This document shows, piece by piece, positions 1 through 64,000 of a DNA stretch of 64,000 nt. Position numbers and translations under genes: made by a program. How positions within the stretch are numbered: position 1 is the first letter of the stretch; each line of letters opens with the position of its first letter. Source of the stretch: Starkeya sp. ORNL1 (GTDB lineage: Bacteria; Pseudomonadota; Alphaproteobacteria; Rhizobiales; Xanthobacteraceae); the NCBI RefSeq assembly GCF_012971745.1, contig NZ_CP048834.1:6222189-6286188 (forward strand), read 5' to 3'. The notes beneath the pieces are model-generated. The model did no database searches. It had not been told where the DNA came from and saw nothing but the letters and a program-made list of their open reading frames with translations.

Positions 1-2
1 AG

Positions 3-65
3 GCAAACCAACTGGACACCCACGCGAGCCGCTGCGCGCGCGAGGAGGCAGAGAAGAAGCGTTAG
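3..65 (+). CDS. possible C-terminal end of a gene cut by the window edge
   Basis: Reading from base 3, an open frame ends in KK-R followed by TAG at 63-65. The codons have mostly G or C in third position, as in the genes downstream, and a strong hairpin follows 47 bases later. This fits the last 20 residues (ending REEAEKKR) of a gene that starts outside the window. It is too short to identify, and chance is a real alternative. Confidence 0.3.
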   Translation, partial: ANQLDTHASRCAREEAEKKR

Positions 66-111
66 CTCTCCGGCGCAAAGCTCTTCGTAAACTTTCCGCC
101 GAGTTTACTTC

Positions 112-132
112 GGGCCGGCGAAACGCCGGCCC
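112..132 (+). terminator. perfect 9-bp stem hairpin, probable terminator
   Basis: GGGCCGGCG and CGCCGGCCC are separated by AAA. There is no T-run after the stem, so it may not be a classical intrinsic terminator. It lies after the possible gene end at 65 and before the binding-protein gene. The rest of 66-386 holds no convincing gene; it should carry the promoter of the transport operon, but I see no clear consensus. Confidence 0.5.
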
Positions 133-386
133 GAGGGGTAGTTCCAACCCGAAGCGAACCCGCCTGAATATCGCGCCACACGTCAGGAACTGGCTCCGCA
201 TCACACGACACCAGGAAACTTGACGTATCGCGCGAGGCCTGCTTCTATTTTTAGCATTATAACCAAGTGCCGATACGTAACAGTGGCGCAGAAGAAAGCT
301 CGATATAAGCCAGGAAGCTGTCGTCTAGCCGACAATTTACGGCACGGCACAAAAGAAGTGAAACAGGTGGGATGGAGCGGACCAAG

Positions 387-1445
387 ATGGCTGACTGGGC
401 GATCACTCGCCGGCAATTTGGAAAAATCGCGTCGGCGTCGACCTTCGTCCTTGGCGCGGGCCTGACATCGCCCGGCTTTGCAGCATCGCCTTCACTACTC
501 GAGGCCGCGAAGAAGGAAGGCAAGGTCGTAGTCTATGGCGATTCGATCATGGTTCCGACACTGGTCGCAGCCTTCGGCAAGCTATACCCGGACATACAGG
601 TCACGTCGGTACCAGGCGCCGGCTGGCCAGTCTATAATCGCTTCGCCAGTGAAAAAGCCTCCGGCCGCACAATAGCCGACGTCGTCATCTTTGGCGACGA
701 TGTGATGATCACCGCCGAACGGGCTGGCTACATCGCGCCCACGCCGTTGGACGATCCCGGTGCGTTTACTTCGGTAGCACAGCCGAAAGAGGGGAAATAC
801 GTCACGCCGCAGGTCATGATCAACACCATGATCTATAATGAATCGGCGCTCGACGGCCGCAAAACCCCGAAAGACTGGAGTGATCTAGCCAATCTTGGGC
901 CAGAATGGAGTGACCAGATCATCCTCGCCGATATTCGCAATTCGACGTCGACCCTAGTGGTCTTCGGTGCGCTCTATATGAATCTGGGGGCCGAGAAGGC
1001 GGGACAGATCCTCGCCGGGCTGAAGAAGCTGAGGGTCGAAAACGCTCCCGCCACCGGTGTTCAGGTCGCCAAGCTGTTGTCGGGCGAGAGGTCGCTCTGT
1101 CTTTCGCTCCACCTGGGTTTCTACCAGCAGATGCGCGACAAGGGGGCGCCGGTTGTCTTCATCCTGCCGCCGAGTGGGGTCATGACGCAGAAGGGCGCGA
1201 TAGCCCTTTCCAACGGGTCCGAGCACCCGAATGCGGCGCAGCTCTTCGTCAATTTCGCGATGGGGCCGCAGGGCGCCGCTTTGTATTCCGCGCAGGGTAC
1301 CTATCACACTCTCAAGGCCGCGCCGCCGCCAGGCAGCTTCCCCCCCTTTGCCGAGCTGAACATCCAATCGCCAGATGTCTCCAAGCTGCTCGAGAAGCGA
1401 GACGAGATCATCAAATGGTGGCTGGCCGGCCTGGACATATCTTGA
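387..1445 (+). CDS. ABC transporter periplasmic solute-binding protein (AfuA/FbpA-like)
   Basis: Likely periplasmic receptor of the ABC importer encoded by the next two genes. The N-terminus carries a twin-arginine signal (TRRQFGK, then a hydrophobic stretch ending AASP), which suggests Tat export. The mature part follows the pattern of the iron/phosphonate type of extracellular binding proteins: KEGKVVVYGD near the start, FGKLYPDIQV, and a conserved NTMIYN strand. An ATG at 372 is also in frame but has a purine run only 1 base upstream; the ATG at 387 has GGAG 8 bases upstream, so I prefer it. The two enzyme genes downstream argue for an organic substrate rather than iron. Substrate unproven. 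Confidence 0.85.
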   Translation: MADWAITRRQFGKIASASTFVLGAGLTSPGFAASPSLLEAAKKEGKVVVYGDSIMVPTLVAAFGKLYPDIQVTSVPGAGWPVYNRFASEKASGRTIADVVIFGDDVMITAERAGYIAPTPLDDPGAFTSVAQPKEGKYVTPQVMINTMIYNESALDGRKTPKDWSDLANLGPEWSDQIILADIRNSTSTLVVFGALYMNLGAEKAGQILAGLKKLRVENAPATGVQVAKLLSGERSLCLSLHLGFYQQMRDKGAPVVFILPPSGVMTQKGAIALSNGSEHPNAAQLFVNFAMGPQGAALYSAQGTYHTLKAAPPPGSFPPFAELNIQSPDVSKLLEKRDEIIKWWLAGLDIS

Positions 1446-1497
1446 CGACTTCGGAAAAGAAGCGGTCGAAATCCATTCCGCGGTCACGGTATCTTGG

Positions 1498-3180
1498 ATG
1501 AAGAAGTCAGGAAACCGCGGATTCTATACGCTGCTGGCCTTGATCCTGGCGGTATTGACGGTGCTGATCGTCCTACCACTGGGATCGATCGCGCTGGACA
1601 GCGTGCTGGTCGTCGACGCGGCAGGCCGCCATGCCGGTTGGCAGAACTTCGTCGTTGTGGCCTCCCAGTTCAAATACTGGGCATCGTTCGGCAATACTCT
1701 GGTACTCGCCGTGGGCGCGGCGACCCTCGCCGTCGCCATCGGCGTCGCGCTGGCCTGGGTTCTGGTGCGTACCAATACGCCTCTGGCCGCCCTGCTGGAG
1801 AAGCTGGCGATCCTGCCGATCTTCATCCCGCCGTTCGTCGGTGCCTTCGCCTGGCTGCTGCTGGCCGCGCCGCGCATCGGCGTGGCCAATTTCATCGTGC
1901 GCTACATCGGCCTCCCGGAACCGTTCGACATCTATACGCGGCTCGGCATTGTATGGGTGATGGGCATCTATATGGCGCCCTACGTGCTGATGATTGTGGC
2001 GAGCGCTCTGCGCAGCATGGACCCCAGCCTGGAAGAGGTCGGCCAGGTCGCGGGACTCAGCCGATGGAAAGTGGCGACCACCATCACCTTGCCGGTCGTG
2101 GCGCCCGCGATGCTGTCCGGCGCCGTCCTCGTCTTCGTCATCGCCATCGGCCTGTTCGGCACGCCGGTGCTGCTCGGCTGGCCGAAGCAGATCGTCCCGT
2201 TGACCGCCAGGATCTACGTGGAATCGCAGACCGTTCCACCGGCGTACGGGGTAATGGCCGTACTGGCGTTGTGGCTCATGGCGCTGTCCGTGGCGGTCGT
2301 ATTCCTGCAGCAGTTCCTGCTCAAGGGCCGCCATTTCATCACGGTAACGGGCAAGGGGTTTCGGCCGCGGCTGATAAGGCTTGGTCGCTCGCGCTTCGTG
2401 CTTGCGGGCAGCGTGTTCGTTTATCTCGCGCTGACCGTGCTGGTTCCGATCGTCGTCATCGTCGTGGCGGCACTTTCCACCTATTCCTGGTCCGGCCGGT
2501 ACACCTCCGAGAACTTTACCTTCCTCTGGGAGTCGATGGATGTCTGGCAGACACTGAAGAACAGCTTGGTCATCGCGATCATCGCCGCCAGTTTCGCATC
2601 GCTTCTCGGTCTCGCGATCAGCTGGATCGTGCATCGGACCAATGTGAGAGGCCGGCATCTGCTCGAATACTTGGCGCTGCTGCCGCTATCCGTTCCCAGC
2701 ATCGCCTTCGGCATCGGCGTCGCAGCATTATGGCTGCATCTTCCCTGGACGGTCTACGACACGATATGGCTGATCGTGTTCGGCTTTATCGGCCGCTTCT
2801 CGGGCTATGCGGTGCGCACCATCTCCGGCAGCCTGGTGCAGGTCCATCCCGAGCTCGAGGAGAGCGCGCGCGTCTCCGGCTATGGGCCGGTCCAGGCGCT
2901 GTGCCGCATTACGCTGCCGCTGATCCGGCCCAGCATCGTTTCGGGCTGGGTGCTGCTGTACAGCATCTTCATGACCGAGCTCTCCATGGTGCTCATTCTG
3001 TACAGCGCCAATATCCGGACCTTCTCCATCCTGACGTTCGATTTCTGGTACGCGGGGCTGTTCTCCCGCGTCGCCTCGCTAGCCCTTTTGCAGCTTGCTG
3101 TCGGCATGGCGGTGATGCTGCTGGTCGGGCGTATCGGCGGTGGCAGGAAGCCGGCTTCTGACCCACAGGCGCTGGCTTGA
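1498..3180 (+). CDS. ABC transporter permease with two fused membrane domains (FbpB type)
   Basis: Inner-membrane channel of the importer, about 560 residues. It holds two copies of the binding-protein-dependent permease fold, so one chain replaces a permease dimer, as in the FbpB/ThiP class. Many hydrophobic helices are visible, starting with the first after MKKSGNRGFYT. Each half has the EAA-type cytoplasmic loop that touches the ATPase (LEEVGQVAGLSRWKV in the first half, LEESARVSGYGPVQA in the second). The frame is open further upstream, but that part overlaps the binding-protein gene and is not hydrophobic, so the ATG at 1498 is the sensible start. It lies 52 bases after the binding-protein stop. 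Confidence 0.88.
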   Translation: MKKSGNRGFYTLLALILAVLTVLIVLPLGSIALDSVLVVDAAGRHAGWQNFVVVASQFKYWASFGNTLVLAVGAATLAVAIGVALAWVLVRTNTPLAALLEKLAILPIFIPPFVGAFAWLLLAAPRIGVANFIVRYIGLPEPFDIYTRLGIVWVMGIYMAPYVLMIVASALRSMDPSLEEVGQVAGLSRWKVATTITLPVVAPAMLSGAVLVFVIAIGLFGTPVLLGWPKQIVPLTARIYVESQTVPPAYGVMAVLALWLMALSVAVVFLQQFLLKGRHFITVTGKGFRPRLIRLGRSRFVLAGSVFVYLALTVLVPIVVIVVAALSTYSWSGRYTSENFTFLWESMDVWQTLKNSLVIAIIAASFASLLGLAISWIVHRTNVRGRHLLEYLALLPLSVPSIAFGIGVAALWLHLPWTVYDTIWLIVFGFIGRFSGYAVRTISGSLVQVHPELEESARVSGYGPVQALCRITLPLIRPSIVSGWVLLYSIFMTELSMVLILYSANIRTFSILTFDFWYAGLFSRVASLALLQLAVGMAVMLLVGRIGGGRKPASDPQALA

Positions 3181-3217
3181 CCCATCGGCCGTCCATCCCT
3201 CGGAGCAATCGACTGGC

Positions 3218-4303
3218 ATGAGCGTTGAAATCGAGCATCTCTCGATGCGGTACGGAGCAAATCCAGTCGTCGACGACCTTACGGCAAGCTTCAGCGCCAA
3301 CGCCATTTCAGTGCTGCTTGGCCCCAGCGGCTGCGGCAAGACCACCACCTTGCGGTGCATTGCGGGGCTGGAAGAGCCAAGCATGGGCACCATCAGGATC
3401 GGCGACAGCCCGGTGTTCTCCCGGGACAGGCAGATACACCTGCCGCCGGAGAAGCGCGATCTGGGGATGGTGTTCCAGTCCTATGCCATCTGGCCGCACA
3501 TGACGGTGTTCGAGAACGTTGCGCTCCCTCTCCGTGCGCGCGGCATCGACGCCGCCGAGACGCGCAAGCGCGTCGAGGAGACGCTCGCCATGGTCGGCCT
3601 AGCAAGTGTGCGCGATCGTAGCGCCACGCAGTTGTCAGGCGGCCAGCAGCAACGCGTGGCCATTGCGCGCTGCATCGTCTCCCGCCCGAAGCTCATGCTG
3701 CTCGACGAACCGCTCAGCAATCTGGATGCGAAATTGCGCACGGAAATGCGACAGGAACTGAAGGAGATGCAGCGCCGCACCGGCCTCACCATGCTGTTCG
3801 TTACCCACGACCAGGAGGAGGCAATGTCGCTTGCCGATACCATCTTCCTGTTCCGCAATGGCAAGATCGTGCAGCAAGGCGCGCCGCAGGACATCTACCG
3901 TCGACCGTACAATCGCTACGTGGCGGAGTTTCTCGGCAAGACCAACCTGTTTCCCGTACAGGTCCACGCGGCCGGCGTCGGCATCGACCTTCGCACGCAA
4001 GAAGGTCAGTTCGTCCTGTCCCGTAGCACCAATCCCGCCTGGAACGAGTATGACGGCGCCTATGTCGGCGTCATCCGGCCTGAGGCGTGGGCGCTGGTCC
4101 CGGACAGCCAGGCTGGCCTGCCTGGGCAGGTCGAGGCGATGATGTTCCTCGGCGATCGCGTCGAGCTGACGGTGGATTCCCCGGTCGGCAGGCTGCTGGT
4201 GCTGCGCCCGGGATACGAGCGTTTCACCATAGGCGACAATCTCCGGCTCGGAGTTGATTTTGAACGCATTCACCTGCTGCGCCCTGAAGCGGCGGCGGCA
4301 TGA
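3218..4303 (+). CDS. ABC transporter ATP-binding protein (PotA/FbpC type)
   Basis: Energises the importer. All ATPase motifs are present: Walker A GPSGCGKT (residues 35-42), Q-loop in GMVFQSYAIWPH, signature LSGGQQQRVAIAR, Walker B LMLLDEPLSNLD and the switch histidine in FVTHDQEEA. The C-terminal third (about residue 240 on) looks like a TOBE domain, normal for this class. GGAG lies 12 bases before the ATG. It starts 37 bases after the permease, and its last 4 bases overlap the amidohydrolase start (ATGA), so the genes are probably translated together. Confidence 0.9.
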   Translation: MSVEIEHLSMRYGANPVVDDLTASFSANAISVLLGPSGCGKTTTLRCIAGLEEPSMGTIRIGDSPVFSRDRQIHLPPEKRDLGMVFQSYAIWPHMTVFENVALPLRARGIDAAETRKRVEETLAMVGLASVRDRSATQLSGGQQQRVAIARCIVSRPKLMLLDEPLSNLDAKLRTEMRQELKEMQRRTGLTMLFVTHDQEEAMSLADTIFLFRNGKIVQQGAPQDIYRRPYNRYVAEFLGKTNLFPVQVHAAGVGIDLRTQEGQFVLSRSTNPAWNEYDGAYVGVIRPEAWALVPDSQAGLPGQVEAMMFLGDRVELTVDSPVGRLLVLRPGYERFTIGDNLRLGVDFERIHLLRPEAAAA

Positions 4304-5154
4304 TCCCGACTGCGCAAAGGGAGCTTGAATTGTCCATCTTGCGAGGCGTCGATGCGCACGCCCACATCTATGGCGGGCCGGAATACGGCTTCGCGCCGAA
4401 CGCGCGATTCATCCCGCACCCTTCGCAACAGGGAACGGCCCGGCAATTCCGCGCGGTATTGGCGGCCCACGGGCTGACCCACGCGCTTCTGGTGGCCGCG
4501 CAGCCCTACGGTTTCGACAACAGCGCGATGCTGGACGCCATTGCGGCGTCGAGCGGGCGTTTCAAAGGGATCGTGCTGGCCAATCCCGGCCTGTCGGAAG
4601 CGGACATGCTGGACCTGTCGGCCCGCGGCATCGTCGGGCTGCGAGTGAACCTGTTCGCATATGGGCTGCGTGAACTGACGGAGCCCGGTGCGGAGCGGAT
4701 GTTCGCCCTGGCGCGCGAGCTCGGCTGGATCCTGCAAGTGCACTACAAGGGCGACGGCCTCATCGAAGCGCTGCCGGCATTGCGGGCGACCGGCATGCGG
4801 CTGCTGGTGGATCATCTCGGCCGCCCGGTTCCCTCCGCCGGATTGCGGCAGCGCGGCTATCAGGCGCTGCTTGAGCTGGGCCGCGAGGGCCGCGCCGTGG
4901 TCAAGCTCTCCGGCGCCGACCGCTACTCCGAGGCCGGCTTGCCCTGGGACGATGTCGATCACTACGTCGCGGAGGCGGTCAGGGTCTTTGGCCTGCACAA
5001 TTGCGTCTGGGGCTCCGACTGGCCGTTCGTTCCCGGCGAAGAGCGGGTGGATTACGGGCCAGTTCAGGCCTGTCTTTCACGCTGGCTGCCGGACGAGGCT
5101 GACAGGCGCACCGTGCTCTGGGAAACGCCTTCGCGGCTGTTCGGATTTTCCTGA
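4300..5154 (+). CDS. amidohydrolase 2 family protein (metal-dependent lactonase/hydrolase fold)
   Basis: Predicted cytosolic hydrolase of the TIM-barrel amidohydrolase-2 family, which includes 2-pyrone-4,6-dicarboxylate lactonase and related decarboxylases. Metal-ligand motifs are in the expected order: DAHAHIY with HxH at residues 20 and 22, QVHYKG, LVDHLGR and GSDWP near the C-terminus. It overlaps the ATPase by 4 bases. A TTG at 4330 with GGGAGC just upstream is an alternative start. Its place between an importer and an aldolase suggests it opens or hydrolyses the imported compound before carbon-carbon cleavage. Exact substrate not readable. Confidence 0.82.
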   Translation: MIPTAQRELELSILRGVDAHAHIYGGPEYGFAPNARFIPHPSQQGTARQFRAVLAAHGLTHALLVAAQPYGFDNSAMLDAIAASSGRFKGIVLANPGLSEADMLDLSARGIVGLRVNLFAYGLRELTEPGAERMFALARELGWILQVHYKGDGLIEALPALRATGMRLLVDHLGRPVPSAGLRQRGYQALLELGREGRAVVKLSGADRYSEAGLPWDDVDHYVAEAVRVFGLHNCVWGSDWPFVPGEERVDYGPVQACLSRWLPDEADRRTVLWETPSRLFGFS

Positions 5155-5195
5155 GCGAGAGCAAACATCGTACGAACATCCATCGGGGGAACGGA

Positions 5196-5993
5196 ATGCC
5201 CAACGTCGTCGAGAACATTGCCAAGCGGAAGCTGAGGGAAGGCAAACTCATCCTCAGCCTGAGCGTCAACCAGATGCGGACGGCGAATATTGGCCTAGTC
5301 GCCGCGGCATGCGGATATGACGCCTTGTATTGCGATCTCGAGCACAACCCAACATCACTGGAATCCGCGGCGATGATCTGTGTCGCCACGTTGCCCACCG
5401 GTGTCACGCCGCTGTGCCGCGTCACCTCGCGCGATCCCCATGATATTGCCCGCGTGCTGGATTGCGGCGCGCAGGGCGTAATGGTTCCGCACGTCAGCAC
5501 GGTGGAGGAAGCCCGTGTCGCGGTAGATGCGGTCCGCTTCTCGCCGATCGGCCATCGTTCTGCGTTCAGCCAGGCGCCATCCCTCGGCTATGCCAGTTAT
5601 CCCCAGGGGCAGATCAACACGGTGCTGAATGCGGAAACCCTGCTGATCGTCATGCTGGAGACACCCGAGGCGATCGAAAACGCCGACGCCATCGCGGCGA
5701 TCGAGGGCATCGACATGGTGCATATAGGCTCCACCGATCTCAGCACCGAACTGGGAGTTCCGGGTGACTATCGGCACGAGCGCATGCGCGCCGCCTACGA
5801 GGAAGTGGCGGCCGCGGCGAAGGCGCACGGAAAGTGGATGGGTGTCGGCGGCGTGCGCAACGACATGGAATATCTGACTTGGCTGGTCAGCATCGGCGTT
5901 CAGTACCTTAGCGGAGCTTCGGACCTCGGCTTCATCCTTCAAGGTGGCAAAGCCGATGTCGCGGCAATGCGGAAAATCCCGCTTTGTAGCTGA
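5196..5993 (+). CDS. HpcH/HpaI family aldolase
   Basis: Class II pyruvate-type aldolase of about 265 residues, the usual size of the HpaI family (4-hydroxy-2-oxo-acid cleavage). Typical segments are YCDLEHN, QGVMVPHVSTVEEA, the METPEAI stretch carrying the metal-binding glutamate, and MVHIGSTDLS with the metal-binding aspartate. A strong GGGGGAACGG ribosome site precedes the ATG. It is the last gene of the operon, 41 bases after the amidohydrolase and about 50 bases before the left end of the genomic island. It probably cleaves the product of the amidohydrolase to pyruvate or a similar keto acid plus an aldehyde. Confidence 0.87.
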   Translation: MPNVVENIAKRKLREGKLILSLSVNQMRTANIGLVAAACGYDALYCDLEHNPTSLESAAMICVATLPTGVTPLCRVTSRDPHDIARVLDCGAQGVMVPHVSTVEEARVAVDAVRFSPIGHRSAFSQAPSLGYASYPQGQINTVLNAETLLIVMLETPEAIENADAIAAIEGIDMVHIGSTDLSTELGVPGDYRHERMRAAYEEVAAAAKAHGKWMGVGGVRNDMEYLTWLVSIGVQYLSGASDLGFILQGGKADVAAMRKIPLCS

Positions 5994-6043
5994 CCACCAC
6001 GCGCTGCTGGAATGATCGAGCAGCCGCTTCGGTAAACGGGAGT

Positions 6044-6061
6044 TTGGTGGGCCCGGCAGGA
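6044..6061 (+). repeat. attL, 18-bp direct repeat of the tRNA 3' end
   Basis: Identical over 18 bases to 28417-28434; the match stops at both flanks (T versus A on the left, A versus C on the right). It lies 50 bases after the aldolase stop. From here to the drmD start (6062-6582) I see no convincing gene. That stretch holds one copy of the island palindrome at 6327-6340 and should contain the promoter of the defence operon. Confidence 0.92.
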
Positions 6062-6326
6062 AACTAGGTGAGAATAAAATAACTATGTAAAATCAGATCT
6101 TTATATGAAGGTGCGTAGCGCGCTTGTGTAGCAGACGCATGATGTGTTTGCCCCCGGTCGTGGCTCCTCACAAGTGACGTATGTGTCAATCGAGTCCTAG
6201 CAAGGTACTCGAACCTGAAGCTTCGCAGGGGTTTCCGCGGGCCCGGTCCTCCGCATTCTTCGGCGAAGGGCGTGAAGATGATTATTGCCACGCGGGACCG
6301 CGTCACGCGGAACTGACACCTTTTGG

Positions 6327-6340
6327 TGCAACGGGTTGCA
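6327..6340. promoter_or_regulatory. island palindrome copy 1 (TGCAACGGGTTGCA)
   Basis: Six-base arms TGCAAC and GTTGCA around a 2-base centre. It lies 242 bases before the drmD start. The flanks are GG on the left and ATAAT on the right, shared with other copies. One of five related sites, all inside the island; function unknown. Confidence 0.65.
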
Positions 6341-6582
6341 ATAATCTGCGAGCCGCGGTTGGCGGCTTTTGACCCATCTGCGACCTTGGGAAGGTCCGCT
6401 CGCGTCGGACCGGCGCTGGAACGAGAATTCAGTTGCGGTGGAGCTGACTCTTAGCCGCCCAAGATCATCAATTCTTGGACGTGATGTGCCTTGCGTATCG
6501 CTGTGACACGCAAAATCCAGGCACGGTTGTAGCGCTATGGGCGCTTCGCTTAATGTGAATTTTAACAACAGGGGGGATTCGG

Positions 6583-9500
6583 GTGTCTGCTCCAAGCCAT
6601 TCGGCCTCCCCATCCGAGGGAGAGTTCGTCAGCGTCCGAGGGCGTCCTTGGTTGGTCGATGGTGTGATCGAGGCGGGGCGCGGACTCCAGACCCTTTCGC
6701 TTTCGTGCATCGCCGACGACGCCAACGGCGAGGCGCTGGAGGTCATCTGGGACGCTGAGGTCGCCGCGTCCGTAATTGATGACACGGGCTGGCAGTCGGT
6801 CGGCCTCGGTGGACCAGACAGTCCAGAGGTCCTAGCGGCGCATGTGAGGGCCTTGCGATGGAAGTCGGCCACGGCCGCGGACCGCGAGTTGCTGCAAGCG
6901 CCGTTCCGTGCAGGCATCCGGCTCGATGCCTATCAGTTGCTGCCTCTCCGAAAGGCTCTGCGCCTTCCCCGCGTAAACCTGCTCATCGCCGACGACGTCG
7001 GCTTGGGTAAGACGATCGAGGCTGGGCTGGTTACGCGGGAGCTGTTGCTTCGGAAGCGGGTCGATTTCATCGTAATTGCGGCTCCGCCTTCGATGACGAT
7101 CCAGTGGAAGGATGAGCTTGAGGCCAAGTTCGGTCTGTCGTTCGACATCATCGACCGGGAACGGGTTTCTGACCTTCGGCGTCAGCGCGGGTTCGCCGTG
7201 AACCCTTGGAACACCGGCTCGCGCTTCATTATCTCGCACCGGCTCCTAACAGACGAGACCTACGCTAGTGGGTTGCGAGACGTGCTCGGAGAGTTCCGCG
7301 CCCGCGCACTGCTAATCCTCGACGAGGCGCACCACGCCGCCCCTTCGGCGGGCGTTCGTTACGCGGTTTCAAGCCAACTAACTCGCGCCGTTCGTGAGCT
7401 CGCGGATCGTTTCGAGCACCGGCTGTTTCTGTCCGCCACGCCGCACAATGGACACTCGAACAGCTTCTCGGCACTTTTGGAGATGCTGGACCCTCAGCGG
7501 TTCACCCGAGGCGTCATCGTTCGGCCGAAAGACCTCGAGCCGGTCATGGTGCGGCGGCTGAAATCCGACCTGCGCCGCTTGGGCGAGGATTTCCCCAAAC
7601 GGATCATCGAGCCCATCGTTATCAACGGCCTACCTGACAACGCCTCCGAGCTGGACCTCGCACGCCGCCTCGCCGCCTATGGCGAGCTGCGCATGCTGCG
7701 CATCGCGAAGTTGCCGACCCAGAAGGCCGCCCTCGCCAAGCTGGCGTTCGTGGGGCTTCAGCAACGGCTGCTCTCCTCTATCGCCGCGTTCGCGCGCACC
7801 CTGAAGGTGCATCGCAAGGGGCTGCAGCGGATCATCGACGGGGAAACCCCACTGCAATCGGCGGGAGCCGCGCAGGGGTTCGTCGCGGCGCGCGCCGGAG
7901 ACGACGTCGCCGAACTCGATCTGGAAGACGCCGAAGCCGAGGCCACGGCCGACGCCGAGGAAGACAGCCTCGCCGATGCGGCGACGGTCATAGGCTCGGT
8001 CGGCGCTGAAAAGGGCGACCTCCTGGCTGAGCTCGCCGCGGTCGACGAGATGCTGGCCATCGCCGAGCACGCGGCCACCCGCCCCGACGCGCGCGTTCGT
8101 CACCTGGTCGATTGGATCAAGACCAACCTCTTCACCGATGGCGTCTGGAACGAGCGCCGCCTGATCCTCTTCACCGAGTACGAAGACACCCGCCGCTGGC
8201 TGGAGCGCCGGTTGCGGGAGGCGTTCTCAGACACAGATCGCGAGGACGAGCGGATCGGTGTCTTCTCCGGCGCGACCAATTCGGATCGCCGGGAGGCGGT
8301 GAAGCGGGCCTTCAACGCCGACCCCGCGGTCGAGCCCCTGCGCATCCTCATCTGCACTGACGCGGCGCGCGAAGGGATCAATCTGCAGACCCGCTGCGCC
8401 GATCTCATCCACTTCGATCTGCCCTGGAACCCGGCGCGGCTCGAACAGCGTAATGGTCGCATCGACCGCAAGCTGCAGCCGGCCAAACGCATCCATTGCC
8501 GATACTTCCGCTACGAGCAGCGGGAGGCGGACATCGTCCTCGAAGCCCTCGTTCGCAAAACCGAGACCATCCGCGAGGAACTCGGCTCCGCCGGCCGCGT
8601 CATCGAGGATCGCGTCACCGCCAAGCTGGCCGGGGCCGGGATCGGCAAGGGTCAGGCCACAGCGATCGCGCGCCAGGTCGCCGAAGAAGATGACAAGGAG
8701 GCCCGCGCGCGCGCCCAGGCTGAAATGGACGGCGAGGAAGCCGCCCGGCATGAGGTTCTGCTCAAGGAACAAGACGACCTTCGCCGGGCGCTCGAGCGCT
8801 CCCGCGAACGGGTGGGCGTCGATGCCGACGACCTTCAGCGTGTCGCGGCGACAGCCATGGCCCGGGCCGGCGTGTCGCTGGACGAGGCCGAAGCCGAACA
8901 CATCGGCAAGGTCGCGACGTTCCAGCTCGATCCGACCAGCCCCGGGTTCGCGACGGACGCCGGTTGGGACGACGCCTTTGACGACCTCCGCACCCGCCCC
9001 CGAAAGCGCGGCGAACGGGTCGGGGACTGGCGGCGTGACGCGCCGGTCCGTAAGATATCCTTCGAGCCGCCCATCCTGGCCGATGGCCGCAACGCCGACG
9101 ATGTCGTCCAAGTCCATCTGGAGCACAGGCTGGTCCGCCGCCTCCTCTCGCGGTTCCTCAGCCAGGGGTTCCAGTCGCGCCTCTCGCGACTGTCAGTGAT
9201 CCTGGGTCCGGGCGCGCAGCCGCGCATTGTTATGATGGGGCGCCTGGCGGTGTACGGGCCGAATGCGGCCAGACTGCACGAGGAGATCATCCCCATCACG
9301 GCGATCTGGACTGAAGCGGAACGAGCCACAAAGGCGCTGCGGCCACTCGGCGAAAGCGGCGAAGAGAAGACCTTGAACCAGCTCGAGGAGGCCCTGCGCG
9401 ATGGCCGCCAGGCGCCCGCGTCAGTCACCGCGCGCATCCAGCCGCTGTTGGCCAAGGACATCGCCGACCTGACACCCAGCTTGGCCTCCATCGCCAACGA

Positions 9501-9816
9501 GCGCTTGGCGGCCGTCAAGGTCCAGTTGACGAAGCGGGGTGAGGAAGAGGCCCGGTCGCTGACCACCCTGTTGGAGCAACAGCGTAATCGCATCCTCGCC
9601 GCGTCCAAGGACTTCAACCCGAACCAGCTGAGCCTCGACCTGGTGCCCGAGGAGCGCCGCGAGCGTGAGGCGGACAAGCGCCATTGGCAGACCCGGCTCG
9701 ACCGCTTGGAGAGCGAGCTGCAAACCGAGCCTCAGCGGCTGAGGGACGCCTACGAGGTTCGCGCCCACCGCCTCGAGCCGGTCGGGATCGTCTATCTCTG
9801 GCCGACGTCGGGATAA
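6583..9816 (+). CDS. drmD: DISARM SNF2-type helicase DrmD
   Basis: A large superfamily 2 helicase/ATPase of 1077 residues, the expected size and type for DrmD, the hallmark of class 1 DISARM. Motifs: an N-terminal VRGRPWLV domain, Walker A GLGKT at 140-144, DEAHH at 247-251, the motif III-like SATPHNGHSNSF, and the C-terminal QRNGRIDR arginine finger at 622-629. The C-terminal 400 residues are charged and probably helical. The GTG start has AGGGGGG about 8 bases upstream. It is the first gene of the defence operon, 4 bases from drmMI. In known systems DrmD adds ATP-driven DNA handling to the DrmAB core; this is inferred from the family. Confidence 0.88.
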   Translation: MSAPSHSASPSEGEFVSVRGRPWLVDGVIEAGRGLQTLSLSCIADDANGEALEVIWDAEVAASVIDDTGWQSVGLGGPDSPEVLAAHVRALRWKSATAADRELLQAPFRAGIRLDAYQLLPLRKALRLPRVNLLIADDVGLGKTIEAGLVTRELLLRKRVDFIVIAAPPSMTIQWKDELEAKFGLSFDIIDRERVSDLRRQRGFAVNPWNTGSRFIISHRLLTDETYASGLRDVLGEFRARALLILDEAHHAAPSAGVRYAVSSQLTRAVRELADRFEHRLFLSATPHNGHSNSFSALLEMLDPQRFTRGVIVRPKDLEPVMVRRLKSDLRRLGEDFPKRIIEPIVINGLPDNASELDLARRLAAYGELRMLRIAKLPTQKAALAKLAFVGLQQRLLSSIAAFARTLKVHRKGLQRIIDGETPLQSAGAAQGFVAARAGDDVAELDLEDAEAEATADAEEDSLADAATVIGSVGAEKGDLLAELAAVDEMLAIAEHAATRPDARVRHLVDWIKTNLFTDGVWNERRLILFTEYEDTRRWLERRLREAFSDTDREDERIGVFSGATNSDRREAVKRAFNADPAVEPLRILICTDAAREGINLQTRCADLIHFDLPWNPARLEQRNGRIDRKLQPAKRIHCRYFRYEQREADIVLEALVRKTETIREELGSAGRVIEDRVTAKLAGAGIGKGQATAIARQVAEEDDKEARARAQAEMDGEEAARHEVLLKEQDDLRRALERSRERVGVDADDLQRVAATAMARAGVSLDEAEAEHIGKVATFQLDPTSPGFATDAGWDDAFDDLRTRPRKRGERVGDWRRDAPVRKISFEPPILADGRNADDVVQVHLEHRLVRRLLSRFLSQGFQSRLSRLSVILGPGAQPRIVMMGRLAVYGPNAARLHEEIIPITAIWTEAERATKALRPLGESGEEKTLNQLEEALRDGRQAPASVTARIQPLLAKDIADLTPSLASIANERLAAVKVQLTKRGEEEARSLTTLLEQQRNRILAASKDFNPNQLSLDLVPEERREREADKRHWQTRLDRLESELQTEPQRLRDAYEVRAHRLEPVGIVYLWPTSG

Positions 9817-9820
9817 GGTC

Positions 9821-12800
9821 ATGAGCGAAGACATCAACCGCGATCCAGACATCGAATGGCTCGACCATGTGCGGCCGGTCGGCCTGGTCATCGCCGCCAG
9901 CCTGATCAAAGAGCTTGGCCTCGCGCCGACCCGCCAGACGGCCGTGGACACCGCGGAGGCGGCCGAGCAGATCGACGTGGAGGGTTCGGGCCGCTCGCTG
10001 CGCGATCCGTGGGCCTTCGCGCAGGCCATCCTCGGTTGGGAAGCGCGGCACGTCGCGGGTGCGCCAGAGGGATCGGAGATCCCGGTGTCCCTCGTCGTAC
10101 CGCTTCCCGAGCACAACACGTCGCTGCAGCCGACCTGGGCAGTGGGCGAGCTGGGCGATGGCGCCGGCGAGTGGCAACTGCTCATTCGCGTCGAGGACGC
10201 CGGCGTCGATCCGGATCAGCGGGCGAGCCTGGACGGGTGGGAGGCGACGCCGCAACAGCGGTTCGAACGGCTCCTGCGTGAAACCGGCGTGTTCGTCGGC
10301 CTGATGATCACCGACAACGCCCTGCGACTGACCTACGCGCCGCGGGGCGAGACGTCCGGTCATCTGACCTTCCCGATCCGGCCGCTGGCGATGGTCGCCG
10401 GCCGGCCGATGCTGGGCGGCCTCAAGCTGCTGCTGGGCGCTGTCCGCCTCTTCATCGAAGGCGACGACCGCCGACTGCCGGCCCTGCTGGCAAAGAGCCG
10501 CGACGCCCAGGCCGCGGTCTCCACCGCGCTCGCCGGACAGGTGCTCGGTTCCCTGCATGAGCTCCTGCGCGGCTTCGACGCCGCCGAGCCCGACCTCGTC
10601 CGCCATCTCGCCACCAGCCGGCCCGGCCACCTCTACGAGGGCCTTCTGACGGTGCTGATGCGGCTGGTCTTCGTGCTCTACGCCGAGGACCGCGACCTGC
10701 TGCCCTCCCGGACCGACGCCGACGCCCGGCGTGTCTATGAAACCAGCTACGCCGTGCGCGGGCTCTATGCGCGCCTGAGCGAGGACGCGGCCCTCCACCC
10801 GGATACGATGGACGAGCGCCAGGGCGGGTGGGGCCAGCTTCTGGCGCTGTTCCGGCTGATCTACGGCGGGCATCGCACTGGCTTTGTGCAGGAGCGCGGC
10901 GGCAAGCTGTTCGACCCCGACGCCTTCCCGTTTCTGGAGGGTCGGACGCTCCCGACGGACGCGCCGCGCGTGCCGGGCGTCTCCGATGGCTGCCTGCTTC
11001 GCATCCTCGAAGGCCTGATGACGCTGAAGCTCCGGGGCGGAACGCGAGAGCGGCTGTCCTATCGCGCGCTCGACGTCGAACAGATCGGCTCGGTCTACGA
11101 GACGGTGATGGGCTTCGAGGCCGGCCTGACGTCCGGCCGCTCGCTGGCGATCAAGGCCGGCAAGAACAACAAGACCCCCGTCTTCGTGGACCTCGACGCG
11201 CTGGCGGCGCTCAAGGGCAAGGCGCGGATCAAGTCCCTGAAGGAAGATACCGGCCGGGCCTTGACGGCCGCGCAAGCCAAGCCGATCGACGACGCCGGGA
11301 GCCTCGAGGACCTCGTCGTTGCGCTGGATGGCCTGGTCGATGAGCGGGGCTCGCCCAAGAAGACCCTCGCGGCGCCGGGCACGCCGATCCTGCAGCCGAC
11401 CGATGAGCGCCGCAGGACGGGAAGCCACTACACGCCCCGGTCGCTTACCGCGCCCATCGTCAAGCACGCGCTGGAGCCAGCCTTCGCTTGCCTAGGGCCC
11501 GACGCTACGGCGGATCAGGTTCTGGACCTTAAGGTCTGCGATCCCGCCATGGGGTCGGGCGCCTTCTTGGTCGAGGCCTGTCGCGCGCTGGGCGAGCGCC
11601 TGATCTTGGCTTGGGCGCGCTGGCCGGAGAGCCGGCCCACGATCCCGGCCGACGAAGATGAGGAGCTGCATGCCCGGCGGCTTGTCGCCCAGCGCTGCCT
11701 ATATGGCGTCGACAAGAACCCCCGCGCGGTCGATCTGGCGCGGTTGTCGCTCTGGCTGGCGACGCTGGCGCGGGACCATGAGTTCACCTTCCTCGACCAC
11801 GCATTGAAGTGCGGCGACAGCCTCGTCGGGCTCACACCATCGCAGATCGCCGCGGCCAACTGGGATGAAGCCAAGCCTGGGTTGCCGCTGTTCCGCCAGC
11901 TGGTCCGCGAGAGGGTCGCTGAGGCTGAAACCGCCCGAGCAGAGATTCAGTCCGCGCCCGACGATACAACACGTGTGATCCAGGAGGCGCGGCATCGCCA
12001 TGTAGAGACCCGATTGTCGCCGATCCGTGCGATGGGCGATGCGATCCTTTCGGCGTTCTTTGCTGCCGACAAAGGCAAGGCGCGTGAAAAGGCGAGGGCG
12101 GAGGTCGAGAGTCAGATTTCGGGTATGCCGCCACGATGGGACCAGCTCGATGCGGCGGCGAACAGGTTGCGATCGGGAGAGCTAGGTATCCCGCCATTCC
12201 ATTGGCAGCTTGAGTTTCCCGAGGTGTTTGCGCGCGAAAACGCTGGGTTCGATGCGATTGTTGGTAATCCGCCCTTTTTGGGTGCCAAGCGGATTTCCGA
12301 GCAATTTGGAACTGGATATCGAGATTGGCTCGCAGCGCTACACTACCGCAGCACCAAGAATGTTGATCTGGTTGGACATTTCTTTCTCCGAGCATACTCG
12401 CTGCTGAGAGCCGATGGGGTCATGGGCCTAATTGGCACCAACACTCTTGCTCAAGGTGACACGCGTGAGGGATCGCTCGCCATAATTTTGACCGGCGGCG
12501 GAGCTGTCGCCCGCGCTCGAAAGCGCGTGCCTTGGCCGGGCGATGCTGGTGTCGTCGTTTCCGTCGTGCACATAGCGAAGGGCGCAGTGTCCAACGCGTT
12601 CCTAGACGCCCGGCCTGTGAGCAGGATTTCGGCCTATTTGGTAGAGGGCGACTTCGACAGCTCGCCGTCTAGGCTTGCGGCGAATTCTCGCAAAGCATTT
12701 CAGGGGTCCATCATCTTGGGGATGGGCTTCACGTTCGATGATGTGGCCGCGGCGAAGGGAGCTGCAGCTTCCGCCAGCGATATGGCGAGGATTATAGCGT

Positions 12801-13762
12801 CCGACCAAGCAGCTTCTCGGCGGATATTTCCGTATCTTGGCGGTGACGAGATAAACACCTCTCCAACCCAAGAGCATGATCGGTACGTTATCAACGTCAA
12901 CAATATGTCCATAGAGCAGGTCGAAGAGGAGCTTCCCGGAATATTCGAAGTTCTTTCTCGCTATGTACAACCCTATAGGCAGGTGGAAAAAAACAAGAAA
13001 AATGGTCCGATGTACTACGAATGGTGGCGCTACTGGCGAGAGCGCCCGGATTTGTATCAATCCATTGGAAACCTCAAGAGTGCGTTCGCGCTGTCCCGTC
13101 ACTCGGCCCAAATGGCGGTAGCTTGCGTCCCTAGAGAAATCGTGTTCGCCGACAGTTGCATCGTATTTTCATTTGATAAGTTTTCCGCTTTTGCTGTGTT
13201 GCAGTCGCGCTCTCACGAGCTTTGGGCGAGATTCTTCGCGTCTACACTGGAAGATCGACTTCGATACACACCATCCGACTGTTTTCGGACGTTTCCGTTC
13301 CCGACCAACTTCGAGGACGATCCAGCTTTGGAGGCCGCGGGTCAGGCGTATGATGCGTTCCGGGGGCGTTTGATGGTCGATCGAAATGAAGGGCTCACCA
13401 AGACCTATAACCGCTTCCACGCGCGCGGCGAAAACGCCGCCGACATTGCTCGCTTGCGGACACTGCACGCCGAAATGGATGCTGCCGTATTGCGAGCTTA
13501 TGCGCGCGGCGAGACCGAGGAGGATCTGGCACGCGCCTGGGATAGCTTGGCCGACCGGGCCACGACCGTATTCACGGAACTCGAGGCCGATGAGGGCAAA
13601 AAGGTCAAGACCCGCCTGGATTGGCCCGCCGACTTCAAGGACGAAGTTCTCGCGCGCCTCCTTGCATTGAACGTAACCCGCGCCGCCGGGGAACGCGCTG
13701 CCGGACTAACCGTCGCGGTGGATGAAGATGATGAGGACGACGACGACGACGATGCCGCCTGA
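9821..13762 (+). CDS. drmMI: DISARM N6-adenine DNA methyltransferase DrmMI
   Basis: A 1313-residue methyltransferase. The SAM-binding motif DPAMGSGAF is at 574-582 and the amino-methyltransferase motif NPPF at 816-819, the pattern of adenine-N6 enzymes of the Eco57I/DrmMI type. About 550 residues precede the catalytic core; the part after NPPF should contain the target-recognition domain. That section (about 12,200-13,400) is clearly poorer in G+C than the rest of the gene. The last residues are a run of aspartate and glutamate (DEDDEDDDDDDAA), which is odd. The start follows drmD by 4 bases with AAGG upstream. Expected role: methylate host DNA so that the system spares it. Confidence 0.87.
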   Translation: MSEDINRDPDIEWLDHVRPVGLVIAASLIKELGLAPTRQTAVDTAEAAEQIDVEGSGRSLRDPWAFAQAILGWEARHVAGAPEGSEIPVSLVVPLPEHNTSLQPTWAVGELGDGAGEWQLLIRVEDAGVDPDQRASLDGWEATPQQRFERLLRETGVFVGLMITDNALRLTYAPRGETSGHLTFPIRPLAMVAGRPMLGGLKLLLGAVRLFIEGDDRRLPALLAKSRDAQAAVSTALAGQVLGSLHELLRGFDAAEPDLVRHLATSRPGHLYEGLLTVLMRLVFVLYAEDRDLLPSRTDADARRVYETSYAVRGLYARLSEDAALHPDTMDERQGGWGQLLALFRLIYGGHRTGFVQERGGKLFDPDAFPFLEGRTLPTDAPRVPGVSDGCLLRILEGLMTLKLRGGTRERLSYRALDVEQIGSVYETVMGFEAGLTSGRSLAIKAGKNNKTPVFVDLDALAALKGKARIKSLKEDTGRALTAAQAKPIDDAGSLEDLVVALDGLVDERGSPKKTLAAPGTPILQPTDERRRTGSHYTPRSLTAPIVKHALEPAFACLGPDATADQVLDLKVCDPAMGSGAFLVEACRALGERLILAWARWPESRPTIPADEDEELHARRLVAQRCLYGVDKNPRAVDLARLSLWLATLARDHEFTFLDHALKCGDSLVGLTPSQIAAANWDEAKPGLPLFRQLVRERVAEAETARAEIQSAPDDTTRVIQEARHRHVETRLSPIRAMGDAILSAFFAADKGKAREKARAEVESQISGMPPRWDQLDAAANRLRSGELGIPPFHWQLEFPEVFARENAGFDAIVGNPPFLGAKRISEQFGTGYRDWLAALHYRSTKNVDLVGHFFLRAYSLLRADGVMGLIGTNTLAQGDTREGSLAIILTGGGAVARARKRVPWPGDAGVVVSVVHIAKGAVSNAFLDARPVSRISAYLVEGDFDSSPSRLAANSRKAFQGSIILGMGFTFDDVAAAKGAAASASDMARIIASDQAASRRIFPYLGGDEINTSPTQEHDRYVINVNNMSIEQVEEELPGIFEVLSRYVQPYRQVEKNKKNGPMYYEWWRYWRERPDLYQSIGNLKSAFALSRHSAQMAVACVPREIVFADSCIVFSFDKFSAFAVLQSRSHELWARFFASTLEDRLRYTPSDCFRTFPFPTNFEDDPALEAAGQAYDAFRGRLMVDRNEGLTKTYNRFHARGENAADIARLRTLHAEMDAAVLRAYARGETEEDLARAWDSLADRATTVFTELEADEGKKVKTRLDWPADFKDEVLARLLALNVTRAAGERAAGLTVAVDEDDEDDDDDDAA

Positions 13763-13776
13763 AGGGTGGTGGCTTC

Positions 13777-13810
13777 GCAAGAAAATCTTGCAATCGGAGA
13801 AATGCAAGAT
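13777..13810. promoter_or_regulatory. triple half-site operator before the XRE-ImmA gene
   Basis: Three copies of the half-site GCAAGA/TCTTGC lie in 34 bases: GCAAGA at 13777-13782, TCTTGC at 13786-13791 and GCAAGA at 13804-13809. The outer pair extends to ATCTTGCA and TGCAAGAT with a 10-base spacer. They lie in the 70-base gap between drmMI and the XRE-type gene, 23 bases before its start, the classic place for autoregulation by an XRE protein. The assignment of the binding protein is inference. Confidence 0.65.
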
Positions 13811-13832
13811 TACATGATCGCGGGAGGCGGTC

Positions 13833-14936
13833 ATGGCGAACTTCATCGGAGCGAGGATCAAGGCGTTGCGCGAAGAGCGGAAGCTCTCGCAGGACGACCT
13901 CGCGCGCGTATTCGGTTTCAAGGACCGTCAGACGGTGTCGGCGATCGAGACGGGCGAGCGGCGGGTGACCGCCGAGGAACTGGTCATCGCCGTCGAGAAG
14001 CTCGGCGCGTCCCTCGACTATTTCACCAACCCCTTCCTCCTGGTGGGCGAGGGGCGGTTCTCCTGGCGGCAGACCAATGTCGGGCCGCAGGCTCTCAATG
14101 GCTATGAGCGCAGTGCGGGCCGTTGGATCGCCGCCTATCGGGCGCTCTCGTCACAAGTCGGGCGGGCGGCGCCTCTGCTGCGCCGATCGCTGGGCCTCAC
14201 TTCGCGCCACAGCTTTGAAGACGCCATGGAGGCCGGTGAGCGCTTTGTGGCGGAGTTCGAGCTCGGCGATGTGCCGGCCGACCGGCTCGCCGAGAGCGTG
14301 GAGCAGGCCCTCGGGATTCTGGTGCTCAGGGTGGACGCCTTCGAGGGGATATCCGGCGCCGCCTGCCGGCTGCCCGAGCTCGACGTGGTTCTCATCAACC
14401 GCAACGAGGTGGTGGGCCGCCGCAACTTCGACCTGGCGCACGAGCTGTTCCACATCCTCACCTGGGACACCATGCCGCCTGAACACTCCGAGGCCGCAGT
14501 GGAGACCGGCGGCAACCGGGTCGAGCAGCTCGCCAACAACTTCGCCTCGGCGGTCCTGATGCCGGTGAACATACTGGACGGAATGGCCGACTGGTCGGCC
14601 TTGGCCGATGACGCGCTCGTGGCGCGGTTGAACGGCGCCGCCGACCAGCTGAAGGTCACGGCATCCGCCTTAAAGTGGCGGCTTGTCGCCCTGAACAGGC
14701 TGAAGCTGGCCAAGGCGCGGGCGATCCCCGACGCGGCCTTGCGCAACAATGGACGTGGGGAGGCGGCGGTTGACGCGCCGCCGCCCTTCTCCAAGCCGTT
14801 CGTCGAAGTAGTCGGCCTGGCCATCGAGGGCGGCCACTTGTCGGCCCGGCGGGCCAGTGGGCTGCTCGACCTGACGGTCGATGAGCTGGGTGACCTCTTC
14901 GAGGTCTACGGGGCTCCGTCCCCCATCGAGCTTTGA
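13833..14936 (+). CDS. XRE-family HTH protein fused to an ImmA/IrrE metallopeptidase
   Basis: A 367-residue protein. Residues 1-60 form a Cro/cI helix-turn-helix (LREERKLSQDDLARVFGFKDRQTVSAIETGER). The middle holds a zinc peptidase motif, HELFH at 203-207, with a likely third ligand in E231-QLANNFASAVLMP; this is the ImmA/IrrE (COG2856) family. Such proteins cleave repressors in mobile elements and in the Deinococcus stress response, or act as antitoxins. GGGAGG precedes the ATG by 6 bases. It begins the embedded module between drmMI and drmA, and a PIN-domain gene follows after 6 bases. It may repress its own promoter through the inverted repeat upstream. Confidence 0.88.
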   Translation: MANFIGARIKALREERKLSQDDLARVFGFKDRQTVSAIETGERRVTAEELVIAVEKLGASLDYFTNPFLLVGEGRFSWRQTNVGPQALNGYERSAGRWIAAYRALSSQVGRAAPLLRRSLGLTSRHSFEDAMEAGERFVAEFELGDVPADRLAESVEQALGILVLRVDAFEGISGAACRLPELDVVLINRNEVVGRRNFDLAHELFHILTWDTMPPEHSEAAVETGGNRVEQLANNFASAVLMPVNILDGMADWSALADDALVARLNGAADQLKVTASALKWRLVALNRLKLAKARAIPDAALRNNGRGEAAVDAPPPFSKPFVEVVGLAIEGGHLSARRASGLLDLTVDELGDLFEVYGAPSPIEL

Positions 14937-14942
14937 TGATCG

Positions 14943-15458
14943 ATGCCGCGTCACAAGGGTCCCCTCCTGATCGACACCAACATCATCCTGGAGTGCTTCC
15001 GGGTGGGGTCCTGGCGCGCGCTGACGGGCGGCTATCAGGTCGAGACGGTGGAGGACTGTGTGACCGAGACCCAGACCGGATTCCAACGCCGCCGCCCCGA
15101 AGCGCTGATCAATCCCGCCGAACTTGCCGGCGGTCTGAGCGCGGTACATCCAGTGACCGACGCGCAGCGCGCGGTCGTGGCGATCCGCGCGCCGGATATC
15201 GCCCTGGATGTGGGCGAACGCTCGCTGTGGGCGCACGCCCTGACACGGAGCGACGCCTGGGTTCTCTGCGGGCCGGACAAGGCCAGCATGCGCTTCGGCG
15301 TTCGGTTGGGCTTTCGCGACCGGCTCATCGCCCTGGAGGCGCTGCTCGCCGACGCCGGGTATCGGCCCAAGGAAGCCTTGAAACCGGCCTACACGGCCAA
15401 GTGGCTTGGGAACGCCCTGGGCGAACTTGTTCTTTCAGAAGGCCTTGGACGCTTATGA
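14943..15458 (+). CDS. PIN-domain protein, putative RNase partner of the XRE-ImmA gene
   Basis: A 171-residue protein that starts as a PIN-fold nuclease (LLIDTNIILE, with D11). Other candidate metal-binding acids are E42, E92 (in GERSLW) and D104/D112 (DAWVLCGPDKAS), in the order expected for a VapC-like site. It follows the XRE-ImmA gene by 6 bases, and its stop overlaps the drmA start (ATGA), so it is translated within the same operon. ImmA/IrrE-PIN pairs have been predicted as toxin-antitoxin modules; here the pair is locked inside a defence operon. RNA cleavage activity is inferred only from the fold. Confidence 0.75.
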   Translation: MPRHKGPLLIDTNIILECFRVGSWRALTGGYQVETVEDCVTETQTGFQRRRPEALINPAELAGGLSAVHPVTDAQRAVVAIRAPDIALDVGERSLWAHALTRSDAWVLCGPDKASMRFGVRLGFRDRLIALEALLADAGYRPKEALKPAYTAKWLGNALGELVLSEGLGRL

Positions 15459-18400
15459 CCAGCTCGCTTGACGTCCGTACCCGCATCGCCAGCGCCTTCC
15501 GCCGCGACCTGGTCGGTCCTGGTCCTGACCCTGAGGATTTCGACCTCGCCAGTGAGCGGCTGAACGAGAACCCTTCGCGCTGGTATCTCACCGGCTTTCT
15601 TGCGCCGGCCGACGACGAACTGGCGCTCGACGGGGCCGAAGACGGTGACGCTTCGGCCGAGGCAGAAGAACTGGAGATCGAAGGCGGCGAGGCTGACGCC
15701 GACGGCGCTGGCGGGGCGGCAGGTGACAACGAGGAGCCCGAAGCGCCCAACGCCAGGCGGCGCTTCCTGCCGTCTTCCGTCGGTCTGACCGTACTACTCG
15801 ATCCTGACATCCGTGAGATCGAAGCCCTCGTCTCCTGGGGGGACTATCGCACCGAGCCGCCCATGGACAAGGCGCTGCTGCTGCCCGATGCGGAGGGCGA
15901 GCTGGACCCCGAGAAGAAACCGCGGCGTCCGCAGGTCGAATGGGTTCGCGCGCCCAAGGAACGTAGGTTCACGCTAGCCGTCCAGGACGGGCGGGCCGGA
16001 CCGTTCATCGTACCGGATAGCGCCGCGGAACAGCTGCCCGGCGGCGGCCTGTGCCTGGAAACCCACTCGCGGGTCTTCACATTCCCAACGCCCGATGGGC
16101 AGGTCGAGCGGGTGCGGGCGCTGACGGTCTTCCTGGTCAACCGCCGCTCGCGCGCCCACCGCTTCTACGCGGACGTCGGCTACGCCTTCCAGGCGCGCCT
16201 GGAGCTGAAGAGCAAGGCGGGTTTCCGCCCGCGCCGCGACCTCTCCGGCATGACGTCGAACGACGCGGACCTGCAGATCGCCGACCTGCACTATCGCGAC
16301 GTCTGCGAATGGGCCGTCGGGCGCAACGCCGCCGCCGCTTGGCCGCGTGACCAGGAAACGGCGGGCGATGTGAAGCGGGTCTGGACCGACCCGTTGCCCC
16401 TGGCCGAAGTGGAGCGCGTGGCGCCGAACGAAGGCGAGCCGCTAAAGTCCGCCGTGACCTTTGGCATGGAGGCGCTGGCTGATCTGGCCAGCGGCGACGG
16501 GTCGGCGCTGAGGTCGGCGCTCGAGGCTCTGCCCAAGCTCTATGGCGACTGGATTACAGCCCAACGGGCCATTTCGCTGACGTCGCCCCGCCGCCGCCAG
16601 ACCGCGGACGATCTGATCCGGGACATGGAGACGGCGAAGGCTCGGATCGGCGCCGGCCTCGAGGTCCTCGCGACCGAACCGCTCGCGCGCCAGGCCTTCG
16701 GCTTCATGAACCTCGCCGTGGCGCGCGCCGCCCGTCGCCGCAACGCCGGGCCGCAGGGTGATCCGGCGGCGCAACGCGCACCCGCTTGGCGGCCATTCCA
16801 GCTGGCCTTCATCCTGCTGAATCTCTCGGGCTTGGCCGACAATCGCCACCCCGATCGGGAGACGGCGGACTTGCTGTTCTTCCCGACGGGGGGCGGCAAG
16901 ACCGAAGCCTATCTGGGCCTCGCGGCCTTCACCATCGCCATGCGGCGGCTCAAGGCTCCCGGCGTGCTGGGCGCGGGCGTCGCGGTGATCATGCGCTACA
17001 CGCTGCGCCTCCTGACCCTCGACCAGCTGGCGCGCGCCGCAGGCGTCGTCTGCGCGCTCGAACTGATGCGCACGGATCCCGCGAACGTGAACGAACGCGG
17101 CCGGAAGGTCCTCGGCGACTGGCCGATTGAAATCGGCCTTTGGGTCGGATCGGACGCCTCCCCGAACAAGCTCGGCCGGACCGGTGAAGCCGATCAGACA
17201 ACGGCCGTGGGCCGCGTGCGGCGCTATCGGCTCGGTCAGGACAAGCGGGCGCCGGCACCGATCAAGGCCTGTCCCTGGTGCGGTACGGCTTTCACGCCGG
17301 AGTCGTTCTCCTGCACGCCCAGCAATGCGGCGCCCACCAACCTGGAAATCCGCTGCGTCAACGATCGGTGCGACTTCACCCGCAACCGCCCTCTGCCGAT
17401 CCTTACGGTAGATGAGCCAATCTACAGGCGCTTGCCGGCCTTCCTGATCGCGACAATCGACAAGTTCGCGGCCTTGCCTTGGGTCGGCGAAACAGGCGCC
17501 TTCTTTGGCCACGTCAACCGTTTCGATCCGAATATCGGGTTCTATGGCGCGGCCGAGCCAGGACATGGACGGCCGCTCGACAACGGCTGGAAGCTCGATC
17601 CGCCGGATCTGATTATTCAGGACGAGCTGCATCTGATCGCTGGACCGCTGGGAACGGTGGCGGGCCTATACGAATGCGCCATCGACCAGCTCGCCGAGCG
17701 GACCCGTGACGGCAAGCGCATCCGCATGAAGATCGTGGCCTCCACCGCCACGGTGCGGCGCGCGTCCGACCAGATCGCCGCCCTCTTCGACCGGCAGACG
17801 ACCAGTATCTTTCCGCCTCCCGGGCCCGACCGGTCGGACAGCTTCTTCGCCGTCACCGTGCCGACCTCGAAGGATCCGGCGCGTCTCTACATGGGCATTG
17901 CCGCGCAAGGCCGGGGTCCGAAGCTCGTCTTCCTGCGAGCGCTGACGACCCTGCTCGCCGCGGCTCAGGCGGCCTATCAGGCGGATCCTCCGAAGGACGG
18001 CAAGGCCAGCCCCGCGGACCCGTACATGACGGCGCTCTGCTACTTCAACGCGCTGCGGGAGCTGGGCGGCGCGCGCCGGATCGTCGAGGACGAGGTTCGC
18101 GACCGGGCGCGGCGCTATGGCGATGAACGCCGCCGGGTTGTTCCGCATGACCAGCCGTTCGGCGACCGGCCCATCCGCGAGCCCATGGAGTTGACCTCGA
18201 GGGTCTCGACTGATCAGGTCGCCCTCGCCAAGCAGCGCCTCGAGGCAGGGTTCTTGGGCCAAGCCGAGACGGTCGACGTGGCGCTCGCTACCAACATGAT
18301 CTCGGTCGGCCTCGACATCACGCGCCTCGGCCTAATGGTGGTGCAAGGCCAGCCGAAGACCGCCGCTGAATACATCCAGGCGACCAGCCGCGTCGGTCGC

Positions 18401-18985
18401 GATCACAACCGGCCCGGACTGGTGGTCGCGGTGCTCAATCTCCACAAGCCGCGCGACCGAATGCATTTCGAGCATTTCGGCCAGTACCATCGTACCTTCT
18501 ACCGCGCGGTCGAAGCGACCAGCGTCACGCCCTGGGCGGCCAGGGCGCTGGACAGGGCGCTCGCGGCGGTGGTCGTCTCTGCTGCCAGGCACCTCGACGC
18601 CGGCCTCACCTATGAGACATCCGTCGTCGACTTGGCGGCCAACCCCGATGTCATGGCCGCTGTTCGTAACTTCATCGTGATTCGTGCGCCGCCATCTGCG
18701 GTCGCCGGCGGCAGCGCCGCTCTGCGCGCGATGATCGAGCAGGTCTTCGCCGACTGGGTCTCAACAGCGCACGATCAGGCAGCGGGCGGGAACACCTTCG
18801 CCTATGCGCGGAAGAAGAGTCCTCACCGGCTCCTGCATCAGCCTCTGGAGCCGGAGATCGAGAATCTGACGCCCGCACACGCGCGCTTTGTCGCCGGTCG
18901 ATCCATGCGCGATGTCGAGCCCTCGGTCCGCATGAAGGTCAAAGACCCCTACGGGTCCCCCATTGCCAACGCGGATGACGTCTGA
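15455..18985 (+). CDS. drmA: DISARM helicase DrmA
   Basis: A 1176-residue helicase, the core DISARM motor. An acidic low-complexity segment lies at about residues 60-95. ATPase motifs are PTGGGKT (477-483), QDELH (722-726, replacing the usual DEAH), SVGLDI, and motif VI QATSRVGR (975-982). A zinc-ribbon-like CPWC (606-609) pairs with a later CVNDRC. The frame is open much further upstream, but the start is the ATG at 15455, which overlaps the PIN stop and begins MTSSLDVRTRIASAFRRDLVGP. Its stop overlaps the drmB start (TGATG). In described systems DrmA forms a complex with DrmB that loads on 5'-overhang single-stranded DNA of phages. Confidence 0.88.
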   Translation: MTSSLDVRTRIASAFRRDLVGPGPDPEDFDLASERLNENPSRWYLTGFLAPADDELALDGAEDGDASAEAEELEIEGGEADADGAGGAAGDNEEPEAPNARRRFLPSSVGLTVLLDPDIREIEALVSWGDYRTEPPMDKALLLPDAEGELDPEKKPRRPQVEWVRAPKERRFTLAVQDGRAGPFIVPDSAAEQLPGGGLCLETHSRVFTFPTPDGQVERVRALTVFLVNRRSRAHRFYADVGYAFQARLELKSKAGFRPRRDLSGMTSNDADLQIADLHYRDVCEWAVGRNAAAAWPRDQETAGDVKRVWTDPLPLAEVERVAPNEGEPLKSAVTFGMEALADLASGDGSALRSALEALPKLYGDWITAQRAISLTSPRRRQTADDLIRDMETAKARIGAGLEVLATEPLARQAFGFMNLAVARAARRRNAGPQGDPAAQRAPAWRPFQLAFILLNLSGLADNRHPDRETADLLFFPTGGGKTEAYLGLAAFTIAMRRLKAPGVLGAGVAVIMRYTLRLLTLDQLARAAGVVCALELMRTDPANVNERGRKVLGDWPIEIGLWVGSDASPNKLGRTGEADQTTAVGRVRRYRLGQDKRAPAPIKACPWCGTAFTPESFSCTPSNAAPTNLEIRCVNDRCDFTRNRPLPILTVDEPIYRRLPAFLIATIDKFAALPWVGETGAFFGHVNRFDPNIGFYGAAEPGHGRPLDNGWKLDPPDLIIQDELHLIAGPLGTVAGLYECAIDQLAERTRDGKRIRMKIVASTATVRRASDQIAALFDRQTTSIFPPPGPDRSDSFFAVTVPTSKDPARLYMGIAAQGRGPKLVFLRALTTLLAAAQAAYQADPPKDGKASPADPYMTALCYFNALRELGGARRIVEDEVRDRARRYGDERRRVVPHDQPFGDRPIREPMELTSRVSTDQVALAKQRLEAGFLGQAETVDVALATNMISVGLDITRLGLMVVQGQPKTAAEYIQATSRVGRDHNRPGLVVAVLNLHKPRDRMHFEHFGQYHRTFYRAVEATSVTPWAARALDRALAAVVVSAARHLDAGLTYETSVVDLAANPDVMAAVRNFIVIRAPPSAVAGGSAALRAMIEQVFADWVSTAHDQAAGGNTFAYARKKSPHRLLHQPLEPEIENLTPAHARFVAGRSMRDVEPSVRMKVKDPYGSPIANADDV

Positions 18986-20865
18986 TGGCCAAGAACGCGC
19001 AACGTCTCAGCCAGCTCGTCTCCACCTTCGGCCCCGGAGCCATGATCGACCTTCCCACGCGGTCCGTCGTGGTCGGCGGCCTTGAGCGGTGGGACATGAG
19101 CGGGGGCAGTTTCTCGGTGATCTCCGAGCCACGGCTATCGAGTCGGCTCGAAAAGCTCCTGCAGGATCAGGGCCGGTTGGGGGCCGGCGTGAGCCTCACC
19201 CTGCGGACGCCGCCCAAGGAGCTCGATGCGCAGCGGAGTGGCTCCGCAGGCGTCGATGCGCCGGTGTTCCCCAAGTGGTTCATCTGCGAAACGGTGGAGG
19301 ACGTGGGAATCGGCGAGGGCGCGAGGGCTTCGCGCCGGCGCCGACTGGTCCGCTGGAACGATCTCGACAGCAAGGGGCGGCGGCGGTTCGAGTTCGACGA
19401 TGGGCGCAAGAGCGATGTCACGCCAATTCGCTTCGTCTGCGCCTGCGACAACGGCCATCTCGACGACATCAACTGGCGGTACGCAGTTCATGGTCCTGAT
19501 GTCTGCGCCGAGGCGATGTACATCGAGGAAAAGGGCACGAGTGCGGACCCCGCGGACACCAGCGTTGTGTGCGGCTGCACCCGGCGGCTTTCGCTGCAGG
19601 ATCTCTTCCAGCCCGGCCGGCTCGGGAAGTGCCAAGGTCAGCGCCCCTGGCTCCTGGACCGAGATCCGGATGGCTGCGACCAGAACCTGAAGCTGCTCAC
19701 CCGGACCGCGACCAATACCTACTTCCCACAGGTCTATACTGTCATCTCGCTGCCGACGGAGGAGGACGAGCTCTCTCGCCTCGTCGAGAACCTCGCGGGC
19801 GAGCTTGCCAAGGCCACGACGGTCGAGCACATCGCCGCGGCGAAGATGTTTAATTCAAAGGTCGAGGCGACGCTCGGCCCCTATGCTAACAGCGACATCC
19901 TGGAGCGCCTGCTGCGCTTGCGGGAGAACGCACAGTCCGATCTTGGCCGCCCCCCGCAGGTCGCTGAGTTCGATGTCTTCGCCAGCGGCCGGGGTGAAAT
20001 CGGCCACAACGCGCCAGACGCGAAGCTCTACGCGCAGACGGTGCCACCAGAGCAGTGGCGCAACGAGAGCGTCGGGGTCGACTTGTCCTCAATCAACAAT
20101 CTCGTTGCGGTGCATCGCCTCCGCGAGGTGTCATGCCTGTATGGTTTCACTCGATTTGAAGCTGCACCCGCCAGTGTGGACGGCGATTTCGAGGACATCC
20201 AGTTGGCGGTGCGGGGCGCTCCCCTTAGCCAAGGCGCGGACTGGCTGCCGGCGATCGAGCAGTTCGGTGAGGGGATCTTCATCCATTTCGATGAGACGAA
20301 GATCGCTGACTGGCTCCAGTGCGCAGAGGTGCAGGCTCGACAGGTCAAGCTCCTGGCGGGCTACGATCACTGGCGGAAACGCTTTACCGCAACGCCACCG
20401 TCCTATCCAGGCACGCCGTACGTACTGCTCCACAGCCTGTCCCACGCACTGATGAGTGAGATCGCGCTTGATTGCGGCTACCCCGCCAGCTCCTTGAAGG
20501 AACGGATTTACGCGGTGCCGAGCCGCCAGAATCCCGGCGCGTATGATCGTTGCGGAATCCTGATCTACACCGCAACACCCGGCGCGCAGGGAACCTTGGG
20601 CGGCCTGGTCGCCACCGCGCCAAGGTTCGCATCACTTCTGAAGAATGCTCTCGCAAGACTGACGATCTGCTCAAGCGATCCTGTCTGCGCTGACCACGAG
20701 CCCGATGACCGAAGCGGTGACCGAGCGACGCACGGCGCTGCGTGCCATAGCTGCCTATTGATCTCCGAACCCAGTTGCGAGCGCCGAAATCTGTTCTTAG
20801 ACCGCAGTCTACTAGTCCGGACGATGTCTGATGACGGCGCTGAGCTGTTCGGGGAGATTACTTAG
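18985..20865 (+). CDS. drmB: DISARM DUF1998 protein DrmB
   Basis: A 626-residue partner of DrmA. The N-terminus SQLVSTFGPGAMIDLPTRSVVV is typical of DrmB, and the C-terminus holds the DUF1998 cysteines: C562, C568, C587 and C590 in GAACHSC, then SEPSCERRN. These probably bind zinc. Further cysteines at about 150-215 (CACDNGHLDD, CGCTRR) may form a second site. It shares a TGATG overlap with drmA. In the usual class 1 order a phospholipase-D gene (drmC) follows; here drmB is the last gene and is followed by more than 1 kb without one. Confidence 0.87.
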   Translation: MAKNAQRLSQLVSTFGPGAMIDLPTRSVVVGGLERWDMSGGSFSVISEPRLSSRLEKLLQDQGRLGAGVSLTLRTPPKELDAQRSGSAGVDAPVFPKWFICETVEDVGIGEGARASRRRRLVRWNDLDSKGRRRFEFDDGRKSDVTPIRFVCACDNGHLDDINWRYAVHGPDVCAEAMYIEEKGTSADPADTSVVCGCTRRLSLQDLFQPGRLGKCQGQRPWLLDRDPDGCDQNLKLLTRTATNTYFPQVYTVISLPTEEDELSRLVENLAGELAKATTVEHIAAAKMFNSKVEATLGPYANSDILERLLRLRENAQSDLGRPPQVAEFDVFASGRGEIGHNAPDAKLYAQTVPPEQWRNESVGVDLSSINNLVAVHRLREVSCLYGFTRFEAAPASVDGDFEDIQLAVRGAPLSQGADWLPAIEQFGEGIFIHFDETKIADWLQCAEVQARQVKLLAGYDHWRKRFTATPPSYPGTPYVLLHSLSHALMSEIALDCGYPASSLKERIYAVPSRQNPGAYDRCGILIYTATPGAQGTLGGLVATAPRFASLLKNALARLTICSSDPVCADHEPDDRSGDRATHGAACHSCLLISEPSCERRNLFLDRSLLVRTMSDDGAELFGEIT

Positions 20866-22042
20866 CCGAAGAGCCCTCCCTGGGCTGCCGCCAGAAATAA
20901 GGGCGCTGGCATCCTGGACCCGAATGTCCGGTATCTGGGCGTGATCGGGGGGCCGCTTGTTGCGTATAGTGCGGACTTCCGCGGCGGCTAGATCATTTTC
21001 CAATGTCAGTGCAGCACCGTCTGAGCGAGCCTAAGCGGATATGTTGCAACGGGTTGCAAATCTCGGCAGCGAGATCGCGCTCGCGACGTGTCTCCATCGC
21101 GCCTGCGTCTCGGCATCGCGATCGACCAGAGGACGAGCGATTGGCCGGCCAAGCAGTCGCGTCCGGGCGGCAAGCTCTGGCGCGGCAGGCATTGACAATA
21201 TGCCTTCAGGAAGAACGGACGCAGATCTGCAACGGGATGCTCCATTTCAATCGGACAAACAGTCTGAGGACGAAGTTGCCTGTTGATCGACTAAACTGCG
21301 CCTCCACTCGCGCAACGTCGAAATAGTAGTCTGTGAAAAGGCGCACACCAACCGACACTAGAAGGTGTCATAAAAAGTCGATCAGGCGAACGAATGAAAT
21401 TCTCCAATGTTAGAGATCTCGTATCGACAAAATTGGTAGAATCATATCTATTAACCCATGCTCATCTAGCTATGCCCCTGACTTATCGACCGAAGTATGC
21501 CAGAGGGGTTGTAGTCGGTCGATATTTTTATCATTTGCTCGTATCGATCGGGAGTGTTTGCGGCCAGTTTTAGATCTTACCTCATTACGTGTTTCTTTCG
21601 ACCTGGCAATCGACCGACCGCATTTGCCCCTAAGATCTGATGCTTTCGATGGCGCATTGCTGCGGCTCGAGTCGAGAGTTATTCAAAGCATGTCGTGTTG
21701 CTGCCTCGCTGCACGAAGAGGTCAGATCAACGTCGTTAATCTCGTTTAGATGATTCGAGTCTTCCAAGTGGTGTTGAGCGTTGCAAATATAAAAATGTTG
21801 AGCCACCTAAGATGTCATCCTGCTCTGGGGCGCTGGTGCTTCATTTGGCAACAGCAGATGTCATAATATGGCACGCTCGTACATATTATTGCCTCGTATG
21901 GTCAACTAGACCGGAATGTTGATAACCAAACATCCTCAATTTCCTATTTTCGCCGCTGTTACATTCTTTCCGACGTTCATTGATAAGATTGAAACGTGTC
22001 GCGTCGAGCGTCGCAGCGCCTTCTGGAGCAGCCTTAGTAGCA
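20866..22042. other. gene-free AT-rich stretch after drmB
   Basis: About 1.2 kb with only short overlapping frames and no credible protein; nothing resembles a phospholipase-D gene. The part from about 21,360 is AT-rich compared with the defence genes (24 of 60 bases G+C in 21,421-21,480, counted by hand). One copy of the island palindrome lies at 21,045-21,058. It may be decayed sequence or a regulatory spacer for the recombinase gene. Confidence 0.5.
21045..21058. promoter_or_regulatory. island palindrome copy 2 (TGCAACGGGTTGCA)
   Basis: The same 14 bases as copy 1. It lies 180 bases after the drmB stop, so copies 1 and 2 bracket the whole defence operon. The right-hand flank differs (AAATC); read on the other strand it fits the shared flank slightly better. 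Confidence 0.65.
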
Positions 22043-22708
22043 ATGAGTAAGTTTGTTTCATACCTGCGGGTCAGTACCGACCGGCAGGGACGGTCTGGCT
22101 TAGGCCTGGATGCGCAGCGCAAGGCTGTTGCCGATTTCCTGAACGGCGAGCGATGGAGGCACGTCGCCGAATTCGTAGAGATCGAGAGCGGTAAGCGGGA
22201 CGATCGACCTAAGCTCGCCGAAGCGCTCTCACTTTGTCGCCTCCACAACGCGGTGCTTGTCATCGCTAAGCTCGATAGGCTCTCGCGCGATGCGCACTTT
22301 CTCCTCGGCCTGCAGAAGGCGGGCGTCCGCTTTGTCGCGGCCGACATGCCTGAAGCGAACGAGATGATTGTTGGCATCATGGCGGTTGTCGCCCAAGCCG
22401 AGCGCAAGATGATATCGGCGCGGACCAAGGCGGCACTCGAAATAGCCCGCTCGCGTGGCGCCCAACTCGGCAACCCCGGCAATCTTTCACATCAGGATCA
22501 TGGGCGGGAGCGAGGGCGCGCTCGACGCACGCAGATCGCTGAACATCGCGCCCTAGATCTTGCCCCGGTCATCGCCGATGCGCGGGCAGGTGGGGCGACG
22601 TCACTACGGGAGATTGCCGCGGTCCTCAATGCACGCGGCATTCCTACGGCGCGGGGAAGCACATGGAGCGCGGTTCAGGTGTCCCGTGTTCTCGCGCGTC
22701 TCTTTTAG
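22043..22708 (+). CDS. small serine recombinase (resolvase family)
   Basis: A 221-residue protein with an N-terminal resolvase domain: YLRVSTDRQG carries the catalytic serine, and KLDRLSRDA plus AEAERKMIS-type helix segments (here VAQAERKMISARTKAAL) follow. The C-terminal part (LREIAAVLNARGIPTARGSTWSAVQVSRVL) is the usual helix-turn-helix that binds the crossover site. The frame is open 63 bases further upstream, but the ATG at 22043 begins the conserved domain (MSKFVSYLRVS). No clear ribosome site. It could resolve replicative intermediates, invert a segment, or be left over from a nested element. Confidence 0.85.
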   Translation: MSKFVSYLRVSTDRQGRSGLGLDAQRKAVADFLNGERWRHVAEFVEIESGKRDDRPKLAEALSLCRLHNAVLVIAKLDRLSRDAHFLLGLQKAGVRFVAADMPEANEMIVGIMAVVAQAERKMISARTKAALEIARSRGAQLGNPGNLSHQDHGRERGRARRTQIAEHRALDLAPVIADARAGGATSLREIAAVLNARGIPTARGSTWSAVQVSRVLARLF

Positions 22709-22806
22709 TGACGGTATTCGGATGAACCCGTCGGGTAACGGAAGCGCAGGACAGTATTGCCACGGCCGGCGCGTTGACGACATTCCGTTGGACGTCTCAG
22801 AAGCGT

Positions 22807-22838
22807 ACCCGCCAAATTGGCGGGTTCTCGAATTCGAG
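22807..22838. repeat. two adjacent palindromes after the recombinase gene
   Basis: A perfect inverted repeat with 9-base arms, ACCCGCCAA-A-TTGGCGGGT (22807-22825), is followed at 22827-22838 by the 12-base palindrome CTCGAATTCGAG. A close relative of the first occurs at 25341-25355 after another plus-strand gene. No T-run follows, so a simple terminator is not obvious. Between here and 23115 there is no solid gene. Confidence 0.6.
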
Positions 22839-22966
22839 CGGGAGGTCTAATATCTGAATGCATTCAATGAGAATGCCGCTATTTGTACCGTTGTATGCCA
22901 TCACATGGTCGGTCGCCAAATTTCCGATAGCATGTGACTCACTAGTTGCGGCGCGCGTCACTCCGG

Positions 22967-22980
22967 TGCAACCCGTTGCA
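22967..22980. promoter_or_regulatory. island palindrome copy 3 (TGCAACCCGTTGCA)
   Basis: Arms identical to copies 1 and 2, with a CC centre. Flanks are GG on the left and ATATG on the right. It lies between the recombinase gene and the next short genes. Confidence 0.65.
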
Positions 22981-23115
22981 ATATGGAGCTAGGCCACGCC
23001 ACCCGCGGCTGTTTTGCGGCGAGCGTCGACAATCGCTTCGGCTTGAATAACCAGCAACTCTATATCCTCGCGCTGCATTGCAACTGCTGCGCTCGCAAGT
23101 CTGTCACGAAGCTTA

Positions 23116-23487
23116 TTGAGGGGTGAGACTTCACCAACCCCCGAGGAGGTGAAGGCAAAGACAGAGCAACTCCGCAAAGAGGAGGCCCAATGCGCGACAA
23201 GCGTCGATTGCTGGGGTAGCAAATGGCAGGCTCATGCCTCCAAGGATTGTAGTAGCTATATCGAGCGGCTTGCAAAAAATAACTTCGAATGGACCGATGG
23301 CTTCATGGAGTCCAAGTTGCCCCGCGCCATTTGGTTGGATTATCAACGCTCAACGTTGACCTACGTCGGGGACAGTATCAAACTCCAAAACGGCTTCGGC
23401 GCCTGGATTATTCACGTCTATGAGTGCGACGATGACCCCAATACGAAAACCGTGCTAGCGGTGCGAGCTCGTCCTGGTCGACTGTAG
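23116..23487 (+). CDS. hypothetical protein with paired cysteines, probably 5'-truncated
   Basis: The frame reads as a natural protein: PTPEEVKAKTEQLRKEEAQCATSVDCW at the start, then a compact domain IERLAKNNFEWTDGF...KLQNGFGAWIIHVYECDDDP ending at 23487. Four cysteines and the PTPEEV opening suggest the mature part of an exported protein, yet no signal peptide is present. The only start available is a TTG without a good ribosome site, and the upstream frame (open to 23047) does not read as a signal. I think the 5' end was lost during island rearrangement. Function unknown. Confidence 0.45.
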   Translation: MRGETSPTPEEVKAKTEQLRKEEAQCATSVDCWGSKWQAHASKDCSSYIERLAKNNFEWTDGFMESKLPRAIWLDYQRSTLTYVGDSIKLQNGFGAWIIHVYECDDDPNTKTVLAVRARPGRL

Positions 23488-23497
23488 TGCCGCAGCT

Positions 23498-23707
23498 CTA
23501 AGTCGGCCTTGTCAGCAGGATTAAGAGCGTAGCAAAGTTGAACACGATTGAGAATGCAGTCATTCCTATCATCAGCGAAATCTTGGAATCTATTGACGAG
23601 AAGTAGCGTTGTCCACCTGAGGTAACTTCGGATGCCTCAGTAGCCTGCTCCTCGGATGCGCCGGCGGCGATTAGTGCAATATACAAATTGCCAAGGACAA
23701 CGGCCAT
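23498..23707 (-). CDS. small membrane protein of unknown function
   Basis: A 69-residue protein. The ATG at 23707 has AAGGAG 9 bases upstream, a strong ribosome site, so I take this start although the frame is open further. The N-terminal half (MAVVLGNLYIALIAAGASEEQATEASEV) is probably helical and soluble. The C-terminal third (SLMIGMTAFSIVFNFATLLILL) is a clear membrane helix. Such small proteins often accompany phage or plasmid genes. It converges with the truncated gene ending at 23487. Function unknown. Confidence 0.65.
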   Translation of the reverse strand: MAVVLGNLYIALIAAGASEEQATEASEVTSGGQRYFSSIDSKISLMIGMTAFSIVFNFATLLILLTRPT

Positions 23708-24656
23708 TTGCGAACTCCTTTGAGTCTCGCGCCGAGAGACAGCACCTGACTCTTCTGCATGAGGCATAAAGATGCATCCACGAGAATGATCTTTGCTGCG
23801 CTGGCGGTCAACGCGCGTGCTTCGCCCACGCCCGTGAACTCACGAAAGCGGGCGTGGTCACGCGGTCTGCACCTATGGCGACAAGTGCAGACGCGATCGG
23901 ATCGGGGCTGTCAACGGCCGAGGAGAACGGGCTCGCCCGCCTCATAGACAGGGGCATAGTCGGGAGGAGGCGACTGCCAAAATGGCGGAGCGCCGTGCGC
24001 TTTTGACCGCCGACAAGGTGAATGGGGGGACGGTCAATTCGGGCGGTCTCACCCTTCTTCGCTTTTTAGCGGACGGCTCGGTGAAGGACGCGAGCGCTGC
24101 CGTGGTCCGTTGTCCAGGTACCAGCACGTTGGTTGAAGTGCCAGCGTGCTCCTCGAACGGTGAGTATGTCGTCAATGCTGAGGCCGCTGCTCGCAATCAC
24201 GCCCTGTTGGATACAATCCACTTCGGCTGGCTGCCCTGCTACGCGCGGTTGCCTCGTCGACGAAGTTTTGTTGCAAAGGGTTGCACCATGCATCTCCGTT
24301 TGCGACAGCAACGTCCAGGCGGCCACCCAAGGCAGTTCCGAAGACGCCACCAGGGACGACGACAACGCCAAGAACATCGGCAAGCACGTCGGCGCTGCGA
24401 TCGACCCGCGCACGAGAGAGTGGGCGGCGGACCAGCCCCGTCTCGGCGGCATCCTATGGCGTGGAGGAACGGATGAGCGCAGTGGCATGGCTGAGTGTTT
24501 GTCAAATAATATCAATGAGTTATAGGCGCATTCGGCTGTACGGCCACACCTCGCTCTGATAGACTCCGGCTGTCGGGACTGATCCCCCGACGCGCGCGAG
24601 CTGGCGCCCTGTTGCCGTGTCATGGCGCCAGCCGCGCACCACACGGAGCACCCACA
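23708..24656. other. 950-base stretch without a confident gene
   Basis: Several short frames on both strands overlap each other and none has convincing composition or start. The frame 23982-24476 begins plausibly (MAERRALLTADKVNGGTVNSGG) but turns into arginine-rich out-of-frame text. The plus frame over about 24,290-24,525 (with DNAKNIGKHVGAAIDPRTREWA) also looks partly natural; together they could be a frameshifted remnant. The stretch holds palindrome copy 4 and, at 24601-24608 with 24624-24631, an inverted repeat CTGGCGCC/GGCGCCAG just before the next gene. Confidence 0.4.
24272..24285. promoter_or_regulatory. island palindrome copy 4 (TGCAAAGGGTTGCA)
   Basis: One mismatch in the left arm (A for C). 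On the other strand the flanks are GG before and ACAAA after, matching the extended pattern of copies 1, 3 and 5. Confidence 0.55.
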
Positions 24657-25328
24657 ATGACCAGAAGTACCGCCTTGCGCGTAGTTGGAAGCGCTCGCCC
24701 GTCATCGCTGGAGGCAGTGGCGACGACACCCCACACCCACTGGCCTACGACCCTGTCCGGTGATTTTCTCAATTCACTTTGCCCTGGCACTAAGGCATCT
24801 GACTTTCCGCGCATCGCGGGCACGACGGATCTTGATCGGAGTGTACTTATCGCGGCCTGCACCCGTGGATTTTACGCTGTGGTCAACCGGCACCATGAAG
24901 GGCGAATGGAGACCTTCTATCAGGGGAGGCCAAACAGCGCCGAACTGAAGGTTATGTGGGTAATCGAGCGGAAGACGTTCGGTTTCAAAAAGCTCTTCGA
25001 GAAAATCCCCCGCCGGTTTTTCGTTCAGGGACAGAAGGGCGACGGTGAAAGCTGGGTTATCCGTCCCTCGGGGATGGACGATCGAGCCTTCAGCAAGGGG
25101 CGCACTGGGTTGATAGACAAAGAGTTGATCACGTGCCGCGAGTCCACGCCGCACCCGATGTTCGGACCGTCCAGTGCGTACTGTCTTGGCAGGGGGGTGG
25201 ACCTCTTTGACGTCTTCTTTGCAGCTATGTGCAAGCACCTCGAAGCGGAATGCAGGTCGTCGGAACATGCTGAACACCTTATCGAGGCGCTCGGCGCTGA
25301 ACTCGTGGTAAAATGCGGTGACCTTTGA
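24657..25328 (+). CDS. hypothetical island protein, 223 residues
   Basis: The ATG at 24657 has CGGAG 9 bases upstream. I do not recognise the family. It has no signal peptide or membrane helix; the body is mixed (VMWVIERKTFGFKKLFEKIPRRFFVQGQ, GRGVDLFDVFFAAMCKHLEAECRSSEHAEHLIEALGAEL), with a helical C-terminus. Codon use and G+C are lower than in the defence genes. An inverted repeat (8-base arms) lies 26 bases upstream, and a cluster of palindromes and iteron-like repeats follows directly after the stop. Confidence 0.6.
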   Translation: MTRSTALRVVGSARPSSLEAVATTPHTHWPTTLSGDFLNSLCPGTKASDFPRIAGTTDLDRSVLIAACTRGFYAVVNRHHEGRMETFYQGRPNSAELKVMWVIERKTFGFKKLFEKIPRRFFVQGQKGDGESWVIRPSGMDDRAFSKGRTGLIDKELITCRESTPHPMFGPSSAYCLGRGVDLFDVFFAAMCKHLEAECRSSEHAEHLIEALGAELVVKCGDL

Positions 25329-25336
25329 GTGGGCGA

Positions 25337-25426
25337 GTACCCGCCAATTTGGCGGTACACCCCCGTCTGCGGAGACGGACCCCCCTCCGTCTGCGGAGGC
25401 GGATCTCCCTCCGTCTGCGGAGACGG
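25337..25426. repeat. palindrome plus three 24-bp tandem repeats (iteron-like)
   Basis: The core palindrome CCGCCAA-T-TTGGCGG (25341-25355) is related to 22807-22825. It is followed by three copies of CCGTCTGCGGAGACGG at 25363-25378, 25387-25402 (one change, AGGCGG) and 25411-25426. The copies repeat with an exact 24-base period, and each is itself a hairpin (CCGTCT, GCGG loop, AGACGG). Exact spacing of directly repeated short boxes is typical of iterons or of multiple protein-binding sites. Downstream, 25471-25477 and 25486-25492 form another hairpin (GCCGAGC/GCTCGGC). The rest of 25427-25628 is gene-free. Confidence 0.65.
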
Positions 25427-25628
25427 ACCCAATATAAGTAAAATACAAACCAGTAAAACTACAACCAGCGGCCGAGCCGCTACGCGCTCGGCGGCTTCCT
25501 TATTAGATAAAGAAGACGGGTTAGAAGTGAGAGGACATAAAAGCCTCTTCCCGCTAAGAAAAAAAAGACCCTCCCCCAATTGCGCGCTCCCCCTCCTGCG
25601 TCGCGCTTGGATAGAAAGGTGTTAGAAC

Positions 25629-25913
25629 ATGACTGATAAGAAATCCCCAGAGATGGCCCGTGAGGGCGGTCATGCATCTAAGGCTGGTAGAGCCCCAAGA
25701 GTCCGCACGAGCCCGCTCTCGGGCGAATTGCCGGCCTCTCTGCGGCGTCCTGACCCCTACTGGCCCGCCGGCTTCCCGAAACCGGAGACTGGCCATGTGG
25801 AAGGGCATTGGCATAGGGCGGCAGCGCTCACCGAAGCCCGCAAGGTCCTCTTCGGTAATAACATTGTCTGGCCCGAAGAGGTCACGCAGCGGCGCCCCAA
25901 AGCATTGGCTTGA
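25629..25913 (+). CDS. hypothetical island protein, 94 residues
   Basis: A short basic protein with a GAAAGGTG ribosome site 8 bases before the ATG. It has no recognised domain; the N-terminal part (KKSPEMAREGGHASKAGRAPRVRTSPLSGELP) is probably disordered and positively charged, the C-terminal part more structured (HWHRAAALTEARKVLFGNNIVWPEEV). It converges on the minus-strand gene that follows. Function unknown. Confidence 0.5.
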   Translation: MTDKKSPEMAREGGHASKAGRAPRVRTSPLSGELPASLRRPDPYWPAGFPKPETGHVEGHWHRAAALTEARKVLFGNNIVWPEEVTQRRPKALA

Positions 25914-25928
25914 GTCCCATTACTGAAC

Positions 25929-26531
25929 TCAAGCTCTCGTCACCACCCATTCGCCGCATACAAGCGCCAGCGCCTCGCCGGCATCGTCGGTGCCGACCTT
26001 AGCCTTCGCCATATCGAGAGCGCGCTGCACGGTCTCAGCTTGGTCGCGCGACAGGCTGAACGACATGCGGCCGCCCGTCCTGGCCCTCGACTTAGTGATG
26101 CTGGCAGCGCGTCCGTAGTTAGCGTTGAGGTGCTCAATCAGGGCGGTACGCTTGTTCCGCTCGGCGAAGTCCGCCAGATCGTCGAAGTTTTCTCTCGTCG
26201 CGATGCCGATGAGTTCCTTCGCCTTCGACCATCCCATGGTAGCGAGGCGACGCTCGTCGATATCCATGCGGTGGAAATGGTCGTGTATACCGATCAAGTA
26301 CATCGCCTTGCGATAGCGGACGCCGAGTTCCTCACGAAGGAACTCGTCAAAATCCTGTTTGCCCGTGCGACCATCTCGCGCAAGCCGCGCCAACGCCCCC
26401 GCTAGCACCAGCTCGGCGCGCCCCTTTCGGTTGGCGAGGCGTCGCGCCGCCTTGATGAGTCGCTTCGCCTCGACTGGTGCGTCATCGAACATCCCCAATA
26501 GCGACCGCCCCTCAGTCTTCATGTGCCCCAT
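25929..26531 (-). CDS. hypothetical protein next to the integrase, possible island regulator
   Basis: About 200 residues, helical and charged (KAARRLANRKGRAELVLAGALARLARDG, ELGVRYRKAMYLIGIHDHFHRM, MGWSKAKELIGIATRENFDDLADFAERNKRTALIEHL). No family recognised. The segment around RYRKAMYLIGI...GWSKAKELIGIA could be a DNA-binding helical region; this is a guess. The frame continues to 26603, but that extension covers palindrome copy 5, so I take a start at 26531 (or the ATG at 26522, with GGGG closer upstream). It runs in the same direction as the integrase, 70 bases after its stop. A role in island control or excision is possible but unproven. Confidence 0.6.
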   Translation of the reverse strand: MGHMKTEGRSLLGMFDDAPVEAKRLIKAARRLANRKGRAELVLAGALARLARDGRTGKQDFDEFLREELGVRYRKAMYLIGIHDHFHRMDIDERRLATMGWSKAKELIGIATRENFDDLADFAERNKRTALIEHLNANYGRAASITKSRARTGGRMSFSLSRDQAETVQRALDMAKAKVGTDDAGEALALVCGEWVVTRA

Positions 26532-26558
26532 TCCCCTAACGCCGCCCCGGCACTTTAT

Positions 26559-26572
26559 TGCAACTGGTTGCA
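26559..26572. promoter_or_regulatory. island palindrome copy 5 (TGCAACTGGTTGCA)
   Basis: Both arms are intact with a TG centre. It lies 27 bases upstream of the proposed start of the minus-strand gene, a promoter or operator position. On the minus strand the flanks GG and ATAAA match the extended pattern. Confidence 0.68.
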
Positions 26573-26599
26573 CCACAATGGCGACCTCCTCAAGTGCGC

Positions 26600-28318
26600 T
26601 CACATCGGCTTGAGGCGCGACAGGTCGACGTCGAATTTGACCCTCGCCATGACCTCGGCGAGCGTCTTGGGCCGCGTGCCTTGCCCATACCGCTCTTCGA
26701 CGCCGCCCGACCGAGCCCAGCCGCCGAGCGCCCGCGTCGCGTCGATCGGTGAGCCCGCCTCGCGGAGAGCGTCACGAAAGCCATGCCGGAAGCTGTGGAA
26801 CGACGTGCCCGGCGCATTCACCCCGAGCGTGGTTTTTGTCCAATACGCGAACCTCTTCTGGAAAATGTCGGCAACCTGGTCCTGGTCCTCGCCCGGAAGG
26901 TCGGGGAATAGAGCCTCGGCGCCCTTTTTTCTCATCGCCTCGGCATAGCGAAGCAGGCCCAAGCGTACCAACTCGGGATGGATCGGCACGACGCGCTCCG
27001 CACCGGGTGTCTTCAAGCGGCGATCGGCCTCGCGCCGAAGCACCATGCAGTCCACCCCGTCCTTTTGCGTCACGTCGGCGACCCGCAAGGTCACGATTTC
27101 GCCGAGGCGCATGCCGCTGAACAAGCCGATCAACGGTACCCAAAAGCGCCCGCCCTCGCTGCCGCTCCAGACGGGTAGGGCGCTGAATATCTTGGTCAAC
27201 TCACCGATCGTGTAGGGGCGCCGGCCTTTCTCGCTCGCGCTCTTGGGCGGCGCCATACGCACCGCTGGATTTGCGGTGACGATACCCTTCGATATGCACC
27301 AGTTGAAGAAGCTCGACATGCTGTGCGTGTAAACCCGGAGCGTCCCGACCGAGAGGCGCCTGTCCCGGCGCTCGGCAGCGAGCGCCGCGACCTCTTTCAG
27401 CGTCTTGAGTTCGGCGTACCGCTTCACCTTGCCGAAGTTCGGCGGCAGGCCGGCAATGAGTTCCTGTGTCTCGGCGCAGTCCGGGCGGGTGATCGAGATG
27501 ACAGGCCGTGCCTCGCCGACGATTTCCTTCAACGCACGGAACATCAAGACGAACTTCATGCCGGCGCTCTCCGTCAAGTGCGCCCGCGTCGGATCATTGT
27601 TGAACCGCTCGATCGCCTCGCCGAGTGTCGTCCCCTGGACGCTCTGCACGGGGGGAGGGGAGAACGTCGTCACACCCTCGAACAGTGGATCGTGCGCCAT
27701 GTCCCCATGCTTGCCCTCGACGCGATCGAGTGCCCGCGCGCGTCCCTCAATCTCGCCACGGCGCACCAACTCTTGCAGCCGGAGGAAGTCCGGCGACAGC
27801 GTGAACGATTGCCCGGCGAGCGAAAGGCCATTCGCGCCCTTCACCGGCTCCGGCACGGGGATAGATAGCTTGTGGTCCCGGATGATCGCCACGGTGCGGG
27901 CGAAGAGCGCCGCCCGTGCATTCGCGTCGCTCGCTCGGAACATGGCGATCGTCTTCTCAAGAGCGTCAACCCAATCCCCTGCCGGCATGTCCATCGGCAC
28001 CGGACTGGTGCTCGCCGCTGCCCGCTGATCGCGCCACAGCTCCACCGCAACCGCCGTCGTCATCTCCCGTTCGGACGGCCCCGGCTTGCCCGGCATCTCG
28101 AATGCGACGCCGGCCGCAAGCGCCTTGCGCGCCTCGGCGAAGATGTCGTCGACCCGCGCCGCCGCCCTCCGGGCTTCGACTACCGCCTTGCGGTAGTCAG
28201 TGGTGCCGAGGGCGACCCACAATTCGCGCTTTTCCAGCACCGGACGCAGCTCGTCCGGCACCCTGCGGCGGTACGTATATGCCGATCCACGCCTCTTGAG
28301 GCCGGGAACAGCTGCCAT
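26600..28318 (-). CDS. tyrosine-type site-specific integrase
   Basis: Catalyses integration and excision of the island at the adjacent tRNA. It has 572 residues from the ATG at 28318, preceded by GGGGCGGAC; an extended frame reaches 28405 but lacks a good start. The N-terminus (KRRGSAYTYRRRVPDELRPVL) matches the DUF6538-type domain found on many alphaproteobacterial integrases, followed by a SAM-like core-binding region. Catalytic residues: arginine in FSGMRLGEIVTLR, HSFRHGF (HxxR), a tryptophan or histidine box in LGGWARSG, and the tyrosine in EERYGQG. It lies about 100 bases from the attachment core, as is usual. No separate excisionase is recognised. Confidence 0.93.
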   Translation of the reverse strand: MAAVPGLKRRGSAYTYRRRVPDELRPVLEKRELWVALGTTDYRKAVVEARRAAARVDDIFAEARKALAAGVAFEMPGKPGPSEREMTTAVAVELWRDQRAAASTSPVPMDMPAGDWVDALEKTIAMFRASDANARAALFARTVAIIRDHKLSIPVPEPVKGANGLSLAGQSFTLSPDFLRLQELVRRGEIEGRARALDRVEGKHGDMAHDPLFEGVTTFSPPPVQSVQGTTLGEAIERFNNDPTRAHLTESAGMKFVLMFRALKEIVGEARPVISITRPDCAETQELIAGLPPNFGKVKRYAELKTLKEVAALAAERRDRRLSVGTLRVYTHSMSSFFNWCISKGIVTANPAVRMAPPKSASEKGRRPYTIGELTKIFSALPVWSGSEGGRFWVPLIGLFSGMRLGEIVTLRVADVTQKDGVDCMVLRREADRRLKTPGAERVVPIHPELVRLGLLRYAEAMRKKGAEALFPDLPGEDQDQVADIFQKRFAYWTKTTLGVNAPGTSFHSFRHGFRDALREAGSPIDATRALGGWARSGGVEERYGQGTRPKTLAEVMARVKFDVDLSRLKPM

Positions 28319-28416
28319 TTTGTCCGCCCCTTGTGTAGCCAAGGCGTGTAGCAGTCTGCCCGGATAAGCCTTTGATTTGAAGTGTTTTCTTCGACTATCA
28401 ATCACTTAGGTGGTGA

Positions 28417-28434
28417 TTGGTGGGCCCGGCAGGA
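28417..28434 (-). repeat. attR, 18-bp core overlapping the tRNA 3' end
   Basis: The second copy of the 18-base repeat. It covers the last 17 bases of the tRNA gene plus one flanking base, so the tRNA stays intact after integration. Confidence 0.92.
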
Positions 28435-28493
28435 CTCGAACCTGCAACCAGACCGTTATGAGCGGTCGGCTCTAACCATTGAGCTACAGGCCC
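28418..28493 (-). tRNA. tRNA with CAT anticodon, probably tRNA-Ile2
   Basis: A 76-base tRNA including encoded CCA. The acceptor stem is GGGCCTG with CGGGCCC, the anticodon stem GACCG/CGGTC, the loop CTCATAA (anticodon CAT), and the T-arm GTTCGAG. The D-loop (AGCTCAATGGTTAGAGC) has the short form seen in tRNA-Ile2, the substrate of TilS lysidine synthase, and not the longer form of elongator Met tRNA. The choice between Ile2 and Met rests on that comparison. It is the integration site of the island. Confidence 0.88.
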
Positions 28494-28711
28494 GACCGGC
28501 CTTGCGGCGGCGCGGTGCGCGGGCGGAAACTAGCAAATGCATTCCGGCACGCCAACAGGTGGCTATGCTCCGTCCCCCGATCCGTCGTGGCACGGCCACG
28601 CCATGCCGTTCCGACGCGCTCCGCCGCAATGCCGCCGCCTTCGCGCAGTGGTGTGCGCTCACCTTGCCGCTTCGTCAGCCGACGCGCGGCCTATCATCCG
28701 GGAAGCCCGCC

Positions 28712-29431
28712 ATGCAGCCGTTCCGCGCCATCATCATCGCCGCCGTCCTCCTCAGTGCGAGCCCGCTCGCGGCGCAGGATGCGGGCCCGCCGGCGCGGCG
28801 CTCGACCCTTGCCGTCGGCGGGGAGGGCATTTCCACGGCGACGCCGGATATTGCCAGCTTCTCCACCGGCGTCGTCAGCGCCGCCAAGACCGCGCGCGAG
28901 GCGCTCGATGCCAACACCAAGTCGGTCACCGACGTCATCGCCGCGATCAAGGCGGCGGGCGTCGAGGCCCGCGACATCTCGACCTCCGGCTTCTCGGTCC
29001 AGCCGCAATATGTGAACGTCAAGCGCGACGGCACCGAGGCACCGCGCATTGCCGGCTATGAGGTGCGCAACACCGTCACCGTGCGGCTGCGCGATCTCAC
29101 CAAGCTCGGCGGCCTGCTCGACGATGTGGTGACCAAGGGCGCCAACCAGATCGGCGGCATTTCCTTCGACATCGCCGAGCCGGCCAAGCTCGAGGAGCAG
29201 GCGCGTATCGCCGCGGTGAAGGATGCCCGCCGCCAGGCCGAGATCATGGCCGAAGCCGGCGGGGTGCGGCTGGTGCGGGTGATCTCGATCGCCGAGGAGG
29301 GTGCCGCGCCGCCGATGCCGCGCATGATGGCGGCGGCGCCGATGTCGAAGCGCGATTCGGTGCCGGTGGAAGCCGGCGAAACCGAGGTGCGCGCCCGCGT
29401 CACCATCGTCTATGAGATCGAGCCGCGCTGA
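28712..29431 (+). CDS. SIMPL-domain (DUF541) periplasmic protein
   Basis: 239 residues with a Sec signal peptide (MQPFRAIIIAAVLLSASPLAAQ). The rest is one SIMPL domain, with GEGISTATPDIASFSTGV near the start, SVQPQYV and GYEVRNTVTVRLRD in the middle, and a VRARVTIVYEI end. Family members are periplasmic or outer-membrane linked and are often tied to oxidative stress, but their biochemical role is unclear. The frame is open upstream through the tRNA, so the ATG before the signal peptide is the right start. It overlaps the lipid kinase gene tail-to-tail by 22 bases. Confidence 0.88.
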   Translation: MQPFRAIIIAAVLLSASPLAAQDAGPPARRSTLAVGGEGISTATPDIASFSTGVVSAAKTAREALDANTKSVTDVIAAIKAAGVEARDISTSGFSVQPQYVNVKRDGTEAPRIAGYEVRNTVTVRLRDLTKLGGLLDDVVTKGANQIGGISFDIAEPAKLEEQARIAAVKDARRQAEIMAEAGGVRLVRVISIAEEGAAPPMPRMMAAAPMSKRDSVPVEAGETEVRARVTIVYEIEPR

Positions 29432-30348
29432 GTCTCCTGACCACTCGCGTCCTCACGCTGCCACGGCATCAGCAGCGTGAGCGCGGACGGCTCGATGCCG
29501 TAGTCGAGCGGGATGCGCTCGCGCGAGAGTTCGCCGTCGGTCGACACCCAGCTGCGGCTGCGGCGCCTCCTCAGTTCGATGTGCCGGCCGGTCAGGCTGA
29601 TGATGCCGGGATTGCCGCGCCATGAATCGGTCACCATGTCGGCGCCGGCCTTCAGCTTGGCGAGCGCGCCACGGTCCTCGGCGATGTGGATCTCCATGAT
29701 CGCTTCGTCGAGCCGGGCACGGCGCCAGCCCGGACCGCTGAAGCGGTTCACCGTGACCAGAGCGGCGAACGCCTCGAAATCATGCTCGTGTCCATCGATC
29801 GTCACCCGCAGGGCGAAGCGGCCGGCGCGGCGCAGCGCAAAGAACGCAGCGATGGCGACCACAAAGAAGCGGCCGAGCTTCCAGTGCCGGGCTGCCTCGC
29901 GCGCCCGCGCCATCTGGCTGAAGAAGCCGATGCCGGAAATGGTGTGAAACAGCCGGCCATTGATGGTGCCAAGGTCGATGCGGTGCGGCCTGGCCTCGTC
30001 GAGCGTGGCCAGCGCCTGCTGCAGATCGAGCGGCATGCCGATATCGCGGGCGAGCAAATTGAGCGTGCCGAGCGGCAATATGCCGAGCGTCTTGTCGCTG
30101 CGGACCAGCGCGCTCGCGGCAAGATTGACGCTGCCGTCCCCGCCGCCGACGATGACGGTATCGTGCGCGCCATCCTTGGCAGCGCTGATCGCCTCGACCA
30201 GCTTCCGGCCGGAAAGCAGGCGCACTTCGATCTCGCGCCCGTCCTGTCCCAACTCACGCTCGATCAGCGCCCGGACCGCGTCTGCGCCGCGGTCGAGCAC
30301 CGTGCCTGCGTCGGCATTGAGGAGGACCAGTATTCGGCGCATGACCAT
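29410..30348 (-). CDS. diacylglycerol kinase-family lipid kinase
   Basis: 312 residues of the DagK/YegS family, which phosphorylates diacylglycerol or related lipids at the inner membrane. The nucleotide-binding GGGDGSVN motif and the GTLNLLARD motif are both intact, and a beta-rich C-terminal domain follows (TINGRLFHTISGIGF...STDGELSRE, with the conserved DGE). The protein is longer at the C-terminus (about 20 hydrophilic residues) than the fold needs. It converges with the SIMPL gene. Confidence 0.88.
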   Translation of the reverse strand: MVMRRILVLLNADAGTVLDRGADAVRALIERELGQDGREIEVRLLSGRKLVEAISAAKDGAHDTVIVGGGDGSVNLAASALVRSDKTLGILPLGTLNLLARDIGMPLDLQQALATLDEARPHRIDLGTINGRLFHTISGIGFFSQMARAREAARHWKLGRFFVVAIAAFFALRRAGRFALRVTIDGHEHDFEAFAALVTVNRFSGPGWRRARLDEAIMEIHIAEDRGALAKLKAGADMVTDSWRGNPGIISLTGRHIELRRRRSRSWVSTDGELSRERIPLDYGIEPSALTLLMPWQREDASGQETQRGSIS

Positions 30349-30491
30349 TCCGGCTCGCAGGAGAGGGCAGGGCGTACCTGAACGTCAAGGTCGACGGCGC
30401 GGCAATCTTCATCGAGGTGCGTGCCCGTTGCGTGCCCGACACGGATCGGGCAGTTGATGGGCGGCAGCATGTGGGCGCTGCGGAGGGTGCG

Positions 30492-30893
30492 ATGAGCGAT
30501 GCGGGTGGCGGCGCGAAGCCGTCGATCATGCGGCTGCGGGCGGGATTCCTGGTGCTGCTCGCGCTGCTGATGGTGTCGGGCATGGCCGGGCGCTGGACAG
30601 CGACGCTGTTCTCGCTCGGCCTTGGCTGGGCGGCGCTGATCGGCCTCGTGGTCGCGGTGCTGATCGGCGCGGTGCTAAGCCGGCTGAGCGCTGCGGCCTA
30701 TGTCGGCGTCGCCGCCATGGTCTGTGCGGTGCTGATGTACACCGTCTTCGATTTTGCACGCGGGCCGGTCGACTGGTCCGATGGCCTCGCCGGTGGGGTC
30801 GCGCTGCTGCTCGGCCTGCTGCTGGCCGCAGCGTTCTGGGACTTCTGGCGCCTGACGCACGAGGTCCGCGCCTGGGCCTACAAGCACGAGTGA
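30492..30893 (+). CDS. small multi-pass membrane protein of unknown function
   Basis: 133 residues. The ATG at 30492 has GGAGGG 7 bases upstream. Four hydrophobic helices are visible (AGFLVLLALLMVSGMAG, LGWAALIGLVVAVLIGAVL, AYVGVAAMVCAVLMYTVF, GVALLLGLLLAAAFWDFW) with short charged ends. No recognised family. It points away from the divergent lipid kinase gene, so the two may share a promoter region. Confidence 0.68.
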   Translation: MSDAGGGAKPSIMRLRAGFLVLLALLMVSGMAGRWTATLFSLGLGWAALIGLVVAVLIGAVLSRLSAAAYVGVAAMVCAVLMYTVFDFARGPVDWSDGLAGGVALLLGLLLAAAFWDFWRLTHEVRAWAYKHE

Positions 30894-30921
30894 TGGGACA
30901 CTGCTGACCGCGCAGCTAAAA

Positions 30922-30948
30922 GCCCGCCCGGACGACGTCCGGGCGGGC
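30922..30948 (-). terminator. intrinsic terminator of the collagen-like gene
   Basis: A perfect 13-base stem (GCCCGCCCGGACG paired with CGTCCGGGCGGGC) is followed on the minus strand by TTTTAG. It lies 37 bases after the collagen-like gene and could also stop plus-strand reading of the membrane-protein gene. Confidence 0.85.
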
Positions 30949-30984
30949 CGAATCTCGTAGCGCATCAGCGCTCATATCAGCATA

Positions 30985-32148
30985 TCAGCCGCCGATCAGG
31001 TCGCGGCACAGCGCGACGATGCCGGCGTCATAAGCGCGGGGCTCGGACAGCACGCCGGTGCAGCGCAGCTTCTTGGTGGCCATGTCGCCACTGTTGTTGC
31101 CGCCGCGACTGCCGGCAAGTCCGCTACCGCCGCTGCCATTGCCACCGTCGCCGCCATTGCCGGCGCCCGGACCGCCGGGACCACCCGGACCGCCAGGGCC
31201 ACCCGGTCCACCGGGGCCGCCCGGCCCACCAGGACCGCCGGGGCCACCCGGGCCGCCGGGATTACGGCCGCCACCGCCGCCAATGCTCAGCCCGACATCG
31301 ACTGAGGCAAGGCTGGGTCCGCCGACCGTGGCGCCGACCGTTGCCTTCAGGCCCTTGCGGCCGCCGAGCGTCGCCTTGGCGTCGACATCGGCAACCTTGC
31401 CATTGCCGAGCACTGTGGCGTCGGCCTTTGCCTTCAAGCCCTTCTGGCCAAAGGCGGAGACCCGGGCATTGGCATCGACCAGGCCCTTGCGATTGGCGAG
31501 CGAGGCGTCGACGTCGGCCTTGATGCCGCGATGGCCAAACACCGAAACGCCGACATCGGCGAGATTGCCGTTGGTGCGGTGCTTGCGATCCACATCGACG
31601 AGTTTGCCCCGCTTCAGCAAGTCGACCTGCAGCGAGAGCAGGTTCTTGCGGCGATGCGGATTGGTCGGCACTTCGTTCATGGCGGTCGCCGCCGGCGCGG
31701 ATGTCGTGGATGCACTGGAACTGCTGCTCGTCGCGCTGCTTGCGGTCGAGCTCGGGCTGCCCGTCACGCCGCCCGTCGCGCCACTTGCCACACCACCGAC
31801 GCTGCCTACGGCGCCGCCCACAGCGTCACCGACACTGCCGACCGTGCCGCCAACGGCGCCGCCGACGCCCGACACGGCGCCCCCGACTCCGGAGACCGCA
31901 CCGCCAACGCCGCCGCCGATGGCGCCGCCGACACCGGAGACAGCACCACCAACGCCTGACACCGCGCCTCCGACCGAGCGGCCGATACCGCCGAGCGCGC
32001 CACCGAGTCCGCCGTTGCCGCCGCGCCCGGGGCCATTACCGCCGTTGCTGCGGGCATCGGCAGGTGCGGTGGCGAGCGCTACGGTCAGCGCGACTGCTGC
32101 CGTGCCGAGTAGATAAGGGATTCGACGATAGTGCGAATTTATGCGCAT
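30985..32148 (-). CDS. secreted glycine-rich protein with collagen-like repeat
   Basis: 387 residues with a signal peptide (MRINSHYRRIPYLLGTAAVALTVALATAPADA). Regions in order: glycine/valine repeats of the GGAVSGVGGAVSG kind (about 40-125); a serine/threonine-rich linker; three or four imperfect repeats of about 25 residues (FGQKGLKAKADATVLGNGKVADVDAKA type, about 190-285); about ten GGP triplets in a row as in collagen; and a short C-terminal domain with two cysteines (LRCTGV, ALCRDLIGG). Probably a surface or matrix protein. The triplet DNA is a 9-base-period repeat and may vary in length. Similar mixed repeats occur in rhizobial exported proteins; function unknown. Confidence 0.8.
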   Translation of the reverse strand: MRINSHYRRIPYLLGTAAVALTVALATAPADARSNGGNGPGRGGNGGLGGALGGIGRSVGGAVSGVGGAVSGVGGAIGGGVGGAVSGVGGAVSGVGGAVGGTVGSVGDAVGGAVGSVGGVASGATGGVTGSPSSTASSATSSSSSASTTSAPAATAMNEVPTNPHRRKNLLSLQVDLLKRGKLVDVDRKHRTNGNLADVGVSVFGHRGIKADVDASLANRKGLVDANARVSAFGQKGLKAKADATVLGNGKVADVDAKATLGGRKGLKATVGATVGGPSLASVDVGLSIGGGGGRNPGGPGGPGGPGGPGGPGGPGGPGGPGGPGGPGAGNGGDGGNGSGGSGLAGSRGGNNSGDMATKKLRCTGVLSEPRAYDAGIVALCRDLIGG

Positions 32149-32641
32149 TTTCTTCGCTCCTCGTGAATAATGGCACCTAACTACCGTAGGTGGATGATCC
32201 GACCGCGAGTATAACTAAGATAATTGCATTTTGATCCGCAGTATCGGTTCTTCGATCTTGAAAATACAAGATAGTAAATATTGATTTGCATAAATTTGCT
32301 TCCAAATTGCCTTATTTGATATTAGGTCGACCGCATTCGGATGCCGTTCTGGAAGTGATGATTATGTACTAAAGGTATTATACTATAGTAAAATAGGGTT
32401 AATGTCTCAAATGCGGCGAGTTGCAAGTTGCGAGCGCCGCCGCTTCGGGAACCACAGGTTCGTGGGTGCAAGTTTCAACTTTCCGTGCGCGCACAGGATT
32501 GCAGGTCGTTCTTCGCGGTTCGGCGTGGCTCATCACGACCTGTTTCGGCAGCAGGCCGAACTGTGATTCTTCAAGTCGTCTCGTCCGATTGACGCTCGCC
32601 TGGCGGCATGGGAGGTGTCGCCGCGTCGCGGAACACATCTC
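32149..32641. other. AT-rich gene-free stretch before the collagen-like gene and SemiSWEET gene
   Basis: About 490 bases; the part 32,180-32,400 is markedly AT-rich compared with both neighbours. No credible gene. It should contain the divergent promoters of the collagen-like gene (minus) and the SemiSWEET gene (plus). I see no clear operator. Confidence 0.5.
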
Positions 32642-32908
32642 ATGGCGCTTTCACCTCTCTCCACCGAACTGATCGGCAGTGCCGCCGCGCTGCTGACGAC
32701 ACTGTGCTGGCTGCCGCAGGCGCTGAAGCTGCTGCGCAGCCGCGAGACCCGCGACCTCTCGCTCGTTGCCTATGTCGCCTTCTCCGGCGGTGTCTTCCTC
32801 TGGCTGCTCTATGGCATTCTGATCGGCAGCGTCCCGGTGATGGCGGCGAACGCGGTGACGCTGGTCCTGGCGCTCGGCATAGTGTCGCTGAAGCTGCGCT
32901 ATGGCTGA
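32642..32908 (+). CDS. SemiSWEET-type sugar transporter
   Basis: 88 residues with three membrane helices and the PQ-loop motif (LCWLPQALKLLRSRETRDLSL). This is one SWEET half; SemiSWEETs work as dimers that let sugars move down their gradient through the inner membrane. The frame is open 27 bases upstream, but the ATG at 32642 begins the usual start of the family. Sugar specificity cannot be read. Confidence 0.88.
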   Translation: MALSPLSTELIGSAAALLTTLCWLPQALKLLRSRETRDLSLVAYVAFSGGVFLWLLYGILIGSVPVMAANAVTLVLALGIVSLKLRYG

Positions 32909-32956
32909 ACTTCAGCCGCGCCGGAGCATTGCCAGAGCATTGCTATAGGAGACCAG

Positions 32957-33310
32957 ATGCCCGCCTTTCTGCCGCCGACGCTCGTGCCGATCCTGCTGCT
33001 TGTCGCCTCGAACATCTTCATGACGTTCGCCTGGTACGGCCATCTCAAGCACAAGTCCGCGCCGCTCATCATCGCCATATTGGCGAGTTGGGGCATCGCC
33101 CTCTTCGAATATTGCCTCGCCGTGCCGGCCAATCGCTTCGGTTCCGCGGTCTATTCGACAGCGCAGCTGAAGACCATCCAGGAAGTCATCACGCTGCTGG
33201 TGTTCGCCGGCTTCTCGGTGCTGTGGCTAAAGGAGCCGCTCGGCTGGAACCACCTTGTCGGCTTTGCCTTCATCGCCTTCGGCGCATTCTTCATCTTCCA
33301 CAAGTGGTAG
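32957..33310 (+). CDS. DUF486 (DMT-like) small membrane protein
   Basis: 117 residues with four membrane helices. Typical segments are LVASNIFMTFAWYGHLK at the start, ALFEYCLAVPANR in the middle and FIAFGAFFIFHKW at the end, as in the DUF486 family related to drug/metabolite transporters. Its transport substrate is not known. AGGAG lies about 6 bases before the ATG. It follows the SemiSWEET by 48 bases, and they may be cotranscribed. Confidence 0.85.
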   Translation: MPAFLPPTLVPILLLVASNIFMTFAWYGHLKHKSAPLIIAILASWGIALFEYCLAVPANRFGSAVYSTAQLKTIQEVITLLVFAGFSVLWLKEPLGWNHLVGFAFIAFGAFFIFHKW

Positions 33311-33345
33311 AAGCTGTCTTCGCGACGGTTTGCGAATGAAGCTGA

Positions 33346-34539
33346 TCAACCCGCCGGCGCGACGCGCAGCACGCGCCCGGCGCCGGGATCATCGGTGAGC
33401 AGCCAGAGCGCGCCGTCCGGGCCCGGCACGACATCGCGAATGCGCTCGCCGAGATCTTCCAGCAGGTCTTCTTCTTCAGTCACGCGCTGCTTGTCACCGT
33501 CGAGCCGCAGGCGCACCAGCCTGGAGCCACTGAGCGCGCCCACGAACAGGTCACCCTTCCAGGCCGGGAACAACTCGCCCGTATAGAAGGCGAGGCTGGA
33601 AGGCGAGATGGAGGGATCCCAGTATTTCACCGGCTGCTCCATGCCGGGCTTCGCGGTGCCCTCGCCGATGGCAAGCCCGGTATAGTCGCGGCCATAGGTG
33701 ATGACCGGCCAGCCATAATTCCTGCCGGCTTCGGGATGGTTCAACTCATCGCCGCCGCGGGCGCCGTGCTCGACGGTCCAGAGCCGTCCGGTGACCGGAT
33801 CGAGCGCCGCGCCCTGTACATTGCGGTGGCCGTAGCTCCAGATCTCCGGACGCGGGCCATTGGCCTTGGCGAAGGGATTGTCGTCCGGCACCGTGCCGTC
33901 CGGCCAGATGCGCACGATCTTGCCGATATGGGTGGAGAGGTCCTGCGCCTTCTCGCGCAGCGAATAACGATCGCCCAGCGTGATGAACAGCGAGCCGTCG
34001 CGGGCGAACACCAGTCGCGAGCCGAAATGATTGCTGCCGCCGCTCGCCGGCTGCTGGCGAAAGATCACCTGCACGCCGTCGAGCCAGGCATTGCCGGCTT
34101 CCTCCATCAGCTTGCCGCGGGCGACGCTGGTGCCGGCGGCACCCTCGCGCGGCTCGGCATAGGAGAAATAGACCATCCGGCTGTCGGCGAAGTCCGGCGC
34201 CAGAGCGATATCGAGCAGCCCGCCCTGGCCATTGGCGAAGACCGGCGGCACATTGGCGACGGGTGCCGAGACGGTGCCGGAGCGCGAGATGATGCGCAGG
34301 CGCCCGGGCCGTTCGGTCACCAGCATGCGGCCATCGGGCAGGAAGGCGAGGCCCCAGGGATTCTCCAGCCCCGAGGCGACGGTCTCGACCTCCAGATTGC
34401 CGGCGGAGGACTTCGACGTGACCGTTTTGCCATCCTGCGCTGCGCCGGCGCCGGCGACGATGCTGGCAATTACCAAAGTCAGCGCAGCGGACAGGATACC
34501 GGCCCGACGGGGGAGCAGGTTCAAGGCGAGCCTCCGCAT
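33346..34539 (-). CDS. PQQ-dependent sugar dehydrogenase-like beta-propeller
   Basis: 397 residues with a signal peptide ([24 protein letters not shown]), so periplasmic. The body is the soluble aldose/glucose dehydrogenase type beta-propeller: [82 protein letters not shown] and YGWPVITYG are characteristic. Family members oxidise aldoses with bound PQQ and pass electrons to the respiratory chain. The frame is open far upstream but low-complexity; the ATG at 34539 precedes the signal. It is convergent with the DUF486 gene. Confidence 0.88.
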
Positions 34540-34640
34540 CTCATGTGAACGGAGGGTAAGCACGTGTCGGCGAGGCGGGCTACCGATGCCGGCTTGAAAA
34601 CCGCGTGAGTGCCCCGCCCGGCGCTCAGCCCGTTTGGCGT

Positions 34641-34958
34641 TCAGCCCATGCGGCTGCGCCGGCGCACCTCGTCGGTGCGCGGCTCGGGGCCAAGCGTATT
34701 GCGCAGCATGAAGCTGGTGAGGACGCACAGGCCGGCGAACAGCGAGATCAGCACCGCGCCCATGGTGAGGCGCCCGGTGTCCGCGACCATCGTCACGTCG
34801 AGTTCGGCGGCTGCGGCACGATCGACGCCGAAGGTGCAGGCCACCGCGAGAATGGCGAGGGTGAGCGAGAGCACGACGCCGGCCTCGAGCACGGCACGCC
34901 GCGCAAGGCGCGTGGCCGACCGGGATCTCGCGAAATGAGCGGGGACGTTGCGCGGCAT
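34641..34958 (-). CDS. small membrane protein of unknown function
   Basis: 105 residues. Basic N-terminus, then two membrane helices ([20 protein letters not shown] and [20 protein letters not shown]) and a charged tail. No known family. It lies upstream of the sugar dehydrogenase on the same strand with a gap of about 100 bases and may share its transcript. Confidence 0.62.
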
Positions 34959-35183
34959 AGTGCAGCCCTTCCGTTCGACCTGACGAATCGCTTTCGCCGA
35001 TGGAGGTCAAGTTCCGGGGGGAACGCGGCCCGGCTTCGACCGCATCTAGGCAGGCGGATGCGATTTCAAGGCGATTTCGCGACGAATTATTAAAACGGGA
35101 TTCACCATGTCATTGGTCGTCATCGCCGCCCCACGGGTCTTGCCTCCGGCGAGGCCGAGGGCCGGCTCCGCCCGAAGGGCGTG

Positions 35184-35258
35184 GAGCCGGGATCGCGTTA
35201 AGGAGTTGCGCGTCACCTTCCTGCGATCCCGGATCGGCCTGGGCCGTCCGGGATGACG
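35184..35258. repeat. REP-like interspersed palindromic element, copy A
   Basis: GAGCCGGGATCGC at the left pairs with GCGATCCCGGATC in the middle, followed by GGCCGTCCGGGATGACG. Nearly the same layout recurs at 44834-44904. Such elements are scattered between genes in many Hyphomicrobiales genomes. The remaining gene-free sequence 34959-35352 shows nothing else convincing besides the second element at 35299-35338. Confidence 0.7.
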
Positions 35259-35298
35259 ACGTGTGGGTGAGGAAAGAGAAGAAGGTGCTCTGCTTCAA

Positions 35299-35338
35299 CA
35301 TCCTTCGAGGCCCGGCGAATGCCGGGCAGCTCAGGATG
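35299..35338. repeat. REP-like palindrome of a second type
   Basis: CATCCT at the left and AGGATG at the right enclose a GCCCGGC/GCCGGGC stem, with CGAGG and CTC between. It is the form of a very common intergenic repeat in this order. It lies just after the GST gene (minus strand) and could act in its transcript end. Confidence 0.65.
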
Positions 35339-35352
35339 ACGTCGTCCGCATT

Positions 35353-37355
<2,003 letters not shown>

Positions 37356-37497
37356 ACCTGCGGATCTGACATCTCGGGGGCGCGCGGCGGCAACACCGCG
37401 CCCCTTTACCATTTGGATGCCCGATTTTACCGATTGCGCGTCAGGCGGTTTGATGGCTCGATCCCGCGCGGGCAAACGCCCCCAAGGAGATTGGACC

Positions 37498-37989
37498 ATG
37501 ATCCGCACCAATATCGCCCGCGCCTTCATCGGCGCCGCGCTCATTGCCGGCATCGCCGGCACCTTCGCCACCCCGGCCGACGCGCAGGCGCGCCGCATGG
37601 CCGCCGGCACGCTGGCATGCCGCGGCAGCTCCTCCGTCGGCTTCATCATCGGCTCCAGGCGCGTTCTCGACTGCACCTTCCGCTCGGTCCGCGGCTATCA
37701 AGCCAGCTATGAAGGTTCGATCCGCCGCTGGGGTCTCGATCTCGGCGTCACCGGCCGCAACGTTTTGCTCTGGAGCGTGCTGGCGCCAACCCGCGCGCCT
37801 CGTCCGGATGCGCTGAACGGCACCTATGTCGGCGTGTCCGGCAGCGTCGCGCTCGGCCTCGGCGTCGCCGGCAATGCGCTGGTCGGCGGTTCGAACCGCA
37901 CCATCACCCTGCAGCCGATCAGCGTCGAAGGGCAGACCGGAGTGAACCTCGCGCTGGGCGTCGGCGACCTGACGCTGCGCGGCCGCTGA
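37498..37989 (+). CDS. DUF992 secreted protein, first of a tandem pair
   Basis: 163 residues with a signal peptide (MIRTNIARAFIGAALIAGIAGTFATPADAQ). The mature part is a DUF992 domain: GTLACRGSSSVGFIIGSRRVLDCTF with two conserved cysteines, RRWGLDLGVTGRNVLLWSVLAPT, YVGVSGSVALGLGVAGNALVGGSNRTITLQPISVEGQTGVNLALGV. Function of the family is unknown; members are periplasmic or surface. AAGGAG precedes the ATG by 9 bases. The neighbour 200 bases on is a close paralogue. Confidence 0.88.
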   Translation: MIRTNIARAFIGAALIAGIAGTFATPADAQARRMAAGTLACRGSSSVGFIIGSRRVLDCTFRSVRGYQASYEGSIRRWGLDLGVTGRNVLLWSVLAPTRAPRPDALNGTYVGVSGSVALGLGVAGNALVGGSNRTITLQPISVEGQTGVNLALGVGDLTLRGR

Positions 37990-38014
37990 TTTCCAGTCGA
38001 CGCCTGCATTTCCC

Positions 38015-38043
38015 ACGGCCCCGCTTCTATGTCGCGGGGCCGT
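38015..38043 (+). terminator. intrinsic terminator after the first DUF992 gene
   Basis: The stem ACGGCCCCGC/GCGGGGCCGT is followed by TTACGTTTTTC. It separates the two DUF992 genes into independent transcripts. Confidence 0.85.
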
Positions 38044-38186
38044 TTACGTTTTTCTCAAGCCTTGGGATGCATCGTGCGCGGCGGCCCGGCCGGCTGCGCA
38101 GGTATCACGTTCCTGAGCGTCGGCCCCTTGCTTCCCCTCGCATCCGGCGTCCGCCGGAGCCGCCGACCATCCAGGAGATTTCGACC

Positions 38187-38681
38187 ATGATCCGCACTGC
38201 ACTTGCCCGCGCCGCGATGGCGGCCGCGCTGGTGGCCTGCGTTGCCAGCTTCTTCGCCGCACCGGCCGCCGCCGATACCGCCCGCCGGGTCGAGGTCGGC
38301 GTGCTGGCCTGCAAGGGCGCCGATTCCGTCAGCTTCATCGTCGGCTCGCACCGCGTGCTCGACTGCACCTTCAAGTCCAGGACCGGCAAGGTGTCGGCCT
38401 ATCACGGGCTGATCCGCCGCTGGGGCCTCGATGTCGGCGTCACCGGGTCCAACATGCTGTTCTGGACCGTCTTCGCCCCGACCCGCGCGATCTCGCCGTC
38501 GGATCTCGACGGCAGATTTGTCGGCGTGTCCGGCAGCATCGCGGTCGTGGTCGGCGGCGCCGCCAATGTGCTGCTCGGCGGCTCCAACAGGACCATCATG
38601 CTGCAGCCGCTCAGTCTCGAGGGCCAGACCGGCGTGAACCTCGCGGTCGGCGTCGGCTCGATCGACCTGATCCGGCAGTAA
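38187..38681 (+). CDS. DUF992 secreted protein, second of a tandem pair
   Basis: 164 residues. Signal peptide MIRTALARAAMAAALVACVASFFAAPAAAD, then the same DUF992 fold as the upstream gene: VLACKGADSVSFIVGSHRVLDCTF, LIRRWGLDVGVTGSNMLFWTVFAPTR, GGSNRTIMLQPLSLEGQTGVNLAVGV. The two are so similar along their length that a local duplication is the simplest origin. AGGAG lies 10 bases before the ATG. Function unknown. Confidence 0.88.
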   Translation: MIRTALARAAMAAALVACVASFFAAPAAADTARRVEVGVLACKGADSVSFIVGSHRVLDCTFKSRTGKVSAYHGLIRRWGLDVGVTGSNMLFWTVFAPTRAISPSDLDGRFVGVSGSIAVVVGGAANVLLGGSNRTIMLQPLSLEGQTGVNLAVGVGSIDLIRQ

Positions 38682-38707
38682 TCCCGCCTTATCACCACTG
38701 ATCGGAG

Positions 38708-38738
38708 GACGGTCCCGCGGTCCTGCTGCGGGGCCGTC
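38708..38738 (+). terminator. intrinsic terminator after the second DUF992 gene
   Basis: The stem GACGGTCCCGC/GCGGGGCCGTC (one G-T pair) is followed by GGCGTTTTT. Same design as the terminator of the first DUF992 gene, supporting duplication of gene plus terminator. Confidence 0.82.
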
Positions 38739-38910
38739 GGCGTTTTTCACGTATCGTTGCAGTGCACGACTGCCACCTTGTGCGCCGGCTCCAATGGGCA
38801 GACGATTGCCCCAAGGTCGACGCCAATCGACTGCATGCGCCGACCGAAAAATCGGTACCCCGCTTCGCGGTCCCGCGAGCGCTGAGAGGTGCCGGGCTAG
38901 GAGGCGACCC

Positions 38911-40983
38911 ATGGAGACTCCCCAATCAGCATCCACTGCCGGAGACCGTCCGGTGCGGGCCAGAGCCGGGGCCGGCGGCACACGCGCCATCGCGCTCGTC
39001 GGCCCGTTCCAGAGTGGCAAGAGCACGCTTCTAGAAGAAATATTGGCCCGCACCGGCGCCATTCCCCGTGCCGGATCTGTAGATGCCGGCACCAGCGTCG
39101 CGGACGGTTCCGCGGAGGCCCGTGCCCATCGCATGAGCTGCGAGCTCACGGTGGCCACCACGCGCTATCTCGACGAAGAATACAGCTTCATCGACTGCCC
39201 CGGCTCGATCGAGTTCCTGCAGGAAATGCGCGGGGCGCTGCCGGCGGTCGACGCTGCCGTGGTGGTGTGCGAGGCCGATGAGCGCAAGCTGCCGCAGCTC
39301 CAGCTGATCTTGCGCGAGCTGGAAGAGGCGAAGCTGCCTCATCTGATCTTCCTCAACAAGATCGACAAGGCTGACAAGCGCCTGCTCGAAGCCTTGAGCA
39401 TATTGCAGCCGGCCTCCAGCGTGCCGTTGCTGATGCGGCAGATTCCGATCTGGAAGGACGGCATCGTGGTCGGCTTCGTCGACCTCGCGCTGGAGCGTGC
39501 CTTCGTCTATCGCGAGCACGCGCCCTCCGAAGTGGTGCCGCTCGACGGCGACGAGCGCCTGCGCGAGCGCGATGCGCGCTTCTCCATGCTGGAGACGCTC
39601 GCCGACCATGACGACGCGCTGATGGAAGAGCTGCTCGAGGAGATCGAGCCGCCGCGCGACCGGGTGTTCGACGATCTCGCGAAGGAATTGTGCGAGGGCA
39701 GCGTCTGCCCGGTGATGATCGGCTCGGCGCTGCGCGGCAATGGCCTGTCGCGGCTCTTGAAGGCGCTGCGCCACGAGATTCCAGGCATCGCTGCCACCCG
39801 CGCCCGGCTCGGCATCAGTGCGGATGCCCCCAGTGCCTATGTGGTGAAGACCGTGCATGGCGGCCATGGCGGCAAGCTCTCCATTGCCCGGGTGCTCGCC
39901 GGCGAGATTGCCGAGGGCGCGCCGCTGGTGGGCGAGCTTGGCATCGCCGACCGGGTTTCGGGCGTGCTCGCGCTGTCCGGCAACGGGGCGCAGAAGCGCG
40001 GGCCGGCCGGCGCCGGCGAACTGGTCGGGCTCGCCCGGATCGACCACGCCGCGACCGGGGAGGTCATCTCCGCCCGCGGCGGCGCAAGCCGGCCGATCAA
40101 CCGGCCGGAGCCGGTGCTGTCGCTCGCCGTGGCGGCGCGTGACCGCAAGGACGAGGTGAAACTCGGCCTCGCCTTGTCGCGACTCGCGGAGGAGGATCCG
40201 TCGCTGATGGTGCGGCAGGACGCAGCGCGCGGCGAGATTCTGCTCGGCGGGCAGGGCGAGATGCATCTGCGCGTCGCGGTGGAGCGGCTGTCCGGCCGCT
40301 TCGGCGTGGCAGTGACGACGCGGGCGCCGCGCATCGGCTATCGCGAAGCCATCAAGCGCGGCACCACGCAGCGCGGGCGGCACAAGAAGCAGTCCGGCGG
40401 ACACGGCCAGTTCGGTGATGTGCTGATCGATGTCAAGCCGCTGGAGCGCGGCGAGGGCTTCCGCTTCACCGATGCCGTCACCGGCGGTGCCGTGCCCCGG
40501 CAATACATCTCCTCGGTGGAGGAGGGGGTGAAGGAAGCGCTGCAGCGCGGCCCGCTCGGCTTCCCGGTGGTCGACATCCATGTGACGCTGACGGACGGCT
40601 CCTACCACACGGTGGACTCGTCCGATCAGGCGTTCCGTGCTGCCGCGCGTATCGCGATTGCCGAGGCGTTGCCGAACTGCGTACCGGTGCTGCTGGAGCC
40701 GATCCACGAGCTCACCGTGGCGGTACCCGGCGAGGCGACGGCCAAGGTGAACGCCATCCTGTCAGCGCGCCGCGCCCAGATCCTCGGCTTCGAGCCGCGC
40801 CCCGGCTGGGGCGGCTGGGACATGGTGCGGGCGCTGGTGCCGGAGGCGGAGATTGGCGATCTCATCGTCGAATTGCGCTCGGCGAGCGCCGGCGCCGGCT
40901 ACTTCACCAGCCGCTTCGACCATATGGCCGAACTGGCCGGGCGGCAGGCGGAAGCCGTCGTGGCGGCGGCGAAGGCGGCGTGA
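38911..40983 (+). CDS. EF-G-like GTPase (FusA paralogue)
   Basis: 690 residues with the five-domain layout of elongation factor G. The GTP-binding motifs deviate from true EF-G: the P-loop is GPFQSGKST (EF-G has the HVDHGKT type), the switch-II segment is DCPGSIEF (EF-G: DTPGHVDF), and the NKID motif is intact. Domain IV (GRHKKQSGGHGQFGDVLI) and the RRAQILGFEP region of domain V are present. A perfect AGGAGG lies 6 bases before the ATG, fixing the start in a longer open frame. Probably not the main translocase; may be a ribosome-recycling or stress paralogue. Confidence 0.88.
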   Translation: METPQSASTAGDRPVRARAGAGGTRAIALVGPFQSGKSTLLEEILARTGAIPRAGSVDAGTSVADGSAEARAHRMSCELTVATTRYLDEEYSFIDCPGSIEFLQEMRGALPAVDAAVVVCEADERKLPQLQLILRELEEAKLPHLIFLNKIDKADKRLLEALSILQPASSVPLLMRQIPIWKDGIVVGFVDLALERAFVYREHAPSEVVPLDGDERLRERDARFSMLETLADHDDALMEELLEEIEPPRDRVFDDLAKELCEGSVCPVMIGSALRGNGLSRLLKALRHEIPGIAATRARLGISADAPSAYVVKTVHGGHGGKLSIARVLAGEIAEGAPLVGELGIADRVSGVLALSGNGAQKRGPAGAGELVGLARIDHAATGEVISARGGASRPINRPEPVLSLAVAARDRKDEVKLGLALSRLAEEDPSLMVRQDAARGEILLGGQGEMHLRVAVERLSGRFGVAVTTRAPRIGYREAIKRGTTQRGRHKKQSGGHGQFGDVLIDVKPLERGEGFRFTDAVTGGAVPRQYISSVEEGVKEALQRGPLGFPVVDIHVTLTDGSYHTVDSSDQAFRAAARIAIAEALPNCVPVLLEPIHELTVAVPGEATAKVNAILSARRAQILGFEPRPGWGGWDMVRALVPEAEIGDLIVELRSASAGAGYFTSRFDHMAELAGRQAEAVVAAAKAA

Positions 40984-41001
40984 CGGCATGATGAATCTGT
41001 G

Positions 41002-41026
41002 GGGCCGGTCCCCGGGGGGCCGGCCC
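41002..41026 (+). terminator. intrinsic terminator of the EF-G-like gene
   Basis: GGGCCGG paired with CCGGCCC, G/C-rich loop, followed by TCTTTTTC. It lies 18 bases after the stop codon. Confidence 0.88.
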
Positions 41027-41124
41027 TCTTTTTCTGGCAGCGCACGGCGAGTTGATGTGGCCGGTGTAACTTTCCACGCAGTCAGTCCGTATTGTCCGCA
41101 TCGACCCATTCGATGGAGACATCC

Positions 41125-42108
41125 ATGCTGATCCGCCGCCGCCCCTCATGGGAATTGCCGGAGAGCGCCGCCACGCCGGAGCATCTGTTCTTCTCGCGGC
41201 GCGCGCTGCTCGGTGCCGGCGCGGGGCTGGCCGCCTTTGCCGCGCTGCCGGCTACCGCCCAGGCGCAGGCGGTGGGGGACCCGTCCGGCGATCCGACCAA
41301 GGATCTCTATCCCGCCAAGAAGAATCCGGCCTACACGGTCTCGACGCCGGTGACGCCCGAGGACATCTCGGCGAACTACAATAATTTCTACGAGTTCGGC
41401 TCCGACCAGATGAATTATTCGGTGGCGCGCATCGCCGCGAAGATGCCGCGCCGGCCCTGGACGGTGAAGATCGACGGCCTCGTGGAGCAGGAGCGCGAAG
41501 TCGGCATCGACGACCTGATCCGTGCCATGACGCTGGAGGAGCGGCTCTACCGCCACCGCTGCGTCGAGGCGTGGTCGATGGTAGTGCCATGGACCGGCTT
41601 CCCGATGAAGGATCTGGTCGCCTATGCCAAGCCGCTCTCCGGCGCGAAATATGTGCGCATGGAAACCTTCCTGAACCCGAAGGTGGCGCCGGGGCAGAAC
41701 CGCTTCGTCTATCCCTGGCCCTATGTCGATGGCCTGACCATGGCCGAGGCAACCAATGAGCTCGCCTTCATGGTCACCGGCATCTATGGCAAGCCTGCCC
41801 CCAACCAGTATGGCGCGCCGTTGCGCCTCACCGTGCCGTGGAAGTACGGCTTCAAGTCGGTGAAATCGATCGTGCGCATCTCCTTCGTCGCTGAGCGGCC
41901 GGTCGGGCTGTGGGAGAAGGTGCAGGGCCGCGAATATGGCTTCTGGGCAAATGTGAACCCGGAGGTTGCGCATCCGCGCTGGAGCCAGGCCAGCGAGCGC
42001 GACATCGGCACCGGCGAGCGGCGCCCGACCTTGCTCTATAATGGCTATGCCGAGCAGGTGGCTCCGATCTATGCCGGCCTCGACAAGACCGAGAAGCTCT
42101 TCATGTGA
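41125..42108 (+). CDS. msrP: periplasmic methionine sulfoxide reductase, molybdoenzyme subunit
   Basis: 327 residues. MsrP (YedY) repairs oxidised methionine in periplasmic proteins using a molybdopterin cofactor. A Tat-type signal (SRRALLGAGAGLAAFAALPATAQA) follows the characteristic start MLIRRRPSWELPESAATPE. The molybdenum ligand is C146 in YRHRCVEAWSMVVPW, and the conserved GAPLRLTVPWKYGFKSVKS and FWANVNPEV segments are present. GGAG sits 6 bases before the ATG at 41125. The usual membrane partner gene msrQ is not adjacent; the next gene is an antiporter. Confidence 0.93.
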   Translation: MLIRRRPSWELPESAATPEHLFFSRRALLGAGAGLAAFAALPATAQAQAVGDPSGDPTKDLYPAKKNPAYTVSTPVTPEDISANYNNFYEFGSDQMNYSVARIAAKMPRRPWTVKIDGLVEQEREVGIDDLIRAMTLEERLYRHRCVEAWSMVVPWTGFPMKDLVAYAKPLSGAKYVRMETFLNPKVAPGQNRFVYPWPYVDGLTMAEATNELAFMVTGIYGKPAPNQYGAPLRLTVPWKYGFKSVKSIVRISFVAERPVGLWEKVQGREYGFWANVNPEVAHPRWSQASERDIGTGERRPTLLYNGYAEQVAPIYAGLDKTEKLFM

Positions 42109-42276
42109 CTGCGCGATGACCTTCGCAGGTGCAATATAGTCGAGTGAAAGCGCCCGGCCGGCCGCTTTTCGACTGGATTTCTCTTGCGAAGCGCCCTCCC
42201 TGATACCATTTCGCCATGAGAGTGCCGGACTATCCGTGGGCTCGTTCAATTCAAGCCCGGAAGGAGAGCCCGCCTC

Positions 42277-43920
42277 ATGCCGCATCATGTGCCGTTGATC
42301 GCCACCATCTGCGTCGGCTTCCTGCTGGCGGCGATTTTCGGATATTTTGCGACCAGGCTCCGGCTCTCGCCCATTGTCGGCTATCTCGTCGCCGGCTTCG
42401 CCGTCAGCCCCTATACGCCGGGCTTCGTCGCGGACTCCTCGCTCGCCTCGCAGCTCGCCGAACTCGGCGTCATCCTCCTGATGTTCGGCGTCGGCCTGCA
42501 CTTCACCCCGCGCGACCTGATGCGGGTGTGGAACGTCGCGGTGCCGGGCGCCATCGGGCAGATCGCGGTCGCCTCGCTGTTCGGCCTCGGGCTTGCGCTG
42601 TGGTGGGGCTGGAGCATTGCCGGCGGCCTCGTCTTCGGCCTATCGCTCTCGGTCGCCTCCACCGTGGTGCTGCTGCGCGCGCTGGAGGACCGGCGCGAGC
42701 TGGAGACCGAGAATGGCCGCGTTGCCGTCGGCTGGCTGATCGTCGAAGACCTCGCCATGGTGCTGGTGCTGGTGCTGCTGCCGCTGCTCGGCAGCATCGC
42801 GAAAGGCGAGGGGACCAGCCTCGCCGACCTTGCCGCCTCCATCGCCACCACGCTCGGTGCGGTGGCGCTGTTCGTCGGACTGATGCTGGTGTTCGGCCGG
42901 CGCTCGGTGCCGTGGCTGCTGGCGCAAATGGCGCGCACCAATTCGCGCGAGCTGTTCACGCTGGCGGTGCTCGCCATCGCGCTGGGCATCGCCTATGGCT
43001 CGGCGGTGCTGTTCGGCGTGTCGTTCGCGCTCGGCGCCTTCTTCGCCGGGCTGGTGCTTGCCGAATCCGATCTCTCGCACCGCGCCGCCGAAGGTTCGCT
43101 GCCGCTGCGGGACGCCTTCGCGGTGCTGTTCTTTGTCTCGGTCGGCATGCTGTTCGATCCGTCGATCCTGCTGCGGCGGCCGCTCGACGTGCTGGCGGTG
43201 CTGGCGGTCATCCTGTTCATCAAGTCGATGGCCGCGGTCATCATCGTGCGGGCGCTCGGGCGCGGCGCGGGCATGGCCGGCATGGTGGCGGCGAGCCTGG
43301 CGCAGATCGGCGAATTCTCCTTCATCCTGATCGGCCTCGGCGTCGAGCAGGGGTTCGTGCCGGAGGATGCGCGCGGGCTGGTGGTGGCCGGCGCGCTGCT
43401 GTCCATCGCGCTCAATCCGTTCATGTTCCTGCTCTCCGACCGGCTGCGCAGAAGCCGTGAGGAGCCGGATCAGGAGGATGCCGGCGTTCCGGTCGGTCCG
43501 CACCGGCCGCATGGCGACGGGCCGGTGATCCTGGTCGGGCTCGGTCGCGTCGGCATGGTGGTGGCGGGTCAGCTTCGGCAGGCCAAGATGCCGGTGGTCG
43601 GCGTCGACCAGGACCGGCTCAAGATCGAGGCCTGGCGCAAGGCCGGGGGCAAGGGCGTGACGGCCAGCGGACCGCTGGACGAGATGCTGCAGGATGCCGG
43701 CGTCGACATTGCGCGGGTGCTGGTGGTGACGGTGCCGGACGAACTCCAGGGCGGGGCCATCGTCGAGGCGGCACGGCGGCGCCGCAAGGACCTCTTCATC
43801 GTCGCCCGCGGGCATAGCGAGGATGGCGTGGAGCACCTGCGCGCCCAGGGCGCCGATCTCGTTGTCTATGCCGAGCGCGAGGTTGCCAACCGTATGGTCG
43901 AGAACATTCTCGCCGGCTGA
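42277..43920 (+). CDS. ybaL: YbaL/Kef-type monovalent cation:proton antiporter (CPA2) with TrkA-N domain
   Basis: 547 residues. About 12 membrane helices in the first 390 residues form the CPA2 antiporter (LSPIVGYLVAGFAVSPYTPG, FGLSLSVASTVVLLRALED, FALGAFFAGLVLAESDLSH). The C-terminal cytosolic part begins with a nucleotide-binding TrkA-N fold (ILVGLGRVGMVVAGQL) that gates transport. Family members exchange K+ or Na+ for protons and protect against electrophiles or acid. GGAGAG lies 8 bases before the ATG. It follows msrP on the same strand with a gap of 168 bases; a common transcript is unlikely. Confidence 0.9.
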   Translation: MPHHVPLIATICVGFLLAAIFGYFATRLRLSPIVGYLVAGFAVSPYTPGFVADSSLASQLAELGVILLMFGVGLHFTPRDLMRVWNVAVPGAIGQIAVASLFGLGLALWWGWSIAGGLVFGLSLSVASTVVLLRALEDRRELETENGRVAVGWLIVEDLAMVLVLVLLPLLGSIAKGEGTSLADLAASIATTLGAVALFVGLMLVFGRRSVPWLLAQMARTNSRELFTLAVLAIALGIAYGSAVLFGVSFALGAFFAGLVLAESDLSHRAAEGSLPLRDAFAVLFFVSVGMLFDPSILLRRPLDVLAVLAVILFIKSMAAVIIVRALGRGAGMAGMVAASLAQIGEFSFILIGLGVEQGFVPEDARGLVVAGALLSIALNPFMFLLSDRLRRSREEPDQEDAGVPVGPHRPHGDGPVILVGLGRVGMVVAGQLRQAKMPVVGVDQDRLKIEAWRKAGGKGVTASGPLDEMLQDAGVDIARVLVVTVPDELQGGAIVEAARRRRKDLFIVARGHSEDGVEHLRAQGADLVVYAEREVANRMVENILAG

Positions 43921-43956
43921 TCTTTCGCAGCTGATGTGCGCCGCACAAAAGAAAAA

Positions 43957-43980
43957 GCCGGGCTCTTGGAAGAGCCCGGC
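43957..43980. terminator. 11-bp perfect hairpin after ybaL
   Basis: GCCGGGCTCTT-GG-AAGAGCCCGGC, preceded by AAAAA and not followed by a T-run on the plus strand. It lies 36 bases after the ybaL stop; as a terminator it would be strongest in the opposite direction. The rest of 43981-44261 contains no gene. Confidence 0.6.
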
Positions 43981-44261
43981 AAGTCTCGCCGCCTGAGCGG
44001 CGAACCTTCCAGAGGGGAACAGCCAACGCACAAGGTGCGCGGCTCCCCCCTGATATGCTCACCAATCAGGCTTATTGCAATGCAGAATGCCCGCATAGCA
44101 GGCATGCGTCAGGCGGGATGGTTCGATATCTGCGGCAATTTGCCCAGAAATACATCAGAATGACATGTTGCCTCCCGGCTTGCTGGGGGAGGGTGTGACA
44201 TGGTCTGCGTTGCGCTAAATTCCGCCGGCGCAGCCCGCAGAGGCTGAGATGGAGGCCGGCC

Positions 44262-44789
44262 ATGACGACCCTTTATCGGGCTTTCCTGCTCGCGACGCTT
44301 GCCACCGTTCAAGTCTTGGCAGGGGCACCTGTACAGGCGGCCTCGCCGCTGATCGTGGCGGTGCCGGATATCGGCTTTTCGGATTCCTCCGGCGAAGCAA
44401 AGAATCAGGACGCCGATCATCGGCAGCGGCTCCATGCGCTGGCCGACGGGCTCAGGGCCGACATCGCCAAAGACGGGCAGGTCGCCAGCCTGGCGCTGAG
44501 CTGCGGCACAATGCCATGCCGGCTCGATGGCGGCGAAGTGGGGCGGCTCAGGTCGCAGGCGCACGATGCCGGCGCTGCGTTCATCGTGCTGTGCGGCGTG
44601 CACAAGATGAGCACGCTGGTGATGGCGATGAAGGTCGACGTGTTCGAGGTCGACAGCGGCCGGCTCGTCACCTCGAAGCTGCTCAGCTTCCGCGGCGACA
44701 ATGACGAGGGCTGGCGGCGCGCCGGGGTGTTCGTGGCGCAGGAGGTCGCGGATGCGATCGCAAAGCCGAGTGGTGCGGCGCCGCGGTAG
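44262..44789 (+). CDS. DUF2380 secreted protein
   Basis: 175 residues with a signal peptide (FLLATLATVQVLAGAPVQAA). The mature part matches DUF2380 in style: IVAVPDIGFSDSSGEAKNQDADHRQRLHALADGLRADI near the start, a CGTMPC pair, and FIVLCGVHKMSTLVMAMKVDVFEVDSGRLV. Family function is unknown, but it is usually periplasmic. GGAGG lies 10 bases before the ATG. Single gene; an interspersed repeat follows. Confidence 0.8.
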   Translation: MTTLYRAFLLATLATVQVLAGAPVQAASPLIVAVPDIGFSDSSGEAKNQDADHRQRLHALADGLRADIAKDGQVASLALSCGTMPCRLDGGEVGRLRSQAHDAGAAFIVLCGVHKMSTLVMAMKVDVFEVDSGRLVTSKLLSFRGDNDEGWRRAGVFVAQEVADAIAKPSGAAPR

Positions 44790-44833
44790 CGGCTTCCAGA
44801 CTTGGCGTCATCCCGGCCGCAGGCGAAGCCGGA

Positions 44834-44904
44834 GAGCCGGGATCGCAAGAAAGCGAAGAGCGTTTGCGCGATCCCGGATCAGCCTTCGGCCGTCCGGGAT
44901 AACG
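44834..44904. repeat. REP-like interspersed palindromic element, copy B
   Basis: GAGCCGGGATCGC on the left, then GCGATCCCGGATC, then GGCCGTCCGGGATAACG, closely like 35184-35258. It lies between the convergent DUF2380 and lsrB genes. Confidence 0.7.
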
Positions 44905-44927
44905 TCCCGAGCTAAGGGAGAAGGGGC

Positions 44928-45851
44928 TCAGAAGCTCCAGCGTTGCGCCTTCGCCACCAGGAAGTCGCGGAATACCTGGATGCGCGCCACCGAGCGCATT
45001 TCCTGCGGATAGACGAAATAGGCGTCGAGCGTCGGGGTGGGGCGCTCGGCGAACAGTTGTACCAGCGTTGCCGAATCCTCGAGCAGGTAGTCGGGAACGA
45101 TGCCGATGCCGACGCCGCGCTCCACCGCGCGCTTGAGGCCCAGCACGTTGTTGACCGAGAGCGCCGGTACGCGGCCGTCCTTGCCGTCTTCGATCCCGGC
45201 CCGCTCCAGCCAGTTCAGCGCCTGGAAATAGGACGGGATCGGCCCGCCGAGCAGGATGATGCGGTGCTTGTCGAGTTCCTCCAGCGTGCGCGGATGGCCG
45301 TTGCGCTTGAGGTACTCCGCCGAGGCGAAGGCGTGGAAATGCACGGTGAACAGCTTCCGCTGGATCAGGTCCGGCTGCACCGGCTGGCGCAGGCGGATGG
45401 CGACGTCGGCCTCGCGCATGGCGAGGTCGAGCTCCTCGTCGGTGAGGATCAGCGTGATGCGGATGTCCGGATAGAGCTCCAGGAACTCGCCGATGCGCGC
45501 GGTGAGCCAGTGCGTGCCGAGGCCCATGGTGGTGGTGACGCGCAGTTCGCCGTTCGGCTTCTCGCGGCTGTCGGTGAGCTTGGCGCGCGCCGCCTCCAGC
45601 TTCATGAAGACTTCGTGCGCGGTCCGGTACAGCAGGTCGCCCTGCTCGGTGAGGATCAGCCCGCGGGCATGACGATGGAACAGCGGGATGTTGAGTTCCT
45701 GTTCCAGCGCCGAGACCTGCCGGCTCACAGCCGACTGCGACAGCCCCAGCGCCTCGCCGGCATGGGTGAACGACCCTGCCTCGGCAGCGACGTGGAAGAC
45801 CTTCAGCTTGTCCCAGTCCATGTCACGTGCCCGCGGCTTTGCCCCCTCCAT
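44928..45851 (-). CDS. lsrB: LysR-type regulator of the LsrB/VtlR group
   Basis: 307 residues. The N-terminal helix-turn-helix (MDWDKLKVFHVAAEAGSFTHAGEALGLSQSAVSRQVSALEQ) closely matches LsrB of Sinorhizobium and VtlR of Brucella, and the effector domain follows to the end. In rhizobia LsrB controls oxidative-stress and envelope genes. It follows trxB by 8 bases, the same order as in rhizobia. AGGCGG lies just before the ATG at 45851; most relatives would start 10 codons later at 45821 (MDWDKL), so both are possible. Confidence 0.85.
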   Translation of the reverse strand: MEGAKPRARDMDWDKLKVFHVAAEAGSFTHAGEALGLSQSAVSRQVSALEQELNIPLFHRHARGLILTEQGDLLYRTAHEVFMKLEAARAKLTDSREKPNGELRVTTTMGLGTHWLTARIGEFLELYPDIRITLILTDEELDLAMREADVAIRLRQPVQPDLIQRKLFTVHFHAFASAEYLKRNGHPRTLEELDKHRIILLGGPIPSYFQALNWLERAGIEDGKDGRVPALSVNNVLGLKRAVERGVGIGIVPDYLLEDSATLVQLFAERPTPTLDAYFVYPQEMRSVARIQVFRDFLVAKAQRWSF

Positions 45852-45859
45852 GACCGCCT

Positions 45860-46840
45860 CTACTCCGCTGCCGCAGCGAGCGGATGTCGGGCAGCGAGGA
45901 AGCGCTCGGCCTCCAGCGCCGCCATGCAACCCATGCCGGCGGCGGTCACCGCCTGGCGGAAGATATCGTCGGCGACGTCGCCGGCGGCGAACACGCCTTC
46001 CACCGAGGTGGCAGTGCTATCCGGCGCCGTCCATACATAGCCGCTCGGCTTCAGGCGAAGCTGGCCATTGACCAGTTCAGTCGCCGGGGCATGGCCGATG
46101 GCGATGAAGACGCCGTCCGCCGGGCGCGCCGTGAAGGATCCGTCGACGGTGTCCTTCAGCACGACGCCGGTGACCTTGGGCGGATCGTCCTGGCCCTTCA
46201 CCTCATGGAGGGCGGCGTTCCACACCACCTCCACCTTGGGATTGGCGAACAGGCGATCCTGCAAGATGCGCTCGGCGCGGAAATGGTCGCGTCGATGCAC
46301 GATCGTCACCTTGGAGGCGAAATTGGTGAGGAACAGCGCTTCCTCGACCGCGGTATTGCCGCCGCCGACCACGATGACTTCCTTCCCGCGATAGAAGAAG
46401 CCGTCGCAAGTGGCGCAGGCCGAGACGCCGAAGCCGCGATATTGCTGCTCCGACGGCAATTCCAGCCAGCGGGCCTGCGCGCCGGTGGCGAGGATCAGCG
46501 TATCGGCCAGCCAGAGGGCGCCGGAATCGGTCTCCAGCCGGAACGGGCGGCGGGACAGGTCGGCCTTGGTCACGATGTCGTTCACGATGCGGGTGCCGAC
46601 ATGCTCGGCCTGGGCCTGCATCTGTTCCATCAGCCACGGCCCCTGGATCGGGTCGGCGAAGCCGGGATAGTTCTCGACATCGGTGGTGATGGTGAGCTGT
46701 CCGCCGGGCTGGATGCCCTGGATCAGCACCGGCTCCAGCATGGCGCGGGCGGCGTAGATGGCGGCAGTGTAGCCGGCCGGCCCGGAGCCGATGATGAGCA
46801 CCTTGACGTGGTTCGAGGCCGGCGATGCCGTGGCAGACAT
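45860..46840 (-). CDS. trxB: thioredoxin-disulfide reductase
   Basis: 326 residues. NADPH-dependent flavoenzyme that reduces thioredoxin. FAD site GSGPAG (18-23), redox cysteines C142 and C145 (CATC), NADPH site GGGNTAVEE, and the C-terminal FAD motif GVFAAGDVADD. Length and motifs are standard. It heads a two-gene operon with lsrB. The 250 bases between it and the divergent Lrp gene hold both promoters; I see no clear operator. Confidence 0.95.
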   Translation of the reverse strand: MSATASPASNHVKVLIIGSGPAGYTAAIYAARAMLEPVLIQGIQPGGQLTITTDVENYPGFADPIQGPWLMEQMQAQAEHVGTRIVNDIVTKADLSRRPFRLETDSGALWLADTLILATGAQARWLELPSEQQYRGFGVSACATCDGFFYRGKEVIVVGGGNTAVEEALFLTNFASKVTIVHRRDHFRAERILQDRLFANPKVEVVWNAALHEVKGQDDPPKVTGVVLKDTVDGSFTARPADGVFIAIGHAPATELVNGQLRLKPSGYVWTAPDSTATSVEGVFAAGDVADDIFRQAVTAAGMGCMAALEAERFLAARHPLAAAAE

Positions 46841-47090
46841 GGTTCACTCGCGATGGCGCGGCCGCTGCGGCAGCCGGCAAGAAGGTATGAAGCAAATGCA
46901 GACGACGAAGAGGCGGGTGCCCCAAGCCATGCGAAAACGTAGGGACTGCATGTGGCGCCCGCAAGGCGTCGGTGCATCATCTCTTAGTTGTCCATAGGAG
47001 TTTGCAGGCCGTCACGAAATATTATTGCGCCGAGGCCACGCTCCTCTATGGTGCGGCGCATCACGAGGCTTGTCGCTCGAGGAGGTGTGC

Positions 47091-47570
47091 GTGGTTCGCC
47101 GGATCGATGGCATTGACCAGAATATCCTGCGCGAACTGCAGGAGGACGGCCGCATCACCAATGTCGAGCTGTCGAAGCGGGTCGGCATATCGGCGCCGCC
47201 GTGCCTCCGGCGCGTGCGCTCGCTGGAGGAAGACGGCATTATTCGCGGCTATCGCGCGCTGCTCGACGAGAAGAAGCTCGGCTTCGACCTGATGGCGTTC
47301 GCCATGGTGCATCTCGTCAGCCAGGCCGAGGCGGATCTTTCCGCCTTTTCCGAGCAGGTGCAGCGCTGGCCGCTGGTGCGCTCCTGCTGGATGCTCTCCG
47401 GCGAGGTCGACTTCCTGCTGCTGTGCGTCGCCCCTGATCTGCGAACCTTCCAGAATTTCGTGCTGGAACTCACCGGCGCGCCCAATGTGCGCAATGTGAA
47501 GACCGCGCTGACCCTCAAGCAGGCCAAGGACGCGCCGGTGGTGCCGATGGAGGGGGCGCCGCACGGCTGA
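47091..47570 (+). CDS. Lrp/AsnC-family transcription regulator
   Basis: 159 residues. N-terminal helix-turn-helix (IDQNILRELQEDGRITNVELSKRVGISAPPCLRRVRSLEEDGII) and a C-terminal RAM ligand domain (SCWMLSGEVDFLLLCVAPD). Probably senses an amino acid and acts as an oligomer. The GTG at 47091 has GAGGAGG 5 bases upstream, better than the longer frame from 47025. It is divergent from trxB. Which genes it controls is not readable. Confidence 0.9.
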   Translation: MVRRIDGIDQNILRELQEDGRITNVELSKRVGISAPPCLRRVRSLEEDGIIRGYRALLDEKKLGFDLMAFAMVHLVSQAEADLSAFSEQVQRWPLVRSCWMLSGEVDFLLLCVAPDLRTFQNFVLELTGAPNVRNVKTALTLKQAKDAPVVPMEGAPHG

Positions 47571-47604
47571 GCGGCTTGCCTGGAACCTTGTGCGACATCC
47601 GCCC

Positions 47605-48684
47605 ATGCTTGAGAACAGAGAGATCGAAGATCACTTCCGGGAGCCAGACTTGAAGCTGCTTCTGCTCCTGGAGGGCCGGCTTGGTCACATCAACCAGGTC
47701 GAGGGCCTCGCCATGGTCATCGGACGGTCGACGCCGGTCGAACTCGAGCGGCTCGTGGTGCGGCGTTCCCGCTTCGCCCATGAGGATGTCCGCAAATTGG
47801 TCATGCGGTATCTCGCGCCGGAGCCGGTGCGGTGGCTGCGCCGGCTCTATGGCATCGACACCGCGCTGGTGCGGCGCCCGGACATCGTCATCGGCTCGGG
47901 TCAGGTCACCATAGCGGCGGGCATCCTGCTTGCGCGCCACTTCAAGGCGCCGCTGGTGTTTTCCGGAGCTGTCGAGGGGTACGACACCCGCGACGTCGCG
48001 CTCCAGCTGGTCAACTCGCGGCGGCGAGCAAGCGAGCCGCGCTCGACCTATGCACCGATACCCTCGCTCATCGATCCGGATACGCTGCCGGCGCCGCGCC
48101 GTCTTGCCGCACCGTCCGACCTTGCCGGCGCCGACATCGCGCTTCTCGTCGGCGGCACCGCCTACCGGCGCCGCTATGAGGCAGCGGAATGGGAGGCGTT
48201 GGAACGCCTGGTGCGTGAGGTCGCGGCACAGTTCGGCGTGCGCTGGCGTGTCGGCACGTCGCCGCGTACCCCGGCTGAGGTGAGTGACCGCCTTGGTGCG
48301 ATGCACATGCGTGGGGAGATCGCCGACTTCCTCGATTTCCGCGCCGCGGGCGCTGGCTCGGCGCACGCCTTGTTCCGAGCCGACGCGATGGTCGTCACGG
48401 CGGATTCGACGAGCATGCTGGCGGAAGGGCTGGCGGCGAGGCGGCCGGTCGTCGCCCTGAAATCCACGCGGGTGCACAAGCATTATGCCGACGAGGTGAT
48501 CGCGGCCATGGCCGGGCCAAGCCTTGCCGTCCTGCCGCTCGCGGACGTCACCGCCGGGCAGTTCGCCGAGACGCTGCTGGGCCTGGAAGCGCCACGGCTC
48601 GATGCACGCGATCTCATCGCGGCGGCGCTCGCTCCAATCGTGAAACAGGCGCGGGACGTTTCCCGTGGGCAGGGACAATCGTGA
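47605..48684 (+). CDS. ELM1/GtrOC1-like glycosyltransferase-fold protein
   Basis: About 359 residues. The family is annotated as mitochondrial fission ELM1-like from its plant relative; bacterial members look like glycosyltransferase-B folds and lie in surface-polysaccharide clusters. Typical segments are LLLEGRLGHINQVEGLAMVI at the start, PDIVIGSGQVT, IALLVGGTAYRR and ADAMVVTADSTSMLAEGLAARRPVVALKS near the end. The start is uncertain: GTG at 47590 or ATG at 47605. It overlaps the next gene by 4 bases. Role in envelope glycan synthesis is inferred from the neighbours. Confidence 0.75.
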   Translation: MLENREIEDHFREPDLKLLLLLEGRLGHINQVEGLAMVIGRSTPVELERLVVRRSRFAHEDVRKLVMRYLAPEPVRWLRRLYGIDTALVRRPDIVIGSGQVTIAAGILLARHFKAPLVFSGAVEGYDTRDVALQLVNSRRRASEPRSTYAPIPSLIDPDTLPAPRRLAAPSDLAGADIALLVGGTAYRRRYEAAEWEALERLVREVAAQFGVRWRVGTSPRTPAEVSDRLGAMHMRGEIADFLDFRAAGAGSAHALFRADAMVVTADSTSMLAEGLAARRPVVALKSTRVHKHYADEVIAAMAGPSLAVLPLADVTAGQFAETLLGLEAPRLDARDLIAAALAPIVKQARDVSRGQGQS

Positions 48685-49526
48685 TGGTGGCCATCGTCTG
48701 CATAAAATGGGGTACGTCCTACCCTGCCGACGACGTGAACATCCTCTATCAAGGGGTGAAGGACCATATAAGCGGGCCGTTCCGCTTCCTCTGCCTGACC
48801 GACAATGCGGCGGGCTTGCGCGAGGAGGTCGAGGTGCTCGATCTGCCGGCGACGGGGGGCCTTTCTCTCCGCTGGAGAGGATGCTGGCCGAAGCTCGCAA
48901 TGTTCAAGCGCGGCGTGCTCGATGGTGTCGACCTGGCGCTCTATCTCGATCTCGACGTGGTGATCGTCGGCTCGCTCGACCCGATCGTCGATCATGTGCG
49001 CGACAATGCTGGCCTTCATATATTGCGCGAATGGAACCCGACGATCTGGAACCTGGTGCCGTTGAACTGGCGCCCCGACCGTGGCGGCCAGAGCTCGATG
49101 GTGGCGTGGCGTCCGGGCGAGCAGGACCATCTGTTCGACGACGTCGTCGCCGACCCGGAGCCGGCCTACAGGCAATGGCGGAACGACCAGCGCTACATCA
49201 GGCAGAAGGCGCACGGCGCACACTATTTCCCGCCGGACTTCTGCATCAGCTTCCGCCGCCACTGCGTCTGGCACTACCCCCTGAACCTCATATTCCGCAG
49301 GGTGAAGAAGCCTGAGGGGCCGGCCGTCGTCGTGTTCCATGGCAGGCCGAAGCCGAGCGACCTGACGCGCGACGACCAGTCACGATGGGGGACCAAGTAT
49401 CGATACGGCTTCGGCCCGGTCGACTGGGTCAAGGCCTATTGGCGCCGCGGGCTCGACGCCGCGAAGAACGTCCGGGCGCCCGCCGACCTCGATGATCACG
49501 GACGCGCCCGCCACATCTCCTCATAG
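48681..49526 (+). CDS. putative glycosyltransferase with DxD motif
   Basis: 281 residues. No signal peptide. The stretch ALYLDLDVVIVGSLDPIV contains the DxD metal-nucleotide motif of glycosyltransferase-A folds; VAIVCIKWGTSYPADDVN and HGRPKPSDL also fit. It is translationally coupled to the ELM1-like gene (4-base overlap), so the two likely act on one glycan. It overlaps the next gene tail-to-tail by 31 bases. Acceptor and donor unknown. Confidence 0.75.
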   Translation: MMVAIVCIKWGTSYPADDVNILYQGVKDHISGPFRFLCLTDNAAGLREEVEVLDLPATGGLSLRWRGCWPKLAMFKRGVLDGVDLALYLDLDVVIVGSLDPIVDHVRDNAGLHILREWNPTIWNLVPLNWRPDRGGQSSMVAWRPGEQDHLFDDVVADPEPAYRQWRNDQRYIRQKAHGAHYFPPDFCISFRRHCVWHYPLNLIFRRVKKPEGPAVVVFHGRPKPSDLTRDDQSRWGTKYRYGFGPVDWVKAYWRRGLDAAKNVRAPADLDDHGRARHISS

Positions 49527-50581
49527 ACCGCATTGATGCGGGCGGCTTCGCGTTCGATGGAGAATTCCTCCACCACGTGCCGGCGCGCGGCCTCGGCCAT
49601 GGCGTCGCGCGTCGACTCGTCCATGTCCATCAGCTTCGCGATGGCAGCGGTGAGGGCAGGGCCGTCATCGACCGGGACGAGGTAGCCGGTCTCGCCATCC
49701 TTCACCAGGTCCGGCGCGGCGCCGGATCTGGCGGCGGCGACGGGCGTGCCGCTCGCCATGGCTTCCAGCGGGACCAAGCCGTAGCCCTCGAAGCGCGCCG
49801 GTATGACGGCGACCGAGAGGCAGCGGAACCAGTCGGCCATGCGCTTGATCGGCTGTTCGCCGAGGATCAGGATCCGGCTCTCCAGCCCGGCGGCGGCGAT
49901 GCGGCGCTTCAACCCGTCGAGGAAGGGCTGCTCCGTCGGGGTCGAAAGCCCGATGACCACCGCAGTCCAGTCGGGGTGGCGGGGCAGCAATTCGACCATC
50001 GCTTCCACGAACAGGTCCTGCCCCTTCTGGTGGCGCACGCGGCCGAACACGCCGATGCCGTGGCGGCCGGGCAGGCCGGTCGCGCGCCACGCCGCGGCGC
50101 GGTCAGGCGCCGGATGGAAGCGCTGGGTGTCGACGCCGTGCATGATGATGGTCGAGGCGCGATCGAGATAGGAGGCGGCCTGCGGCGAGGTGGCTATGAC
50201 GGCGTCCATGCGCGCGATGAGGACGCGCAGGAACCGTCCGTGCCGCTTCTGCGCGGCCGAGGTGAACAGCAGGCGCACCGGCTGGCGCAACACGTCGCGC
50301 AGCATGATGCCGAATAACATTTCGATATCGCGGCGGGCATGCCAGATGCGCCAGCGGCGCCCATCCGGCCGGTGCCAGGCACCGCGCCAGAAGTCGCCCC
50401 ATGAGATTTGCGGGACAGTGTCGGGGAGCCGCGGGCCGAGGGCGCGGATGCCGATGTGCCGCGCCTGTGCCGGCACCAGGGCGATGACGGTGGCGACGAC
50501 GCCCGAGAAGCGACGCTTGAAGCTGGGCGCTATGACTTCGACGGAAGCGAGGTCGACAGGGCCGCCGCCGGGCTCTTGCAT
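49496..50581 (-). CDS. family 4 glycosyltransferase, LpcC-like (LPS core)
   Basis: 361 residues with a glycosyltransferase-B fold. The C-terminal group-1 domain has GVFGRVRHQKGQDLFVEAM, the ILGEQPIKRM strand and FEGYGLVPLEAMASGTPVAAARSGA (the E-x7-E type nucleotide-sugar site). The N-terminal half (SWGDFWRGAWHRPDGRRWRIWHARRDIEML) resembles the LpcC core mannosyltransferase of rhizobia. Probably adds a sugar to the lipopolysaccharide core at the inner membrane. Convergent with the preceding glycosyltransferase. Confidence 0.85.
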   Translation of the reverse strand: MQEPGGGPVDLASVEVIAPSFKRRFSGVVATVIALVPAQARHIGIRALGPRLPDTVPQISWGDFWRGAWHRPDGRRWRIWHARRDIEMLFGIMLRDVLRQPVRLLFTSAAQKRHGRFLRVLIARMDAVIATSPQAASYLDRASTIIMHGVDTQRFHPAPDRAAAWRATGLPGRHGIGVFGRVRHQKGQDLFVEAMVELLPRHPDWTAVVIGLSTPTEQPFLDGLKRRIAAAGLESRILILGEQPIKRMADWFRCLSVAVIPARFEGYGLVPLEAMASGTPVAAARSGAAPDLVKDGETGYLVPVDDGPALTAAIAKLMDMDESTRDAMAEAARRHVVEEFSIEREAARINAVYEEMWRARP

Positions 50582-50635
50582 GCATTCATCCCCGCGGCCT
50601 TGATCATCAGGTCGGCGCCGCGGCGGAACCCATAC

Positions 50636-51934
50636 TCAGAACGGCAGCGCAACGCCACCCGTGAGGGTGTGCTGCTGCGCGCTCTGGGCGATGTCGCCCT
50701 TGTATTTCAGCGAGGTGCGCCAGCCCGAGGTGAAGGCGGCATCGAAGCCGGCCTGCACCACCAGCGAATCCTCGGCGATCGGCATGCCCGCCACGGCGAA
50801 GGATTCGCCGTCGAGGCCCTCATAGACGAGGTCCGGATCGGTATCGCCGAACACATGGCGCCAGCCGAGATCGAGCATCGGATTGACCAGCACGCTGCCG
50901 ACGTTCATCGCGCCCATCAGGCGCATGCCGATCAGCGTATAGGGCCAAGTCTCCTCCTGCTGGTCGGCATTGAGATAGTTATTGCCGTTCACCTTCTCGG
51001 TGAAGCCGTCGACCTGCACCCAGGAGACACCCGCCGAGACATAGGGCTCGACCGCGGCATTGGTGCCGACCTGCTGGACATAGCTCAACTCGCCCAGCGC
51101 CTCGACATGGTCGGCATTGTAGTCGGCGCGCGCGGTCTGCGTGTCGAACTCGACCGGCCGGCGGCTGGAGAGATCATAACGCTCATAGGCAACGATGCCC
51201 TTGGTGCGCCAATTGCCGGCGGCGCCGGTGGCGTAGAGCGAGGCGTGCCACGCATCGGCATCGAGCGTGCCGGAATTGTCGTCCATGTCGAAGCGGGAGT
51301 CGCTCCAGCCGCCGGCGAAGCCGATGCGGAAATCCTGGCTGACCGGCAGGTCGACGCCGGCGAAGACCGCACCGGTCTGGAGACTGGCGCCGGGGCCGCC
51401 ATTGACGCCGTCATAATTGGCCCAGCGGCCGGCACCGCGCACCCAGATCAGATTGGGGTCGATCATCGGCGCCGGTCCGACCGGGGCCTTGGTGGCGAGG
51501 TCGGCATTGCGGCCCTCGATCATCTGGTCGAGGCTCGCAAAGGGGGAATCGTCCGCCGGCTTCGGCTGCTGGGCATAGCCCAAAGGTGCGCTAGCGCCGC
51601 TGCCACCCTGGCCGACGGGCGTCATCATGCGCTGGAACACCGTGGTGAAGAAGGGCGAGCCGGGCATGCCGATGATACCGATCGCCGAGGCGTTCAGCTC
51701 GAGCGAACCGCAGGCGTCGAGATTGGGACCCTCGCCGGGGTATGAAGGATAATCGCCGCCGCCGTCCTGCAGCGTGTCGATGGTCGTTGTCCTGGTGTCG
51801 AACGTGGGGATTTCGCGATCGTCGAAGCAGCGATTGCCGGTCGGGGGCGCCGGTGCCGCCAGCGCGCCGGTCGCCATCGCGCTCAAGCTGCCGACCGCCA
51901 CGCACAGCATTAATGCCCGACGCAGGTTCAGCAT
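50636..51934 (-). CDS. autotransporter-type outer-membrane beta-barrel protein, tandem copy 1
   Basis: 432 residues from the ATG at 51934. Signal peptide (LRRALMLCVAVGSLSAMATGALAA), about 130 residues of exported linker, then an autotransporter barrel with alternating beta strands (MRLMGAMNVGSVLVNPMLDLGWRHVFGDTDPDLVYEG, WRTSLKYKGDIAQSAQQHTLTGGVALPF) ending in a C-terminal phenylalanine. No large passenger domain precedes the barrel. The next gene is a related copy. Role probably in the outer membrane; exact function unknown. Confidence 0.82.
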   Translation of the reverse strand: MLNLRRALMLCVAVGSLSAMATGALAAPAPPTGNRCFDDREIPTFDTRTTTIDTLQDGGGDYPSYPGEGPNLDACGSLELNASAIGIIGMPGSPFFTTVFQRMMTPVGQGGSGASAPLGYAQQPKPADDSPFASLDQMIEGRNADLATKAPVGPAPMIDPNLIWVRGAGRWANYDGVNGGPGASLQTGAVFAGVDLPVSQDFRIGFAGGWSDSRFDMDDNSGTLDADAWHASLYATGAAGNWRTKGIVAYERYDLSSRRPVEFDTQTARADYNADHVEALGELSYVQQVGTNAAVEPYVSAGVSWVQVDGFTEKVNGNNYLNADQQEETWPYTLIGMRLMGAMNVGSVLVNPMLDLGWRHVFGDTDPDLVYEGLDGESFAVAGMPIAEDSLVVQAGFDAAFTSGWRTSLKYKGDIAQSAQQHTLTGGVALPF

Positions 51935-52163
51935 TCGACTTCCCCATACGCACAACGCACTTGCGGGGCCATCCCGACCCCGTACCCACCAGCCGGCGCT
52001 GAGGCAATCACGCTGGCGGTGGAGAATCAATCGCAACTGAATGCGATATTAGGAATCCTTTAATAAGTGCGAGAATTTGGCCGGACCGTGGTGGCTTCAA
52101 GGCCACAGTTTGACGGCAAAATAATCCAGCCGCATCAGCGGCTTCATCGCGGCATCCGCGGTC

Positions 52164-53405
52164 TCAGAACGGGATGGCGAGCCCGGCCGAGAAGGTATGG
52201 AGCTGGGCGTTGTCGGCGATCTCGCCGATATATTTCAGCGAGGTACGCCAGCCGGTCCCGGGCAGTACGGCGTCCAGGCCAAGCCCGACGACGAGGCTGT
52301 CCTCGGCGATGGGAATGCCCGAGACGGCAAAACTGGCTTCCGGCATGGTGTAGACGAGATCCGGCGTGACATCGCCATAGACATGGCGCCAGCCGAGATC
52401 GAGGCTCGGCGAAACCAGAGCGCCGGCAAGCTCGAACTGCGTCGTCAGCCGCGCGCCGATGATGCTGTAGGGCCACGTCTCGGAATGACCCTGGACACCC
52501 CAGAGGCCATCCTTGGGTGCTCCTTCCGGCACTTTTTCCCAGAAGCCCTGCGTGTCGAGCCACGAAACGCCGACCGAGGCATAGGGTTCGACTGCCAGCG
52601 CGCCGAAGGTCGCGACATAGCTGACCTCGGCCAGTGCCTCGATATTGTTGGCGGAATAGCTGGCCGTGGCTTCCGTGGTCTCCCGGCCCCATGGAATCTC
52701 GCGACGGCTTTCGAGATCGTAATAGGCATAGGTGGCGATGGCGCGCATGCGCCACGGGCCATTGGCGTGGGTGGCATAGCCGGAGATATGGTAGCCGTCC
52801 GCTTCCAGATTGGAATCCGTGTCGGTCTCCAGGAAGGAGCGGCTATAGCCGGCAGCGATGCCGAACCGGGTCTGTGCGTCATAGGGCAGATCGAGGCCGA
52901 TGAAGCCGGCGCCCCCATGCATGTCCACGGCCGGCGCGTCGCCCTGCTGCTGGCTGGAGCCGACGCGGCCGACACCGCGCATCCAGAACAGCGACGGGTT
53001 GGGGGCCGGCGGGAGATCGGCGTTGCGGCCTTCCTGCACGCCGTAGGTGGGATCTACGCCCTGGTCGCGGCCGAACAACTGGTCGAGCGCCTGGGCGGCG
53101 TTGGTGCGGGCTCGTGATTCCGCTGCCTCCTCGGCGTAATAGGTGGCGCCGGGAATCTGCTTCTGGCGCTCCTCGCGCTCGTTGTCGCTCAGCTTGTCAT
53201 AGACCAGCGACATCAGCGGGGAGACCGGCGTGCCGAAACTCGCCACCGCTCCGATGGCCGGACCGATCGGGCCAATCGGCCCGATGCAGCTATTGGCTTC
53301 GGGAGGGCAGGGGGGAACCTGCGCGGCGGCCGGCACAGCGCCGAGCAGCGCCAATGCGGCGCTCCCGATGCCCAGCCAAAGCTCCAGCCCCCTGTAGCCC
53401 CGCAC
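52164..53405 (-). CDS. autotransporter-type outer-membrane beta-barrel protein, tandem copy 2
   Basis: 413 residues. Signal peptide (LGIGSAALALLGAVPAAAQ), a short linker with GPIGPIGPAIG, then the same type of barrel: LDLGWRHVYGDVTPDLVYTM, IAEDSLVVGLGLDAVL, WRTSLKYIGEIADNAQLHTFSAGLAIPF. The shared segments with the neighbouring gene are concentrated in the barrel, while the N-terminal linkers differ, so duplication followed by divergence is likely. The terminal phenylalanine needed for BAM recognition is present. A gap of 229 bases separates the two. Confidence 0.82.
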   Translation of the reverse strand: MRGYRGLELWLGIGSAALALLGAVPAAAQVPPCPPEANSCIGPIGPIGPAIGAVASFGTPVSPLMSLVYDKLSDNEREERQKQIPGATYYAEEAAESRARTNAAQALDQLFGRDQGVDPTYGVQEGRNADLPPAPNPSLFWMRGVGRVGSSQQQGDAPAVDMHGGAGFIGLDLPYDAQTRFGIAAGYSRSFLETDTDSNLEADGYHISGYATHANGPWRMRAIATYAYYDLESRREIPWGRETTEATASYSANNIEALAEVSYVATFGALAVEPYASVGVSWLDTQGFWEKVPEGAPKDGLWGVQGHSETWPYSIIGARLTTQFELAGALVSPSLDLGWRHVYGDVTPDLVYTMPEASFAVSGIPIAEDSLVVGLGLDAVLPGTGWRTSLKYIGEIADNAQLHTFSAGLAIPF

Positions 53406-53543
53406 GAATCCGTTCCCCGCTCATACCCGCTTAAGGTCGCCCGGTTCAGCCCTGTCGATTTGTCGATTTTCGGGCGATAACCGATGTGATGCCGATTTCG
53501 AGCTGAAGTGTTCCACGGGCAACATTGCAACCCGTGGCACCCT

Positions 53544-54017
53544 TCATCCGAAGCGCACGCCGGTGATCTCGTAGGAACGCGCGCCTTTGGGCGTCACCAC
53601 CTCGACGGAGGAGCCGGACTTCTTGCCGATCAGCGCGCGCGCCATGGGCGAGGAGATGGAGATGCGGCCGGCCTTGGCGTCGGCTTCCATGTCGCCGACG
53701 ATCTGCCACACGCGCTCTTCCTCGGTGTCCTCGTCGATCAGGGTGACGGTGGCGCCGAACTTGACGATGTCGCCGGACAGCTTGGCCACGTCGATGATCT
53801 CGGCACGCGACAGCTTGTCCTCGAGCTCGGCGACGCGGCCCTCGTTCAGCGACTGCTGTTCCTTTGCGGCGTGATATTCGGCGTTCTCCGATAGATCGCC
53901 GTGGGCACGGGCTTCCGAAATCGCGGCGATGATGCGCGGGCGCTCGACCTGCTGCCGGTGCTTGAGTTCGACCTCAAGGGCGGCGTGGCCGCCCGCGGTC
54001 ATCGGAACCTTATCCAT
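53544..54017 (-). CDS. greA: transcription elongation factor GreA
   Basis: 157 residues, the standard length. Helps stalled RNA polymerase by stimulating cleavage of backtracked RNA. The N-terminal coiled coil has [21 protein letters not shown], carrying the acidic tip residues (D and E of GDLSENAEY). The C-terminal domain follows ([21 protein letters not shown]...[16 protein letters not shown]). AGGGAGG lies about 12 bases before the ATG. It lies 139 bases downstream of carB on the same strand. Confidence 0.95.
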
Positions 54018-54156
54018 AGGTCTCTCGACCTCCCTGAAACGCAAACGGAACCCTTCGCGGGTGGAATTTCCGAGGCCACTCGACCGCCGGAAACCCGCCC
54101 GCGAAGGGCTGCCGCATGTCTGCCAGACGCTGCCGATCGATATCGGAATGCCGATA

Positions 54157-57492
<3,336 letters not shown>

Positions 57493-57535
57493 CGGGTCCC
57501 GTGCGGCTCGCGCATTCAACCGGGCGCACGAAAAA

Positions 57536-57556
57536 GGACGCGTGGGTGACGCGTCC
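57536..57556 (-). terminator. intrinsic terminator between the cupin gene and carB
   Basis: The stem GGACGCGT/ACGCGTCC with a 5-base loop is followed on the minus strand by TTTTTCG. It lies 119 bases after the cupin gene and 44 bases before the carB start, so it either ends the upstream transcript or forms part of an attenuated carB leader. Confidence 0.82.
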
Positions 57557-57674
57557 TTGGGCGGACCCGGATCAGTTTGTTGGCGGAGTGTCCCTCCGCG
57601 AAGGCGATTTAGGTTTGGTCGTTAGAACTTGGCGCCTCCCATAGACCAGATTTGCCGGAGGGGGAAGGGCAGCC

Positions 57675-58172
57675 TCATTTCATCCAAAGACGGGTGAGGG
57701 CACCTTCCGGCCCCGTTACCGGGTCGGATACGGGCAGCGGCACCGCTTTGATGCGGGTGACGGCCTCGTGGAGACCGGTGGCGGAAGGCTTTTCGATCTC
57801 GTAATCCTGGCCCGGCGGATAGGCCCCGACGATGAGAAGACCAGGGCTGGACATGATTCGCTTGTGACCGGTGCCGGCGGGCAGGATCACGATATCGCCC
57901 GGGGCAAGGTCGATCTCCTCGCCGCCCTCGCCGCCGAGCAACACGGTCGCGTCGCCGCGCACGACCGCGAGCGTCTCATGTGCCGTGGAGTGGAAGTGGT
58001 GGAAATCGAAGATGCCGTTGCGCCAGCGACATTCCCAGCCATTCCTGTCGATCAGCGCTTCGAACGTCGATGGCTCAGCCAAAAGCACTGCCCGGTAGAG
58101 CAGGACTGGCAGATCTGGATTGTTGGGAACGCCGCCGGAAGGGTCGAATCTCAGTGTCTCGGGCTCCGGCAT
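57675..58172 (-). CDS. cupin-domain protein
   Basis: 165 residues from the ATG at 58172 (AAGGAA 6 bases upstream). One cupin barrel: the HHFHSTAHETLAVVRGDATVLLGG stretch carries the metal-ligand histidines and glutamate, followed by LAPGDIVILPAGTGHKRI. No catalytic class is obvious; isomerase, dioxygenase or sensor roles are all possible. It follows udgX by about 75 bases on the same strand. Confidence 0.8.
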   Translation of the reverse strand: MPEPETLRFDPSGGVPNNPDLPVLLYRAVLLAEPSTFEALIDRNGWECRWRNGIFDFHHFHSTAHETLAVVRGDATVLLGGEGGEEIDLAPGDIVILPAGTGHKRIMSSPGLLIVGAYPPGQDYEIEKPSATGLHEAVTRIKAVPLPVSDPVTGPEGALTRLWMK

Positions 58173-58246
58173 GTCGTTCCTTTCCTGCAGCATCACAGCA
58201 GCAGAAGCCTCGACGGCGATCATCGGTTCCGTAGCAGAGGCGGACG

Positions 58247-59659
58247 TCACGCCGCCAGCTTCCCGACCATCGCCTCTATCTGCCTGAGATCACTAACGAA
58301 ATCGGCATAGGCCTGGCGCTTCGCCGCCTCGTCCGGCAGGCGCAGCAGATAGGAGGGATGCACGGTGATGAAGCCCGGCCGGCCCTCGAACCCCGCCGGC
58401 CCGCGGGATCGGGTGATCGGCAGGGCCTTGCCCGCAAGCGCCTGGACGGCGGTGGCGCCGAGCGCGACGATCAGGCGGGGATGTACCAGCGCCAGTTCCT
58501 TGTCGAGCCACCAGCGATAATGCTTCACCTCGCCGGCGGTCGGCTTCTGGTGGATGCGCTTCTTGCCGCGCAGCTCGAATTTGAAGTGCTTCACCGCATT
58601 GGTGACATAGACGCGCGAGCGGTCGATGCCGGCCTCCTGCAGGGCGCGGTCGAACAACTGGCCGGCCGGGCCGACGAAGGGGCGGCCTTGCAGGTCTTCC
58701 TGGTCGCCCGGCTGTTCACCGACAAAGGCGATGCTCGCGCCGACCGGGCCTTCGCCGAACACGGCCTGCGTGGCGCCCGGCACCAGCGGGCCAGCCGCGG
58801 CGATGCTGCGGTTGAGCTCGGCGAGAGTCTTCGGATCCTGATCCGACATGGCCGCGACAGCCTTGTCGGGATTGCGCTTGATCGGCATGGCGGCCTCTTG
58901 CTCCAGCATGTCCCTAACGCGGGAAGGGGCGGTTTGGAGCAATGCCGGGATCGCCTGCGTCTCCGGCATGTTGTGCCAGTATTTCCTCGGCATCTCCGCG
59001 CGCATCGCCGTCGGGTTGGCACGGGCAGGGTTGAAGGCGCTCTCGTAATAGCCGAGCCAGCCCCGCTCGACGCCGTCGCTGTCGGGCGCGCCGCTGCGTT
59101 CCGCGGGCGGGCCGACGGCCAGCTCTTCGCCGTTCCAGTGCAGAGAGCCCACCGGCGTCAGGATCGACCATTTCATGCCGGGGAAGCGGTCGACGAAGAA
59201 GCCGGCCGTTGCCTCCACGATGAAATGGTCCGGTTCGAACCAGGCGATGAATCGCTCGCCGTCGTCAGTCTCGGCACGGCGAAAACGCACGAAGGCGTGC
59301 ATCTTGTGCAGGTCGCGGCCGACCGCCTTTGCCATCATCGCCAGGCGATGCACCAGCGGGTCGCTCTGCACCTCCAGAAGCGCGCGCTCGCCATGGATGA
59401 TCCGCCAGATCAGTGTGTAGAGCAGGGCATAACGCTCGGGTTCGCGATGGCAGACCACAAGCTCCGCCAACTCCCCCACAGCCCGCGGCAGCGCGACGGG
59501 CGGCGCTTCTCCAAGGGGCGCCGCGCCGAACAAGTCCGGCGTGTCCTGTGTCGCCCATACGACGTTTTCGGGCATCGCATCCTGCGCGACCAGCGCGCGC
59601 ACCGCGTGCCGGAAGCCGTCGGGATCCGCTCCCGCCTTCAGCTCAATGCGATGGGTCAT
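58247..59659 (-). CDS. udgX: UdgX-type uracil-DNA cross-linking enzyme with N-terminal DUF4130 domain
   Basis: 470 residues. The N-terminal 230 residues are DUF4130/TIGR03915-like; the C-terminal part is a family 4-like uracil-DNA glycosylase. Motif A is GEQPGDQED (314-322) as in UdgX, and the KKRIH loop at 366-370 contains the histidine (H370) that in UdgX forms a covalent link to uracil sites in DNA. The HPSYLLRL motif follows. The stop of the radical-SAM gene overlaps its start by 4 bases. Role: tight capture of uracil-containing DNA in repair. Confidence 0.9.
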   Translation of the reverse strand: MTHRIELKAGADPDGFRHAVRALVAQDAMPENVVWATQDTPDLFGAAPLGEAPPVALPRAVGELAELVVCHREPERYALLYTLIWRIIHGERALLEVQSDPLVHRLAMMAKAVGRDLHKMHAFVRFRRAETDDGERFIAWFEPDHFIVEATAGFFVDRFPGMKWSILTPVGSLHWNGEELAVGPPAERSGAPDSDGVERGWLGYYESAFNPARANPTAMRAEMPRKYWHNMPETQAIPALLQTAPSRVRDMLEQEAAMPIKRNPDKAVAAMSDQDPKTLAELNRSIAAAGPLVPGATQAVFGEGPVGASIAFVGEQPGDQEDLQGRPFVGPAGQLFDRALQEAGIDRSRVYVTNAVKHFKFELRGKKRIHQKPTAGEVKHYRWWLDKELALVHPRLIVALGATAVQALAGKALPITRSRGPAGFEGRPGFITVHPSYLLRLPDEAAKRQAYADFVSDLRQIEAMVGKLAA

Positions 59660-60870
59660 GGGAAAAGACTCAATTGCTGGGACGGTCGGGTCAGCCGCTC
59701 GCGGAGATCGAGCCGGTCGGTGAGCCGCAGCGGATGGTGGTCCGGCGTGATGAGAAACGGCCGCGCACGCCGCAGGCCCGCGCTCAACCGTGCAATATCG
59801 TCGAGCCGCAAGCGCGTATGCCGACGGGCGGCGACGATCTTGTCGACCGCCCGGCTGCCAAGCCCCGGCACGCGCAGCAGCAATTCGCGCTCGGCGGTGT
59901 TGACGTCGACCGGGAAGCGATCGCGGTTCTTCAAGGCCCAGGCAAGCTTCGGGTCGATGTCGAGATCGAGCATGCCGTCCTTGCCGCCCGCACTGATCTC
60001 CTCGACCGTGAAGCCGTAATAGCGCAGCAGCCAGTCGGCCTGGTACAGCCGGTTCTCGCGGCGCAGCGGCGCCGGCTTCACCGGCAGCGCGCGGCTCGCC
60101 TCCGGGATCGGGCTGAAGGCTGAATAATAGACCCGCCTCAGGCCGTAGCCGGAATAGAGCGAGGCGCTGGTGGTGAGCACCGCCTCGTCGGTGGTCTCGT
60201 CGGCGCCGACGATCATCTGCGTGCTCTGGCCGGCCGGAGCGAAGATACGGCGTTCCTCGCGCGCCTCCGCGATGCGCTCATGCATCTGGCCCATCGTGGC
60301 CTTGATGGCGGGTGCGTCCTTTTCCGGCGCCAGGCGCTTCAGGCTGGCATCCGAGGCGAGCTCGATATTGACCGACAGCCGATCGGCCCAGAGCCCGGCC
60401 TGCTCGATGAGCCAGGGACTGGCCTCGGGGATCGCCTTCAGATGGATGTAGCCGGCAAAGCCATGCGCCTGCCGCAGCGTCTTCGCCACCAGCATCATCT
60501 GCTCCATCGTGTAGTCGGGCGAGCGGATGACGCCGGAGGAGAGGAACAGGCCTTCGATGTAGTTGCGCTTGTAGAAGTCGAGCGTGAGCTGCACCACCTC
60601 GTCCACGCCGAAGCGTGCCCGCCGTACGTTCGAAGAGCGCCGGTTGATGCAATAGGAGCAGTCGAACAGGCAGTAATTGGTCAGCAGGATTTTCAGCAGC
60701 GACACGCAGCGCCCGTCCGGCGTGTAGGAATGGCAGATGCCGCTCGGCGTGGTCGAGCCGATGCCACCGGGGGCCGCCTTGCGCGGCGTCGCCCCGGACG
60801 AGGCGCAGGAGGCGTCATATTTGGCGGCGTCAGCCAGTATTCGCAGCTTGGTGACAAGCGTTTCTTCCAC
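59656..60870 (-). CDS. putative DNA modification/repair radical SAM protein (TIGR03916 type)
   Basis: 404 residues. The radical-SAM iron-sulfur motif is C67-x3-C71-x2-C74 (YCLFDCSYC); three more cysteines near the N-terminus (C22, C46, C55) may bind another cluster. The C-terminus has a helix-hairpin-helix DNA-binding motif (LLRVPGLGSRAVDKIVAARR). The frame extends to a GTG at 60891, but that lies inside the SOS box; the GTG at 60870 has GGGAGG about 5 bases upstream and gives the family's usual start. It forms an operon with udgX, a known partnership of unknown chemistry. Confidence 0.85.
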   Translation of the reverse strand: MEETLVTKLRILADAAKYDASCASSGATPRKAAPGGIGSTTPSGICHSYTPDGRCVSLLKILLTNYCLFDCSYCINRRSSNVRRARFGVDEVVQLTLDFYKRNYIEGLFLSSGVIRSPDYTMEQMMLVAKTLRQAHGFAGYIHLKAIPEASPWLIEQAGLWADRLSVNIELASDASLKRLAPEKDAPAIKATMGQMHERIAEAREERRIFAPAGQSTQMIVGADETTDEAVLTTSASLYSGYGLRRVYYSAFSPIPEASRALPVKPAPLRRENRLYQADWLLRYYGFTVEEISAGGKDGMLDLDIDPKLAWALKNRDRFPVDVNTAERELLLRVPGLGSRAVDKIVAARRHTRLRLDDIARLSAGLRRARPFLITPDHHPLRLTDRLDLRERLTRPSQQLSLFP

Positions 60871-60885
60871 GCCATCCTCCCGAAT

Positions 60886-60900
60886 GTTCACTATATGTTC
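60886..60900. promoter_or_regulatory. alphaproteobacterial LexA (SOS) box
   Basis: GTTCACTATATGTTC is an exact match to the GTTC-N7-GTTC LexA consensus of alphaproteobacteria. It lies 15 bases before the start of the radical-SAM gene, so the radical-SAM/udgX operon should be induced by DNA damage. Confidence 0.82.
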
Positions 60901-60917
60901 TCATTTGGAGGCAGGCA

Positions 60918-60948
60918 ATCCCGCTCGCATTACCGTGTCGAGCGGGAT
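60918..60948. terminator. hairpin after carA
   Basis: A perfect 10-base stem, ATCCCGCTCG/CGAGCGGGAT, in the 60 bases between carA and the SOS box. No T-run on the minus strand, so a factor-independent terminator is uncertain, but it separates carA from the SOS-controlled operon. Confidence 0.55.
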
Positions 60949-60962
60949 CGTTGTTCGGGGCG

Positions 60963-62180
60963 CTAGGCCGCCTCGCTCTTGTTCTTCGCGATCATCGCGA
61001 TGAAGCGGTCGAACAGATAGTGGCTGTCCTGCGGGCCGGGGCTGGCTTCCGGGTGGTACTGCACCGAGAACACCGGCTTATCGGTGAGCTGGATGCCGGC
61101 ATTGGAGCCGTCGAACAGCGAGACATGGGTCTCGGCGGCATTGGCCGGCAGGCTGTCGCGGTCGACTGCGAAGCCGTGATTCATCGAGGTGATCTCGACC
61201 TTGCCGGTGGTCATGTCCTTCACCGGATGGTTCGCGCCATGATGACCCTGGTGCATCTTCATGGTGCGCCCACCGACCGCGAGGCCGATCATCTGGTGGC
61301 CGAGGCAGATGCCGAAGGTCGGCACGCCGCGCGCGATGATCTCGCGGATCACCGGCACCGCATATTCCCCGGTCGCCGCCGGGTCGCCGGGGCCGTTGGA
61401 GAGGAACACGCCGTCCGGGCTCAAGGCGAGCACGTCCTCGGCGGAGGTGGTGGCGGGTACCACCGTCACCTTGCACCCCGCCCGGGCGAGCAGGCGCAGG
61501 ATATTGCGCTTGATGCCGTAGTCGATGGCGACGACGTGGTGCACCGGGGTGTCCTGGCGGCCATAACCGTCCGGCCACTGCCAGGGGGTCTCGTCCCAGC
61601 TGAAGCGCTGGGCGCTGGTGACCATCGGCACCAGGTCCATGCCGACGAGGCCGGGCCACTCCGCCGCCTGCTGCTTGAGCGCCGGCAGGTCGAACACGCC
61701 GTCCTCGGCATAGGCGATCACCGCATTGGGCATGCCCTTCTCGCGGATCAGGGCGGTCAGCGCCCGGGTGTCGAGCCCGGCAATGCCGACAATGCCGCGC
61801 GCCTTCAGCCACTGGTCGAAATGGCGAGTCGCGCGATAGTTGGAGGGATCGGTGATCGCGGAATGCAGCACCACGCCGCGCACGCCGGAGGCGCCGGCCA
61901 TCGAGACGGTCTCGATGTCCTCCTCATTGGTGCCGACATTGCCGATATGGGGGAAGGTGAAGGTGATGATCTGCCCGGCATAGGAGGGATCGGTGAGGAT
62001 CTCCTGATAGCCGGTCATCGCCGTGTTGAAGCACACCTCGCCCACCGCGCTGCCTTCGCTGCCCAGGCCGAAGCCTTCCAGCACCGTGCCATCGGCCAGC
62101 ACGAGGAGGGCGGTCGGGAGGGGCTCGGCCCACACGTCGTTATTGGCGTCGCCGCTCATCTGATCTTGTTCCTGCGTCAT
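60963..62180 (-). CDS. carA: carbamoyl-phosphate synthase small subunit
   Basis: 405 residues. Glutaminase subunit that feeds ammonia to CarB. The N-terminal half (ALLVLADGTVLEGFGLGSEGSAVGEVCFNTAMTGYQEILTDPSYAGQI) is standard, and the C-terminal glutamine amidotransferase domain has the catalytic cysteine in FGICLGHQM and the histidine in VQYHPEASPGPQD. Starts at 62180 (MTQEQDQ) or 62159 (MSGDANND) are possible. Upstream, 62181-62385, there is no other gene. Confidence 0.95.
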   Translation of the reverse strand: MTQEQDQMSGDANNDVWAEPLPTALLVLADGTVLEGFGLGSEGSAVGEVCFNTAMTGYQEILTDPSYAGQIITFTFPHIGNVGTNEEDIETVSMAGASGVRGVVLHSAITDPSNYRATRHFDQWLKARGIVGIAGLDTRALTALIREKGMPNAVIAYAEDGVFDLPALKQQAAEWPGLVGMDLVPMVTSAQRFSWDETPWQWPDGYGRQDTPVHHVVAIDYGIKRNILRLLARAGCKVTVVPATTSAEDVLALSPDGVFLSNGPGDPAATGEYAVPVIREIIARGVPTFGICLGHQMIGLAVGGRTMKMHQGHHGANHPVKDMTTGKVEITSMNHGFAVDRDSLPANAAETHVSLFDGSNAGIQLTDKPVFSVQYHPEASPGPQDSHYLFDRFIAMIAKNKSEAA

Positions 62181-62385
62181 GCGTGGCCTAATTAAACGTT
62201 CGCCGCGTCCGATGCCAGCGCCTAGGTTGCGCATCTGTCCTGCACGGCCCGAAGGGGCAGGGACATAAAGGACGTGCGGATGCCGCCGGGGATTTGAGGG
62301 CGGCCGGGGGTGATACCAACAGGAGCGGCGGCGCGGCAAGGCGGGAGCCTGCGCGCGACCAGCCGCCGAACGATGAGAGATCAAC

Positions 62386-62844
62386 GTGTTACGCGATTCG
62401 ATCAATGCGTCCCTCAAGGACGCCATGAAGGCCGGCGACAAGCTGAAACTCGGGACGCTGCGTCTCATCAATGCCGCGATCAAGGATCGCGACATCGAGG
62501 CCCGCGGCCATGGCCGTGACCCGCTCGCCGACGACGAGATATTCGGGCTGCTGGCCAAGATGATCAAGCAGCGCGAGGAATCGGCGAAGGTCTATGAGGA
62601 GGCCGGCCGTGCCGACCTCTCCACCCAGGAGCGCGACGAGATCGTCGTCATCCAGGGCTTCCTGCCAAAGCAGATGAGCGAGGCCGAGGCGCAGGCGGCG
62701 GTGGCCGCGGTGATCGCGGAGATCGGCGCCCATGGCCTGAAGGACATGGGCCGCACCATGGCCGCGCTGAAGGAGCGCTATACCGGGGTGATGGACTTCG
62801 GCAAGGCCAGTGGCACGGTGAAGGCGTTGCTGACCGCGGGCTGA
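62386..62844 (+). CDS. GatB/YqeY-domain protein
   Basis: 152 residues, the usual length of stand-alone YqeY proteins. Helical: LRDSINASLKDAMKAGDKLKLGTLRLINAAIKDRDIE, GLLAKMIKQREESAKVYEEAGR, ERDEIVVIQGFLPKQMSE, MGRTMAALKERYTG. The domain also forms the tail of GatB and may bind tRNA, but the free protein's role is unclear. GTG start. It is divergent from carA and 35 bases before azlC. Confidence 0.9.
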   Translation: MLRDSINASLKDAMKAGDKLKLGTLRLINAAIKDRDIEARGHGRDPLADDEIFGLLAKMIKQREESAKVYEEAGRADLSTQERDEIVVIQGFLPKQMSEAEAQAAVAAVIAEIGAHGLKDMGRTMAALKERYTGVMDFGKASGTVKALLTAG

Positions 62845-62879
62845 CCGCAAAGGGCGAAAACAACGAAGCCCGCGCCGCG

Positions 62880-63626
62880 ATGACATCGCCTCACGATCAG
62901 CCGGCCCATCCCGCGGCCGCCACCTTCACGCCCGCGGGTATCGCCCGCGGGTTCCGCGAGATGATGCCGATCTCCATCTCGATCTTCGTCTTCGCCGCAG
63001 CCTTCGGCCTCACCGCCCGCAATATCGGCCTCGATCCCTGGCTCGCCTGGCTGATGAGCGCCACGGTGTTTGCCGGCGCCGCGCAATTCGCGGTGCTGGA
63101 TCTCTGGCAGACGCCGGTGCCGTGGGTACCGCTGCTGCTCGCGACCTTTGCCGTCAATGCACGGCATCTGCTGCTCGGCGCCTCGCTCTATTCCTGGTGC
63201 CGTGGATTGCCGCGGTGGAAGCGCTATGTCGCGATGACCATGCTCAGCGACACCAACTGGGCGCTCTCTATTGCCGCCCATGGCAAGGGCGAGCGGGATT
63301 TCGGTCATATGTTCGGCGGCGGGGTGCTGCTCTGGGTATCCTGGACCAGTGGCACCCTTGTCGGCGCGGCGTTTGGCGGCTTCACGCTCGCCGATATCCA
63401 GCGCTACGGGCTCGACATGGTGTTCGTGGTGTTCTTCGCCTGCACCCTGCTCGGGCTCCGGCGCGGCCGGCTCGACGACCTGCCCTGGCTCGTCGCCGGC
63501 ATCGCCTCGATCGCGGCGGTGTGGTGGCTGCCGCCGAACTGGCATGTGCTGGTGGGTGGCTTTGCGGGCGGCGTCGCCGGCCTGATCCAGCATGAGCGCC
63601 GGCTCCGGCGCGGGACGCCATCGTGA
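62880..63626 (+). CDS. azlC: AzlC-family branched-chain amino acid exporter subunit
   Basis: 248 residues with about seven membrane helices. Characteristic segments: FAAAFGLTARNIGLDPWLAWLMSATVFAGAAQFAVLDLW at the start, LLATFAVNARHLLLGASLYSW, AMTMLSDTNWALS. With the small AzlD partner it exports branched-chain amino acids or related compounds. Its end overlaps the azlD start by 4 bases. Confidence 0.92.
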   Translation: MTSPHDQPAHPAAATFTPAGIARGFREMMPISISIFVFAAAFGLTARNIGLDPWLAWLMSATVFAGAAQFAVLDLWQTPVPWVPLLLATFAVNARHLLLGASLYSWCRGLPRWKRYVAMTMLSDTNWALSIAAHGKGERDFGHMFGGGVLLWVSWTSGTLVGAAFGGFTLADIQRYGLDMVFVVFFACTLLGLRRGRLDDLPWLVAGIASIAAVWWLPPNWHVLVGGFAGGVAGLIQHERRLRRGTPS

Positions 63627-63934
63627 ACACCGGGAACGCGCTCCTGGTCATCGCGGCGATGACCCTCGTCACCTACGCCACGCGTGCCGGCGGCATCTGG
63701 TTCATGGGCTTCATGCCGATGACCGCGCGGGTCGAGGCCTTCCTGCGCTATCTCGCCGGATCGGTGCTGGTCGCGCTGCTGGTGCCGGCTGTGGTGCGGG
63801 GCGGAAGTGCCGCCTTCGTTGCGGTCGGCGTCTCGCTTGCGGCCATGTTCCTCATCCGCAGATCGCTGCTTTCCATGGCGCTCGGCGTCCTGGCGGCAGC
63901 GCTGTTCCGCGCCTTCGTCGAGGGCGGGCCCTGA
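63623..63934 (+). CDS. azlD: AzlD-family partner of AzlC
   Basis: 103 residues with four membrane helices (LLVIAAMTLVTYATRAGGIWF, FLRYLAGSVLVALLVPAVV, FVAVGVSLAAMFLI, LLSMALGVLAAALFRAF). The ATR segment in the first helix is typical of AzlD. GTG start overlapping the azlC stop. The 66 bases after it show no gene. Confidence 0.9.
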   Translation: MNTGNALLVIAAMTLVTYATRAGGIWFMGFMPMTARVEAFLRYLAGSVLVALLVPAVVRGGSAAFVAVGVSLAAMFLIRRSLLSMALGVLAAALFRAFVEGGP

Positions 63935-64000
63935 GTCGGGTGCCGCTCGGCGTGCCCTGTGGAAAGCGGGGATTGCGGGCGGCGCGCCTTGTGCCGATCT

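Follow-up and report, generated by a model that had tools for sequence, protein, structure and literature searches.

According to the accessible parts of the sources cited in this paragraph, control of BREX, Pycsar, CBASS and DISARM operons has been ascribed to CapH+CapP and CapW (PMC13373217), CapP is reported to be activated by single-stranded DNA (ssDNA) (PMC13373217, PMC10904395), and in VapKSC a VapC toxin is under CapK/CapS-like control that is reported to respond to ssDNA (PMC13373217). The RmrT toxins of RosmerTA are described as diverse, and in the NetFlax ImmA (D25) zone ImmA is reported with PIN-like partners (PMC10440598). Fusions of COG2856 with Xre have been predicted to be toxin-antitoxin components, and the COG2856 row of a table counts PIN 60 times (PMC2701414); the accessible text of that source makes no mention of a link between COG2856-Xre/PIN pairs and DISARM.

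Here, we report on a class 1 DISARM operon in Starkeya sp. ORNL1, located in a stretch of 64,000 nucleotides that was analyzed as a whole and is referred to as the window. A sequence-only reading had placed a DISARM operon with a built-in XRE-ImmA/IrrE and PIN module at 6583-20865, and the profile matches confirm it: drmD, drmMI, drmA and drmB sit side by side in the same direction, with the XRE-ImmA and PIN genes between drmMI and drmA.

6583..9816, + strand: drmD, SNF2-like helicase (NF038317 1027 bits, cut-off 610; PADLOC DrmD 1008 bits)
9821..13762, + strand: drmMI, class 1 adenine-methyltransferase (PADLOC DrmMI 1182 bits; Eco57I and MmeI methylase/TRD domains)
13833..14936, + strand: XRE-ImmA/IrrE fusion, 367 aa (HTH_3 and Peptidase_M78; PADLOC RmrA 60 bits, capP 53 bits)
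14943..15458, + strand: PIN-domain nuclease, 171 aa (model pLDDT 91; VapC/PIN fold matches; conserved acidic set)
15455..18985, + strand: drmA, YprA-family DISARM helicase (NF038325 1090 bits, cut-off 950)
18985..20865, + strand: drmB, DUF1998/MZB partner of DrmA (NF038324 530 bits, cut-off 240; MZB domain)

The core genes and their order are those of class 1 DISARM, with drmA, drmB and drmD exceeding curated cut-offs, but the window differs from it in two respects: drmMI and drmA are separated by a toxin-antitoxin-like pair that brings a conserved dyad of its own, and drmC was not detected, neither as a drmC/PLD nuclease match in the ORFs picked for profile scanning around the operon nor by tblastn of the window with the PLD protein of locus L152 (0 matches at E 1e-4). 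Since the accessible text of PMC9142583 reports drmC as dispensable and frequently absent from DISARM, the assignment stands without it.

The XRE-ImmA protein is a predicted repressor, antitoxin and Zn-protease, and its HExxH motif is kept in 66 of 66 relatives, the window's protein included. Its partner is a predicted VapC-like toxin: the acidic active-site residues are conserved among PIN relatives and the fold matches VapC/PIN structures, in a model with a pLDDT of 91 (an early model from 32 close sequences, with a pLDDT of 44, was set aside). A PDB sequence search with the first PIN profile returned 0 matches, and the family is matched by no Pfam, PADLOC or NCBIfam model. Judged by sequence, XRE-ImmA and PIN resemble an autoregulated toxin-antitoxin module with a RosmerTA/CapHP-like antitoxin and a VapC-like toxin. 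RosmerTA likewise has an XRE-ImmA fusion, the antitoxin RmrA (the best PADLOC match, 60 bits), adjoining a toxin-like gene, whereas the PIN of the window is without a PADLOC match and the pair is embedded in a larger defense operon. CapH+CapP and CapW/BrxR also set an HTH repressor and an ImmA/IrrE-type protease before immune genes, but in the window HTH and protease are fused (PADLOC capP 53 bits), PIN lies between controller and target, and the site is mid-operon. The account of COG2856-Xre with PIN by Makarova, Wolf and Koonin in 2009, which reportedly appeared before DISARM was described, has the same type of gene pair as the window. As far as the accessible descriptions go, the pairing of ImmA with a PIN-like protein is common to the NetFlax ImmA (D25) zone and the window, and VapKSC couples an immune-operon controller to a PIN toxin, as we propose here, but with kinase/STAS proteins in a three-gene operon of its own in place of XRE-ImmA.

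New here is a conserved dyad just 5' of XRE-ImmA, in DISARM and non-DISARM loci.

13777..13791, + strand: first palindrome, GCAAGA-AAA-TCTTGC (from the sequence and the site consensus)
13786..13809, + strand: operator-like dyad, TCTTGCA-N10-TGCAAGA (exact match in the window, 5' of XRE-ImmA)

With the spacer held at exactly 10 and at most three mismatches, the dyad is present in 64 of the 66 loci scanned, which comprise 64 distinct XRE-ImmA sequences (35/36 DISARM, 29/30 other). It is absent only in L062 and L063, whose XRE-ImmA matches miss the first 91 and 51 residues, and a further pair locus (L186) has it with two mismatches; as a control, a loose search with spacers of 6-13 matched 55 of 1,320 random 180-mers from the 66 loci. 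Among DISARM-linked sites, the consensus shows a strong 5' half-site, GCAAgA. A promoter-like TTGCAA-N17-TACATG (13788-13816) overlaps the dyad, and a strict sigma-70 scan gave 0 promoters there; of the features that CapHP-type control would call for, the window has the HTH and M78 domains and a conserved dyad, with no promoter at the dyad by that scan. The site 5' of XRE-ImmA is the only exact copy in the window, where four sites occur at up to three mismatches against a mean of 1.7 in shuffles; at up to one mismatch the whole genome holds one, a count equalled by a reversed control pattern, so rarity alone proves little, and the weight of the evidence at sequence level is the fixed place and spacer. 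An operator at drmD governing the whole operon is not favored, as the window has no dyad copy with at most two mismatches near drmD.

The arrangement recurs and is not the single case that the sequence-only reading had considered possible. The search by PIN gave 63 loci. In 28 of them drmA follows at a distance of 3-69 bp (with a drmMI match in 25 and a drmD match in 23 on the surrounding stretch), one has a DISARM remnant, and 34 have no drm gene on the stretch around them, although DISARM could be missed in five of these with less than 1.5 kb of DNA beyond PIN (L029, L030, L050, L060 and L064); the L050 genome has DrmA above the cut-off on another contig. XRE-ImmA is directly 5' of PIN in 59/63, the exceptions being L040, L056 and L061, which start at most 281 bases before PIN, and L063, which is rearranged. 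Four PIN genes carry stop codons (L029, L030, L057, L059). Frequencies were taken from DrmA-found loci only; the DrmA tree combines these with loci found by PIN, which biases its 36-to-21 split. Across the genome samples searched by DrmA, the pair is present in 7/16 class 1 loci, the window counted: all six DrmA-searched loci whose DrmA is at least 55% identical to that of the window have it, and none of nine below 55%. These searches contributed 31 stretches, two giving all places at or above about 320 bits and a third six new ones, with G979 (393 bits) and weaker matches left out of the sample. On plasmids, 25 DrmA records reached at least 80% cover, and of six stretches examined three have the pair and three do not; the plasmid search by PIN gave five records, three of them also among the DrmA records. 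L134 equals L010 and L135 equals L026 in sequence. Where DISARM is without the pair, in L148 and L150, drmMI and drmA overlap directly. By these comparisons the pair is a consistent feature of a single class 1 DISARM branch. The possibility that it would turn up at many unrelated places is half borne out: the module is separable, as the 34 PIN loci without drm genes indicate, but one class 1 branch consistently carries it. With many pairs away from DISARM, the link is not obligatory.

The coupling of the pair to drmA, read earlier from the window's 4-bp overlap of PIN stop and drmA start, holds at the same place in the DISARM loci of other genomes. Among 34 listed DISARM pair loci, two of which repeat others, the gap from XRE-ImmA to PIN is 6-7 bp in 33 (16 in L020), and the DrmA match starts -4 to 8 bp after the PIN stop in 31, but farther away in L034 (62 bp), L043 (62 bp) and L151 (113 bp). 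The four-gene unit XRE-ImmA-PIN-drmA-drmB stays constant while the stretch from drmMI to the pair varies, from 74 to 3954 bp between tblastn matches in 29 loci; the optional families found there (c7, c15, c25) have no Pfam match. XRE-ImmA and DrmA distances correlate with r 0.89 (32 loci; 0/999 permutations as high). PIN tracks DrmA less closely (r 0.77), and the PIN proteins of L032 and L153 look exchanged or fast-evolving. For a single capture of the pair by DISARM the signals are mixed: the XRE-ImmA tree needs four changes with L028 and L062 relabeled as DISARM, six before relabeling, but an AU test does not reject a single DISARM clade (p 0.129).

Our best explanation, which sequence comparison leads us to hold as somewhat probable, is that the pair is an autoregulated toxin-antitoxin module that has come to serve as control head for DISARM's restriction half. 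The pair looks to split the system into drmD-drmMI and a self-repressed XRE-ImmA-PIN-drmA-drmB, and the earlier idea of a regulator gains support from the conserved dyad that precedes the pair. The gene after the pair outside DISARM is defense-like in some loci, with DSR2 (L018), AbiJ_NTD4 (L016) and a NERD protein with a weak NACHT match (L025), which speaks for this reading, and not in others, with a solute-binding protein (L036) and UvrC (L041), which speaks against it.

The pair could instead be a selfish passenger that landed between drmMI and drmA, stabilizing its island by addiction and without a role in DISARM. The 34/63 PIN loci without a drm gene around them agree with this, as do the dyad, which the module retains both inside and outside DISARM, the three other pair-bearing DISARM loci that sit on plasmids, and the position of the window's operon on a probable tRNA-Met island of 22.4 kb.

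6044..6061, + strand: probable left attachment repeat, 18 bp (exact repeat of 28417-28434)
28417..28434, + strand: probable right attachment repeat (3' end of tRNA-Met, 28418-28493, minus strand)
26600..28405, - strand: tyrosine integrase beside tRNA-Met, probably that of the island carrying the operon (Phage_integrase and DUF6538 domains)

The DNA left of the island has a good match (78%) in one of 29 other genomes of the genus, at another contig place away from that genome's tRNA-Met, so that side differs between strains. We nevertheless regard a passenger as unlikely, given the co-divergence of XRE-ImmA with DrmA, the presence of the pair in every DrmA-searched locus close to the window's, and the tight 3' fusion to drmA beside a variable 5' side, although any operon insert must leave drmA transcribed, so tightness alone is no proof of function. 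Slightly less likely again is that PIN replaces drmC and works with the DrmAB helicase, XRE-ImmA controlling PIN only. Scans near the operon found no drmC-like PLD gene, PIN adjoins drmA in DISARM, and DrmAB is thought, in the accessible text of PMC9142583, to recruit a nuclease; moreover, in five other loci PIN is followed by one family of 75-81% identical proteins, whose L058 member carries DEAD and MZB domains and gives YprA (6znp) as its top match in the PDB. However, of the 29 drm-free loci that extend at least 1.5 kb downstream, only five have this helicase after PIN, and the next gene, scanned in six further non-drm loci, was a YprA-type helicase in none; a Methylocystis plasmid locus carries a PLD-family gene together with the pair, and the fold matches of PIN are mostly RNases from toxin-antitoxin pairs or RNA processing.

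The sequence-only reading had also proposed a guard that punishes DISARM loss: a DISARM protein would restrain PIN, and loss or inhibition of DISARM would free the toxin. Loci in which DISARM genes are broken, and pairs that lie elsewhere than in DISARM, were used to examine this idea, and we consider it very unlikely. The operon coupling of the pair with drm genes fits a guard, and in L153, where drmMI is split by an IS, PIN lacks the active-site residue D112, as a guard predicts. The 34 loci without a drm gene represent 31 genomes by contig name (those of L023, L063 and L064 are covered by other loci), and 11 of these have a DrmA relative of at least 300 bits elsewhere. Against it, 15 of the 31, many of them drafts that may be incomplete, have no DrmA-family match (another five have weak matches only), which makes it unlikely that a DISARM protein serves as an obligatory antitoxin, and XRE-ImmA should suffice; both pair genes are also open in L139, where an insertion splits drmA, and in L151, where drmD is in pieces.

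Under the control-head reading, the XRE part of XRE-ImmA would bind TCTTGCA-N10-TGCAAGA and repress XRE-ImmA-PIN-drmA-drmB, and the protein would also keep PIN inactive. By analogy with CapP and PprI/IrrE, the ImmA protease would be triggered, most likely by ssDNA from phage infection or DNA damage, and repressor and antitoxin would be lost together. DrmAB, which the accessible text of PMC9142583 describes as activated through ssDNA loading, would then be made in quantity, and freed PIN would cut RNA and slow or halt the cell if infection persists. The drmD-drmMI part, which would mark host DNA, would stay outside XRE-ImmA control, so marking could precede restriction. Read-through from drmMI is possible, and drmAB may therefore not depend on the internal site. 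Control of drmAB by the autoregulated module is the part we find fairly probable; the chances that PIN acts as an abortive toxin seem evenly balanced, and ssDNA or DNA damage as inducer is a tentative proposal.

Because the arrangement, with its own control site, recurs in related bacteria, our data suggest that one switch may time both the attacking half and the toxin. A two-stage class 1 DISARM in this branch, with drmD-drmMI on at arrival and drmA-drmB and the PIN RNase released only on a DNA-distress signal, is a bolder and more doubtful extension; no such design was seen in the accessible portions of the literature searched. If true, one switch would avert self-attack when a mobile island enters a cell and add an abortive fail-safe. 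The module would also stand as a toxin-antitoxin control head of a larger defense operon, alongside CapHP and VapKSC. A conserved dyad placed where the marking half gives way to the restriction half bears on how DISARM avoids self-attack upon plasmid or island arrival and on how it is switched on, and a single promoter and a single deletion would be enough to test both.

We confirm the sequence-only reading of a DISARM-like operon with a built-in XRE-ImmA and PIN module. Six co-directional genes (drmD, drmMI, an XRE-ImmA/IrrE fusion, PIN, drmA and drmB) span 6583 to 20865 in the window, which lies at the end of one 6.29-Mb contig. The Drm proteins were identified by NCBIfam and PADLOC: DrmD, DrmA and DrmB pass the NCBIfam cut-offs, and DrmMI has a clear PADLOC match. 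The XRE-ImmA protein carries HTH and M78 domains; its HExxH motif is retained in 66/66 proteins compared, and its nearest named relative, from Ancylobacter mangrovi, is 93% identical, which probably places the host close to Ancylobacter. The PIN protein (171 aa) matched no family model. Its confidently predicted structure folds like a VapC/PIN nuclease, and the acidic positions hardly vary across 71 relatives including the window, gaps aside (D11, 67/67; E42, 70/70; D89, E92 and D112, 70/71 each).

The operon probably sits on a 22.4-kb integrative island (6044-28434), as suggested by an 18-bp exact direct repeat at 6044-6061 and 28417-28434, the latter copy being the 3' end of tRNA-Met, and by an adjacent integrase:

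26600-28405, tyrosine integrase, beside tRNA-Met

In a genus sample of 30 genomes, the tRNA-Met/SIMPL stretch was matched in all 30 and the PIN gene in one, the window's own genome. No empty island site was found in this sample, in which the left flank is not conserved at this position.

To avoid selection by PIN, DrmA was used to search three partly overlapping genome samples (class, 385; order, 397; phylum, 398). The full drmD, drmMI, drmA and drmB set was present in 15 of the 31 stretches fetched, and the pair in six of these (L134, L135, L137, L138, L139 and L186), or 7/16 counting the window. In the genome samples, DrmA identity to the window is 56-73% in loci with the pair and 35-51% in those lacking it, so that the two groups separate. 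This border is less sharp on plasmids: of six stretches examined, three had the pair (DrmA identities of 74, 73 and 51%) and three lacked it (57, 56 and 50%). In the DrmA tree, every locus of a 28-row clade has the pair; most members were found by PIN, those found by DrmA being the window, L134, L135, L139, L152 and L153.

A single scan of GTDB species genomes with the PIN alignment gave 63 loci, with XRE-ImmA immediately upstream of PIN in 59 (of the other four, three start too near PIN and one is rearranged). In 28 of them, tblastn places drmA 3-69 bp downstream of PIN. For 34 others, tblastn found no drm gene on the available stretch (at least 1.5 kb downstream in 29); one locus, L062, has a drmB remnant. 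Among the 31 genomes holding the 34 drm-less loci, many of them drafts and maybe incomplete, 15 had no match to the DrmA family, five had weak matches only, and 11 had a match of at least 300 bits elsewhere. In five of the latter, this match exceeds the family cut-off with the pair apart from drm genes (L037, a whole chromosome, L024, L046, L050 and L061); here pair and DISARM were possibly separated, or acquired separately. One PIN locus, L007, is of a type encountered mostly in alphaproteobacteria, yet its contig bears the name Streptomyces sp. AcH 505, reflecting either a phylum jump or contamination.

Within DISARM, the layout is tightly constrained on one side only. Across 34 DISARM pair loci, two of which repeat others, the gap from XRE-ImmA to PIN is 6-7 bp in 33, and the distance from the PIN stop to the start of the DrmA match is -4 to 8 bp in 31. 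On the other side, drmMI and the pair lie 74 to 3954 bp apart between tblastn hit ends (29 loci listed), with a gene content that varies between loci and includes three accessory families between drmMI and a dyad ahead of the pair:

L014, 8163-8816, and 10 further loci (8 distinct), accessory gene c7, no Pfam match
L032, 7972-8820, accessory gene c15, no Pfam match
L020, 7205-8176, accessory gene c25, no Pfam match

Two relatives without the pair, L148 and L150, have a 4-bp overlap between drmMI and drmA, and in pair-less L149 a c15 gene occupies the slot between these two genes. Over 32 loci, distances correlate with those of DrmA at r 0.89 for XRE-ImmA, 0.77 for PIN and 0.99 for DrmB.

The dyad, TCTTGCA-N10-TGCAAGA, was found with up to three mismatches in 64/66 loci, 13-68 bp ahead of the XRE-ImmA hit start (background, 55/1320 random 180-mers from the same loci); the two negatives lack the 5' part of the XRE-ImmA gene. 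Although spacers of 6-13 were permitted, all 64 positives have 10. The consensus of DISARM-linked sites is GCAAgAtaaTCTTGCAatt....tTTtGCAAGAtTAtat (33 distinct sites). Away from DISARM, the first half-site reads GCatA (29 distinct sites) rather than GCAAGA, and the two sets may therefore differ in promoter geometry. The window holds a single exact copy, 13786-13809, and three further copies at three mismatches, a laxity at which shuffles give 1.7; none of these lies at drmD. With up to one mismatch, 13786-13809 is the sole site in the whole genome, and a reversed control pattern likewise gives one match. The site overlaps a promoter-like TTGCAA-N17-TACATG stretch, and a strict scan called no promoter there.

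Outside DISARM, the pair precedes several other genes. In L042, L047, L048, L051 and L058, the gene after PIN encodes a protein of 773-809 aa, and these proteins form a single family (75-81% identical). The L058 member combines DEAD and MZB domains, and its best PDB match is YprA. This ties the pair a second time to the DrmA/DrmB helicase family, through a different gene, YprA/MrfA-like in L058. Elsewhere the gene directly after the pair is:

L018, 10611-14192, DSR2-like gene
L016, 10536-11372, AbiJ_NTD4 gene
L025, 6161-9586, NERD protein gene

Conjugation genes precede the pair in these three loci (TraD-like and TrwC-like, as scanned in L018). The following gene encodes a solute-binding protein in L036 and UvrC in L041, and gave no match on scanning in L046. 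Among broken loci, the pair is open where an insertion splits drmA (L139) and where drmD is in pieces (L151). In L153 (11489-12001 and 5228-10016), an IS5-family gene splits drmMI and active-site residue D112 of the neighbouring PIN is changed, possibly a joint decay.

No description of an XRE-ImmA/PIN pair in DISARM was found in the accessible parts of the literature searched, which covers few subscription papers and includes RosmerTA/NetFlax, Makarova 2009, the YprA/ARMADA preprint and RptR. Published work lists CapH+CapP and CapW as regulators that respond to DNA damage and control neighbouring immune operons, including DISARM, and describes a CapK-type controller joined to a VapC toxin (PMC13373217); ssDNA is the signal for PprI and CapP (PMC10904395), and DrmAB is switched on by ssDNA loading (PMC9142583). 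By analogy with these systems, we propose that XRE-ImmA would repress its own unit and also PIN, and would give way on ssDNA. The module resembles a toxin-antitoxin pair, autonomous and self-repressed, that became attached ahead of drmA-drmB and was thereafter inherited together with them.
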